Source: Theobroma cacao
Lineage: Eukaryota > Streptophyta > Magnoliopsida > Malvales > Malvaceae
Direction: 5' to 3'
Assembly (NCBI RefSeq): GCF_000208745.1
Contig: NC_030852.1
Span: forward strand, 18,973,872-19,037,871
Length of the DNA: 64,000 nucleotides
The notes beneath the pieces were generated by a model. The model saw only the letters and a list, made by a program, of their open reading frames with translations, made no database searches and was not told the DNA's origin. The position numbers and the translations under genes were made by a program. This document shows positions 1 through 64,000 of the stretch, piece after piece (positions within the stretch are counted from its first letter, which is position 1; every line of letters starts with the position of its first letter).

Positions 1-937
1 CTATGTTTTCAAAATAAAAACATGACTTTCTAATAGCCTTGGCGGACTCAGTTGGGATAGCCCTCGGCCAAGGTATCCCAAATAACTGAGTATGATAATA
101 ATTTTTGGCATGAGCCAAGCTTTTTAAGAAATTCATAAGCCATACTGATTACTTGCTTTAAATAAATTGATTTCATTTGGTTGAAATAAGTTGAAAGATG
201 ATAAATTACAGTTTGATGAAATGTTTTAATAGTCTCCTTTTACTCGACTTTAGATATTTTGAGTGATGTTTGTTTACTCACTAGGATTTTATAATCTCAC
301 CACCCTCATTTTCACCCATTTCAGGCTCAGAATAGATTGTAGATAACTGATATCTGCGAGGATTACAGTTGAACTTGCCACATCCAAAGACTATAGGTTC
401 ATTTCTTTTGATACTTTTGGTCATTCGTGGGCCCACGTGTCACTATAAATTAAATTCTATACTTTGGTTATCTGTATTACGGTATGTAAGAATTTATTTT
501 GCTTTTACGCTATAAAAATTATTTATGCAATGTTCTTAAAATATCGTTTTATGTGAAAATTGAATATTTTATTGAATATTTTTATTTTATTATAACAGTC
601 ATAATTCCATTTTAAACGAATATTTTAGACATCCAAAATTATTTTTGATTAAGAAATATGTGTTTTCCACTTACATACTATATTTTTAGATGATTTTGAG
701 ATTTTGAGATAAATGACCAAAATACCCCTGTGAGATGGAAATTATTATTTTATTTGTTTAAGTTGGAAACAGTTTAAAATCTTTTAGAATGTGGTATTTG
801 GAAACAGTTACCCACAGGGGAAATGAGAAGCTGATATTAAAGTCTTGCGGGGTTTCAGTTGACATTCCGGGTAATGAATGTCAATCGAGACGTCGCAACA
901 ATTGTCACAGGCTCGATGGGAGTTCCGGGTCGTGACA
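1..937 (+). mobile_element. Ty3/gypsy-type LTR, 3' part (truncated by window start)
   Basis: The segment ends in GGGTCGTGACA at 927-937, the usual ...CA end of plant gypsy LTRs that start TGTCACG on the other strand. Its body has the composition of such LTRs, including a pyrimidine-rich stretch around 230-330. No tRNA-iMet primer site (TGGTATCAGAGC) follows 937, so this is a 3' LTR or a solo LTR, not a 5' LTR. The start lies outside the window, so neither length nor target duplication can be tested. Confidence 0.6.
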
Positions 938-2248
938 GCAAACCAAGGGTTTTGTAACCCACGGGTAGGTTATTCTCCACTTCCCAAGAGCATACTCGCC
1001 TAATGTTGTAACTACTAATGGAATGAATTAAAAAAAGAAAAGAGCACACAAGTCAACATAATAATATATAGACATGTGTCATACTCCACCACATATGGCT
1101 AGCTTGTAACCCCACTAGCTTGAATTTCAAATCATTGTGCACAATGGCCAGCGTTTACTGTTACTAGCTACAAAACCTTAACTTAAGATGCTCCAATAAA
1201 ATATTTAAAATCAGAATTTAAGGGTGAACTCGTTCATTCGTACATATCAGACAGATGGACAAGTACCTTGGACAATATCACTAACAAAATTTTCCTTTAA
1301 CAAAATAGGCAAACTTTATACTAAGATTGCCAACAGATGGTTTCATATTTCAAACGTAACATATTCAAACTTACACTCAAGCATGAGTGATATAATAGAG
1401 TTGACTATAGCATGGCTCATGTAGCATTCTAATTCAAACTCATCTTGAAGAGTTAAAATAGTAAAAATGCTTATTCCCCATGTACAAAAACTATTAGTAT
1501 AATATACATGTATTTATACTATAATGCGTTTGGAACACATTTAAGGTCATCGACTCAAAATCATAATTTCTAAGAAGTCATTTAACAAAAGAGAAATCAA
1601 ATGCACAATTGAACCAAACATGCTTATACTTAGCAAAATACGTTCAAAACATCATATTTACTCATAATGGAAAATGACACTTTCTCTCTAGCCTCCAGTT
1701 CACTGAAGCCTTTGCTCAATTTAGAATCCTTGAGCTTCAACAAAATTTATTAAAACCAAAATTATGATCAATTTCCACAATTCCTTTTAATTTTCATAAT
1801 TTGAAACTAACTTGTCAAAAGTCTAACTAATTTTTAAAATCTCCACCAATTTCAACACAAATTGTCTTCAAATTCTTAAATCCAAAATCTTTATTACTCA
1901 ATTCAAGTGGGTTCTTACCTTGGTGAAGTTCTTGAAGGCAAAATCAACAAAACCCTTAACTCAAAAAGAGAGTTGAAATTGTGGAGAGAGAAAGTTAGAA
2001 TCAAAATCCACCAAATTGAAGGCTTAAAAAACACAATCTCACCTTAAATTCAAGTTTTAATGCTCCAACTTGATCAAATTTGAAGAAGAAACGAAGGACG
2101 AAGAAGAAAAATGTCAGAAGATAGGAGAAGGGTGTGTTGGCGTGAAGTACAATGAGAGAACTGGCTCCCCTTAAGACTTGTGAGGAGTTTGATCCCTTAA
2201 GTAAGGGGTTGATCCCTCCGACATAATTTTTAAGAAAGGTATTCCCCT

Positions 2249-4642
2249 TAGGGCTGTGCAAACGGGTAGTTCGATTAATTCGGTTACTGGATATCCAGTA
2301 ACCGAACTTCTATATAAAACTAACAGAAACCGAACTGAAGTAAATAACTAGCTGAACTAACTAAAACTGAACTAACTTGGTTAGTTCCGTTCGGTTACCA
2401 AAAATCGAACTTAATAATTTTTTTTTTGTATACAAATATCAATCCACCAATGATTTTAACACCTCCTTTACCTCTCTCCCACAAATAAAAACATAGATAA
2501 ATAATTAAAAACATAAATAAAAATAACAATAAATAATCTTTGAGTAAATAATAACAAATCATTAATAGTATTTAACTAGATTAAAACAACAACAAATAGT
2601 CTTCAACAACAACAGAGGGGGGTTCAGATGGAAGGAAATATGTAGGAGATAAGGGTGGTGCAACAACGAGAAGTGCAATGGCAGGTGCTTGGGTTGGATT
2701 TTCAGCAGTAGCCTAAAATATAAAATTGAAGAATAAAGACTATCAATAAAGGCTAAACTTTTTCAAAAATAAGATAATATAAAATTGTTAATTTGATAAA
2801 TATTTAGGAGTATATTTATCAAGTATTAAACCTTACTTGATTACCTTAAAGATTATCAAGTACATTGTCCACTGTAATCTTTGATAACTCTACAATACAT
2901 AAACAAGAAAGTAAGAAATAAAACAATAACATATTAACATATTAACAATTTGTCACTCAAGCTCTTGGTGATGTTCTTAGAATAATTTTCATTTATCAGG
3001 TTAGAAAGTGCATCATTTTCTTCACCACTAAGCATCGAAACTTCAGGGTGTAAATCTAGAAAAGATGCTTTACTATGATTTGGGCTAACATTATTAGAGT
3101 TAATAAAACATTTAAACTTTGTTAAACTTGGAAAATCTCTTCGCCTTTGGCAAGCACCCAATGAACCCCTCTTGCTAAAACCCTTCAAGAAACTAGCTCC
3201 ATCAATCCACCTCTCCTTCAAACTATATTTTCTGGATAAGGCTAACACTCCAACAGATGCTCAAGAGTCAAATGGTACAAAACAAGGAGACAAACAAGCT
3301 GCCATATTTGCAGCACAAAACCCAATTCCTTAAACTTACAATTCACATAAACCAATATGTTCAAGCATCAAATAATATGATACAAATCATTGCTCAAACC
3401 TAAATGTTAAAACCCAAATGATCAAAATACAATTCATCCTTTGAAGTAATTCAGCATTGTTTTTAGAAACAAAATATAAGGCAAAGTCAACACAAATTCT
3501 CATATTTCAACACATTGATTTATCAAAGATGGTCCCAAATTGCACTAACGAATGTTTTACCATTTTCCTAAAATGAAAATCAATCAATTTACTAAAAAAA
3601 AAACAAATGGAAGCAAAATTAACAACAATGCTCAACTGCAAAGAATTAAAAACCCACCAACAAGATCAAAAACCCAAAATAAACATGACCTTCAACAACA
3701 GATTAAACCATCAAAAGCAGACAGAATTGGATAAAAGTAAAATCTGTGAAAAAGACTTGAAAGAACCAATTTTGAAGCATTGAAAAAGAACAAAATAAGG
3801 AAAATAACAGTTGGCTATCAACAATCAAGCAAAATGATCTGCAACAAGACAAGAATCCAAGGAAACTGCACCCTAAGAATAATAAGGAAACTGCACCCCA
3901 AGAATCTAAGGAAAATTAAATTAGATAATCATCAAATTTCTCCATTTTTTATATTTTTTAATCAGTGTTGTACTATGTTATACAAATAACAAATAACATC
4001 ACTCTCTCCTTGTATTTGGATGGCCACTTTCAATGATAAAAAAAACCAAAAAAAAGAAACTAAAAAAACCAGAAAAACGTAAAATGTAAAATGTAAAAAC
4101 CAAAAAAAAACTAAAAAGAATGGTGAAGCTTTCGCTAGATGAACGATGGCAGAAACTCAAAAAAACTTACCAGTCACTTGATGAGGGAAGGCCCAAAAAG
4201 GTGAAGAATCAAGGAACAAGGATGGCAACAACTTGGACTTGCTAAAGATGAAGCCAAAAACTAGAAACTAGAAAGGGCAGTCGGTAGAAACCAGATCGGG
4301 CGAGAGTGGAGATCGGACGTCGACGGACAGTAGTCAGCAGAAACCAGAAAGGGCAAAAGACGAGAGTGGAGAGTGGAGATGGGAGTCACGGGAGATAGGA
4401 CGATAGAAACTAGAAAGAGGAAGTGGGGATCTAGGCTTAGGAATTTTTTAGGTAAAATCTCCAAAATGCCCTTCGATTAGTTCGATTAGACATTTTCTTA
4501 ACCAAAACCGAACCGAAGTAATCATACTAACCGAACTATCCTAATTGAATTAACTGAAAAATCGAACTAATCAAACCGAAAAAATCAAACTCATTTCGAT
4601 TCGATTCGGTTATTCGACTCGATTTTTATTTGCTCACCCCTA
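2249..4642. mobile_element. Non-autonomous hAT-type DNA transposon, about 2.4 kb
   Basis: Terminal inverted repeats are TAGGGCTGTGCAAA at the left and, read inward on the other strand, TAGGGGTGAGCAAA at the right. They are flanked by near-identical 8-bp duplications, ATTCCCCT (2241-2248) and ATTCCCTT (4643-4650). Eight-bp duplications and TAGGG(G/C)TG ends are typical of hAT elements. Subterminal regions are packed with CGGTT/AACCG motifs in both orientations (2264-2410 and 4475-4620), plausible transposase-binding clusters. No transposase domain is recognisable inside. A 104-codon minus-strand reading frame at 2934-3248 matches no family I know. The element is presumably mobilised in trans. 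Confidence 0.7.
2281..2304. repeat. 24-bp perfect palindrome in hAT subterminal region
   Basis: The half-site CGGTTACTGGAT is followed directly by its exact reverse complement. It lies 32 bp inside the left terminus. Shorter CGGTTA/TAACCG copies continue on both sides, so it may be the strongest of a series of binding sites. Confidence 0.85.
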
Positions 4643-4650
4643 ATTCCCTT

Positions 4651-5280
4651 TTTAGTTTCTTGCTCCCTTATCTTCCAAATACCCCTTTTTACTCGTAATA
4701 GTAGTCCTTGATTATGAACTTAATAACATTTAACTTAGAAAGAAGTATTTCACGCGTTCACCAAGTAATCAGTTCATTTTACCCTTATATGATAAGTCAG
4801 GGTTCTACATTACTTATCAATATACTTTTCAATTATATTTGAGGTTTTAAGTAATAATAAATTTTATTGTCAATTCAATTTAAATTTTATTATTAAAAAA
4901 ATAAATCACTTAAATTTTAAATTAAACTAAAATATTAAATGATATTTTTTTTGAACATTTTTATTTTTTTCCTTTTAAAATGAAGTTCTAAAAATTAAGA
5001 AAAAAATGAAAAACAATAAAAACAAAAAGACAATGAAAGGAAAAAAAATAAATTTTAAGTTTAAAAATTAAACTAAAATTTGCATTTCTCCAACCATTTT
5101 AAATTTTCCATTCAGCATTTTATTTTTATTTATAGCCACTAAACATTATTTGAGATTGGATATTCATTTATTATTTTTAGATAAAATTATTTAATTACTC
5201 AAAGCTTGATAGGATTAGTTCTAGGGTGGGAGTGAGATTAAAGAGCTTTGTGGGTGATGACAGAAAATAGCAATATTTCC
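4651..5280. other. AT-rich intergenic DNA upstream of the PPTase gene
   Basis: Apart from the tail of the old LTR (to about 4809), this is A/T-rich sequence with many homopolymer runs and no coding potential. It should include the promoter of the downstream gene, but I see no convincing TATA box. Confidence 0.5.
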
Positions 5281-5289
5281 CTCATGGAC

Positions 5290-5488
5290 AGATCTTGCCA
5301 TTTGAGGGAAAGGCAGAAAGCCCGAAAGTCCCAAGTGCCTTCTTTTATCCCCCTCTACTTCCTCTCAGCTCACCAACCGCCGGCTGCCAACTTAGTCAGC
5401 CCCGAGGAAATATCTTTGAACTAGAAAGGAGGAAAGCTTGCGGACTAGGAATTTCGACTGCGCACAGCCAACATTGCTAGCTTCGATG
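5290..5488 (+). promoter_or_regulatory. Candidate non-coding first exon (5' UTR) of the PPTase gene
   Basis: This stretch is clearly more GC-rich than its surroundings and ends in CTTCGATG followed by GTAATG, a plausible splice donor at 5489. The coding ATG at 6632 is preceded directly by TGATAG, a plausible acceptor, so a 5' leader intron of about 1.14 kb would join the two. The joined frame would read ATG-ATG-GAG, adding one Met. Upstream in that frame a TGA near 5420 blocks further extension. This is inference from composition and splice signals only. Confidence 0.35.
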
Positions 5489-6631
5489 GTAATGAAACCA
5501 AAAATAAAAATACAACTTAGCTATTTTTCTTTATTTTTATGTCAAAAGAAATAGTGGGTCAAAAAGTTATGTTTGTTTGCTTGCTTTGAATCCTTCTGTT
5601 GATGCAAAATGGTTCGTTTTGATCAGAAAACCTTGACATGTAGATGCTAAAATTGTGAATAATAATGTAAGCAATAGTCTAAATTGCCTCTATTAGTTTT
5701 GGTTATGCTAAAGTTGGGTTCTCATGAATTCCCATAGCCTGTTACTTTTAGGGAACAGCATAATGTATAATTAGTTTAACAAGCTGGGTTTCACTAATAT
5801 ATATTGGAACAACTGAAATTTCAATTTGGGCAGTCCATGCTAATCAAGTAGTGTCAAGCTTGAGCTATGGGGGAATTTAGCTGGGGATCTCGAGTAGGAA
5901 TGGGAAGCCAAAATTTTATTTGGGCTTTGTTAAATGTTTTTAAATTCCAACATGACAGTAGTAATAGAAGCTTAATTTAAATGGTTGGTCAGTAACCATA
6001 AGATCAGGAACAATGCTATTTAATACCATTTGTGAATGGTAAATAGTTGCACAAAATATAATTACTCTAAGATTAGGAATAGTTAGCAAATTGAAAATCT
6101 AAAACATGGGCCTTAAAGTTCTTTGATCAAAAGGAAACTTTCATCTTCTCTTAAATTAGCGTGGGAAACAATATCTTGACGTGAAATGTGGATTGTATCA
6201 AGATCTAATTGGTGGTAAGCAAATATATTTTCCCCAATTATCTATTTAGAACTTTTATTCATGAAATTAAATATATGTATGATATTTTTGTTACTTAAAA
6301 AGTGTCATATTTGATTGTGTTTTCTACTATCACTTATAGAGCTTTCGATGTGAGGAAAAGTACACTGAGTAAAACTTCTAATGAGAATGAGAAACCAGTA
6401 AAACCAAAGAGCCATGCATAGCAGATGCTTCCTATTGCAATTTTTTTTTTCCGTTTTATTTTGTTATTTCTTCATTCGTGGCCAAGAATGTATAAATAGA
6501 GAAGATGGAGACAATGAGTAGAGTTAAAATATGGATCAAAAGAAAAAGAAAAAGAGTTTAGTTACTTGTCTTGTCTAATCCTTTCCAAATGTTGTATAAA
6601 TTTTAAAGGTTTGTTTTGTGGTTGGTGATAG

Positions 6632-9600
6632 ATGGAGAAGGGAGTGCAAAGATGGGTAGTAGACATATCAACATGGGACCCATCTACTGATGACTTCTCT
6701 TATGCTCTTTCTCTTCTTCCTCAACATCATCACTCCTCCATCACCAGGTCAGCTTTCGGTTTTTTGCTTTTTGCCTCTGGTTTTTGGAAACTGAATAATC
6801 ATTTTATTTAGTAGATTAATTAAGCCACTAAAACGTTATCATTGTTTTCTTTTCTAGGAACCAAATGCTAGCTTTTATTTTAATTTAACATGAGAATTTT
6901 TAAGGATAATGCATAAAGTATTCTTTTATTATTAATGAAAAATAAGATGAAAAGAATAACAGGAATTTGTGTTAGATTTTGCAATACTGGGAAGGAAATG
7001 TTATCAAAGGTGCAAGGTAGTGAAGGCATATTCTAGGTACGAGGGTCATCACATCATCCTAGGTACAAGCATAAAAATGAAAAAGTGCTAACCAGTGAAG
7101 TGAGGCACTAATTATTTTTTATATATAGCATTAAAAGAAAAGCCCTCACCCTAGAGAAGTGAGGCACTAATTATTGTGTGCGTTGTGTGAGTGTGTGTGT
7201 GTGTGTGTGTATAGTTCTATGCTTGAGCAAAGATGCCTGCCTGGAGGAATGTGGCCATTTGACTTGATTTGCATTGCACCTTGGCACCTAGGCTTTTCTA
7301 GGTGTCTGCTTGACAATACTTGCTTGGAGCCGAAAATGATAAGTAACTAGAATCCACTTTTTTTGCATGGAAAAGAAAAAACAACTGATCTCTAATGGCA
7401 ATATTTGTATATTGCTAAATATGATAAGGTGCTTGAAAATCTATGGACAGAGTTTGTCAATACTAACAAAACTTTCCTTGCATGTTTACCTTCATAGATT
7501 TGTGAAAAAGGATGATAGAAAACGAGCACTGATTAGTTGGTTGCTCCAATATGCTCTTGTACATGAGGTGCTGGGGATTCCATATCATGAGATTGTCATA
7601 AAACGCACATTGGAAGGCAAACCCTTTCTGGTATGACAGAAGTCAGCAAATTCATTCTCTAACTTTAATCAATTTCCAGTGTTCTTTCTTTGGTTTCATT
7701 GTAAAATGAAGATTTTATTGGATTTTGGATCGCAGGTTTTCTGCATTTTATTGTTAGGAATATAGCGGAACTTTTGATTGAAGCCATTTGATTTTATTTT
7801 CTGTTGTGTATGAAGATAGGTGACGACGAATTGAGTATGGCAACATTCTCATTTAAATTAGGGCAGTGAGTTTGATCATATTAGCAGCAAAATTCCTGTT
7901 TTGGGCTGAAGGAAAAGGGGTACTGCTTCTAGGTTCTGATGATGATGATGTATTTGGTTTTGTAAACTTGGTGTGTTATAAATTGTGACTACTCATTCAC
8001 ATTGTCACTTGCAATGGACAGATTAATAGAGCATTTTCATAAGTTGTAGAGATGGTAGATTTCCATTTTCTTGTATCATTTATCCCATCCTTGGTATTTG
8101 TTCCTGTGATGATTGATTGGAAATCATTGTAAATATTTTTTTTGTTAATGTCTCTTGATCTTAATTCTTTTTTTGCCTGTAATGTTATTCCATACCTATT
8201 GCAATGTTTACTGTAACTTTGTTTTTCTTTCCTTTTCTCTATCTCTCTCTCGAATATGTAGAGTTTGCTTGGACTTTCCCAATTTTAATTTCAATGTTTG
8301 TCATCGTGGTGACTGTGGCAATAGAATCTGAACCTCTATGCCTTATCATCTCTTTCTCTCTCTCTCTCGCTGACAGGAATGTGGTAGAGTTTGCTTGGAC
8401 TTTCCGAATTTTAATTTCAATGTTTCTCATCACGGTGACTATGTGGCAATAGCATCTGAACCTCTATGCCTCGTGGGGTTGGACATTGTTAGCCATATGA
8501 TTCCCGAGAAAGAGACTGTTCTGGAATTCATTCAAAACTTCTCTTCATGCTTTTCAAGTTTGGAATGGGATCAAATAGTAACTGCTGGAAGTAATGATGA
8601 AGTGTTAACTGAGTTTTACAGGTATGTTTGTACAGAATCTATTAAAAGTTGCTAGGAAAACTTTGAACAGTTGAAAAGGCTTGACTTTGATTGTTAGTCT
8701 CAGAATTTGATCACTTAGAAAATGTTAACTCAGAAGCCTGTCCCTCTACCATTAGAATTCTTCATCTTATCAATTTTCTGTTGCTTGAGCAGCCCAAGAT
8801 CGTCAGAAATACAGATTACATTTAGGGCCCATGTGGTTGAGGAGAAAACAGCTGAAAGAAAAGAAGATGAGGGCTTTTACAAACCACTCAGTCCCAATTC
8901 ATTGCATTAGTTATCATAAAGCAACTACTTAACCGAAGCCTGAATTCAGGATTACCAGCCCAATTGTCTCTGCATTAATTGGACATTTATTAGAGTTTTA
9001 GTTTCTGTCCACGGCTAAATATATGGGTACTTCATGTACTCTTAGTTTGGTGCTTTTTAAGGATATTGATCAGAATTATTCAGCTGGATCATAATCAGGA
9101 AATCATTTTGAACCCATTCGAAGCAAATTCCACAACACAAGGAATCTTCCATTATTGTTTCAAACTGCATGTTAAACTCCTATACTTGTCCAACTGTAGT
9201 TGTTGGTGTAACATGCATGGATCTTCTAGTTTAGAGTTACCGGTACTTCTAACAGTTTAGACTTGTTCTGTAGATATTGGTGTCTGAAAGAAGCATATGT
9301 CAAAGCTACAGGGAGTGGATTAGCCTATGGATTACATAAAGTGGAATTTTATCACACAAGCTGGACAGACATATCTGTTAAAGTTGATGGAGTTCGAAAC
9401 GCACAGTGGAGATTTTGGCTCTCTGAGCTGGGGAAAGGACACTACGTGAGTCCTACATCAAGTTTTCCCCTTTATTATTATTATTATTTTTTTTATTTTT
9501 ATTTATGTAAAACCACATCTTGTAGATTTTAAGAAATGTGCATTGTGAAGTTCTGTTTGAGAAGGGTAGCAAATGATGTTCAGTATCTGCATCAAGATAT

Positions 9601-10301
9601 GAATGGAACATGCTGTGCTGCAATATATAAAATCACTAAAGAAAGAAATCTTCCTTTAGCCTTAAAACTGGTCTGTTGTTAACCAGCCTGTTACATAGGA
9701 AGGATTTGTATTTGGTAGCATTTCCATCAAATTTGCACACTTTCCGCTGGAACTGCGCCATGAGGTACCGAAATAGTTAATAAGTCGGTTCTAAGCTGAG
9801 CAAGAAACCTACATTTTAGGTGGAACTTTGAGATGCTAATAATTTCTATAATACAAGTTTTAAATTTTTGATAAGCCACTAGTAGCAAGCATAGTACAAG
9901 TTATATTCAGTAAGCCAATCAGACCAAGCACAGTGGCTGTTTCTTCTTCATCTCTCTCTCTCTCTCTCTCTTGAGAAAGCAGCTGCTTGGTCAATAATTG
10001 CTGTTAAGTTTGGTAGACGGTAGCAAGCATGGCTAGCTGTTTCTTCAATAATTCATAATTGGCTTGGTGCTAGGTACTTAATTTGTTATCACTGTAAATA
10101 AAAGCTTTTCTTGAATTTCAGGTATCAATTGCAAGAGGTCACCCAATATCGGCCACTGAGAGTTACAAGAGAACATTAAATCAAACAAAATTTAATGAAG
10201 AAGAGTATAATGAGGGACTTCTTCTTCCCAATGTGAGTTTTGTCTGGAGAACTGTAGAAGAGCTTTTTTTAGTCATACACAAAGCAAAATCTTCTTGTTG
10301 A
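6632..10301 (+). CDS. 4'-phosphopantetheinyl transferase (Sfp/AASDHPPT type), five coding exons
   Basis: Transfers the 4'-phosphopantetheine arm of coenzyme A to a serine of carrier proteins (acyl carrier protein and relatives). Coding exons: 6632-6747, 7498-7630, 8377-8621, 9274-9445, 10122-10301; all four introns are GT-AG and frame is kept, giving 846 nt and 281 residues. The start MEKGVQRWVVD follows an in-frame TAG in genomic DNA. Family motifs seen: basic KKDDRKRALIS near residue 45; FNVSHHGDYVAIA near 100; GLDIV near 120, with a metal-binding acidic residue; and WCLKEAYVKATGSGL near 167, the WxxKE..xK signature. Length is near that of plant and human homologues (about 300, from memory). 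No organellar presequence is obvious, so location is open. Plant genomes usually carry one or two Sfp-type genes; which one this is cannot be told. Confidence 0.93.
7177..7211. repeat. (GT)n microsatellite in PPTase intron 1
   Basis: A run of GT dinucleotides with minor interruptions, ending in GTGTATAG. It lies inside intron 1 and has no evident role. Confidence 0.85.
8241..8344 (+). pseudogene. Decayed tandem copy of the start of PPTase exon 3, in intron 2
   Basis: The block repeats the polypyrimidine tract, acceptor region and first roughly 85 nt of exon 3, offset by 126 bp (GAGTTTGCTTGGAC at 8261 and 8387). It differs by scattered substitutions and a 2-bp deletion. The real acceptor GCTGACAG is replaced by GAATATGTAG. 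Splicing at that AG would hit a stop within nine codons (CAA TTT TAA), so inclusion would abolish the protein. Confidence 0.85.
9952..9971. repeat. (TC)n microsatellite in PPTase intron 4
   Basis: A short uninterrupted run of TC repeats followed by TTGAGAAAGC, about 150 bp before the acceptor of exon 5. It is too far away to be that acceptor's polypyrimidine tract. Confidence 0.8.
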
Positions 10302-10430
10302 GGGGAAAAAAGTACAAGATGATGTAAAATTTTTAAAATACTTTCCAAGGGGATATTGCTGTGGTTAAAACTTGGGATTTGAATCTTTTGACGAGAAGGT
10401 GAGATTTATTAGATGAAAGGGTTTTTCATT

Positions 10431-10566
10431 TATATATATATATACATATATATGTATACATACATATATATGTATACATACATAAATATATGTATATATA
10501 CATGCATATATGTATATATACATGCATATATGTATGTATATATATATATATATATGTATGTATATG
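10431..10566. repeat. Compound TA / ATGTATAC microsatellite
   Basis: About 135 bp of (TA)n, ATGTATACATAC and ATACATGC runs, highly self-complementary. It lies 130 bp after the PPTase stop codon. Open frames on both strands here are artefacts of the repeat. The left target duplication of the adjacent solo LTR starts two bases after it. Confidence 0.9.
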
Positions 10567-10572
10567 GATTCA

Positions 10573-12619
10573 TGTTTGATGTAATGATAGTGTACGACTT
10601 CGTTAGTGTAATAAGTTCAATGTGGATGAATGATTCCAAGAGAAAGGTGAATTGAAATATTTGAAGTTTTAAAAAAAAATTCAATTTTTAGAATATAAAT
10701 TTTTTTTATCTAAGTATCTTATTTTTTAATTAATCAAGAATATTGATTTTTTGTGAAATAAAAGAAGTTAAGAACAAAAGTAAAATTAAGAAGAGAAAGA
10801 AAATCAATATAATAGTTTTTATAGAGGTACGGTCTCTGAGCTTACATCTTCCCTTTAGATTCTTTAAGGATTTTAAAATTCACTATTGAAATGAAATTTA
10901 TGTTGGATTCAACCTTATACGCAAATATGAAAAAAATCAAGAAATTAAAAATATAACACAGTAGAATAATAAATTAACATTTAATCAGAAAAATAATCAA
11001 ATTCTATAAGATCAATATTTTTGTTTTTCATATAATTTTTTAATTAATTATGAACATTCATATGTTTAAAAGTTACATATTTTACTCTAAATATCGTAAT
11101 CAAAAGCCAATTAAATAAGAGAATAAGATGGTCTAAAATCTTGTAACTAAAATCTTTAGTTCTTCACCTTTAGGATTTGTCAAATGTTTAGCCATCAAAG
11201 TGTTTGGCTTCTAATAATAATCCACGCAGTGACTGAATAAGACTTTCTCAAAGATAGAATTTTACTTGTGCTAGCAAGTTTTGTTTCTAAAACATAAAGA
11301 CAAAAAATTCTTGCCGAATCTTATTTTTGTCAAACAAAGAAAACTATTTTTCTTTTCTTATTTTATGAAACGGCTGAGAAGTGGTTAGAGGCTTGGAGTT
11401 TTAATTTGCTAACATAATATATTTATCTAGCCAAACTAAGTTGTAACTCTAAATACAATAGTTGTATTTTAATTCAATTAAATCCTTGTGAACTTAATTA
11501 ATTTTTCACTTTATTTTGGTCTATTCCAATTAAGTCCAACTTAATTCATTATCTTTATTTAATTTCAATCATGTCACTTAATGTGTGTGACTCATTAGGC
11601 TTATAACATGTTGGCATTAAATATAAATCCTAATCAAATATCAATTTGATAATTGATTTATATTTATAGATCATGAGCTGCATCTAGTAATACATCATGA
11701 CCACCCAAATGTTAGAGAGTTAATTAAAGAATTTGACTAAGCCCTTTAGTGATAAGCCTCTTAGTGCAATACGGTCCTTTCATCAAATATCTTAGATATA
11801 TCATAAAGCATGGGTCATTGTCTACTTATAACATTCCATATTAGTTCTCATAATTCATGACCAATCTTATGAATTTAGGAAACTAAATTTCTTTAAATTC
11901 ATCATGCTTTGGCCAAATACTTTATACAAGTTAATCAATAATTGAGAACAAGTGAGATACATCGCCTGATATCACTGGGAGTGATGAATCCTCTCTTGAC
12001 CACTCATTCACCTTCGCATGCTTCATGGCATACCCAAAAACATCCTGTTTAAGCATTTAGTCGCCTCCAAATCCATAGGGGTGAAATCAAAGTATGTCAT
12101 TTTCCATACAAGATGACTTGATGTCTTAAGTCTAAGGACTAGTTGCACAACTATCACATGAGAACATATTCCATAAACACTCGAGTGAAACACCAAATGG
12201 AGTTCTCATAAGAGGTCATGTTCAGTGAACTTGTTCTTTAACAAGCACCTAAATGTTATCCTCAAGTATCCTATATACTTTAATCTATGAGATCGATTGC
12301 TTATTTTTCAAGTAAGTAGGCTTAACATGTACCAATCTTTGAGCATTGTCAATGCTTTGTCTTGACAATACAATGACAAAGAACAATTTTATAAACATAG
12401 CTTTGATGCATAGTGATCTCATAATTGTAACAATTTTACAATTCTCTTGCAAAGCTTTTATGTTCCATGGGTTTCATCCAATTAGTACTTAATAACTTCT
12501 TATTATTGCACTAACATGAAGGAAAACCTTTATCACATATAGTCATGCGATTAAGTATGCATTAAATGACAATCTATATTCCTTGACCAATCCAATTGGC
12601 TCAAGGGCATATACCAACA
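10573..12619 (-). mobile_element. Solo LTR, probably Ty1/copia, 2.05 kb
   Basis: It starts TGTTTGATG and ends ACCAACA, flanked by exact 5-bp duplications ATTCA (10568-10572 and 12620-12624). On the minus strand it begins TGTTGGTATATGCCC, a common start of plant copia LTRs. No primer-binding site or coding remnant lies between the duplications, so it is best read as a solo LTR left by recombination. Confidence 0.75.
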
Positions 12620-12624
12620 ATTCA

Positions 12625-13574
12625 ATGCAATGTCTTTTGTGGATTAAGCATAACTTTACAATATAATGCCTTTTATGGATCAAGCACAATCATTTGCCTT
12701 TTACTTTAGTTAAGATATAACCACTCAAACTACCTTTTAACTTGGTTAAGGTATGATTACCCAAGATGTTACAATAAATAAAAAGAGGGGAGCTGAATTG
12801 ACTTTAAAGGTTGAGTAGCTAAATGGGTACAATGTTTAGTGAAAAGGAAGATAGGAAATTAAAGCACAATAAAATTGAAGACTTGTACAAATGTGAGAAG
12901 TGAATGAGACTAATGAATGTTGAGAGTAGTAATATTCTTTTTGAATTGTGTTTTAAAGCCTTCCAACCTTCATAAATGTGATAAGAGCTTCTAGCTATAG
13001 TTGTTGAAGCTTTTGAGGTGGTTGGATGTACATTTAATGCAAAAATAGTCATTTTGCACTCTGTCCCAAACTTCTCTGTCCGAAACTTCAATGGTCACTA
13101 TCTATCGATTGATTTTATGATACACCGATAGATGACCCTTTATATTTTTAAATTTTGCGCTCATTTATTGATAGATAGCCTGATTTTATTGACAAATGCA
13201 AGTTAGAGGGTCCTCTAGGAGCTTTCGGGTTGCTATCCATTGATAAATTCGAGGAATCTATCAATAGATGGTAGTGGTCTTTGAAACCCAAATGCCAAGA
13301 TGATCAACTATCGATAGATGTTCCATCTATCTATAGATTGGCTCATTTATCAATAACTATAGAACATCTATTGATAGATAGAAGGCAAAATCCCTTTTCA
13401 AAGGGTTTTTGAATTGGTTTTTGATTTACAACACTTTGCCTTTTCTTTTTAAAATATCTCAAGTAAATTTTAACCCTTTTAAACATCTGAAAAACAATTT
13501 TGATTACTTGTTTGTCATTTAAACACTTAGAATCAAATTGAAGCAATCAAATTGAATATGTGATAAATCTAACA
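12625..13574 (-). mobile_element. Copia family A, 3' LTR (left edge unresolved)
   Basis: The right edge is firm: ...AAATCTAACA ends at 13574 and is followed by a minus-strand polypurine tract. From about 12698 to 13574 it aligns by eye along its length with 60474-61306, which identifies both as LTRs of one family. The left edge is not visible because the other copy is truncated there. It carries a cluster of ATCTATCGATAGAT-like palindromes (13096-13382). Confidence 0.7.
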
Positions 13575-13590
13575 TTCTCTTCCTTTTTGA
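13575..13590 (-). promoter_or_regulatory. Polypurine tract of copia A
   Basis: On the minus strand this reads TCAAAAAGGAAGAGAA and abuts the LTR start TGTTAGATTT. That is the expected plus-strand priming site just upstream of a 3' LTR. Confidence 0.75.
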
Positions 13591-14580
13591 TATGACAAAA
13601 CATTGAGCAAAATTTGCTTTTCTTTCTTAGAAAAAACTCCCCTTGATTTCATGCACTAAGTTTGTTGAAAAATTGTTTTTGCTTGGAGGTGTATGAGCCC
13701 CCCATAAAACCTTGCATTTAAAATAGAATTGACTCCCCTTTTAACCTTTGCATTTTCAAATCTTGCATTTGAGATTTTTATTTTAAGTGATGAACTTTTG
13801 AGAAAACAAAAGATAAATTTTAATGCATCTCGATTCTTCCCCTTTTGTTATATCAAAAAGTATTGAGACCATATGGAGCAAAAGAAAAACAAATGAAGCT
13901 GATAGAGTGTGAGAAGAGATCGAAACTAAAAAAAATACATGGACTTTGTTAGCATTAGAAAGAAAGGAAAACATACAATATAAGCAAAGAAGTGCAACCA
14001 TATCTATAACCATATCCATATGAAAATATACAAGGAAATTCAGTTATAGCTATGTATGGATAACAAACCAACACCGATAAACAACTAACTACATTCAAAA
14101 TGTAAGAAATAACAACCATGTAAAGAAATCCGAAAGAGGTAAGTACATAAAAAATAAGTAAGGACATCCGAAATATGTGTTTAATCAATAATACATGATG
14201 CATGATAGTGAGATTGACATGTAGTCATCTAATCAAAGAACCCAAAATGTGAGGCGAAGAGATGTCTCCTATGAAGACTCAAGATAGTGGTGGAAAGCAG
14301 GAGTGAAACTCATCATCAAAATCCTACAAGCATTGCAACATCTTGTGACTGTGCGCCTCGAAAGCATCCACACAACTAGTTAGCCTACTTTTCGTGGTCT
14401 CCATAAATGAGTCGAGTAAAGGCTCGCTCGACATCAAAGGTAATGGAGGCAAGAAAATCGAAACTAAATGCACCAGGCTAAGTGCTAGACATATCACTAG
14501 GATAAGTGCTAGGGTGACCCTTATCCTCCATTTCATCGATGAGAATCGGCTCATCAACGATGTCCTTGCCCACTAATTAT
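13591..14580 (-). other. Copia A 3' non-coding segment
   Basis: AT-rich sequence between the end of the accessory ORF and the polypurine tract. Its right part (14500-14580) is also found in copia B near 43085-43170. It holds no reading frame I recognise. Confidence 0.45.
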
Positions 14581-15760
14581 TCTTAAGAACGAATCCTAGC
14601 TTGTTAATGGTGTGTTCATCAATCAGGTTAAACAAAGTATGTGACATCAGTGGATCACAATTGGTGTCTACCTTAAATTGGTCGAGAATCTCGCTCATAA
14701 CCATACCATATAATAGCGTTTTAATGCCCCTATTGATGATCCTCAACATGTCATCATAATGAATTTCGTAAGGTTAATCCTATGGTTTTTCTTGATATGA
14801 TAAATGAACCAAAGGTCCTCACCTATGACAATGGAGTAGTTGAACCCTTGAGGTTGGATAATGTGGGTGATGATCAAATGGAGCACATTATCATAAAAGG
14901 ACAACCTTTTAGCACTAGAAAGGCCCTTGTCACTAGGATGTGGATACACAAACATGGACCTCAATTCAACATCATCAAAAACATACCCGTAATCCCTTTG
15001 TTGGACAAGCAAATGTAGGATGCGATCTAAGAGACCCTGAGTAACCAAAATACGTTTCCCCATAACATACGTGTCAAACTTATCACATGCGTCATTTTTT
15101 CCCTGGTGATAACATCAACAAATTTGGTTTCAGCATTGAAATAAAAGATGCACACTAAGTTTTGTTAGAATTTACGATTCAACTTAAGCATGTAGGTCCA
15201 ATCTAGACACTTAAACGTAGTAAGATATGAGAAATTAATTAACTCAAGGTAATTAAAATAGATAATGCAACCAGGCATTACCTTGATCTCAATGAAGTCA
15301 TCTTGGAATTTTTGCACATGAGATGGATAAGAGAAGTTACGTTGAAAGGAATCCTCAAAAAGGTGTGAGGACGGGCCGGTAGTGGTGAGGCACTATAGTT
15401 TTGTTGAAAGGTGGCTTTGGTTCGTTTTAGGTGGTGACTCATATTGGGAATTTTAGGGATTGTGGAATTGGACACACAGATTGGAAAAAGGTTTACTAGA
15501 TTGTGTAGGAGAGTGAGGAAATTGAGTTAATTGGATCAATTTGTCCCAAAAGTCAACAAAATCTAAGGATTGGAGAAAGGTTAAACCTAGGGTTTGGGAA
15601 AGCCTAACTCGAAATTTGTTGGAAATGCAAGGCTAATTTGTGAAAATGTTGTAGTTTTAAGGCTTGAAAGTGTTAGAAAAACACTGTAAACGGATTAGAA
15701 TCAAGGAAAAACACTTTTGAGGGGAGAGGATTTGAGAGAATAAGGGATGAGGTGTCATGC
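14581..15760 (-). pseudogene. Copia A accessory ORF (ORF3), plant transposon-protein-like, degenerate
   Basis: Lies between RNase H and the 3' LTR, in the same sense as pol. A possible ATG is near 15757. The best open piece is 14743-15063, with SFYDNVLHLIITHIIQPQGF and DLWFIYHIKKNHRINL. The matching part of copia B (43173-43427) continues into LSYGMALSKIL. The order DLW..., basic/hydrophobic block, then L-x-YG-x-hydrophobic resembles the domain that databases call putative plant transposon protein; that naming is from memory. Several stops and frame changes show it is dead. Function unknown. Confidence 0.55.
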
Positions 15761-15789
15761 GTTTGGGAAGAAATGTACGACCAGGCTAC

Positions 15790-16030
15790 TTAACACAAGT
15801 TGTCTATAGATAGATCATGAGTATCTATCAATAGTAGGACTAAACATTTTTATATTTGGCTATTAACCGTTATCTATTGATAGATGAGGCACAAAATTTT
15901 TATTTTTGGTTCTTGTCTTCTTTATATCAATAGATATGAATGATCTATCGATAGATAGGCCATGAGGGGTTTTGATCTTGGCCTTTGGAAGCTATCTATC
16001 GATAGACAATGTTGATATATCTATAGATGT
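15790..16030. repeat. Paired-palindrome array upstream of copia A ORF3
   Basis: ATCTATCGATAGAT-like palindromes, mostly in pairs 7-10 nt apart, at about 15800-15835, 15870-15886 (single), 15920-15958 and 15991-16030. The array sits between RNase H and the likely ORF3 start. The same motif is in the family's LTR and at the equivalent position in copia B. Confidence 0.8.
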
Positions 16031-16627
16031 CCTTAGCTAGCTTTGAAAAACAAAGTTTTGACTTTAAAAAATGAGCAAAAAGGTTTAGAAATGAGTTTTT
16101 TTTTATTAAAGATGAGTTCATAACTTGTGCAAAAACACTTGAAGCAATATTCGGACCCAATGCAAGTGAGATTTTTGGATTAAAACTTGGATTTTTCTAA
16201 AAATTTGTTCTTTTCCACAAGTTTTGAGTTATTTCTTGAATTGGATGGCTATGCACATGTATGCAAAAATGAGTGATGAATGCATGAACATATCTTAGAT
16301 CAAATTTGTAGAAACATACATCTTAATATGAAAACAATCATTTAGCACTTTCATCATCTACATTATCACAAAGTCAAAAATGTTCAAAGTAAGTATGCAC
16401 TTCATCAACTTAAATTGTTCACCTCAAAATCCATCAAGAGTATCTAAATTTTCATCATCTAATTCATCTAAGGTGGATTCATAATACCTAATTCACTTCT
16501 TATTTTGCAAAATTGTTCTTTATCAAGCAGTTAGTGAAAATGTTAGCTAATTAGTCTTTGGTAGCAACATATTCAAAAACAATGTCTTCCTTTTGAACAT
16601 GGTCTTTAATGAAATGATACCTTATTT

Positions 16628-17289
16628 CTATGGGTTTAGTCCTAGAGTAATGGGTGGGGTTCTTTGTGGATTTATGGCACTAGTTTTTTCACTTTTAATT
16701 AAAATTCTTTTCATACCTAGTCCATAATCTTTTAATTGTTGCTTCATCCATAGCACTTGAGCACAACAACTCCTGATAGCCATATACTTAGATTTGATAG
16801 TGGATTGAGCTACACTATTTTGTTTCTTTGAAAACCCAGAGATCAACATACTACCTAAAAATTGGCATGTACCGGATGTGCTCTTACTATCTATTTTGCA
16901 TCCACCAAAGTCGGCTACCAAATATGAATAGAAGTCAAAAGTGGAACTCCTTGGATATCGTATTCCTAAATTAGTTGAGTCTTTTAAGTACTTAAAGATT
17001 CTTTGGCAACACTTAAATGAGTTTCTCAAGGAGAAAATTGAAACCTAGCACATAACGCTACACTAAAGCTTATGTTTGGTCTACTAATGGTACGATAGAG
17101 TAAGGAACCAATCATGGGTCCATAGAGCTTTTGATCTTTGGGTGTACCTTTTTCATCCTTGTGAAGCATTGTTAAGGTGTTCATTGGTGTTTGGTATATT
17201 CTTGTACTTTTAATACCAAATTTCTTAAGCATGTCTTTTGTACACTTAGTTTGACTTATGAATCAACTTTCTTTTGTTTGATTTACAGT
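16628..17289 (-). pseudogene. Copia A RNase H region of pol, inactive
   Basis: Minus-strand frames 16628-17029 and 17026-17232 read as the end of copia reverse transcriptase and RNase H: GPMIGSLLYRTISRPNISF, then KYLKDSTNLGIRYP, KSTSGTCQFLG, FSKKQNSVAQST and CCAQVLWMKQQLKDYG. The catalytic acidic positions of the later motifs are lost (AEAEY is IKSKY here, and DNTSAI is SEKTSAI). A frame break separates the two parts. The gene is cut at 17294 by gypsy G and resumes at 25284. Confidence 0.8.
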
Positions 17290-17294
17290 CTAAG

Positions 17295-19892
17295 TGTCAC
17301 GAACCAATTTCCCGAGCCATGACCGGCGCAAGAGCTCAATGAGCATAGCTCACTAAACTCAAGCAAGCCTATCCATTTACCTTTGCTTAACAAATTTATC
17401 ATATCATGCATACAGACACACCTTTTCCCGCGTGTGAACATAGCCAAAACACAATGGCATTATCGATAATAATATACATGCACTATACCAGTCATGTATT
17501 TAGCAATTTACATTGCATACACATATTCACATTGTTAGATTGTATTCATAATACAAAAGGACCCATTAATTCCAGTGGAGACATTTACAATAAAAGGGAT
17601 TACTATCGAATGCCAGACACATACCTAGGAGATGCACTACGGGGACTCCTCGATCTGGGGTCCAACAGTCACTTGATCTGAAAACATGAATTTTTATAAA
17701 ACGTAAGTACAATACTCAGTGAGTGAATATTAGAAGGGAACAAGCAATCTCAACTAGGAAATTTGACAATCATGATGCACCGATTGAAAATAAGGCCATT
17801 TTCATCTAACTACTATTCCAAACCCTTTTTCCCTTAAAACAAGCCATCCTTCCAAAATAACAATAGCAACATGTAACACATGTAAACTTCTAAATTTCAA
17901 CAAAACAAACGCTTACATATTTGCATTTACAACCATATACCCATCATCAACATGCACACCATCCCATCATCATCATCTCATATGCAACGGCTTATGCGCA
18001 TATAGTCGGGTCAGCAATGACTTATGTGCACTCCTATTCGCACATAGCCGGGTCAGCAACGGCTTATGTGCACTCTTACTCGCACATAGTCGGGTCCAAA
18101 TCAACATGCAAAGAAGCATCCAATGCATATCATGCATTTTATCATATTGTGATAACACATAAACCATTGTATAGCACATTTTCACAATATAAAATCATTA
18201 TACTAAAAGCTTGTTCCCAAGGTACATTTTCTAAGACAAGTTGGATAAAATCTTTCATATTCCCCAAAACAAGTTTGAAATGCAAGTCCACTCACCGGTA
18301 TCGAAAATCCGAATTCCAGGTGCACTCGGACTAATAGCCTTCAGGCGTAATTCTTTTGTCTTTTCCGGATGTCTCACTACCTTGACAAATAACAAAGTCG
18401 AGAAATTTACTATATTGTCCCTAAATTGATATAAACTAATTTAAATTACTAATGCTTGATACGTAAATGCAAAAATACGTCCGATTATCGCTTAATCGCG
18501 GTATCGATTAAATTCGACCAATCACCTGATTAATTTGCGATTATGTCCAAATCACCTCCAAATTAATCCATTTCTCCTCTAATACCTTAGTTTACCACAT
18601 ACCATTTAAATAAAGCCAAATTCAGCATTAGAAGCCTCACAGTTCCTTATAGAAAAATTCAGTCATTTGGTGCACTAGCATCGAAATTTTTCTACATAAC
18701 CGTTTCACCTTAATTCATTATATTTCCAAGCCATTTTCCTTGAAATAAAAACAATCCCCCATTGATATTCAGTCCTCATGGTTCGACCAACAAGGAACCC
18801 TAGAGAAATTGAATATTTCTTTTGTGTTTTTATTCATAACCATGCTTAACTATCCCTAAACACTAACATAGTCTAAAATCAAATTATTCCAACAATAATT
18901 CCTCTTCCATACCCATTTTTCAGAATTGAATTCATCATGATATCTCAATATTCAACCATGGAAATCAAGAACAAAAGCATAGGTAAGCTAGATATCAAGG
19001 AGAATTAAAGAAATTTTAACTTACCTAACTTGTTTCCTTGATTTCTTCACTTTTTCTTTGAATTTTCACCTAGGTTTTCTTGTTTTTCCCTTTGTTCTTC
19101 CTTTTTTCTTGCTGCTGGTTGCCTAGGCCGAATATGGTGAAAGAGTTGGGGATTTAATGGGCTGATTTCTATAGAAAATAATAAAATAATCCAGCATGCC
19201 ACGTGTCACATGCTTATTGGCCCAATTTTTAACTTTTTGACTTTTTCTTCTTAATTTTCCACCACAAATATTCTGGTATTTATCCAATTGTACCACATTT
19301 AAAATCCCTTGGTCTTGACAAGTGCTGGGGTGAAAAGTTTATCGATTTGCCCCCAAGACAGAAAAATTACGATTTTGCTCCTATACTCTGATATGTACCG
19401 GAATCACATTATTTCTACTTTTCAACCTCAAATAACACTATTATTGATCAATATTAACCAAATGGGGCAAAAAAAAATCATTTTATAAAGATTCCCGTTT
19501 AGTCCTCTAGTGGCAAAATTACCATTTTGCCCTCGTGCTCTAAAAATACCGGGAATCACAATTTTTCACTGCTAAACATCATTTTATACTCCAATAATCA
19601 TAATTATATTTCATATAATTATTCTTGGTCAAATGTGATCAAATCTTGGCTAGAAATCTCCATTTAATCATCATATGGTAAAATGAATGTTTTGTCCCTA
19701 ATCGATCAATTTTCCTAATGGACTCCAAATTGGACCTTGAACTTCGAATCACTATTCTAAGCCATTCTATGGGTTTCAAAATTTTCAATTTCCTCTTATA
19801 ATTTTTATTTGAACCAGTTGAAGGCTCGATTTAACTTAGTTTTGCCATTCGGTACAATACCATCTTTTAATCGAGCTTGACAGGGTTTCACA
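17295..19892 (-). repeat. Gypsy G 3' LTR (2,598 bp)
   Basis: It runs from TGTCACGAACC to GGGTTTCACA. It matches 22251-25278 over most of its length but differs in blocks at about 17730-17840 and 18300-18560. It contains 42-bp hairpin repeats at 17981-18096. Confidence 0.88.
17981..18096. repeat. 42-bp tandem hairpin repeats in LTR G (left copy)
   Basis: Nearly three units of a 42-bp repeat. Each contains arms TATGTGC and GCACATA around a loop of about 10 nt, followed by GCCGGGTCAGCAA. The 14-residue peptide repeat (AYVHSYSHIVGS type) seen in a plus-strand frame is only the 42-bp period read as codons. Confidence 0.85.
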
Positions 19893-19905
19893 TTCTCCCC
19901 CACTA
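19893..19905 (-). promoter_or_regulatory. Polypurine tract of gypsy G
   Basis: On the minus strand AGTGGGGGAGAA directly precedes the LTR start TGTGAAACCC, the expected second-strand priming site. Confidence 0.8.
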
Positions 19906-19959
19906 ATAAAAATTCGATCCCCGAATTTAAATTCAATGTAGAGTGACTTACCTTTACTT

Positions 19960-20600
19960 ATCGAAGAGGTGTGGATGCCTTGTCCGCATCTCATCCTCAA
20001 CTTCCCACGTCACCTCCTTTAAATCCTGATACCAACATTATCACTAGGGGTGGCTCCACCCTTCAAGGCAGCCCTTTCTCCCTTCCGAGACGAGCAACAA
20101 AGGGTATCTATCAAAGCACTTGGCAAGCAGTATCACTCAACCTCGTTGCCAAGCTCCTGAATGTACCACATAGGCTGCCATATGCGCCTCCTTCAATATC
20201 TCTCTCCTCAATTCATCATTATCCAGCACATAAAGTCTATTTCCATACCTCAACATTTCATCTGTGCCTTTGGTAAATATCTTTTCTTTCTTTCCATAAG
20301 GATCCTCCAACTGATCCTTAAGCTCCTTAAGGTGTCTAACACCACTAAATTAACTAAGGTATTTTTATCCTTGATTCGAGTTACGCAGGATTTATTTTCT
20401 TATTCAGTCATAAATACCTCCTTTAAAGGAGTAGGTACCACTAAGTATTCTTCTATCCTAACACGATTCTTACTCAATCGATGTGCAAAACATGTAGAAA
20501 TAAGCAGATGGGTTAAACCAGGCTCAAACAACACCCAAGCATTCATATCATAGATAGGAAAAATACCTGAGACCACTGCATTTGAGGTCCGGGCCTCTTA
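19960..20600 (-). pseudogene. Gypsy G remnants of protease and integrase ends, middle deleted
   Basis: On the minus strand a protease-like stretch (20600 to about 20330) reads [18 protein letters not shown], then FEPGLTHLLIS where this family normally has DxGxTHSFIS, so the catalytic Asp is replaced. It runs straight into KDQLEDPYGKKEKI and GNRLYVLDNDELRREILKEA, the zone before the integrase zinc-binding part. It then runs into DLKEVTWEVEDEMRTRHPHL, the usual polyprotein tail. Reverse transcriptase, RNase H and the integrase core are absent. Confidence 0.72.
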
Positions 20601-20605
20601 GGGAG

Positions 20606-22037
20606 TTATAGCATACACCCTCGCTTGGCCTCCACCAACAAAACTCTGAAGTCCGGACTCAGATGGCCTGCCTTGAGAGGAAGTACCAGCACCTCGACCT
20701 TTGGATCCACTAGCTTTCCTATCAGACGAGGCGGCGAATAAAGGAGCAAACGAAGCTGGCTGGGTGGAACCACGAGCAGAATCTTATGATTGATGAGCCA
20801 TTGTACAATCCCTCTTAATATGCCCAAGTTGACCACACCTGAAACAAACTCCCGTAGCACGAAGGCATCTTCCTCTATGTCGTCCCCTACAAGTATGGCA
20901 AGGAAGGATAAGTTGACTTCCTTGCCTCGTATCTTGCTATCTTCCAACACTTAAGGTTCTTTGTCTTGCCACAATACTAGCACTAGGCGAGTCACTCCCC
21001 TGCTGGGGTAATCGTGAGTCCCTCTGTGGACCCTGACGGCTAAAAAACGAACCACCACTACTGAAATCTTTGTGGCCTTGATAACCCTCTGTTTTGACCC
21101 TTTTTGCTCTATCCCTCACAACCCTACTCTCACTAGTCCTCATTTCAATTCGTTGAGCACAATCCACAACCGCAGAGTAAGTGTTGAAATCTCGGGAGGC
21201 CACAGCCTGAAACAATGGTTCCACTAATCCATCCACAAACTTTTGGATTTTCATCTCCTTTGTGGAAACCAAGTAAGGTGCATACCGAGATAGCTGCGTA
21301 AATTTTATATCATACTCCGACACCGTCATGCCCGAAGTCTGCACCAATGCCTCAAACTCTTTGGCTCTGGCATTTCGCACACTGTGTGATAAAAATCGAT
21401 CTAGGAAGGCTGTACTAAATTCACTCCAAGTCAGTGGTGTAGCATCTGTTGGCTTACCCCTTCGCATGGAGTCATACCATTCCTGTGCTACGTCCTCCAA
21501 TTGAAAAGCTACTAGCTCCACTGACCTAACGCTAGAACACCCCATAGCATTACAAATCTTCTCCATCTTGTCTAAGAAAACTTGGGGTTTCTCCGATACA
21601 TCTGACCCCGTAAATGAGGGAGGCTTAAGCTTTAGAAAGTTAGTGAGTGAAACCTCCATCTGACCTCTGTCACCCTCAAGAGGTTGGCGGTCTGTCTAGC
21701 CTTGGGAACTAGAAGACTCTTGCTCCACATGTCTCCCCTCTACTATCTTTTGTATATCCTCCATACGGGCTGCCATCATTTCTACAACCCGATTGACTCC
21801 CTGCAGACCCGTCGCCAAGCCCTCAACAATAATGCCTCTCACCGGTGGCCTAACAGTATCAGCTAAGGGCTGTCCCTCATCTCTCCTATTCACAGGCATA
21901 CTCGCTCTCACCGGCCTAGCGACCCTGCCACGTCTACCTCGGCCCCTACGGGTGGGTGCGCGTGGCCGATTAGTCATCCTAGTAGGGGCATCTTGCTCCC
22001 CCACTTGTCTTAAGGTGGCTCGTGTCTTAGGCGGCAT
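20606..22037 (-). pseudogene. Gypsy G gag polyprotein, frameshifted
   Basis: The start MPPKTRATLRQ at 22037 opens an Arg-rich N-terminal part (21696-22037). The capsid-like domain follows at 20937-21659 ([51 protein letters not shown]), typical of Ty3/gypsy Gag. Two zinc-knuckle motifs lie at about 20815-20905 in another frame: [12 protein letters not shown] and [14 protein letters not shown]. Stops and frame changes between the parts show it is not translated whole. In an active element it would package RNA into cytoplasmic particles. Confidence 0.82.
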
Positions 22038-22234
22038 TCTTACCTAGACAAGAGCAAACACTTGTCATTAACCACAGTTAAAGAGAAAAGGTGGTTTCTA
22101 AGATTGGAAATCTATGCGGTCCCTTGGTCGTAAAATGTGCCGCGATTCACACTTCACAACTGAATTTCCCACATAAAAACCCAACACTTCACTGGACCAA
22201 CAAATGAAAGCCCTAGGACCTAGACAAACCTAGA

Positions 22235-22246
22235 GCTCTGATACCA
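22235..22246 (-). promoter_or_regulatory. Primer-binding site of gypsy G (tRNA-iMet type)
   Basis: On the minus strand TGGTATCAGAGC, complementary to the initiator tRNA-Met 3' end, four bases inside the 5' LTR. It fixes element orientation. Confidence 0.92.
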
Positions 22247-22895
22247 CTTTTGTCACGACCTAATTTCCAGGGCCATGATCGGCGCATGAGCTCAATGAGC
22301 ATAGCTCATTAAACCCAAGCAAGCCTATCCATTTACCTTTACTTAACAAATTTATCATATCATGCATACACACACACACCTTTTTCCGGGTGTGAACATA
22401 GTCAAAACACAATGGCATTATCGATAATAATATACATGCACTATACCAATCATGTATTTAGCAATTTACATTGCATACACATATTCACATTGTTAGATTG
22501 TATTCACAATACAAAAGGACCCATGACTTCCAGCGGAGACATTTACAATAAAAGGGATTACTATCGAATGCCAGACACATACCCAGGAGATGCACTACGG
22601 GGACTCCTCGATCTAGGGTCCAACAGTCACCTGATCTGAAAACATGAATTTTTATAAAACGTGAGTACAATACTCAGTGAGTGAACAAGAAGGGAACAAG
22701 CATACCATAAGGAATGTTTATCGAAATCATGATGCATTCATTTTCTCAAAACCATGCAATTGTTTTAGCTCCTTTAAACCCCTCATGTAAACCCCACATG
22801 AGTAAATCACTTTACAAAAATCCATGCTCAACTATGGTACCAAAGAAATGGGAAATATGGCAAAAACCCACAAGTTAGCAAAATGGACAGAAAGT

Positions 22896-22934
22896 TTCTC
22901 GCTGTAGCGAACTTCATTCTCGCTGCAGCGAGAA
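22896..22934. repeat. Paired palindrome in gypsy G 5' LTR
   Basis: TTCTCGCTGTAGCGAA, five spacer bases, then the perfect 18-bp palindrome TTCTCGCTGCAGCGAGAA. It is present only in the LTR block that the 3' LTR lacks. Confidence 0.85.
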
Positions 22935-23159
22935 CCAGAACATCAAGGAAAAAGTCTCATTTTTCCCTTAAAACAAGTCATCCTGCTAAAATAACAATAG
23001 CAACATGTAACACATGTAAACTTCCAAATTTCAACAAAACAAATGCTTACATATTTGCATTTACAACCATATACCCATCATCAACATGCACACCATCCCA
23101 TCATCATCATCATGCACATCATCCCATCATCATCATCTCATATGCAACGGCTTATGCTA

Positions 23160-23355
23160 TTGTCACTAGGGGGTGGGAGATCACGAAGCATCCCCCCCTT
23201 CACTCGGCAAGAGGTGCACTTCACTCCGGATCACGAAGCAACGGAGCAGTCCCTTCCCTCCTCCTCCAAGCTCTTGGGTGGAGAGTCATACTTCGCCACA
23301 GATCATACCTATCAAAGCACTCATAGGGTGGAAGATCACGAAGCATCCAGCCCTA
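23160..23355. repeat. Inserted block with GATCACGAAGCA repeats in gypsy G 5' LTR
   Basis: It splits the hairpin repeat array of this LTR. GATCACGAAGCA occurs three times (about 23179, 23229 and 23335) between GC-richer, unrelated-looking segments. No terminal inverted repeat is clear. It is absent from the 3' LTR. Confidence 0.65.
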
Positions 23356-23365
23356 TAAGCTATGG

Positions 23366-23494
23366 GGGCAACAACGGCTTATGTGCACTCCCACTCACAC
23401 ATAGCCGGGTCAGCAACGGCTTATATGCACTCCTACTCGCACATAGTCGGGTCAGCAACGGCTTATGTGCACTCCTACTCGCACATAGCCGGGT
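23366..23494. repeat. 42-bp tandem hairpin repeats in LTR G (right copy)
   Basis: Three units of the 42-bp hairpin repeat described for the other LTR, ending in GCCGGGTCC. Copy number and base changes differ from those in 17981-18096. Confidence 0.85.
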
Positions 23495-25283
23495 CCATAT
23501 CAACATGTAAAGAAGCATCCAATGCATATCATGCATTTTATCATATTGTGATAACACATAAACCATTGTATAGCACATTTTCACAATATAAAATCATTTT
23601 ACTAAAAGCTTGTTCCCAAGGTACATTTTCTAAGACAAGTTGGATAGAATCTTTCATATTCCCCAAAACAAGTTTGAAATGCAAGTCCACTCACCGGTAT
23701 TAGGAGTAGAAATACTCCTATTTTCAGTCCGCGGGTACAGTCCTTTACCCGTATCCAATGGCTCACCACCTAGCCATAATCCATGACACATATTCCAATT
23801 AAATTGTGTCTAACAGTCATAAGCTATTTCAGGCTCGATATATATATGATATGAAATGAAAAATGCACGGGTAGCCATCTAGACCCGGTATTGGCCTAAG
23901 TCGATTTTTCATCCGATAAATTGGCCAATGCGTCCAATTTCACTCCAAATTAATCCATTTCTCCTCTAATACCTTAATTTACCACATACCATTTAAATAA
24001 AGCCAAATTCAGCATTAGAACCCTCACAGTTCCTTATAGAAAAATTCGGTCATTTGGTGCACTAGCACCAAAATTTTTTCTACATAACCGTTTCACCTTA
24101 ATTCATCATTTTCCAAGCCATTTTCCTTGAAATAAAAACAATCCCCCATTGATATTCAGCCCTCATGGTTCGACCAACAAGGAACCCTAGAGAAATTGAA
24201 TATTTCTTTTGTGTTTTTGTTCATAACCATGCTTAACTATCCCTAAACACTAACATAGTCTAAAATCAAATTATTCCAACAACAATTCCTCTTCCATACC
24301 CATTTTTCAGAATTGAATTCATCATGATAACTCAATATTCAACCATGAAAATCAAGAACAAAAGCATGGGTAAGCTAGGTATCAAGGAGAATTAAAGAAA
24401 TTTTAACTTACCTAGCTTGTTTCCTTGATTTCTTCACTTTTTCTTTGAATTTTCACCTAGGTTTTCTTGTTTTTCCCTTTGTTCTTCCTTTTTTCTTGTT
24501 GCTGGTTGCCTAGGCCAAATATGGTGAGAGAGTTGGGGATTTAATGGGCTGATTTCTATAGAAAATAATAAAATAATCACGCATGCCACGTGTCACATGC
24601 TTATTGGCCCAATTTTTAACTTTTTGACTTTTTCTTCTTAATTTTCCACCACAAATATTCTGGTATTTATCCAATCCTACCACATTTAAAATCCCTTGGT
24701 CTTGACAAGTGCTGGGGTAAAAAATTTACCGATTTGCCCTCGGGACGAAAAAATTATGATTTTACCTCTATACACCGAAATGTACCGGAATCACATTATT
24801 TCTACTTTTCAACCTCAAATAACACTAATATTGATCAATATTACCCAAATGGGGCAAAAAAAATCATTTTATAAAGATTCTCGTTTAGTCCCCTAGTGGC
24901 AAAATTACCATTTTGCCTTTGTGCTCTAAAAATACCGAGAATCATAATTTTTCACTGCTAAACATAATTTTATACTCCAATAATCATAATTATATTTCAT
25001 ATAATTATTCTTGGTCAAATGTGATCAAATCTTGGCTAGAAATCTCCATTTAATCATCATATTATAAAATGATCGTTTTGTGCCTAATCGATCAATTTTC
25101 CTGATGGACTCCAAACTGGACCTTGAACTCCGAATCACTATTCTAAGCCATTCTATGGGTTTCAAAATTTTCAATTTCCTCTTCGAATTTTTATTTGATT
25201 TAGTTCAAGGCTCGATTTAACTTAGTTGTACCACTCGGTACAATACTGTCTTTTAATCGAGCTTGATAGGGTCTCACACTAAG

Positions 25284-26180
25284 AAAGTAGTTTAGCTCAC
25301 CCATCATGCTCATCTTAAATGCTCGTTACATAGTCTTGGCAAACTCTTGATAAAAAAGCTCATTAGTAGCACCAAAAACAATATCATCAATATAAACTTG
25401 CACAATTAAAATGTCTTTACTTTTGCTTTTGATGAAAAGAATTTTATTAACCTTCCCTCTATTAAAATCATTTTTTATTAAGAATTTTGAAAAAGTCTCA
25501 TGTCAAGCTCTAAGAGCTTGCTTTAAACCATAAAAGGCTTTTCTTAATGTAAAAACATGATTTGGATAAGTAAGACTCTTAAAATCAAGAGGTTGTTCAA
25601 CATATACTTCATCATTTATGAGTCCATTTAGAAAAGCACTCTTCACATCCATTTGATATAGCTTAAAATTCATGTAACATGCAAAAAGCTAAAAGCATTC
25701 TAATGGTGTCTAGTCTAGCTACCAAAGCATAAGTATCATCATAATCTATTCTTTCATTTTGACTATATCCTTTGGCAACTGATCTAGCTTTGTTTCTATT
25801 TATGGCTCCAATTTCATCCATTTTGTTCCTGAAAACTCATTTGGTACCTACAATTGGATAATCTTGGAACTAACTCCCATACTTGACATCTGTCAAATTG
25901 ATCAAATTATTCTTACATAGTTAGAATCCAATAGTCATCATCAAGGCTTCATTAATATTTTCAGGTTCAATTTAGGAAATAAAGGCAACATACTCACAAA
26001 CATTTTGAACTTTAGCTCTCATTTTTACTCCTTGATTAGGATCACCAATGATTTTACTTTCATTACCCTCTTTTCTTACCATTGGATAACTAGGCTCACC
26101 TTTTTCAACAATTTGTTTAATTTGTTGCTATTCTTTTTGTGATGCTTCTTCATTCACTTTGGATCCTTCAATATTGAGAT
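25284..26180 (-). pseudogene. Copia A reverse transcriptase region, inactive
   Basis: Continues the pol gene cut at 17294. On the minus strand it shows short copia RT pieces such as [22 protein letters not shown] and [22 protein letters not shown], then the region before the lost catalytic centre. Stops and frameshifts interrupt it throughout. Confidence 0.75.
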
Positions 26181-26723
26181 CAAGCTCTTCAATTTGTTTT
26201 TCAAGGATACAAACATCATTATCATAATTTTCCTTTTTAGGAAGATGGTTAAAATCATCAAATAAAACATGAATAGGTTCTTCAACAATTAATGTCCTCT
26301 TGTTAAACACTCTATAAGTTTTAGAAGTTAAAAAGTATTCTAGAAAGGTTCCTTCATCACTTTTAGCATCAAATTTTCTAAGGTTGTCTTTTCCATTGTT
26401 AAATACATAGCATTTACAACCAAAAGGATGAAAGTAAGCAAGGTTAGGTTTCTTTCCTTTGTAATGTTCATGGGGAGTTTTCTTCAATGTTGGCCTAACC
26501 ATTACTCTATTTACAAATATAACATGAAGTATTAATAGCTTCAGCCCAAAAATACCTAGGTAAATTGTTCTCATATAGCATAGTTCTAGCCATCTCTTTT
26601 AAAGTCTTATTTTTTCTTTCCACTACATTTTGTTATGGATTCCTAGGGCCTGAAAAATTATGGAGATATCCATTTTCATCACAAAGTTGCTCAAAACATA
26701 GGTTTTCAATTTCTTTTCCATGA
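26128..26723 (-). pseudogene. Copia A integrase, C-terminal part, cut by the Athila-like element
   Basis: On the minus strand: LCDENGYLHNFSGPRNPQQN, ERKNKTLKEMARTMLYENNL (the Glu of the DDE triad lies in this block), then HYKGKKPNLAYFHPFGCKC and KTYRVFNKRTLIVEEPIHV. Upstream (higher coordinates) the gene stops at 26723 inside the codons for the second catalytic Asp region (SDHG), where a TGTTG-starting LTR begins. The expected catalytic core, gag and 5' LTR are not found next to it. Confidence 0.8.
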
Positions 26724-26995
26724 TGTTGTCGAATTTTATTACGCAAGTGCACATATTGTAACAAGTAATATAGAAGAAAGTAGAGTGTCGAATCCCACAA
26801 AGAATTATTCCGACTATTGCTAAGTACAAAAATTAATACAACTTAATTTTATTTAAACAATCGAATTAAATTGATTAACTAAAAACAAAACTAAAGCTAA
26901 TTAATAATTAAATTAAATCTAAAAGCTAATTATAAAACTTGACTAGAAAAATTCAATTAATAAAAGCCTAGGATTACAATATCCCGCAACATTTC
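26724..26995 (-). repeat. Athila-like 3' LTR, left piece
   Basis: It begins TGTTGTCGAATTTTATTACG and aligns with the other LTR of this element at 60077-60345 (shared GCAAGTGCACATATTGTAAC). It is cut at 26995 by copia H and resumes at 37247. Confidence 0.85.
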
Positions 26996-28177
26996 TGTTG
27001 GTCCCAAGTAAATGTGTTAGAGGGCGGGTGAATAGAACATTTTGGCTCTTACTAAGATTGACTTCTAATTGGGGACAAATGCAAGATAAAAGAAAGATTT
27101 AAAGATGAATGAAAAACTAAAAATAAAGCAGACAATCACACAAGAATTTATAGTGGTTCGGTCCAAGACCTACATCTACTACCTTGATTGTTCAACCAAG
27201 GATTTTTCAAACCAATCACTATGAACGATGAAATTCACAAGATTTCACCAAGCTTTTACAATAACTTTTTCCAGGCTCAGCCAAAACCTTTTACAATGGT
27301 TTTAACCGAGATCAACCAAAACCTAACAACTAACTTTTCTAGGTTGAGTTAAAACCTATACACTTAATCAAGCAATGCAAGCTTGAATAAATTCCCTTAG
27401 AGTGTCTCGCACACTCTAAGTATACAAGGAGAAAAGAAATAAATGTGTACCTATGATCACTGACTTAATCTAAGTGGTACAAAGTGAAGTGCTTATCTCA
27501 AATACAAAGATAGGAGTGAAGTGTAGTAAGAGTACAGAGAGTTTTGGTTGGTTTTTGAGCTCTTTTTGTTCCTAGAAGCCTTAATTAAATTTTCTAGCCG
27601 TTGAGAGCCTTTTAAATACTTGAAAAATTAGCTTTGATAGGTGTTAGGCAATTTTTGAACTTTGAAAACAGTTTAGTGGCAATTCTAGTCATTAATCTGT
27701 CTTCTAGTGCTCAATTCAAATTTTCTAACAGAATGATCTTAGTTAACTAATTACGCTCTTAGTCGACTAAGTCGTTTCTGTCTTCTGATCTTAGTTTCTA
27801 ACAGTGAGCACTTAGTCGACTAACTTACTTCTTAGTCGATTAAGTTGTTTCTGTCTTAAAGCCTAGATTTCTGGTAGTAGGCTCTTAGTCGACTAACTTG
27901 CTTCTTGGTCGACTAAGTGTTTTTCGTCTCTCAATCCTCTTGAGCCCGCCAACTTCTTATTTGAATTTTAGTTGATTAATTCCTTTCATTATCCAACTAA
28001 GAGACTTCTGTTTTGTTGATCAATTGTGGCTCCTTATTCATATGATTTTAGATATGTGCTTTTGAATGATTTATTTATTCTTAGCATACAAATTTTTGTC
28101 CTACACACTCAAGTAGAAATATTAGACACAAATGAATGGGAATGTTTTATTATCATCAAAAACTAATGGAGCCAATA
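26996..28177 (-). repeat. Copia H 3' LTR (1,182 bp)
   Basis: It ends CCAATA where the partner ends CCAACA, so one terminal base has mutated. It contains three paired palindromes built on TTAGTCGACTAA (27731-27922). Confidence 0.92.
27731..27922. repeat. Paired-palindrome array in copia H LTR (left copy)
   Basis: Three pairs of TTAGTCGACTAA-like palindromes. Spacers within a pair are about 8 nt (for example CTTACTTC), and successive pairs are about 75 bp apart. The segments between the pairs also resemble one another (TTTCTGTCTT and TTTCTAACAG types), so the whole unit is a degenerate tandem repeat. Confidence 0.85.
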
Positions 28178-28191
28178 ATCTCCCCCTTTTT
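28178..28191 (-). promoter_or_regulatory. Polypurine tract of copia H
   Basis: On the minus strand AAAAAGGGGGAGAT directly precedes the 3' LTR. Confidence 0.85.
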
Positions 28192-28870
28192 GATGATGAC
28201 AAAACATTCCTTTATTAACAGCATAGTGTCTATTGGTTCCTTTTTGGTTTTGCAAAAAATGGAGGTTTTCCTCCCCCTAAGAGTGTGCTCCCCCTTAGTG
28301 TGTGCATATTTTATTATTCTTTTTAGCAAGTTTTTATTTATGTCATATAGAGAATGACATTATATATTCAGAATATATTTATGCAAACATATAGAATGAT
28401 CAACAATAGGTGACTGGTTGATAGAATATCATCAATATTTCAACTAACAGTCTGTCATTAGCATATTGTTATCAGATTTTATTTATGCCATTGATCATCC
28501 AACAAATATAGTATATTCAATATCCATATACATTTTTAACTAAATTCCACTCACAATATCCTAACAAAAATTAATTATCAGCATAATAGCCCAATAGCAG
28601 CACAAACTTTAAACAGCAGCAGTCAAAATACTATAAACATTGATAACAGATTTAAATGTTTAACCATTAGCAATAAAATAATATAAGCAACTTAACAGCA
28701 TCCCATTTTCAACACAATAACATAAACAACAAAGTTAAATTTAGATGTTCAACTATCAACAGAGAAAAAACAGTAGAAAAACAATAGTCATTGTTTTGTT
28801 CCTAAATTGCCCCTAGATCATTTTTACCCTCTATCTCTCCTAAGTTTTTTATAATTCTCCCTCTTTTTGT
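28192..28870 (-). other. Copia H 3' untranslated segment
   Basis: AT-rich sequence with many CAGCA/AACAGC repeats, no coding potential, between the end of ORF3 and the polypurine tract. A second purine-rich stretch near 28855-28880 (minus strand AAAAAGAGGGAGAAT) looks like a duplicated tract. Confidence 0.5.
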
Positions 28871-28879
28871 CATCATCAA

Positions 28880-30812
28880 ACTGAGGGGTGTTCAATCAGT
28901 TTTTGAAGAGGCTGAAGGGGTAGATTCATCAGTGACATAGAAAACATTAAGGGGTTTGGGAGATGGTTCTAGCAGTGATTTCTGTGGTGAGGGTTCAGGA
29001 GATGATTTATTAGAAACTTCAAGGGGGTCTTAAGGACAAACGATGGCTGATAGTCTAGCTTTTTCGACTATTCTAAAGGATTTACTTCTCTTGAGAAATT
29101 TGGTCTTGGTTTCCATTGTCTTCTTGCCTTTACTAGATAGTTTAGGCTTGGCATGTAGAGCTACAACAACTTTTTCTTTTCCTTTCCCAGATTGTTCCTC
29201 TGTAGCATAAGCTGGTTTAGGGGCTTCTCTTGGAGATACTGATTTTTATGCTTTACCTTTAATTGCTTCCTTTTCAGCTTGTTCTTCTCTGACTATTTGG
29301 TGAAAAACATCCATTATTAAGACTTCCTCTGAATTAGGGGGAGATGGTTGATCTTGCTGCGGTTCATGATGAGATGGAGACTTTTCAAATGAGCCTAGCA
29401 CTTCAGTGCCTTGATCTGATTCTTCTTTATTTTGAGGCTCAGGAGTTGGAGATTTCCTTGGTTGATCAAGTTCTGGTTCAAGACCTTCGGCTTGAAAGCC
29501 AAGACTTGCAGCCTGAAAAGTAAAACCTTCTACTTGGAAGGCAAGACCCTCATCAGCCTATCCTGTTGGTGTTGAGGTATCTGCAGCAGCAAGTTTAGAA
29601 GTTGATTTCCTTTTTCCTTTCATCATATTTTCAAGTTCTTCTAACTTTTCTTCTATTTTCTGAAACCTCACAGTCTGGTCAATTAGCTTTCCATCAATTC
29701 ACATGAGCAGATTCAGAACCATTTCATTTGAGAACTGAGAGGGAGCTATCTCAAGTTGAGCAGGGAGAGAAGATTCTTCTCCTGGAGTGACTTTGGGGGT
29801 TTTAACAAATTTTTCTCCATCCATTTTATACCTTGCTTAGGCAGGCTGCCAAGATATATAGCCTGGTCCCTACTTTTCACTAAATCCATTTCATATCTAG
29901 AGCTCCATATCCCCTTCTTCCTAACGAGTGAGGTGATCACATTTCCATATGGTAGATTTACCTTGTCAACTCTACAAGCTCCCCTCATTCTCTTTATCAT
30001 GAATCAGCCTAGATTGAATGGATCACCATTGAAAGCATGCTCCATCAGCCATAAGTCCTGAAGACTAACATAGCTAAAGTTGCCAGTTCTTCCATGAATG
30101 TTTGCAGTAATAAAGTAATGCAAAATTCTGATTTAAGGGCTTGTAATGAGACCAGCATTACTTTTGGATGAGTATTTTTCTTTTTTTCTTGTTATAACCT
30201 CCCATAGAGATGATGGATCGTAATTCTCAAGCATTTCAAAATCTCCCTCTTCACAGTCAATTTTAAGCAAGCTTCCTAAGTTTGCAACAGTCACAACAAA
30301 TTCCTTTCCATTTATGAAGACATTCAGACCATCCTCAATGAAATCTTCAGGATCTTCCAGTTCATTTTCATTTAAAGCTATGCTAGCATAAAATTCTTTT
30401 ACATGGCTAGAACTATAGGTTCAGTTCTTGAAAGTGCTAAATTTCTTCTGTTTCATTTCCTTAAAGTAATATGACAAAACTACTTGAATTTCAAGGTTTT
30501 CATTGAAGCTCTCCGAGTCAATAAATTTGTCACATGTAATTGGAGCATTTTCAGTTTTCTTGAACCTATCCTCATGCGTTTTGTTTCTAAACTTTGATGA
30601 CAAAATCTTACCTTTCTTGGAGGATTTTTCTTTCTCTTTCTTTTCTCTGGTCTGGGTTCTTTCTCTGTCTGCTTTTTCTTAATCTTCTTAACCTCAGAGG
30701 CGGACACAATCTTCTTTTTCTTTTTTTGAATTTTTGCTTGAGGACTCTCTTCCATTGGTCGTTTGCCCTTTTTCTTTTCCAATATTTCTTTAGACAAGGA
30801 GGATTTTGCCAT
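28880..30812 (-). pseudogene. Copia H accessory ORF (ORF3), plant transposon-protein-like
   Basis: Starts MAKSSLSKEILEKKKGKR at 30812 with a long Lys/Arg-rich, nuclear-signal-like N-terminus. A globular domain follows (about 29750-30480): VKEFYASIALNENELEDPED, VVTVANLGSLLKIDCEEGDF, GLITSP, LHYFITANIHGRTGNFSYVS, DLWLMEHAFNGDPFNLG, VNLPYGNVITSLVRKKGIWS and DQAIYLGSLPK. The C-terminal part (28880-29650) is low-complexity, acidic and Pro/Ser/Lys-rich. Frame changes near 30600 and several stops make it a pseudogene. It shares DLW and LPYG motifs with ORF3 of copia A/B. Function unknown; not an Env by any motif I can see. Confidence 0.65.
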
Positions 30813-31086
30813 TTGGTTTTGAGATGTTTCTGACTTAGGTTTTGAGGATTAGGAAGAAATGGGGTTTCGATTTTTTAGAGTAAAGGTTTTTGGTAAGAGA
30901 AAATGGAAGATGTGGATGATGAGCTATGAGAAACCGTCTGACTCCCCCTTAAATGCTGTTAGTTTTTCTTCTTTTCAAAATTTAAAACTTTGCATCTCAT
31001 TTTTTATATTTTTCAGTTAGGCGGTATTTGCTGCCCATTTTCTTCACCCGGTAGGCTGTTCCTTTTTACTATTTTATTCATTCTCT

Positions 31087-31170
31087 TTTTAACTGACTGA
31101 GTCTTATTAGTTAAAGAGACAGAACACTCATAGTTGATTAAGATATTCTTAATCGACTAAGTCCTACTGT
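31087..31170. repeat. LTR-like palindrome pair upstream of copia H ORF3
   Basis: TAGTTGATTAAG, a short spacer, then CTTAATCGACTAAG, followed by CTACTGTTTTATG. Both the palindromes and the flanks resemble one unit of the copia H LTR array. It lies about 275-340 bp upstream of the ORF3 start and downstream of RNase H. Confidence 0.7.
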
Positions 31171-31199
31171 TTTATGAATGGAAAACTAAAAAAAATTTC

Positions 31200-32070
31200 T
31201 TACAGCTCCTGCATATTAACCATGCCTAAATTTCTTCTAATCTCACAAATCTTTCCTCATTTAGGGGCTTGGTAAATATATCAGCTAATTTTTTGATGGT
31301 GCTAACAAACTCAATTTTAATGTCTCCTTTAATTACATGATCTCTAATAAAGTGATGTCTAATTTCAATGTGTTTGGTCGTAGAGTGCTAGACAGGATTC
31401 TTTGAAATGTTGATGGCACTTGTATTATCATAGAATATTGGTACATTATGCAAGATTATTCCAAAGTCTTTTAATTATTGTTTGATCCATAAAATATGAG
31501 CACGACAACTGCTTAAAGAAATATATTCAGCTTCAGTTGTGGAGAGTGCAACTGAGCTTTATTTTTTACTCGACCAGGATACAAGGTTATCTCCTAGAAA
31601 CTGACATGTTCCACTAGTGCTCTTTCTATCTATTTTGCTTCTAGCAAAGTCTACATATGAATATCCAATAAGATTGAAGGATGTTCCCCTAAGATACCAT
31701 ATTCCTAAAGTTTGTGTATCTAAGAGGTATCTAAAAAATTCTTTTAACAGCAGTCAAGTGTGATTTTTTGGGTTGTGATTGAAACCGTGCACACAAGCAT
31801 ACACTGAATTGAATATCAGGTCTACTAGTTGTTAAATAAAGCAATGATCCAATCATACCTCTATAGAGCTTTTATCAACACTTTTTCCTTTTTCATTAGC
31901 ATCAAGTTTGGTGAATGGACTCATTGGTGTACTAATTGATTTCAACTTCAGCATGTAAAACTTTTTCAGCATGTCTTGAATGTATCTTTCTTGGTTGATG
32001 AAGATTCCTTACTTTGCTTGATTTGAAGGCCAAGAAAGAATTTCAGCTCACCCATCATGCTCATTTCAAA
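31200..32070 (-). pseudogene. Copia H RNase H region
   Basis: On the minus strand: [33 protein letters not shown] and [17 protein letters not shown], the normal C-terminal end of copia pol. Stop codons (for example after LKQ and within the KNPV block) interrupt it. Confidence 0.82.
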
Positions 32071-32076
32071 TTCCCC

Positions 32077-33010
32077 TTACAACTCTTCAGCAAAGTTTTT
32101 GCATAAAGCCTCATTAGTTGCACCAAACACAATCTCATCCCCATAGATTTGAAGAACAATTAAATCATTCAAGCATTTTTTGACAAAAAGTGTTGTATCA
32201 ATGCTTTCTCTACTATATCCTTTCTCAACTAAAAACCTAGAGAGTCTTTCATACCAAGCTTTTGGAGCTTGTTTTAGTCCATACAAGGTCTTATGAAGTT
32301 TGAACACATAATCTAGTTTTTCATAGTCCTCAAATCCGAGGGGTTGCTTAACATAGACTTCCTCTTGAATGAAACCATTTAAAAATGCACTTTTTACATC
32401 CATTTGAAATAATTTAAAGTTCATGAAACAAGCAAATGCAAGCAACAATCTTATAGCTTCTATCCTAGCAACAAGTGCAAAGGTTTCATCATAGTCAATT
32501 CTTTCCTCTTGGTTATACCCTTGAGCCACTAACCTAGCTTTGTTCCTAATAACATTTCCTTGCTCATCTACCTTATTTCTAAAGACCCATTTTATGCCAA
32601 CAATGGGATGATTTAATGGCCTAGAAACTAGAGTCCATACACGGTTTCTTTCAAATTGATCAAGTTCTTCTTGCATGGCTAATATCCAGTTTTTTTCTTT
32701 TTTTGCCTCCTCAAAGCTTTTAGGCTCAATTTGTGAGATGAAAGTTGTGAATTCACATGTTTCTCTAGTTCCTCTCTTACTCTTGACTCCTTGTGAGATA
32801 TCACCTATGATTTGCTCTTGTGGATGATCCTTGATATACCTCCCACTCTTTGGAAGATCATTGTGTTGATTTTCAGTCCTTTGCAAAGTTTTTAAGGGTG
32901 GAGGTTCTGTTTCTCTTCCTAGGGAATTTTCTTCACCGTTTTTCTTGTCATCTAAACTCATTTCTTCCATTTTTCTTTCAAGGTCATCCGTATCATCTTC
33001 ATCAGTAGGA
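32077..33010 (-). pseudogene. Copia H reverse transcriptase
   Basis: The open frame 32077-32970 contains the copia RT core: WVFRNKVDEQGNVIRNKARL, VAQGYNQEERIDYDETFALV, FQMDVKSAFLNGFIQEEVYV, PLGFEDYEKLDYVFKLHKTL and YGLKQAPKAWYERL. The catalytic YVDD box reads YGDE, so activity is doubtful even where the frame is open. The sequence joins RNase H with further stops. Confidence 0.88.
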
Positions 33011-33029
33011 ATTTCCTTTTACAAGGCAT

Positions 33030-34028
33030 TGGATTCATCAAAAACTACATGGATTGACTCCTCAACGGTTAAAGATCTTTTGTTAAAGACTCTATAAGCT
33101 TTTGAGTTCAATGCATATCCTAGAAAAATAGCTTCATCACTTTTAGCATTAAACTTTCCTAGAGGATGTTTTCCATTGTTCAACACAAAGCATTTGCAAC
33201 CAAAGCTTCTAAGGTGAGAGATATTTGGTTTTCTACCTTTGTATAGTTCTTATGGGGTCTTTGATATCATGGCTCTTATTGACACTTTATTAAGGATGTT
33301 AGCTGCTGTGTTTATAACTTTTGCCAAAAAGTACTTTGGTATATTGTTTTCACAAAGCATAGTTTGAGCCATCACTTTTAAGGTTCAGTTTTTCCTTTCT
33401 ACAACTCCATTTTGCTGAGGTGTTCTAGGTGCAGAAAAATTATGATCCAACCCGTTTTCATTACAAAAGTTTTCAAACTCATCTCCCTCAAACTAACCTC
33501 CATGATCACTCCTAATGCTAATTATGACCAGTCCTTTTTCATTTTCAATCTTCCTATAATAATTTACAAATGCTAGTAGAGCATCATTCTTATAAGCAAG
33601 AAAATAGACCCAAGTATACCTTGAATAGTCATCAACTATCACAAAGCCATATGATTTGCCTTCTAGACTAGTTGTGCTAATAGGTCCAAATAAATCAATG
33701 TGCAGTAGTTCAAGAGGTCTAAAGGTGGAGACTATGTTCTTGGTTTTGAAAGATGTTCTAATTTGTTTACCTAGTTGACATGCATCACAAATCTGATCAT
33801 ATTCAAAATTAAGTTCAAGCAATATTATAACCAAATTTTTTTTATCAATTTTGAGATGGTATGCATTCTCACATGTCCAAGTCTCCTATGCCATAACCGA
33901 CAATCATTTTCAACATTTGCTATAAGACATGTTTCATAATTCATCTCAAGATCTTCAAGAAATATAACATACATATTCTTAATTCTTTTTCCTATAAATA
34001 AAACTTTGTTAGTACTTATGTCTATCAC
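33030..34028 (-). pseudogene. Copia H integrase
   Basis: Zinc-binding part LWHRRLGHVRMHTISKLIKK and CDACQLGKQ (33770-33900), broken by a frame change. The core has LLHIDLFGPI with the first Asp, the second Asp in IISIRSDHGG, and a later block with QQNGVVERKN carrying the Glu. C-terminal GCKCFVLNNGKHPLGKFNAK and KAYRVFNKRSLTVEESIHVV follow. Stops at several points make it inactive. The integrase would insert cDNA into the nucleus. Confidence 0.85.
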
Positions 34029-34133
34029 TTCACATTTATTTAAGTCAAAGCATACCTTAAATCCTTTATCACATAATTAGTTGATACTTAATAAATTGTG
34101 TTTCAAACCTTTAACCAGCAACACATGACTAAT

Positions 34134-34352
34134 TCAAGCTTGAAAGTTCTTACCAATGGTTCCTATACCATAAATTCTACCTTTTAAGTCATCACCAAAG
34201 GAAACGATACCTCCTTTTTTCTTGTCCAGTTGAGCAAACAACACTTCGTTTCTAATCATGTGCCTTGAGCAACCATTGTCCATAAACCAGGGTTCCTTCT
34301 CCTTTAGTTGAGCTCTTGAACATGTGTCTTTTAGATTCAGCTCAACCTGCAA
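34134..34352 (-). pseudogene. Copia H aspartic protease
   Basis: WFMDNGCSRHMIRNEVLFAQ, then GGIVSFGDDLKGRIYGIGTI. The active-site box is DNG rather than the usual DSG, so the catalytic Asp is retained. It lies between gag and integrase, as in all copia elements. Confidence 0.85.
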
Positions 34353-36032
34353 AACAAATTTTTAGTTTTTCTTAATAAGTACCCATACTTTGATAGGTCC
34401 TTGAAGGTTAGCTGCAACATAAGATCCTTTTGGAACCCAAATTTTTCTAGTTTTCTGCATGCTTTTATTATTATAACAGTCATAAGATAAATGCCCTTGT
34501 TTTCCACAATTATAACATATAAATGAAGCATTATCAGAATTTTTCTTAAAATATGTGTTCCCCATTGATGTTTCTTTCCTCAAACTTTTAAGATTAGCAT
34601 TTTCTTCAACTGCCTTTTGCAAGGCTTCTATTCTATTTTCCAATTCCAATTTTAGAGTTTCAAAATTTGTTTTTGAATGCTCTAATTCAATTTGTAGAAA
34701 ATTTCTTTACTCAAAAACAAAATTGAAGTCATGTTTTATTTTTTGCAAATCAGTCTTAAGAGATGCAATTTTTGTTCTCAAAGTTTTATATTTTGATGCA
34801 AGTTTCTCAAACTCATCATAAAGACATTCATACTCCTCTTGTAGTTCATCAATTAAGATATCATAAAGGAATAAAGATACCTCGGATTCATCATCCCTTG
34901 CCATCATACATAGATTAGCTCTTTCTTCCACCTTTTCTTCTTCATCATCAGAACTTGAGGTATCACTATCTGACCAAGTTGCAGCCACCATTGCTTTCTT
35001 CGATTTTCTGTTTTTCTTGGGAGTTTCCTCCTTCAGCAAGGGGCATTCTGACCTGAAGTGTCCCGGCTTCTTGCATTCAAAGCATACAAGCTCTTCCTTT
35101 TTGTTGGACTCATTTTTATTTTTGGTTTTTCATGAAGAGCCTTAATCTCTTCTATAACCTCTCTCAGCCGATCTTCGGTTTCTTTGCCCCATAAGCTTTC
35201 TAAACCTTTTTGCAACCATAGCTAGTTCCTCATCATCATCATAGGATAAACTATCCAATGCTTCTTCTAGGATGCTTGCTTTTAAGGCAATGCTTTTCTT
35301 CTTTTCTTTAGCATCTATTTTGTCTTCTTTATCCTCTTTCTTGAGTTCTAGCTTGTGAGTGAGAAGAGAACCGTAAATTTCATCCAGAGTTATAACATTT
35401 AAGTCCTTGGCTTCACGGATGGCAGTCACCTTAGGCTCTAAATTTTTGGGTAGGCTTCTAAGAAGTCTTTTAACAATTTCATGTTTAGGAATTAGTTTGC
35501 CTAGCTGGCTTAATTTATTTGTAATGTTTGTGAATCTATCTAGCATGCTGGTGATATCTTTACCAGATTCCATCTTAAACATCTCATAATTGTGGGTTAA
35601 GAGAGCTATCTTGGACTCCTTGACTTGTGAAGTTCCTTCATGAATAATTTTAAGTTTATCCCACACTTGTTTAGCTGTGGTACAGCTTGACGCCTTGTTG
35701 AATTCAGTGGGAGTTAAAGCACAATGCAGTGTATTGATTGCCTTAAATTTGTTTAGACTCTTTTTGGTTTCAACTTCTGTCCATTCAGACCTTGGCTTAG
35801 GAATTATCTCGTTGGTTACAACATTTAAGGTTAAAGGAATAAAGGGACCATTAGTTATGACATCCCACATCTCATAATCTATTGCTCTAATGTATATTGA
35901 CATCCTAGTACTCCAATACGGGTAATTTGAGCCATCAAACAGAGATGGTCTCTTTATGGACTGTCCCTTAGCAACTATAGCTTTTTGAAGAGCCATTTGA
36001 ATCTTCCCAAGGGTGTTAGACTTTAATAACAT
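34353..36032 (-). pseudogene. Copia H gag, frameshifted
   Basis: The N-terminal Gag (35142-36032) reads SIKRPSLFDGSNYPYWSTRM, YEMWDVITNGP and LHCALTPTEFNKASSCTTAK, then LLTHNYEMFKMESGKDITSM, the UBN2-like copia Gag fold. A frame change near 35200 leads to the zinc knuckle CFECKKPGHFRSEC (about 35049-35090). An acidic coiled-coil-like segment (34707-35039) and a second knuckle CYNCGKQGHLSYDC (about 34480-34520) follow. Two knuckles and the acidic linker are usual for this copia lineage. Confidence 0.88.
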
Positions 36033-36040
36033 GGGTTAGA

Positions 36041-36051
36041 TTCTGATACCA
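36041..36051 (-). promoter_or_regulatory. Primer-binding site of copia H (tRNA-iMet type)
   Basis: On the minus strand TGGTATCAGAA, two bases inside the 5' LTR. It matches the initiator tRNA-Met complement except at its end. Confidence 0.88.
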
Positions 36052-36053
36052 CT

Positions 36054-37241
36054 TGTTGGTCCCAAGTAAATGTGCTAGAAGGGGGTGAATAGCACATTTT
36101 GGCTCTTACTAAGATTGACTTCTAATTGGGGACAAATGCAAGATAAAAGAAAGATTTAAAGATGAATGAAAAACTAAAAACAGAGCAGACAATCACACAA
36201 AAATTTATAATGGTTAGGTCATAGACCTACATCCACTACCTTGATTGTTCAACTAAGGATTTTCCAAACTAATCACTATGAACGGTGAAATTTACAAGCT
36301 TTCACCAAGCTTTTATAATAGCTTTTACTAGGCTCAGCCAAAACCTTTCACAATGGTTTTTACCAAGACCAACCAAAACCCAACAACTAACTTTTCTAGG
36401 CTAAGTTAGAACTTATACACTTAATCAAGTAATGCAAGCTTGAATAAATTTTCTTAGAGTGTCTCGCACACTCTAAGAATACAAGGAGAAGAGAAATAAA
36501 TGTGTATCTATGATCACTGACTTGATCTAAGTGGTACAAAGTGAAGTGCTTATCTCAAATACAAAGATAAGAGTGAAGTGCAGTAAGAGTGCAGAGAGTT
36601 TTTGCTAGTTTTTCAGCTCTTTTTGCTCTTGGAAGCCTTAATTGCATTTCTAGCCGTTGGGAGCCTCTTAAATACTTGAAAAATCAGCTCTGATAGGTGT
36701 TAAGTAGTTTTTGACCGTTGGAAATAGTTTGGTGGCAGTTCTGGCCGTTAATCTGTCTTCTAGTGCTCAATTCAAATTTTCTGACAGAATGATCTTAGTT
36801 AACTAACCGCGCTCTTAGTCGACAAGTCATTTTTGTCTTTTGATCTCAGTTTCTAGCAGTAAGCACTTAGTCGACTAACTTACTTTTTAGTCGATTAAGT
36901 TATTTTTGTCTTGAAGCCCAGATTTCTGGCAGTAAGCTCTTAGTTGACTAACTTACTTCTGGGTCGACTAAGTCTTTTCTGTCTCTCAATCCCCTTGAAT
37001 CCCCTTGAGCCCGTCAACTTCTTATTTGAATTTTAGCTAACTAATACCTTTCATTATCCAACTATAGACTTCTATTTTGTTGATCAATTGTGGCTCCTTA
37101 TTCATATGATTTTAGATATGTGCCTTTGAATGATTTATCTATTTTTGGCATACAAATTTTTGTCCTGCACTTTCAAGTAGAAATATTAGACACAAATGAA
37201 TGAGAATGTTTTATTATCATAAAAAACTAATGGAGCCAACA
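36054..37241 (-). repeat. Copia H 5' LTR (1,188 bp)
   Basis: Partner of 26996-28177, with TG...CA ends intact. It carries the same three TTAGTCGACTAA-type palindrome pairs at about 36792-36983, with some members decayed. Confidence 0.93.
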
Positions 37242-38552
37242 ATTTCATCTGAATCTTGTCTCTCTCTCTCTAAACTTACTTCAATGGATTGAGTTGCTAA
37301 CCTAGAATCCAAAGCTATTTATGAGTCTTTGTCGAGGTTCTTACAAAAATATCTCCCCCAATTAATTTACAATATGTCTATGCAAATTAAATTAAAGATA
37401 AACTCATTAAGTTCAAGCTCTAATCTTGGCTACATACAACACATAAGTATATGTATATTCTATATGCAAACCAAATCAATCATCCCATGCAATTGAAATT
37501 GAACATATGCTATTCCATTCATGGACTACTCTAAACTCCCTTTATCAAGTTACATTTAGGTTTTCAAATCAATCTAATTGGTGATCAAGTAATTAGAAGC
37601 ATTAAACACAGAATTGGAATAAACAACTCATTTTTCATTGAAAAAAAGCAAAAGAGATGTAAAGAATTCAACTACATGTTGAGTTCAACTGCAATCCTAG
37701 AAAAAGTAAATTAGTTTATGCTTAAAAATAAAAACATACTCCAAAGAAATTTAACCATTGTAACAATTTAAGAGAAACTAAGAATAAAAAGAAAAGAATA
37801 GAAAACTAAAGATCTGTCAAATCTTCAATCTTCAATCTTGCACAATCTTTCTTGCTTTCTTGGTTGTTTTGTGGTAGCTTTTCTCTAAAGAAAGCCTAGT
37901 AAAAACCTTGCTTTTGATTGCCTTAAAGTTGCTATAGTGCTCGGTTAATTTCCTTCAAGGGTGCCATGGCCTTGCTTCACCAGCATCGTGGCACCATGCT
38001 CTTGGTTTTAGTATGGAGCTTTAGGCATCAAGGGTGCCATGGCCTCCCTCTCTCGAAGGTCGTGACCTTCGTTTTCCATCGCTGCTTTATGTAGAAACTA
38101 ACACAATATACCTTCTTATGATGCAATTTTCACCTTGTTCTAATCCAAATTGGGGAAAATGGTAATTGAAAGCTATAACCCTATCTCTTATCTTTCTAAT
38201 GGTTCAAGAATCACATCATTTGGACTTTTGGATTGAAATATATGCTCAGAATACCACAGCATGTATGAACGAAGCCATCACCATACTTGCACGAATTAAC
38301 ACCAAATAAGGTCTTTTCATCAATTTTCCTACAAAAGCAATCAAATTAATCAGAGATAACTAAACTTAAAATAAATTAATGCAATTTAACATAAAATTAA
38401 ACTAAAAGAACTAAAACTAAACTACCTAACATGCATCTGAACTGAAATAAGAAAAACAACTAAAATATTAAATTTCAAACCTAAAACCTCAATGACTTAA
38501 CTACTTAAGCACCCAAAATGTGACAAAATAACTTTATATGGTAGAGTTATTG
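37242..38552 (-). repeat. Athila-like 3' LTR, right piece
   Basis: Resumes the LTR cut at 26995 (ATTTCATCTGAATC), parallel to 60345-60473, and runs to GAGTTATTG, where a minus-strand LTR start TGATAACTC would be expected. It includes paired GC-rich palindromic motifs around 37965-38080 (GTGCCATGGC and the inverted GTGGCACC). Confidence 0.8.
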
Positions 38553-38567
38553 CACTCCCAAACTTAA
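38553..38567 (-). promoter_or_regulatory. Polypurine tract of the Athila-like element
   Basis: On the minus strand TTAAGTTTGGGAGTG precedes the LTR start. The purine-rich AAGTTTGGGGGTG form is characteristic of Athila-type elements (from memory). Confidence 0.7.
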
Positions 38568-40440
38568 GATTTTGTTAGTCCTCGAGCAAAACTAAAAATA
38601 AAAGGAAATAACATAGATGAAAAACATAACTAACTCGAAGTAAGTTGCACCAAATCAATGATCACCTTTAATTTCCTCATAAGTTATCCCCTATTCTCAA
38701 CTCAAAATATAACATAAATACTATCCAAGTTCACATTTCAATTCAAATGCAAGTTGATTCTCAAATGGATTCCCGCGTGTGTGCATAATCTTTTACCAAG
38801 AACATCATGTCATCTGGATAAGTTTATACTCATGCAAAATTCAAACTAGTGCTAGAGTTCCATATGTTTGCTTTTCATCTCTCTCTACTAATGTAGACTA
38901 ACACTTAATCAAAGATCCATAGGGCTTTAATTAGCTTGTAATATATAGCTGGGGTCAAGGTCAAATATGGGATATAATGTAGCTCAAATCTCTCTAAGCA
39001 CATAATTATTCTAGGACCTATTCAAGCTTAATTTTCATTATACAAGTTCACCCTTTTTCTTTTTTTTTATTCACATTTTTTCATTTATCAAACACTTTGT
39101 TCTTTTGATTTTCATCCCTTTCTTTCTTTACACATTTAAAACCCCCAAACTTATTTCTTTCTATTGTAGATAGCGGGGTAAATTCTAACACATTCGAACT
39201 TTTTTTGCAATTCCACCTTTTTACTTTGTTCTACATTTAGCTCAAATATTTCCTAAAATGATATACATACTAAGGAATAAAAGGTGCAAAATTGAAAATA
39301 AAATCAAAAGCTAGGCAAAATTAATTATGTGCTTAAAAAAGAAAAGGAAAATTGAGCTCAAAGGGATAAACTAAGGATAAATTATACAAAGGTTGGCTAG
39401 AAAGGCTCGAACAATCCAAAGATGGCCTAAATCATCTCTTTCACTAAGTATTGCCTAAGATTTCACTTCGAGAGAGAATCAAATAAATTCTAGAACTCAA
39501 GACATAATTCAAAAATTCACATTCAAATAAACCTTCTCTAATTGTGCACAATAATTCCTAACAGAAGATATGGTGCTCAAGTTAATGAAAATCACATTCT
39601 AATAATGATACATGAAAATTTTACAAAAACTCAAATAAAATTCACATTTGGGAAGAATCAAGATAAGAATATAACTAGGTTCTTATCATTGGATAGGTAA
39701 ATCAACTAATTGGTACAACTATCTCTAGTGAAAATTTTCAAAACTTTCAAAAAATTAAATGATGAACAAGCTAAATTAACTTAACATCTAAATGCAAAAT
39801 ATTAAATTCAAACTTAAAAACTGAAAAGTTTCCCTTAAACTTAAATCTAACATTGCCCTCAATGTTAAAAAACTAAAGAAGAAAGGTAACAAAAATACTC
39901 CCCTGGAAATGGAGAGACCTTAATCTTCCTCCCCATCTTCATCATTATCTCTGACTTGAGGAGTAGCCAGTAGGGTGGGGGAAGTGTCCATGTCTAATCC
40001 CATGTGGACTGCACAAGCTCTAAACATCTACTCAAGTGCTTAGTTGCACTCTGCCTAGTAGGAAAATTGTTGTGCGCTCTGCAATTCTAAGCGTTTTATC
40101 TTTTGAGGTAGAGTTAAATTCTATGATCGGGGTCTAGGTGGCGGGTGGTGCAAGTGAAGAACTACCCCTAGCAACAGAGTACTCATGTGCATAAAATTCG
40201 TGAATAATCCTAACATCAAGAGGAACTTTGGGATGTAAGAGTTTTTAACTACTATCCCATATAACTCTAACTTGGCGGCATAAAGCAGTGATCAATGAAG
40301 GATACCAAAGTCCATCATGGGGTGAACGGGCTGTAAGGATAATATTATTGAAGATCAACTGCCGTATATCAATTGCAATAAGTTGAAAAGGGTCTCAGCC
40401 TACTAGAAATGCCTAGTAGAGATTTTCATCTAATAGTGAG
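38568..40440 (-). pseudogene. Athila-like 3' region with accessory ORF remnant
   Basis: 38568-39890 is AT-rich non-coding sequence. On the minus strand about 40430-40080 reads FNNIILTARSPHDGLWYPSL, ITALCRQVRV, then LHPKVPLDVRIIHEFYAHEY, with stops. The LWYPSLITALC block matches the LPYGMLLT-like signature of plant transposon-protein domains commonly found downstream of pol in Athila elements. No Env-like transmembrane segments can be made out. Confidence 0.55.
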
Positions 40441-40928
40441 GGCTATTATTACGAAAAATTAGTGGGAGAATCAATGTAAGATTTAATACCTCGTCTTAAA
40501 TTGGTTAAAAACATGAAAGACTAATATAAATACTTTTTCTATATTTATAGGTTGTTAGAATGGGTATAATGATTATTGCTCCTTTGCTTGGCATACTTGA
40601 TGCCATCAGCCCAAAATGTTTATACCGGTATATCACCTTAAGAAAAGTTCTCGATAAATGAAAAGGTGTAATCTTGACAAGTAAAGTGATGACTTTAAAT
40701 ATGATTAAGCTTAAACTTTCTACTACTAATCCTAAATCTTGGATAATGGATGTAAGATTTAGATCACATTTTTCTACTGACATAAAGGCTTTAAGGGATA
40801 CTAGAAGGCTTGAAAAAAATGAAGTAGTCCTAAGAGTAGGCAATGGTGTGAGAATTGTGGCAGTTGCCGTTGGGACTTATGATCTAATTTTACCATTAGA
40901 TCTAAAGTGGATTGATGTAATCCCATAA
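40441..40928 (+). pseudogene. Copia protease fragment, plus strand
   Basis: 40674-40928 reads PKSWIMDVRFRSHFSTDIKA, RRLEKNEVVLRVGNGVRIVA, then AVGTYDLILP. This is the protease block of another copia lineage, in which the active site DTGCGSH is replaced by DVRFRSH. It is opposite in strand to its neighbours and is cut off near 40916-40928 by the following LTR. 40441-40673 has no identifiable content. Confidence 0.7.
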
Positions 40929-43085
40929 AGCATGGATTTCAAAAATTTTCTTTTATAAAAGAAGAAAGCAATCCAATTACACAAACGGAAACACACATCA
41001 TTCTTATTGCAAGTAACATAATCACATCCTAAAAATAAGAATCTATTAAGTAAGAAAAAAATGTACCTTTTTTTTAAGATTCTTATTTTTGGACACCACC
41101 ACACCAACGATTGATTTCTCAACCAAACAAGTTTACCACTTACTCTTAAAGAATGCTTTCAACTTGAACCTTGAGTGGACAAGCTGTGGAATACTAGACT
41201 ACAAGATGACAATCGATTTTGTCTCTCATTTCTTCCTAAAAATTAATGGCTATTTTTCTTCCAAAAAATTTAGCCAAGAATGGGAGAGAGGAAAAGAGAT
41301 ATGGCAAAGTTAGGATGAAGAGAGAAATATCGGCTAAAACTTTTTCAAAAAAAGTACGTACTTTTTTTTTCCAATCTCTTCTTTTTTTATTAAACTCTTG
41401 CCTCAAAGGTTTAATCAATATCAAATAACTTTGAATCAATCTTGACCATCTATTTAGAGTTATGGAAGCATCAAACATGCTCCATAATGATCAACATTAA
41501 AATTAAAGAATAAATAATTTAATTCTTTAATTATCATTTAGAATTATTGATAAAATAAAACTCCTTGTTGAATAATAACTCTTATTTTATTATTATCCAT
41601 CTTTATTTAAAAAGAATTAATAATAAATAAAAGAGTGATAGTCAAACATGGAGTCTCCTTTTATCAACATAGATGTCTAGATTCATTTTGCAGGAATCCT
41701 TTAGCATTATCGTAACTTAAGACAACTTTTGTCTTTAATTAATATGAAATATTTTATCTTGTCTAAATTGAAACAAATATGTTTTCTTGTCTAGATTAAG
41801 ATAAAAAATATTTTTCTTGTCTTAAATGAAGACAAACATATTTTCTTGTCTAAATGAAGACTAAACATGATTTTTTGTCTAAATGAAGACTAAACATGAT
41901 TTTTTATCTAAATTAAGACAAAACATGTTTTCTTGTCTAAATTAAGACAAACATGTTAAAGCTGTCATTTTTGTACACAATTTAATTAATCAAATAAAAC
42001 ATGCATTCCAACTTAAACAAGTTGAATTCCATGAAGCTAAGTGAGGAATCTATTTGGACATAGATATTCCAAGCTCTAATAAACTTAGAATTATTCATAA
42101 TCTTAGTAAAAATAATTCAAGCTTATTAACCATGAAATCACTCCACCATAGATTCATGGATATACTCTTGGATTAACTATAATTACAATAAATAATTCAA
42201 TACTTGAAATTAATTATTAGTCGTCTAATAGCAAACCTTATATTGTGAACCCTCATAACCATCTAATGACAAAAGGTGAATTTACCGTTTCACCCTTTAT
42301 GTCAATTTGGTCCCATAGTCTCAAATTTTATCCAATTAGTGGTTCAATTCTGTAAATCTAATCTTTTGAGTATTCAGATGCGATGAGTAGCTAATTCATC
42401 AATCCACTAGGCCTAGATTAAGCACTAATCTTCCTAAAATCACTAGAAGTGATGTTAATGTTATGAACTCTATTATTTGGATATATGTTCCCAGATGTTC
42501 ATCTGGATTATAATCCCAACATGCAGAGTCTAGATCAATACTTTATGATGATCATGCTCGTGGTATATCAAAGATTATAAGGAGATTAAACACGAGTTTA
42601 CTATTCATTTGGATTTCAGTTCTACTATAAGCAAATGCATAAGTGTGAGAGCATGATTTAAGTAACGGTTAAACTTAAATTTGATTCCCACATGATTCCA
42701 GTTCATGTTATAGTTTCATTACTGAAAGTCAACTATTTCGATGATTTGAGACTCATCATTCCCTTGAAATGAATCACATTCGCTCATTGGAAGTGATCTG
42801 GACACTACAGCCTTAACACAATAAAGTGACCAGCTTTATTATATGATTGTGAATAATTTTTAGATTCAATTAAAATACATGTCTCCTATGTATGACTTTT
42901 CATACAAATGTATTTTAATATCTCGATAAAATCATGGTACTTTAATAATTAGATAACAAATGCTTAATTAAAACAAACTCTTTGTCTTATTATCAAAATG
43001 TACTTTCATTACAAATAAACTAAATGAAATTAAACATAAGAATATACTTGCTTTCCAGGGCACCATATTCTCAAAATTCTTAACA
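40916..43085 (-). mobile_element. Probable copia LTR without matching target duplication
   Basis: On the minus strand it starts TGTTAAGAATTTTGAG and ATATGGTGCCC, the usual copia LTR opening, and probably ends near TGGGATTACA. Flanking pentamers ATTGA and CAAAC do not match, so one end may be truncated or the copy recombined. It includes four to six repeats of a TTGTCTAAATNAAGAC-like unit at 41750-41950. Confidence 0.55.
41740..41955. repeat. Short tandem repeat TTGTCTAAATNAAGACAAACATG
   Basis: About six imperfect units of 30-37 bp, each with TTGTCTNAAT, then AAGACNAAACATG or AAATATG. Because TTGTC and its complement GACAA occur in each unit, every unit can fold into a small hairpin. Confidence 0.75.
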
Positions 43086-43172
43086 CAAACCACTAGAATA
43101 AGTGCTAAGTTGACCCTCATCCTCTACATCATCGATGAAAATCGGTTCATCGATTATGTCTTTTCTAACACA

Positions 43173-43427
43173 CTAATTGTTCTTGAGAACGAATCCTAGC
43201 TTGTTAATGGTGTGTTCATCAATCGGGCAAAACAAAATGTGTGACATCGGTGTACCACATTTGGTATCTACCTTAAAGTTGTCAAGAATCTTGCTCAAAG
43301 CCATACCATATGATAGCGTTTTAATGCCCCTACTGAGGGTCCTTAACATATCATCCATAATGAGTCTCGTAAGGTCAATCCTATGGTTTTTCTTGATATG
43401 ATAAATGAACCAAAGGTCCTCACCCAT
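43173..43427 (-). pseudogene. Copia B ORF3 core, plant transposon-protein-like
   Basis: The best preserved ORF3 piece of this family: DLWFIYHIKKNHRIDLTRLI, MDDMLRTLSRGIKTLSYGMA, LSKILDNFKVD and CPIDEHTINKLGFVLKNN. The LSYGM block corresponds to LPYGN in copia H and LWYPS in the Athila-like copy. The N-terminal half is broken. Function unknown. Confidence 0.6.
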
Positions 43428-43606
43428 TACAGTGGAGTAGTTGAACCCCTGAGGTCAGATAGTTTTAAAGGTTAAAAGTGTTAAAAAACAGTTTAAACAC
43501 ATTAAAATTGAGGAAAACACGATTGAAGTGAAAGGATTTGAGAGAATAATGGATGGGGCATCACAGGTTTGGGAAGAAATGTACGATCAGGCTGCTTAAA
43601 ATAAGT

Positions 43607-43840
43607 TGTCTATCTATAGATCATGAGTATCAACTAATTGATAAGGCTAAACATTTTTATTTTTGGCTACTAATCGCTATCTATCAATAGATAGGGCACA
43701 GACTTTTCATTTTTGGTTTCTGTCTTCTATTAATCAATAGTTATGATTGATCTATCTATAGATAGGCCACAAGGGGGTTTGATATGGGCCTACGAAAGTT
43801 ATCTATCGATAGACAATGTTGATCTATCAATAGATGTCCT
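43607..43840. repeat. Paired-palindrome array upstream of copia B ORF3
   Basis: ATCTATCGATAGAT-like palindromes in the same order and spacing as 15790-16030, including a pair at 43801-43835 with spacer CAATGTTGA. Confidence 0.8.
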
Positions 43841-44304
43841 TAGGTGGCTTTGAAAAACAGAGTTTTGACTTTCAAAAATGAGCAAGAAGGTCCAGAATTG
43901 AGTTTTTTTATCAAGGATGAGTTCATAACTTGTGCAAAAACACTTGAAGCAATATTTGGACCTAGTGCAAGTAAGATTTTTGGATTAAAACTTGGATTTT
44001 TCCAAAAATTTGTTCTCTTCCACAAGTTTTGAGGTATTTCTTGAATTGGATGGCTATGCACATGTATGCAAAATAAGTGATGAATGCATGAACATATCTT
44101 ACATCAAATTTGCAGAAACATACATCTTAATATGAAAACAATCATTTCGCACATTTATCATCTACATCATCACAAAGTCAATAATGTTCAAAGTAAAGGA
44201 TGCACTTCATCAACTTAAATTTTTCACATCAAAATCCATTAAGAGTATCCAACATTTCATCATCTAATTCATCTAAGGTGGATTCATAATACCGAATTCA
44301 TTTT

Positions 44305-46170
44305 TTATTTGGCAAAATTATTCTCTATCAAGAGGTTTAGTGAAATATAAGCTAATTGGTCTTTGGTACCAATATATTCGAGAACAATGTCTTCTTTTTG
44401 AACATGGTCTCTAATGAAATGATGCCTTATTTCTATGGGTTTATTCCTAGAGTGATGAATGGGGTTTTTTGTGAGATTTATGGCACTAGTATTATCACAT
44501 ATAATTAGAATTCTTTTCATACTTAGTCCATAATTTTTTAATTATTGCTTCATCCTTAGCACTTGAGCACAATAACTCTCGACAAGCATATACTTAGCTT
44601 CAGTAGTGGATTAAGCTACACTATTTTGTTTTTTTGAAAACCAAGAGATCAACATACTACTTAAAAATTGGCATGTATCAAATGTGTTTTTTCTATCTAT
44701 TTTGCATTTACCAAAGTTGGCATCTAAATATGAACAAAAATCAAAAGTAAAACTCCTTGGATACCATGTTCTTAAATTAGTTATGTCTTTTAAGTACCTA
44801 AAGATTCTTTGGCAGCACTTAAATGAGGTTTTCTAGAAGATGATTGAAACCTAGCACATAACCTTACACTAGAGCTTATGTTTGGTCTACTAACAGTTAC
44901 ATAAAGAAAGGATCCAGTCATGGGTCCATAAAGCTATTGATCAACGGATTTACCTTTTTCATCCTTGCCAAGCATTCTTAACGTGCTTCTTGGTGTGTGG
45001 TATGTTCTTGTGTTTTTCATACGAAACTTCTTGGCCATGTCTTTTATATACTTAACTTGACTTATAATTGTGTCATCTTTCTTTTGTTTAATTTACAGTC
45101 CAAAAAAGTAGTTTAGTTCACCCATCATGCTCATCTCAAATTCTCCTTACATGGTCTTAGCAAACTCTTGACAAAAAAGTTCATTAGTAGCACCAAAAAT
45201 AATATCATCAATATAAACTTGCACAATTAAAATGTCTTTGCCTTTACTTTTGATAAAAAAAGTTTTATCAACTTTCCCTCTATTAAAATCATTTTTGATT
45301 AAGAATTTTGATAAAGTCTCATACCAAGCTCTAAGAGCTTGCTTTGAACCATAGAAGGCTTTTCTTAATCTAAAACATGATTTGGAAAACTAAGATTCTC
45401 AAAATTGGGGAGGTTGTTCAACATTTAGTTCTTAATTTACGAGTCCATTTAGAAAAGCACTCTTCACATCCATTTGATATAGCTTAAAATTTATGTAGCA
45501 TGCAAAAGCTACAAGTATTCTATTAGCATCTAGTCTAGCTACCGAGCATAAGTCTCATCATAATCAATTCCTTCCTCTTGACTATATCTTTTGGCAACTA
45601 ACCTAGCTTTGTTTCTAGTTGTGGCTCCATTTTCATCCATTTGGTTCCTAATGACCCATTGAGTACCTACAATTGGATAATCATTTAGCCTAAGAATTAA
45701 CTCCCATACTTGACATCTTTCAAATTGATTTAATTCATTTCGCATAGTTAGTATCTAATAGTCATCATATAAGGCTTCATTAATATTTTTAGGTTCAATG
45801 TGAGAAATAAAGGCAACATACTGGCAAACATTTTGAACTTTAGCTCTAGCTTTTACCCCTTGATTAGGATCACCAATGATTTTACTTCATCAACATCTTC
45901 TTTTACCATTGGATAACTAGGCTCACATTCTTTAAAAATTTGTGTAATTTGTTGCTTTTTTTTTGTGATGCTTCTTCATTCACTTTGAATCCTTCAATAT
46001 TGAGATCAAGCTCTTCAATTTGTTCTTGAAGGATACCTACATCATCATTATAGTTTTCCATTTTAGGAGGAAGGTTAGAATCATCAAATAAAACATGAAT
46101 AGATTCTTCAACAATTAATGTCCTCCTGTTAAACACTCTATAAGCTTTAAAAGTTAAAGAGTATCCTAGT
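44305..46170 (-). pseudogene. Copia B RT and RNase H remnants
   Basis: RNase H end (44305-44520): [42 protein letters not shown] (45060-45745): VWELILRLNDYPIVGTQWVI, NQMDENGATTRNKARLVAKR and YSQEEGIDYDETYA. Many stops lie between. DNTSAI is intact here although it is lost in copia A. It ends in [20 protein letters not shown] fused to foreign sequence at 46170. Confidence 0.8.
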
Positions 46171-46509
46171 TTGTCATTCTCCAACTTTGATAGATGGTCT
46201 GCTACTTGATTTTCTATGTCTTTTCTATCTCTAATCTTTAAATCAAATTTTTGTAGCAAAAGTATCCATCTTATCAATCTTGGCTTGGCATCCTTTTTAG
46301 AGATCAAGTACTTGATGGTTGAATGATCTGTGTAAACAATTACCTTAATACCAACAAGATAAGATTAAAATTTATTAAAAGCAAAAGTAATGACAAGAAG
46401 TTCTTTTTCAATGGTATCATAATTCTTCTGAGTCTTGATCAATGTTTTGCTAGCATAATAAATAGAATTAAAAATCAGATCTCTCCGTTAGCCTAAATTG
46501 CACCCACTG
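46171..46509 (-). pseudogene. Athila-like RNase H, downstream piece
   Basis: On the minus strand: [73 protein letters not shown] and [16 protein letters not shown]. This is the end of gypsy RNase H and its linker. At 46509 it is cut by element C and continues upstream at 52197. At 46170 it is fused to copia B. Confidence 0.85.
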
Positions 46510-47087
46510 TGTCATGGACTACGCTCCTTCGCCTAAGTATGCGATAGTTAGTGCAACACTTGAGTAGACCCTTTCACACAAGCCAGCCAATACTCGATTA
46601 TATTTGTTCCAACAATAACAATAGCAATAAATCAGACTAAGAGAACTCGCATCAAAATCAAAAGGCATACAAAATGCCATATATGCAACCACTTAGTCAT
46701 AATAAGGAAAAATGTTTCATTACTATGAAATTAATTACAAAAGGACCAAGACACGCCATCGTGGGGCCATAGGGGCAGCCCTAGATGATTCTTTACAAAC
46801 ATACCTTTATTAGTGAGGTAGCCCAATAATCCGCCAACTGATCAGCCCTTATAAAGAGTTTACAAGATTTTACAAGAATTATACCAATAGCCATTACAAT
46901 GCTTGAAATGAGGACATTCATTTTCTAAAGGGTCTCCCCCTCTAAAGACTTAACAAGTTTTTGTGGAGGTGTCACCACGAGAGATTACATTGTTTGAAGA
47001 AGGGACATTTCCCTTACAGGTACAAAAGACTCAATCTCTTAGACAATTCTACTCTATTATAATCTAATACAAGGTTGGCTCATGACA
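46510..47087 (-). repeat. Element C 3' LTR (578 bp)
   Basis: It runs from TGTCATGGAC to CTCATGACA. It is longer than its partner by about 45 bp near 47024-47070. Confidence 0.9.
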
Positions 47088-47097
47088 TCCTCCCTCA
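47088..47097 (-). promoter_or_regulatory. Polypurine tract of element C
   Basis: On the minus strand TGAGGGAGGA abuts the 3' LTR. Confidence 0.7.
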
Positions 47098-47124
47098 CTC
47101 AATCTGTCGATGTCCTCGTTGACT

Positions 47125-47458
47125 AGTTAGCTTGAAACTCTTCAATCTTCTGCTGGAAGGCACGGAGGTCTACTACCTTCTCCCAAGTGATTTCATCTGG
47201 CCCCAAACCTTCCCATTTCACTAGATACTCCTATGTCGGTCGTCGGTTGATGGTAGTCATCCTTTTTGCCAAAATCTCTTCCACTCGGCGCTGTGATGGT
47301 GGCTTGGTGCTGATGGTGGCTTTTATGGCTTGACTTTTGCTTGCATCTACTGGATCTACATGGAATGACTTTAGATTGTTGACATGAAACACGAGGTATA
47401 CCTTCATCCACTTGCGTGGATCAATCTTGCAGAAAGTCCTCCCCACCCTAGCTACCAC
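47125..47458 (-). pseudogene. Element C chromodomain at the integrase C-terminus
   Basis: VFHVNNLKSFHVDP leads into VEEILAKRMTTINRRPT, a stop codon, then EYLVKWEGLGPDEITWEKVV. The order V(E/D)xIL..., YLVKWxG, TWE is the chromodomain signature and places the element among chromoviruses. In active elements this module targets integration to modified histones. The internal stop (about 47230) truncates it here. Confidence 0.85.
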
Positions 47459-47459
47459 T

Positions 47460-48400
47460 AGTATTAAACCTTCTTACTTCCCTACTAGTCTTCGATCTCT
47501 CTTCCTCAGGAATCGAAGTTGTACAGGTACCAACTTCACCAGCACCAAGTCTCCCATCTTAAAATGTTGCTCCCTTTGACCTTTATCGACCTACTCCTTC
47601 ATCCGGTTGAAGGTTTTCTTTAAGTAAGCTCTAGCAATTTTAGTGTTTTGCTTCCATTCCTTAGTAAAGTTAAATGCCTGTGGGCTCTTTGCAGTAGACA
47701 ACTCCACTGAAGTATAGGAAGTCTAGGTTGTTATCTAGTGATGACCTCAAAAGGGGTTCTATTGGTGGTTGAGCTCTTTTGTGAGTTGAAACATCGTTGA
47801 GCTACATCTAGTAGGTTGGGCCAATTCTTCTGGTTTGCCTGTACAAAGTGTCATAGGTATTTTTCCAATAACCCATTGAAGTGTTCTGTCTAACCATCTA
47901 TTTGTCGATGATAACTAGAAGATACATTGAGTTCTGACCCCAATAACATGAATAGCTCTTTCTAGAAAAAGCTGGTAAACCTTGGATCTATGTCACAGAT
48001 AATGTTTTTCGGAACACCCCAATATTTTACCACATGTTTAAAAATCGTGTGAGTCGTTTTTTCTGCAGAGCCAAACTTCTGTACTGGAATGAACACTGCA
48101 TACTTGGAAAATCGATCCATCACTACCAAGATAGCTTTCATATCTCTCACTTTAGGAAACCATACAATAAAGTTTAAAGAAATACTTTCCCACGTTTGGT
48201 CAGCACGGGTAGAGGTTTGAGCATTGCCATTGGTCTCTATCTATCTACTTTGTCTTGCTAGTAGATGAAGCATGTCTTCATATAATCCATCACATCTTGT
48301 CACATATGAGGCCAATAGTAACCTTATTTCAGTAGTGCATTAGTTCGCTACCAACCTAGATGTCCTGCCCAAGGAGTGTCGTGGCATTCCTGCATTAATT
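47460..48400 (-). pseudogene. Element C integrase
   Basis: The open piece 47962-48150 reads AILVVMDRFSKYAVFIPVQK, TIFKHVVKYWGVPKNIICDI and DPRFTSFF. The first catalytic Asp (VMDRFSKY) and second (CDIDPRF) are visible. The zinc-binding part upstream and the Glu block downstream (SYHRQIDG with stop, TEHFNGLLEKYL) are interrupted by stops. Confidence 0.85.
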
Positions 48401-48401
48401 T

Positions 48402-49016
48402 TTACCTAAGCTCTCCCGCTCTTGGGACAAATATGCAGGGTCCCTTTGTTAGTAGGAGTCCATTTTCCACCCAAAAGTATTTCAACTTTCTGTTCTTCAC
48501 CAACTTTCTAATAACCATTACTTGGGGGTCTCGATGCAAATTTTTCTCAATCAGATTACAGATGCTTGGGGTCACTCTATCGGCTGTCACTGGCACGATC
48601 ACCTTTAGAGTTGCAAATTCAACCTTCCTATTAAGGGCATATACTACACGGTTCAATTTTTCAACTTTATGCTTGAAGGAGAAATCAAACTCGGCTAGAA
48701 ATTCTTGCCATCTCTCTTGCTTAGCGATAAGTTTTTGCTGTGTGAAGAAAAGACTCACAGATGTATTATCAATCTTAACCACGAATGATGATCCTACCAA
48801 ATAATGTCGCCAGGCCAGTAGACAATGAATCACTGCAAGTAGTTCTTTCTCTTGTGCTGTGCATCTCTTCTTAGCTTTATTCAACTTCCTACTTTCAAAT
48901 GCCACAGGGTGTCCTTCTTGTAGCAACAATCCTCCAAGGGCAAAGTCTAATGCATTTGTCTGTACCTCGAAAGGCCTTCCAATATCAAAAAGCAATAACA
49001 TAGGATCAATCATCAT
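48402..49016 (-). pseudogene. Element C RNase H
   Basis: A long open frame: FDIGRPFEVQTNALDFALGG, VAFESRKLNKAKKRCTAQEK, ELLAVIHCLLAWRHYLVGSS, FVVKIDNTSVSLFFTQQKLI and KQERWQEFLAEFDFSFKHK. Gypsy RNase H normally has DASDxAxG at the first block and TDHxSL later; here they read TNALDFALG and IDNTSV. It runs on into the linker before integrase. Confidence 0.88.
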
Positions 49017-49019
49017 CGT

Positions 49020-49900
49020 GTCCTTCAGACTTTCAAAAGCTTATTGGCACTACTGCGTCTAGTTCCACTTTTATCCCTTTTTTCAGCAATTCTATTAGTG
49101 CTACTGTTCTTTTTTAATATCCTTCCACAAATCTCTAATAATAGTTGGCTAGCCCTAAGAAATAATAAAGTTCCGTCGTATTCTTCAGGGTGGCCCATTC
49201 TTTGATAGCTTAACCTTCTGCATGTCCATTCGAATGTGCCCTTGTTCAATTATATGACCAAGAAAATGGATTTTGGTTTGTACGAATGCACATTTCTCCT
49301 TTTTTACATATAACTGGTGGTTGTGTAGCCTTTGAAAGACCTACCGTAAGTGCCCTTATTGTTCTTTTAAAGTCGAGCTATACACCACAATATCATCTAA
49401 GTAGACCACTACAAACTTGTCTAGATAATCATGAAACACTTGGTTCATCAGTGTGCAAAAGGTAGCAGGAGCATTGGTTAGTCCAAAAGGCATAACAAGA
49501 AATTCAAATGCACCACACCGTGTTACATAGGTGGTTTTCGGCTCATCTCCCTCGACCACTCTCATTTAATGGTAACCTAATCTCAAATATAGTTTGGAGA
49601 AGTACTCTGCACCACTGAGCTGATCAAAAAGATCTGCTATAAGAGGGACAAGATATTTATTCTTAACTGTGACTTTATTCAAAGCCTGATAATCCACGCA
49701 TAATCATAGACTCCTATCTTACTTCTTTTGAAAAAGTACTAGGGCGCCAAAAGGTGCTTTTGATGGTCAGATGAATTCGACTCGAATCAGTTAGTCTAGT
49801 TGTTTCCTTAACGCCAATAACTTTAGGGGAGCCATCCTGTATGGCCTTTTTGTAGGCAACTTCACTCTTGGAAGTAATTCTACCTCGTGATCGACAGCTT
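49020..49900 (-). pseudogene. Element C reverse transcriptase
   Basis: The open part 49356-49565 has [40 protein letters not shown] and [14 protein letters not shown] with an intact YLDD box. Both flanking parts are interrupted by stops, so no functional enzyme is expected. Confidence 0.9.
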
Positions 49901-49958
49901 GTTAAGGTGGTGAGACCCTTGGTAGTTAGACCCTTGGTGGTTGTTCTAGCATCATATC

Positions 49959-50547
49959 TTAAAATTCTTCTAAAACCAGTTTCACTTCTTCGGGTATTGG
50001 GTTTCTGTTATCTTCACCTTTGTAAATGGGCATGGCTACGTAAAAGGACTCACCTTTCTTAATCCCTTTCTTAAACTGTATAACTGATATCATCTTCTTC
50101 CCGCTCTTAGGAAGGATTGTAATTGGTACCACACATGGCCGTTCACCAAAAAACATTAAACAACTTGTAGTAAGGAAAGGGATGGCTTGAGCTTTCATCA
50201 TAAAATCCAAGCCTAAGACAAAATCAAAAATCATCTATAGTGGCTACAGCCAAGTTTACTTTCCCTTCCCAAAAGCCAATCTTAATCTTTACGTCTTTAG
50301 CATTCCCCATTATAGCTGAAGCTAGCGAGTTAATTGTTTCCATCTATCTAAAATCCTTCTCAACTTTAAGACCACACCTCTTTGCCTCTCCCGAGGTGAT
50401 GAAAATGTTTGAGGCCCCCATGTCGAGCATGGCTTTTGTACTTTTCTCATTCAGCAACACCTCAACATATATTAGACCTTGTTGGGGCTCTTTCTCCATC
50501 TTTTCTAGTTGAGCTTGCAAAGTGCTGAGGAAACGAATAAAACTCAT
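49959..50547 (-). pseudogene. Element C protease and linker
   Basis: VLLNEKSTKAMLDMGASNIF with active-site box DMG where DTG or DSG is usual, then ITSGEAKRCGLKVEK. After a frame change, VLGLDFMMKAQAIPFLTTSC follows, the usual LGMDFL-like block before RT. Confidence 0.82.
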
Positions 50548-50549
50548 TC

Positions 50550-51640
50550 ATGCTGGCTCTTTCTCAGCTTGTTCGATTGTGGTGTGGGGTGGAGGTGTCT
50601 CAACATTGGCAGTACATATGGCACTGAAAGCTGCTCGATAAAGATAGTCAGCTACTCGATGAGGTTCCTTGCATAGAAAACAAGATATCGGTGACCATGG
50701 CTTGTTTGTCCTCGATTAGGGTGAATCTCTAACAGAAGGTCTCCTATCACCACCCCCACTTGAGGGTCTACAACTCTTAAAAATTTTGCCCGACTATTTG
50801 AGCTAGAGCTACTAGTCTTGGATGGAGGGTATTTTCTTTTGTTAGAGTTTTCACTATAATCAGTAAGGCGCTCAGTAGCCGCCATTGCTGAAGCCACATC
50901 CTATACCCTTTGTCACTGTAACTCCATCCTCGCCCATGGTTTTTGACCCTCAAGAAAATGAAACAGTCTATCTTTTTTAGTCATATCCTTGGTATCTAGC
51001 ATTATAGTAGAAAAATTCCTCACAAACTCCTGCACTAATCTCGTTTGAGACAACTCTCGTAGTTTTCATCGCGTCATATACTCCACATTCTTAAGGAAAA
51101 ATTGATTTTTCAATTCCTACTTTAGATCCACCCAAGTGTTGATATGGCATTCACCATCAATGAATTTGGAATGCCACCACAACTTTACGTCCTGAGCAAG
51201 ATACATTGAAGTCATTGCCACTTTGTGCTCCTCCGACTCTGTGCGCACAGATCGAAAATATTATTCCATATCAAAAAAGAAGTTCTCTAACTCTTTAGCA
51301 TCTCGGACCGTTTCATATCGCTTGGGTTTCGACACTTTGGCCCTTTTTCCTTGATCTTCGAAACCCCCACTAGCATTACCTGCAACAACAACCAAAAGAT
51401 TTACCTAAGCTTTCAATTCTCCAATCTTGCCTTGGAGAGTGCTAAATGCATCCCTAGTATCATCGCTTAAGGTATTAATCATCTTGGATAGTTCCCGTTG
51501 GACTGTCTCAATTTCGTCTACTCATTCATGCGGAACCATCTGAGCCTTTATTACGACCACTGCGACCTCTAGCTCATTCATCCTCTGATGGTCCTCTAGT
51601 GCACTCCATGTGTTCTTCATTTTACACTTTAGATTATCAC
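50550..51640 (-). pseudogene. Element C gag
   Basis: On the minus strand: DAKELENFFFDME, TESEEHKVAMTSMYLAQDVK, LWWHSKFIDGECHINTWVDL, QTRLVQEFVRNFSTIMLDTK and DVASAMAATERLTDY. This is the Retrotrans_gag-like pattern of chromoviruses, with several stops. No zinc knuckle is clear near 50660, where CFLCKEPHR-like sequence would be expected. Confidence 0.8.
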
Positions 51641-51650
51641 GTCTTGCTCG

Positions 51651-51663
51651 TGCTCTGATGCCA
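51651..51663 (-). promoter_or_regulatory. Primer-binding site of element C
   Basis: On the minus strand TGGCATCAGAGCA, two bases inside the 5' LTR. It differs by one base from the iMet complement TGGTATCAGAGC. Confidence 0.85.
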
Positions 51664-51665
51664 AT

Positions 51666-52196
51666 TGTCACGAACTATGCTCTTTCGCCTAATTATGCGA
51701 TGATTCGTGCGGCACTTGAGTGGACGTTTCCACGTAAGTCAGCCAATACTCGATTATATCTATTCCAACAATAATAATAGCAATAAATCAGAATAAGAGA
51801 ACTCGCATCAAAATCAAAAGACATACCGAATGTCATATATTCAACCCCTTAGTCATAATAAGGAAAAATGTTTCATTAATATGAAATTAATTACAAAGGG
51901 ACCAAGACATGCCATTGTCGAGCCATAAGGGCAGCCCTAGATGATTCGCTATAAACATGCCTTTACCAGTGAGGCAGCCCAACAATTCATTGACTGCTCA
52001 CCCCCTATAAAGAGTTTACAGGATTTTACAAAAATTCTACCAATAGTCATTACAACGCTTGAAGTGAGGATATTCCTTTTCTAAAAAGTCTCCCCCTCTA
52101 AAGACTTAACAAGTTTTTGTAGAGGTGTCACCACGAGACATTACATTGTTTGAAAGAGGGACATTTCCCTTATAGGTATAAGGTTGGCTCATAACA
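51666..52196 (-). repeat. Element C 5' LTR (531 bp)
   Basis: It runs from TGTCACGAAC to CTCATAACA. It aligns with 46510-47087. Confidence 0.9.
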
Positions 52197-53310
52197 CACT
52201 ACATAGTCACTAGCATCACACATAAGCTCACAAGGAAGGTTCCAATCTGGAACTATGATGGTTCATGCAGACACCAACTTTGTTTTCAATTTTAAGAATC
52301 CAGCATGACAAGCATCATCAAATTTAAAAGGAACATATTTCTCCAAAAGGTTACAAAGCAGTTCGAAAATTTTGGAGAAATCTTTGATGAACTGTCTATA
52401 GAACCCAGCATGTCCAAGAAAGCTTTGGATGCCTTTAACAGATGCTGGTGAAGGTAGCTTCTTGATTGTCTCAATGTTGGCTTTTATCAACTTTTAATCC
52501 TCTATTAGAGACTTTGTGTCCAAGAACAATGCCTTCTTGCACCATGAAGTGATATTTATCTCAATTCAACACTAAGTTTGCTTCTTTACATCTTTTGAGA
52601 ACCCTAGCAAGATTAGAAAGACAATTGTCAAAATTATCACCAAAAATAGAAAAGTCATCCATAAATATCTCAAGGCATGTTTCCATCATATCTAAAAAGA
52701 TTGCCATCATGCATCTTTGAAAAGTAGCAGGGGCATTACAAAGTCCAATCGGCATCCGTCGAAAAGCAAAAGTACCTTATGGGCATGTGAAGGTTGTCTT
52801 CTCTTGATCTTCAAGAGGTATCGCAATTTGATTATACTCAGAATATCCATCCAAGAAACAATAAAACTCCTTACCTATTAATCTATCAAGCATCTAATCA
52901 ATGAATGGCAAAAAAAAGTGATCTTTCCTTGTGGCTTTGTTGAGCTTCCAATAGTCCATGCATACCTTCCAACCGGTCACTGTTTGTTCATGATAGGATT
53001 AAGTCTCTTTTAATACTCAAAGGTGGCTTTGTGGTTGTCCTCCAAAAAGATCTTGTGGATGAATATGGAAGGGTTCATTCCCTTAATGTCAACAATGGTC
53101 CATCCTAATGCCTTTTTACGATCCCTTAGTACTCGTAAAAGCTTTTCTTCTTTCACATTAGTAAAAGAAGATGAAACAATAACAGCAAGAGTAGATGCAT
53201 TACCAAGAAAAGCATACCTTAAATAAGCAAGCAAAGGCTTAAGTTCCACTATAAATGGTTCTTTAATGGAAGGCTTAGCTAACAACGATGGAATAGAAGA
53301 AAGGTCCAAA
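52197..53310 (-). pseudogene. Athila-like reverse transcriptase and start of RNase H
   Basis: In reading order: PSIKEPFIVELKPLLAYLRY and KKALGWTIVDIKGMNPSIFI (53010-53309); MPIGLCNAPATFQRCMMAIF and CLEIFMDDFSIFGDNFDNCL with the FMDD box intact (52561-52755); then IKKLPSPASVKGIQSFLGHA and GFYRQFIKDFSKIFELLCNL (52263-52490). The FMDDFS.FG box and SPASVKGI.SFLGHAGFYR are hallmarks of the Athila/Tat group. Frames are broken between blocks. Confidence 0.9.
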
Positions 53311-53318
53311 AACTTAAT

Positions 53319-53900
53319 TTAGGCTTTTAAAACCCAAGTTGGAGCATCCAACATATTCACACACTTAATGAACTCATCATCATCCCTCTCAACATTATAA
53401 AGTAAAGATGCCTCAAGTGGATCCATAAGATGGTTTTCAATAAATAGCTCACTAATGAAATTATATACCACACTTATAGGAAAACATTCATCAAAATTAT
53501 TGGGAAATCTCAAAGCTCTATAAATATTGAAAGTTAACTCTTGGCTTTGAACCCTCAAAGTAAGCTTTCCTTTCTCAACATTAATAAGAGCTTTAACAAT
53601 GCATAAGAATGGTCTCTCAAGTATGATTGGAACTTCTCGATCTTCTTCCATATTAGGAATAATAAAGTCCACTGGAAATATAAACTTATCAACTTTAACT
53701 AACACATCTTCAATAATTCTTCTAAGATATGTAAAAGATCGATCAACAAGTTTAACTGTCATAGTGGTGGGCTTAATCTCCCCCAAACCAAGTTTTTGAT
53801 AAATTGACCAAGGCATCAAATTAATACCAGCTCTCAAATCACTCAAAGCCTTTGCAAAGAAATATGCACCAATAATGTAAAGAATAGTAAAACTACCAAG
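53319..53900 (-). pseudogene. Athila-like protease
   Basis: SDLRAGINLMPWSIYQKLGL, KPTTMTVKLVDRSFTYLRRI, IEDVLVKVDKFIFPVDFIIP, NMEEDREVPIILERPFLCIV and KALINVEKGKLTLRVQ. The active-site box is DLR where the group has DLG, and the following ILGRPFL box reads ILERPFL, so it is probably inactive although 175 codons are open. Confidence 0.88.
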
Positions 53901-53939
53901 ATCCTTGAGTTTGGGTGGAAGCTTGTTTTAAATGATGGC

Positions 53940-55222
53940 ACTACACTCCTCAATAAGTGCAACTGTTTCAAACTCATCAAATCTTCTTTTCTTCATCAGA
54001 ATATCTTTCAGAAACTTCACATAAGTAGGCATTTGTTCTAAAGCTTTAATAAAAGGGATATTAATGTGCAACTTTTTAAATACCTCTATAAACCTTCGAA
54101 GCTACTGATCAAGGTTATGTTTTTGAAAACTTGAGGAAAGGGTGGTGGTGGTGGTGAATTCATCTTAGCCTCTATCTCTTGACTTTGTTTCTATGCATCT
54201 TGTACTGTAGTTTCTTTCTTAACACACTCTACTTGAATTTCAGCTTGCTTACTATTACTCGATACCTATTTCCCACTCTTAAGAGTGATTGGCTTATAGT
54301 GCTCCTTACTTTCTCTCCTAAGAATAGTTTCCGTATCACTAGGTAAAGTCCTTTAGGCCCTATTGTTAATGGAATATACAAGTTGGCCCACTTGTGTCTC
54401 AAAGTTTCTTAATGATGCTACCTAATTATGAACGAGAGAATCAATCTTGGCCATGTACTACTTAAACAATTCTTCCACTATTGATTTTTTCTCTAGCATA
54501 GGAGCTCTAGCTTGAGGTGAAAAATCAAGGGGAAATTTGGCTTGAGAGTTGAGGAAGATACCTGATTATTATTCTAATAGAAATTAGGATGGTTTTTCTA
54601 CCTCGGATTATAAGTGTTGGAGTATGGTGTTATGCTACTTATTTGGATTTCCAACAAAATGTAGTGATTCTGAATTAGCTAGGCAATGATCAATAGAATT
54701 TCCTTCCTTACATAAATCATGAGTAACAAATAGGCTTTGAACAGAATGAACCTCCAAAGTATCACATGTCTTAGATAATATAACTATCTATGCTGTCAAA
54801 TCATTGATAGCATCCATCTTAAGAATACCAACTACTCTGCTAAGCACCAATCTCTCTTATGGCCATTGATAGTTGTTTGATGCCATTTCTTCCAATAGAT
54901 CATAAGCCTCATCAATAGACTTTGCCATAAGAGCTCCTCTAGCAATGATATTAATCGTAGTTCGAATATAACCATTCAAACCATTATAAAATGTCTGTAC
55001 CTAAAGCCACCTAGGTAGACCATGATGAAGGTAACACCGAAGTAAAATCTCGTATCTTTCCTAAGCCTCAGACAATGACTCAAAATCAAGCTACATGAAT
55101 AAAGTGATATCATTCCTCATTTTTGTAGTCTTGGCCGAAGGAAAGAATTTAGCTAAAATCTTTTGAGCCAGATCATCCCAAGTAGTAATGGAGCTAGTTG
55201 GGAGAGAATTCAACCAGTTCTT
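53940..55222 (-). pseudogene. Athila-like gag, C-terminal two thirds
   Basis: From 55222: NWLNSLPTSSITTWDDLAQK, ILAKFFPSAKTTKMRNDITL, then HGLPRWL, VQTFYNGLNGYIRTTINIIA, AYDLLEEMASNNYQWP, a degenerate knuckle with CLANSESLHFVGN, and low-similarity sequence to the protease. The preceding residues FPFSLKDKAK lie at 59541-59570, on the other side of LTR E. Confidence 0.85.
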
Positions 55223-55881
55223 TATCACGATCCAAACTCGGAGGCCATGACCTACACAAGAGCCCAAAAGACTAAGCCTGCAAGACTCGAGCAAGCCATA
55301 CATCAACTTGGAAGAATATACTTGTATCATATCATAAACATTATTATGTCTTTAACTATTTTCCATATTAGTATATAAATATCAACATAACTACATTGAG
55401 TACTTTTAACACATGCCATGCATTGGCCATCAAAATAAGTCTTAACCATACTATTACATAACATCTCACAATTTTCACTACATAAGGTGACAAAATGCCT
55501 TCAATATAAACATCCCACACATGTCACCTGACCAACAAAGTGACTAATAATTCAAATCCCCCTACCGAATACCAAAAGTGCTAGAAATCGATTGACACTA
55601 ACCACTCGTTTCACCGTATAGAAATCCCAACACTACTTATTTGTACATGGGAACAAAACATTAAGGTAAGTTCTCACTAACTCAGCATGTGGGAAATAAC
55701 CATATGCATAACGGAAGCATCGTAAATATCATAAGCTTCAATATATGCAAATATACAAAATGCATATACATATTAAAATTACAAACCCATCGGAGCACAC
55801 ATTGCTCATATACAACTTACCAGTAGCTTCCGAGCATCCATATATCATCAACAAGACGATAACAAAAGAAAGGCCTCCTAG

Positions 55882-56515
55882 TAACAAGACACTTTCTGCA
55901 TCATAGCCACCGATGGTAAACAAGACACAAGAATCACAACACTTTCTAACCAGACCATATCATTGTTTGAGATACATACATCGAACGACATCAGGTTATA
56001 ATCAAGGAGTCTTCTCAGTAACAAGACACGTACTGGGCCGTAGCCGCTGACTGTAAACAAGACACAAGATTTGGCACTCTTGTCCACATAACATCATCCA
56101 AGATACATCCATCGAATGGCATCAAGTCATAATTGAGTCCTTATGTTAACAAGACACATACGGGGTCGTAGCTGCTAACGATAAAAAAGGCATGAGATTT
56201 AGCACTCATGTCCACATAACATCATCTAGGATACATTCATCGTATTGCATCAAGTCATAATCAATGAGTCCTCCCAATAACAAGACACATACGGGGTCGT
56301 AATCGCCAATGGTAAACAATACATGAGATATGGCACTCCTGTCCACATAAAATCATCCAAGATACATTCATTAAACAGAGACCATATCATAAAAAAGAAG
56401 TTCGCCTAGTAACAAGATACATCTAAGGCCGTAGCCACTGACAGTAAGCAAGACACGAGATCGGCATTCTGTTTCCACATATAATACCATCATCCAAGAT
56501 ATACTTATCGGACGG
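55882..56515. repeat. Five tandem repeats of about 131 bp in LTR E
   Basis: Unit starts (TAACAAGA) at 55882, 56019, 56147, 56278 and 56410, spaced 137, 128, 131 and 132 bp. Shared blocks include ACAAGACAC, CGTAGC, GGCACTC and CCACATAACATCATCCAAGA. Units are clearly diverged, so the array is old. Confidence 0.9.
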
Positions 56516-56615
56516 GCTCATTTACACTTCAGCTTATACCATAGCTCACTATATAACCATTATCGGATAAGCTCATTTACACTTCAGCTCATACCATAGC
56601 TCACTATATAGCCAT
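56516..56615. repeat. Direct duplication of about 53 bp in LTR E
   Basis: Two copies of a segment with GCTCATTTACACTTCAGCT and CCATAGCTCACTATATA, directly after the 131-bp array. Confidence 0.88.
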
Positions 56616-56811
56616 TAATATTATACATACACTAATGAAGACAATATGCCAAGACAATCACATATATGACGCACCAAGCAATAAGCTTATGCAACAATTG
56701 AACAACTCATCACCATAACCATAGCCATGCTCATTGCTATAAAGTGGTTCATTCAACATATATCAGATCATCTCATCAAGTATAATACATTTATATCCCA
56801 TGGCAGAACAT

Positions 56812-58262
56812 TGATAACTGTATTATATCGAGTTATTTTGCCACATTTTAATTGACAAAAATAGCAAAGTTCTTGTATTTTTAAGTTAATTTTAGGTAGT
56901 TTTATGTTTTTTATTATTAAGTTTAATGCATGTTGGATTATTTTAATTTGACTAATTTTAGCTCATGTTCATGTTAAAGGTCCTAATTTAATCTGTCACT
57001 AATTTAGTCTTTATTTTGAAGGTTCTTGAGTGCATAAAGCTTCATGAAAGTGAACATTGCAAGGATGGTTAAGTATAGATTTTTACTAAACATGCTATGG
57101 TATTTTAAGCATAACTCACACTCCAAAAGTTCGATTAATGAGATCCTTAGATCACTAGAAAGCTAAAAGAAAGGGCTACAATTTTGATGTTTATCACTTT
57201 GACCAGTTTTGATGGGATCATGGTCAAAATACTTGTTGAAGTTGAAGCACTATAGCAAACTTCATGAAAGAGAGATAGAGGACTCATTGTCGTAGCCTTG
57301 AAGGGCCAGCATCACAACCCTAGAATGCAAAGAGTAGTGGGACAAATTGGTCGACACCGTGGTGCCAGTGTGGTTATTTTTCCTCTCCTTGCATTCGAGT
57401 TTTTATTTTATAGGGCTTTTTTATGGCTTATAAATAAGTCTTTTTAAGTTGAGAATGAAAGAGGAAAGCAACAGCTTTTTCAAAGAAAAAGAGTGATTTT
57501 AGACAAGAGATAAACAAGAAGAAAGCATGAGAAGTGAAGATTGGATTCGACAAAAAACTCTTTTTCACTCTAGTTTTGTTATCTTTTTTTTTTACTGTGA
57601 ACATGAATTGTTTTGATGAAATTATGGTGTTTGCTTCAATTATCATGAGCTAAACTACTTTTCTAGGATTGTAGTGGATTTCAACATGTAATTAGAATTT
57701 TTTTCTCTTTTATTTACTATGAATGGATATGGTTTTGTTTATTCAAATCTGTTCATAATGCTTTTAATTGTCTGACCAATAATTATCTGATTTATGAATC
57801 TAAATGAGACTTGACAAAGTGATTTTAGATTGGACTAAGATTTGAAAAGAGTATGTTCATGCCACTTAGGTAATCTGATTCGCAATTAGGGTAGACATAT
57901 GCCTAAATGCCATACACAGCCAAATTAGAATACTAGCATAATGAACCTTATTTAATTAATTAATATAGACATATAGTGACCCAATTAAGTTAGGTATTTG
58001 TACAAGCATCACGACAAAGACTTATGCATAGATTTGGATTTTAAGTTAGCAATACCACCCATGAATCTAAACAATAAAAGAAACTGGTGTCAAATGAAGT
58101 GTTGAATAAACCCATAATCATAGGTTTTAATCTATTGCCTTTCTTTAGTGAATTTTTAGTTTTGTTAATTAGTTTAGTTTTTGATCGAATTTAGTTTTAA
58201 TTGATTGTCGACAAAATTGAGTTACTTGAATAAGATTGATCTGTCATAATGTTGGTACTTGG
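56812..58262 (+). mobile_element. Athila-like LTR, plus strand, nested in LTR E
   Basis: Begins TGATAACTG at 56812, then ATCGAGTTATTTTGCCAC, corresponding to the start of the minus-strand Athila LTR ending at 38552. Internal landmarks recur in the same order: the AATGCATGTT block, the heat of CTAGAAAGCTAA, and GC-rich palindromic CACCGTGGTG at about 57353. The right edge is not firm; no target duplication was found. Confidence 0.55.
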
Positions 58263-58957
58263 TGAACAATTAAGAGAAAATTTCTATGGGGTATAATTCT
58301 GGACTTACCGTCTATATTACTTATTCGATTTGCATACTTGCATGTACTAAATCATCAACAAACATATGTACATGTGTTATGCATCACATGCATTAATCCA
58401 ATGTATAATAACCACACTCACCTAAAGTTCTGCTAACACAGTTCAACAATTGCTTGTAGCTCCCGAGCTAGTTATATATTCAGCTTAACAACAAAATTCT
58501 TGGATCCTAATTTTTCCTTTATCAAGAATATAAGAGCCAATCTCTTAATCTTAAGGCATTTTCAATATTTGGCAATTCAACTAAACTCCAAGTCTAACTA
58601 TCAACAAATAATTTATACTTTTCTCTAATTTCCAAGACTGTAGGTAGTTAGAATCTTACCTTATAGCTAATTTAAACACTTCAACACTTCACTAAGCCAA
58701 CCATTCAAGGGGAAAATTAATTAATCCGAAACCATCTCATTCAAAAACCGATTAAAATGGAAATCAATTGATAGAATGGTTATATCTTACCTTTAGATTG
58801 ATTTTCTTAGCTCAAAATGCCTAGAATGTTCTCCAATTTTCCTTTAGAATGTTCTCCAATTTTAGTGTTTCATCGGCAATAGGGGGAGAGCTTTTCTTCC
58901 TTTTCTTTAAAACAGCTAGAATGCTTAATAACACTTTTTATTTTTACCGTTTTACAT

Positions 58958-59255
58958 GCATCTATCAATAGATATCTTACAATTTTCAACAATTTGCCTT
59001 CCATCTACCAATAGATTTGTCGAGTCTATCAATAAATGGCGCACTGGACATTTTCACCCTCTTCTCGTATTTCTATCTATCGATAGATTCTACAGATCTA
59101 TTAATAGATTACATTCCAGATATTTTCAATCCACTTAGAAGAAGACATCTCTCAACAATTTTGTGAATCTATCGATAGATATTCATCAATTTCTTATATT
59201 TCTTTCTTTTAACTTAAATTTATCGATAGACTTAGAACATCTATCGATAGATCAT
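58958..59255. repeat. Paired-palindrome array in gypsy LTR E
   Basis: ATCTATCGATAGAT-like palindromes: single near 58964, pairs near 59004-59038 and 59080-59111, single near 59167, pair near 59218-59252. The motif and spacing match those of copia A/B although the host LTR is gypsy. Confidence 0.85.
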
Positions 59256-59536
59256 GTCCAAAACTTTAGAGTTTTACAAGTTTAAACCTCAAATTTGTTC
59301 CTTTTAATCCCCAACTCATACACATTTCAATATTCACCTGAATAAACCATATAATATCCAATTTCACTACATAATTTCAATATACATCTTCTAAATTCTC
59401 AATCAAACTCATCAAATATCATTTAAAACCATTAAATTCAATATACAACTCCCAATCGTACCTCATATCATAAGTTAACTCATTAAATATTTCAGTAATA
59501 CCATAAACAACAGTTATCAAGGTTAAGGGTGTTGCA

Positions 59537-59861
59537 TCTTTGCCTTATCTTTTAATGAGAAAGGAAATAGTATAAGTCTAATAGCATCATCAGTGACTCC
59601 ATTGTGCTTGAACAGATCACAAATCCCTGGGAAATTGACAATGTGAAAATTTGGATCATCATTGGGTAATCCTCCAAATTGCACTGAAGTCTGAATCATC
59701 TAGATGATCACTAGCTTGATCTCAAAGTTATTAGCTTGTATGATTAGCCTTCAAATGCTACAGTGAAGACCTTGCATAAGAGGAACAGCATAATCTCTCA
59801 AAGACTTGTTTTCATCTACTAATTGCCCTTGAATTTGCTTCTCTCCTTAATGTTCAGCCAT
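59537..59861 (-). pseudogene. Athila-like gag, N-terminal part
   Basis: The ATG at 59861 opens MAEH, then a stop, LRDYAVPLMQGLHCSI, QANNFEIKLVII, MIQTSVQFGGLPNDDPNFHI, VNFPGICDLFKHNGVTDDAI and RLILFPFSLKDKAK. This is the usual start of Athila Gag. Three stops are visible. The protein continues beyond LTR E at 55222. Confidence 0.85.
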
Positions 59862-60048
59862 TGTTTCGTTATGATTTAAAGCTTGTGAATTTTCTCTCTA
59901 AAGTCTTCGAAAAGTCTTTTCGATTTTCGAATCAAAAGGCACAATCTCCAAACTTCTCACTCTTCACATACAATGATTAAAAATACCTAAAAATAAAGAA
60001 AAAATGAAGTTTGAATTAAGACTAGGTATGCTTGATATAGGAAAACAA

Positions 60049-60072
60049 TCTCCTAACAACGATGCCAAAAAC
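60049..60072 (-). promoter_or_regulatory. Primer-binding site of the Athila-like element
   Basis: On the minus strand TTGGCATCGTTGTTAGGAG, a few bases inside the 5' LTR. It resembles TGGCGCCGTTGCCGGGGA, the tRNA-Asp type site of Athila-like elements, after several C-to-T type changes consistent with methylated-cytosine decay. Confidence 0.75.
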
Positions 60073-60076
60073 TTGT

Positions 60077-60473
60077 TGTTAGATTCTATCATGCAAGTGC
60101 ACATATTGTAACAAGTAATATAGAATAAAGTAGAGTGTTGAATCTCATAGAGAATTGTTCCAACTATTTCTAAGTACTAAAATTAACACAACCTAATTTT
60201 ATTCAAACAATCAAATTAAATTGATTAACTAAAAATAAAATTAAAACTAATTAATAATTAAATTAAAAATCTAAAAGCTAATTAGCAAAACTTGACTTGA
60301 AGAATTCAATTAATAAAAGCCTAGGACTACAATATCCCTCAACATTTCATCTGAATCTTTTCTCTCTCTTTCTCTAAATTTGCTTCAATGGATTGAGCTA
60401 CTAACCTAAAGTCTCAAGCTATTTATAAGTTTTTGTCGAGATTCTTATAAAAATATCTCTCCCAATTAAGTTA
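60077..60473 (-). repeat. Athila-like 5' LTR, truncated
   Basis: TGTTAGATTCTATCATGC onward aligns with 26724-26995 and 37247-37362. Homology stops at CCCAATTAAG, where copia A LTR sequence starts; the remaining two thirds or more of this LTR is absent. Confidence 0.82.
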
Positions 60474-61306
60474 AGGTATAACCACTCAAATTACTTTTTA
60501 ACATGGTTAAGGTATAATGACTCAGGATGTTACAATAAATGAAGAGAAATAAGCTCAATTACCTCTTAAAGGCTGAGTAGCTAAATGGGTACAATGTTTG
60601 GTGAAAAGGAAGATAGGAAATTAAAGCACAATAAAAGTTACAATTAAATACTTGTACAAATGTGAGAAATGAACGAGACTAATGAATGTTGAGAGTAGTA
60701 ATCTTCTCTTTGAATTGTTGTTTTAAGTCCTCCAACCTTTACAAATGTGGTCAGAGCTTGTATTTACAGTTGCTGAAGCTTTTGAGATGGTTGAAAGTGC
60801 ATTTAATGCGAAAATAGCCATTTCACACTCTGTTCCAAGCTTTAACGGTCACTATCTATCAATAGATTTTATGATCTATCAATCGATGACCCTTTATATT
60901 TTTGAATTTCGCTTTCATCTATCGATAGATAGCCTTATCTATCGATAGATGCAAGCCAAAACATCTTCCAATAGCTATCGGGTTGCAATCAATCAATAGA
61001 TTCGAGGGATTTATTGATAGATGGCATTGGTTATTGAAACGCATATGCCAAGCTGAACAACTATCGATAAATGTTCTACATCTATCATAGATGTCAATAG
61101 ATGTAGAATATCTATTGATATATAGAAGGCGGAATCCTTTTCCAAAGGGCTTGGTTTTGATTTACAACACTTCGCCTTCCATTTTAAAATATTTCAAGTA
61201 AATTTTGACCTTTTTGAACATGTAAAAAATTTTGATCACTTGTTTGTCATTTCAAAACTTAGAATCAAATGGAAGTAATCAAATTGAACATGTGATAAAT
61301 CTAACA
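60474..61306 (-). mobile_element. Copia family A LTR, truncated at left
   Basis: Aligns with about 12698-13574 throughout and ends in the same AAATCTAACA. It could be the 5' LTR of copia A or an unrelated solo LTR; the flank TGGTT is not matched near 12.6 kb. It contains the palindrome array 60852-61125. Confidence 0.7.
60852..61125. repeat. Paired-palindrome array in the right family A LTR
   Basis: Pairs near 60852-60887, 60918-60952, 60990-61022 and 61061-61115, so about 70 bp apart. The second pair is the cleanest: two ATCTATCGATAGAT copies with a spacer of about 6 nt. Confidence 0.88.
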
Positions 61307-61990
61307 TGGTTCTATTCACTATTAGCTCAGCAAATGTTGCCACCTCATTAATAACGTAAAAATCAAAACTTACAAGGGATTAAAAATAAATATTCAAAAG
61401 TTTACTTTAAAAATTGATATAAGATAAAACTAAATACTAATAATTTTATTTAAAAATTCATAAATAATAATTTTTCTGTCTCCAATTCCCTTTCAATATT
61501 TTCTTCTTCTCCTTTTCTATCTTTCTACAACTCCTTCATCTTCTCTTTTTTTCTTCTTCCATTAAAGAACAAGTTTGGCAAGATTTTGCAACTTCAAGAG
61601 CTAAAAATTTCAAAGTATGTTTTTTCTTCTCCTTTATGGTTGCAGTGTGATAAAAATTATTTTTTTCAAATAAATAAATTTTATTAGGGTTTATATTTCT
61701 TTTGATTTAACTTTGGTTGCTGGCTTTTAGTTTAATTAACCATATGTTATGTTGCCTTGTTGTTCTTATGGGTAAAAGTTGCAACGATAGTAGCAAATGT
61801 TAAAACTCCAAACATAACCTTAAGTAGTACTTTAGTTCCAATCTGCTTGTTGAGCCTTTTTAATGGGTTAACTTTTTCAAAATTGAGACTCCCCATAGTA
61901 TTATATTCCCCACCTTAACTTCACTTTCCATGCTTATGGCATTCCCAAATTGTAAAATATTGCCTTCAACCGTTGTTGCTACATACAAGT
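61307..61990. other. AT-rich sequence, no recognised content
   Basis: No gene or clear element. A CT-rich stretch at 61480-61560 resembles a leader or a polypyrimidine tract but leads into no open frame. Confidence 0.45.
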
Positions 61991-63100
61991 TTGGGAATCC
62001 AACTACTCAACGTAAACTGAAGTCGCCATCAATCTTTTTTGTCAAGGTGTAATTGGTCACATATTTGAATCTATTTCTTTAAAATGTTACTTTAAGCTTA
62101 ACCTAAGTTCATTTTTTAAAAGAATAGGCTTTAGTCTATGGAACAATTTTAGGGTTCAGGAGTACCGTTATGCACAAGAAAGGTATTAGCACCCCTGCGA
62201 TGCTAGTTCAAAGAACGATACCAATTAATCATGTATTATCCTTACTTAGCCTTAATTCTTGATTTTTATCTTATTTCCCTTAATCATTATTTATTGTTTA
62301 TTTATATATTTTTTATATTCATTATTTACTTCAATTATTAACACATGAATGAAATCTTTATATTGGACAACTTCTTTAGACTCTCCCATCATTCTAGTGG
62401 AATCTAGAAGTTTTTCCTCATTTGGAAAATTTCTTGAGAAAGGTTATCTTTACAAGATTCCTGAGAAAGTCCAATCATCAAGGATTATCATTCAAGTACC
62501 ATTTTAATATTTTTGGTGTACATGATGCAATCACGGAATGGATGATGCAAATTCCCATTTTATTAACTAACAAATGAAACCTTTTATTGAAGCATTACTT
62601 GAGTCCTCTCATCCTTCTAGCGGACCTTAAGAATTCTTCCTCATTTAGAGAATTTCTCGAGAGAACTTATTCTTTCAAGTTTCTTAAAAAGTCTTTTCAT
62701 TAGGGTTTTCGCTCATTTGCAAAAAAATACACATCCAAAATGAATGCAATTCATGAATGAACGTTATTGACATATAACGAGCAAAATATTTATTAATTGT
62801 TTTTTATATATTCATTTTATTTTCAAAATTTATTATTTTATTTACTTTTAATAATTCTACAAATTTTAACGTCTTTTAAACATTTTTATTTTTTAATTTT
62901 AGAAATTTTTATTTATTTAAAATACAATTACTTGAATAAGAAATATTGAAACATAAAATTAAAACCGTCCCATCATTTTGGTGGAATCCTAATCAAATTC
63001 CTCATCGAAGAAAATTAACTCGAAATTGTGACTCTTCACATTCCAAGTGAAAATTCTATCATTGGCTTAATTCAAGAAAATACATTTAATCATTAATTTC
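61991..63100 (+). mobile_element. Tat/Ogre-like gypsy LTR or leader fragment
   Basis: AACTGAAGTCGCCATCAATC at 62014, AAGGTGTAATTGGTCAC near 62045 and CAGGAGTACCGTTATGCACA near 62156, then AGGTATTAGCACCCCTGCGA. This series (GGAGTCGCCACCAATC, GGTGTGATTGG, GTACGGTTATGTACGAG, ATTAGCACCC) is characteristic of Tat/Ogre LTRs. No coding part is present. It passes into degenerate repeats at 62350-63080. Confidence 0.6.
62350..63080. repeat. Three degenerate repeats with CTCATTTxGAxAATTT blocks
   Basis: Copies start near 62355, 62575 and 62955. Each has TC(C/T)CATC(A/C)TT, a GTGGA-like block, TTCCTCAT, GAAAATTT or GAGAATTTCTCGAGA and TCAAG. The spacing is irregular (about 220 and 380 bp), so they are old duplications within the Tat-like sequence. 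Confidence 0.55.
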
Positions 63101-63495
63101 ATACTAATTACACTAATAAAACATTATAAAATGAAATGGACTTAAAATAAAAAGAGACCAAGTGACTCACCTTTAGTGAACTAAAAGAAAGAGCCTACTA
63201 TCTTTTATCATTATTAAGCCTTCACGAGCTTCGACCTTTCTCCTTTCTTTTTTACTTTGTCTATTGGCTCTATTTCTTTAGGTTACCCACCTCCCTTTTT
63301 AGGCTTCAGTTCCTCTTCTTCTTTTTTTTTCTTTATTTTTTGTTTTATCTCTACTTGGGTTTAACCCTTTTGGGCTGTGCCTCACGGGCCTCCTCCTCAG
63401 GGTTGTGCGCTAGGCCTTAGCTGTTGGTGGGTCAATCTTGCTAGGTTGGCCTATTCCCTTATCTTTTCTTTCTTTTCTCCAAAAAGAAATGCGCT

Positions 63496-63555
63496 AGTTG
63501 GGGTTCGAACCTGAGACAACCAGCAAACATGACAAGACCCTTGCCACAGCCAATA
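63496..63555 (-). other. tRNA-like A box / B box module
   Basis: On the minus strand TGGCTGTGGCAAGG, then about 25 nt, then CAGGTTCGAACCCC. This resembles RNA polymerase III A and B boxes (TRGYNNARNNG, GGTTCGANTCC). The flanks do not fold as a complete tRNA and there is no A-tail, so it is neither a tRNA gene nor a clear SINE. Confidence 0.4.
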
Positions 63556-63715
63556 TCCTTTTTATTGATTTTTCCTTGCTTTTTTTTCTTTTTCTTCTCC
63601 CCCCTTTTTTTTCTTACTATTTTTCCTTTACTTTCTCCTTTCCCGTTTCTCTCTCTCTTTTTCCTCCTCCTCTTTTTTTTTCTTTTTTTGCTTTCTTATC
63701 CCAAAACTACATAGT
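63556..63715. repeat. Long polypyrimidine tract
   Basis: About 160 bp almost entirely C and T on the plus strand. Open frames of Phe, Leu and Ser here are artefacts of composition. Confidence 0.9.
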
Positions 63716-63761
63716 TAGGAAGTCTTCCCACACTCTTAAAAAAACCTAGCTATTTAAACCC

Positions 63762-63853
63762 TATTTTCTCTTTCTCTTTTCAATTTCTCCTTTTTGTTTC
63801 TCCTTGTTGTTTCTCTTTCTCTTTTCAATTTCTCCCTTTTGTTTCTCTCTAGT
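63762..63853. repeat. Tandem duplication of about 45 bp, pyrimidine-rich
   Basis: Two copies of TTTCTCTTTCTCTTTTCAAT followed by TTCTCC, TTTTGTTTCTC and TTGTTG or AGTTG. Only point differences and a short length change separate them. Confidence 0.85.
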
Positions 63854-63912
63854 TGTAGCTCTCTTCAAAATATAATCAGTCTTCGCCATCATCCACCATT
63901 GTCGACCACCGT

Positions 63913-64000
63913 TGTAAAACCCGACCCTATAAATACATGTCATGACATACATGCATTGAGTAGTATGTTATTATGCTAGGAAAAGCACCTAAGAATAGAC
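63913..64000 (+). mobile_element. Start of a gypsy-type LTR, truncated by window end
   Basis: TGTAAAACCCGACCC, then ATAAATACATGTCATGACAT and ACATGCATTGAG, a form I associate with openings of plant chromovirus (Tekay/Del) LTRs. The rest is outside the window. Confidence 0.5.

What the first reader, a model, noticed from the sequence alone, without database searches (positions are those of the whole stretch)
15790..16030. The LTR palindrome array recurs directly upstream of a third ORF in copia A/B
In copia A (15790-16030) and its second copy (43607-43840), the TATCGATA-type paired palindromes of the family's own LTR (13096-13382, 60852-61125) appear again between RNase H and the likely start of ORF3 (about 15757). 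Flanking bases also resemble those in the LTR (ATAGATGA, then TTTTTATTTTTG-like). Copia H, a different family with a different palindrome, does the same (31087-31170). This suggests that an LTR-derived control segment was copied in front of ORF3, for instance as an internal promoter or RNA signal for a subgenomic message.
Basis: partly seen in the sequence, partly recalled or inferred. Interest (0 to 1): 0.78.

Follow-up and report, generated by a model that had tools for sequence, protein, structure and literature searches.

The report
Paired palindromes before retrotransposon's third gene
Old copies of a plant jumping element repeat their own start-signal palindromes in front of their extra third gene, a feature already published for these elements; here the palindromes also turn out to sit mostly in pairs about two DNA turns apart, and several other palindromes in the same genome show that spacing too.

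Summary
Palindrome boxes (ATCTATCGATAGAT and decayed forms) form arrays in the LTR and in the pol-ORF3 spacer of copia A and B. Copia H carries CTTAGTCGACTAAG boxes in both LTRs and its spacer, as do four H-like elements nearby. It is largely known: Bousios et al. 2010 (PMC2829016) described palindromic repeated motifs in Sirevirus LTRs and 5' of the ENV-like gene, and proposed an internal promoter. These elements show Sirevirus hallmarks, but their motifs lack the usual CGG-CCG core.

That an LTR segment was copied is not supported: with boxes masked, LTR and spacer are no more alike than shuffles (11 of 11 comparisons).

What I did not find in print is the geometry. Boxes mostly come in pairs 20-21 bp apart, pairs recurring every 71-73 bp, with irregularities. 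Five different palindromes show it in 264 kb. Genome-wide, 1157 of 1872 TATCGATA pairs 12-42 bp apart lie 20-21 bp apart (reversed pattern 0 of 77; no second control palindrome was answered). Best reading: phased sites for a dimeric DNA-binding protein, serving the LTR promoter and probably an ORF3 promoter. No protein or transcript was tested.

The parts
12705..13575 (-). 3' LTR of copia A (Sirevirus-type)
   Evidence: 80% identical over 881 bp to 60466-61307; starts TGTTAG after a degraded polypurine tract
13100..13379 (-). LTR palindrome array: boxes at 13100, 13120, 13163, 13184 (weak), 13235, 13256, 13306, 13325, 13345, 13366
13136..13146 (-). TATA-like AATATAAAGGG in the 43-bp gap of the LTR array; same in B at 60890
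15802..16028 (-). pol-ORF3 spacer array of copia A, 7 boxes, spacings 21, 49, 50, 21, 51, 21
15845..15858 (-). TATA-like CAAATATAAAAATG inside a gap of the A spacer array (B copy at 43652 reads CAAAAATAAAAATG)
14327..15758 (-). ORF3 region of copia A, broken; the piece 14746-15114 has a weak match to PF20167 (E 6.7e-5, below Pfam's cut-off)
43608..43835 (-). pol-ORF3 spacer array of copia B, 7 boxes, spacings 21, 50, 50, 21, 51, 21
60854..61123 (-). LTR array of copia B
58960..59252 (-). Array C: same palindrome, spacings 43, 21, 51, 21, 51, 20, 51, 21 counting one weak box, in a different, unclassified repeat
27738..27917 (-). Copia H 3' LTR array, CTTAGTCGACTAAG boxes, spacings 20, 53, 20, 53, 20
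36794..36972 (-). Copia H 5' LTR array
31129..31161 (-). Box pair in the copia H pol-ORF3 spacer, 19 bp apart
28172..28295 (-). Copia H terminal polypurine tract plus two upstream AGGGGGAG copies (Sirevirus hallmark)
22899..22931 (.). Pair of palindromes (TCGCTGTAGCGA, TCGCTGCAGCGA) 21 bp apart, inside one of the two long repeats flanking a gypsy-type gag, in a stretch that did not align with the other repeat

Best explanation
The arrays are the palindromic repeated motifs of Sirevirus (Ty1/copia) retrotransposons: DNA regulatory sites in the LTR and again upstream of the ENV-like third ORF. Each box is a two-fold symmetric site of the kind a dimeric protein reads. Boxes mostly lie in pairs two helical turns apart, with the next pair about five turns on, so that they would face one side of the helix. 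A DNA-binding protein binding cooperatively would thereby switch on the LTR promoter and, from the spacer, a promoter for a separate ORF3 message. Within a family both arrays carry the same palindrome because the same protein reads both. Shown: boxes, places, spacings, family-specific palindromes. Inferred: protein binding, promoter function, selection on spacing.
For: Box enrichment in LTR and spacer. The palindrome is the same within an element and different between A/B and H/E. Box pair kept upstream of the third ORF in 5 of 5 H/E elements aligned. Spacing: 17 of 36 successive distances at 20-21 and 10 of 36 at 49-51, null means 2.4 and 1.0, reached by 0 of 20000 (A and B are related copies). 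Family-blind scan of 264 kb: 24 of 112 like-palindrome pairs at 19-22 bp and 24 at 70-73 (flat expectation 4.1 each), against 1 and 0 of 16 for mirror repeats. Genome-wide 1157 of 1872 TATCGATA pairs at 20-21 bp, reversed pattern 0 of 77; AGTCGACT 308 pairs against 4, with 46 of the first 50 listed at 20-21. Best common period 10.25 bp, R 0.82, 0 of 2000 nulls, over 12 chosen arrays. Gaps between boxes mostly differ from unit to unit. TATA-like sequence in or after the LTR array. Published proposal of an internal promoter.
Against: Boxes are not clearly better kept than gaps between copies A and B (spacer 0.88 against 0.82, LTR 0.81 against 0.80). The E-type LTRs use 13 bp instead of 20-21 within the pair, and 3 of the first 50 AGTCGACT pairs listed do too; these E arrays were not among the 12 arrays of the period test. 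Only a few spacing classes drive the 10.25-bp period (R 0.57 with each spacing once, 0.41 for listed places beyond 21 bp). Non-palindromic repeated 12-mers also show some excess at 19-22 bp (39 against 18.9), and 5 of the 11 palindrome pairs at exactly 20 bp are AT-rich and clustered at one place, probably simple repeats. Neighbouring gaps are alike in the A/B spacers and in H, so local duplication happened. The spacer TATA-like sequence is changed in B, and no common TATA aligns between E and H spacers. No protein, transcript or chromatin data.
Confidence: 0.5

Rival explanations
1. The arrays act as RNA: paired self-complementary boxes fold into hairpins in the genomic or ORF3 transcript (translation, packaging, or a trigger of small RNAs).
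For: Spacer RNA folds better than shuffles, z -6.0 in A and -3.9 in B. Palindrome-rich Sirevirus LTR regions in maize are small-RNA hotspots (passages of PMC5311732 and PMC10760457).
Against: Over 19 box pairs, partner boxes show no more complementarity than shuffled partners (731 of 5000 shuffles reach it). A and B spacers fold with different partners. A hairpin needs complementary arms, not arms that are each palindromic; most of the LTR array should lie upstream of the transcript start (inference).
Confidence: 0.2
2. A promoter segment of the LTR was copied in front of ORF3 and has since diverged except for the boxes.
For: Same palindrome and similar spacing in both places; both A arrays hold a TATA-like sequence in a gap. 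One A LTR gap resembles one A spacer gap at p 0.01 (1 of 153 comparisons). In E3 the same eight letters precede the box in LTR and spacer (by eye).
Against: No flank similarity beyond shuffles in 4 of 4 A/B and 7 of 7 H/E comparisons with boxes masked. The LTR has a 43-bp gap; the spacer has an unpaired box instead.
Confidence: 0.12
3. No function: the lattice is residue of tandem duplication of a pair-bearing unit in old LTRs.
For: In H the 73-bp unit is a visible tandem repeat (78% matches). Boxes are not clearly better conserved than gaps between A and B. Neighbouring gaps are alike in the A/B spacers.
Against: In the LTR and C arrays gaps differ while spacing stays within 1-2 bp. Different palindromes share the spacing. 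Non-palindromic repeated 12-mers show no peak at 70-73 bp (17 against 18.9 expected), though some excess at 19-22 (39 against 18.9).
Confidence: 0.15

Closest known systems
Sirevirus repeated motifs (RM) in LTR and 5' of ENV, Bousios et al. 2010, PMC2829016
   Same: Palindromic family-specific boxes in the LTR and upstream of the third ORF; multiple polypurine tracts; internal-promoter idea.
   Different: There 12 of 13 RMs have a CGG-CCG core, and the exception (Tnd-1, ACAATCGATTGT) has no ENV; here the cores are ATCGAT or GTCGAC with a third ORF. The abstract, sections and passages I saw name no paired spacing, and call RMs Sirevirus-specific, whereas like-spaced palindromes occur here in unclassified repeats and, as one pair, inside a gypsy-type gag element.
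[quoted passage not shown] 2016 (PMC4728375)
   Same: Palindrome clusters in LTR cis-regions, small-RNA hotspots (seen only as cited in passages of PMC5311732 and PMC10760457).
   Different: The paper itself is not held, so whether it reports spacing is unknown to me.
VANC anti-silencing proteins and their tandem target motifs in Arabidopsis VANDAL transposons, PMC5735166
   Same: Short motifs in noncoding tandem arrays that differ between related elements and are read by a coevolving element protein (abstract and passages); the likeness here is only in the changing motif.
   Different: DNA transposons; the passages do not call the motifs palindromic; no element-encoded DNA-binding protein is known to me for these Sireviruses.

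Membership tests
Sirevirus (Ty1/copia) | Copia-type pol and gag | tested here: met
   H: RVT_2 2.1e-55, Retrotran_gag_2 2.3e-30; A: SH3_retrovirus 1.4e-18, pol homologous to H
Sirevirus (Ty1/copia) | Multiple AGGGGGAG polypurine tracts, terminal one joined to AT/TG | tested here: met
   H has 3 AGGGGGAG copies, its 3' junction reading AT-TA; E1 and E2 read AGGGGGAG-AT-TG. Copia A: terminal tract degraded to AGGAAGAG-AA-TG with two GGGGAG upstream
Sirevirus (Ty1/copia) | Palindromic RM cluster in the LTR with more copies upstream of ENV | tested here: met
Sirevirus (Ty1/copia) | CGG-CCG core of the RM (12 of 13 published) | tested here: not met
   Cores here are ATCGAT and GTCGAC; a published exception (Tnd-1) exists, and not every published Sirevirus has RMs, so not disqualifying
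Sirevirus (Ty1/copia) | TATA box near mid-LTR after the RM cluster | tested here: met
   GTATAAAAGGG after the boxes in E2, E4 and one E3 LTR, near variants in E1 and the other E3 LTR; A/B AATATAAAGGG at mid-LTR but inside the array
Sirevirus (Ty1/copia) | Sirevirus clade in an RT tree | not tested
   No named Sirevirus reference RTs were fetched
Sirevirus (Ty1/copia) | ENV-like third ORF | tested here: inconclusive
   Third ORF region present, broken in A; weak PF20167 matches in A, B, H and E1, all below the Pfam cut-off; envelope features not tested
VANC-type anti-silencing system | Element-encoded protein binding the array motif | not testable with these tools
   No binding data; the ORF3 pieces scanned gave no DNA-binding family above its Pfam cut-off

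The most novel reading that the evidence does not exclude
Several retrotransposon families of this plant genome share one promoter grammar: palindromes paired two helical turns apart and repeated about every seven turns. The grammar is kept while the palindrome itself is swapped family by family, in the LTR and before ORF3 together; it may reach beyond copia (one pair lies inside a gypsy-type gag element). Such swapping under fixed geometry suggests a family-specific dimeric reader coevolving with its sites, possibly element-encoded in the manner of VANC, with ORF3 a candidate that would then control its own promoter.
Probability: 0.2. Interest if true: 0.8.

Novelty: new variant of a known kind. 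Interest (0 to 1): 0.5.

Why it matters
How Sireviruses express their envelope-like gene is open in the 2010 paper read here; the RM clusters are its hint, without a mechanism. A two-turn pair that survives replacement of the palindrome gives a concrete prediction (two dimers on one helix face, phase-sensitive) testable in a reporter assay, and a family-blind way to look for LTR control regions in plant genomes. If different families use the same geometry with different palindromes, it points to coevolving readers and to how elements keep control of their own promoters.

Tried and rejected
LTR segment copied to the spacer: no flank similarity with boxes masked. RNA hairpin function: good folding energies but no partner covariation. 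Early element map in which B's 5' end was 60074-60470: dropped; read by eye from recalled features (LTR end, primer site, gag wording) this stretch is an Athila-like LTR and gag, not copia. A TATA at a matched distance below the last box in both LTR and spacer (TTTAAAA-like near 12957 and 15660, by eye) was considered and dropped as not distinguishable from AT-rich chance. 'Always 20-21 bp' was dropped because E LTRs have 13 bp. Viral contigs gave no relatives. 50 kb from C8:9.00-9.05 Mb showed no array by the family-blind scan: 4 like-palindrome pairs, none at 19-22 bp. Wanted but not answered: other copies of the A spacer, a control palindrome (AGTGCACT), CGCTGCAGCG counts and TATCGATA pairs 43-73 bp apart.

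Rows chosen or dropped: spacing used boxes scoring at least 11. One search used 12 hand-listed arrays (72 distances), some weak boxes included, and left out B, H 5' LTR, E1-E4 (with their 13-bp pairs), the ATAGTCGACTAT places near reg 168 and 213 kb and the TCGCTGCAGCGA places other than reg 10.9 kb. tally only the first 50 forward places listed of 1872 and of 308. In one search, 13 of 153 gap comparisons reached p 0.01 (300 shuffles each): 6 are A-B counterparts, 4 are neighbouring units of one kind of array, 3 are others (A LTR with A spacer; B spacer with H twice).

Full report
What is there. The window lies in a 324.85-Mb genome at C3:18973872-19037871. The best reverse transcriptase relatives of copia H include Theobroma cacao proteins at 79-85% identity over 64% of the query; with the genome size this suggests cacao or a near relative, which is inference. 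Copia A, B and H lie on the minus strand. A and B share about 80-88% identity where their copia parts align. H has paired LTRs 26996-28182 and 36054-37246, copia gag and reverse transcriptase and three AGGGGGAG polypurine copies.

The observation. Boxes like ATCTATCGATAGAT scoring at least 12 of 14 number 38 in the window, 35 of them in five arrays of 1485 bp in all; nulls give about 2.6 per window. Two arrays are the pol-ORF3 spacers of A and B, two are their LTRs, and the fifth (C, 58960-59252) belongs to another repeat, a copy of which lies on C8. For H the box is CTTAGTCGACTAAG: 13 boxes scoring at least 12 in the window, 11 in its LTRs and 2 in its spacer, none elsewhere. The central dinucleotide of 35 boxes is CG 10, CA 11, TG 6, CT 6, AG 1, TA 1; 27 of 35 are CG or what a methylated CG decays to.

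More elements. In 200 kb of flanking DNA at least four further H-like elements with an RNase H end and spacer were found (E1-E4). All four keep a box pair upstream of the third ORF, 19 bp apart, aligning with H, and boxes of the same palindrome in their LTRs. So the palindrome is family-specific but shared by LTR and spacer in A/B and in H/E.

Known background. Bousios et al. 2010 (PMC2829016; abstract, sections 9, 10, 11 and 20, and passages) reported palindromic repeated motifs in Sirevirus LTRs, with 77 of 79 linker copies upstream of ENV, and suggested an internal promoter. The finding given to me is therefore a new example of a published feature. The motif core differs (no CGG-CCG).

Copied LTR segment? 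With boxes masked, spacer and LTR of A/B are no more alike than shuffles (49, 66, 145 and 74 of 200), and the same holds in 7 of 7 H/E comparisons (51 to 483 of 500). Of the eight comparisons one stood out: B spacer against array C, 1 of 200 shuffles (A spacer against C, 18 of 200), unexplained. In gap-by-gap comparison (153 pairs, uncorrected) one LTR-spacer pair of A reached p 0.01 and one B spacer gap resembled two H LTR gaps. In E3 eight letters before the box agree in register between LTR and spacer (by eye). What recurs clearly is the box and its spacing.

The spacing. Successive boxes in the five arrays lie 20-21 bp apart in 17 of 36 cases and 49-51 bp apart in 10 of 36; random placement gives 2.4 and 1.0, and 0 of 20000 trials reach either. 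A and B are related copies, so these are not all independent. Arrays of the A and B LTR, C and the C8 copy also share one 43-bp gap near the same end; the C8 copy has 14 boxes at 21, 43, 21, 51, 21, 50, 21, 51, 21, 52, 21, 51, 21. Another array on C8 runs 21, 50, 21, 20, 16. Unmasked, A LTR matches the C8 C-type array over 82-89 bp at 71-72%, which includes boxes.

Family-blind test. Among 1614 near-palindromic 12-mers in 264 kb, 112 like pairs lie 12-120 bp apart: 24 at 19-22, 10 at 49-53, 24 at 70-73 (flat expectation 4.1, 5.1, 4.1). Mirror repeats give 1, 0, 0 of 16. Non-palindromic repeated 12-mers give 39, 12, 17 of 514 (expectation 18.9, 23.6, 18.9), so an excess at 19-22 is not wholly confined to palindromes. 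Simulated sequence gives 3 like pairs per run and none at 20-21 (3 runs). Five of the 11 pairs at exactly 20 bp come from one AT-rich place (reg 110.5 kb), probably simple repeats, and overlapping frames of one array can count twice. Five different palindromes contribute: ATCTATCGATAGAT, ATGTATCGATACAT, CTTAGTCGACTAAG, ATAGTCGACTAT, TCGCTGCAGCGA. The last has a pair at 22899-22931, inside one of two long repeats that flank a gypsy-type gag (PF03732), in a stretch that did not align with the other repeat. Host elements of the ATGTATCGATACAT arrays and of C were not identified; the ATAGTCGACTAT array at L012:3720-4357 lies upstream of a copia gag.

Whole genome. TATCGATA pairs 12-42 bp apart: 1872 against 77 for the reversed pattern; at 20-21 bp: 1157 against 0. 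A start with several partners may be counted once, which would favour short spacings. The first 50 listed spacings are 19 (2), 20 (17), 21 (15), then 29-41 (16). AGTCGACT pairs: 308 against 4; the first 50 listed are 13 (3), 20 (42), 21 (4), 22 (1). Listed places come from C1 and C2 only, and many must be copies of related elements, so counts are not independent events. A control palindrome could not be run.

Helical phase. The 72 distances of 12 chosen arrays fit a period of 10.25 bp (R 0.82, 0 of 2000 nulls); with each spacing counted once R is 0.57, and for listed genome places beyond 21 bp 0.41. The 13-bp pairs of the E LTRs were not in that set and do not fit.

Mechanism. I favour DNA sites for a dimeric protein, because each box is itself symmetric and partner boxes do not covary. 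A promoter for ORF3 is inferred from position, from the shared palindrome and from the published proposal. TATA-like sequences lie in the A LTR array (13136) and A spacer array (15845), but the B spacer copy is changed and the E/H spacers show no common TATA. Selection on boxes is not visible between A and B.

No transcript, chromatin or protein data. The 2016 maize paper was not held. Two searches were worded for spacing; others asked for Sirevirus palindromes, promoters, methylation or the box. No listing showed the paired spacing, but I opened only PMC2829016 and passages of PMC3599292, PMC5311732, PMC10760457 and PMC5735166.

Noticed in passing
17295-25278: Nested element with two long repeats (17295-19892, 22251-25278; 90-97% alike in pieces) around a gypsy-type gag (PF03732, minus strand 20937-21695); no pol was looked for beyond that. 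Resembles a gag-only terminal-repeat element (label recalled).
   Followed up: partly
58363-59250: Array C sits in an unclassified repeat with a 71% copy on C8 (L022-L001-L023). Below its array, and below an ATGTATCGATACAT array in L007, there is donor-site-like wording GGTAAGA (by eye).
   Followed up: partly
59500-60470: Looks by eye like an Athila-type gypsy LTR, primer site and gag abutting copia B's LTR; a like LTR piece (26724-26995, 37237-37365) is split by copia H.
   Followed up: partly
L012:3720-4357: ATAGTCGACTAT palindrome array (spacings include 21, 50, 72, 72, 21) upstream of a copia gag on the plus strand (PF14223).
   Followed up: partly
41729-41957: Tandem repeat of about 29/58 bp whose unit contains TTGTCT...AGACAA, itself an inverted repeat.
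   Followed up: no
55970-56371: About three copies of a 131-bp tandem repeat, and two of a 55-bp repeat at 56505-56617.
   Followed up: no
43590-43850 against 58900-59300: Masked B spacer matches the array C region at a score that 1 of 200 shuffles reached (one of eight comparisons); no explanation.
   Followed up: no
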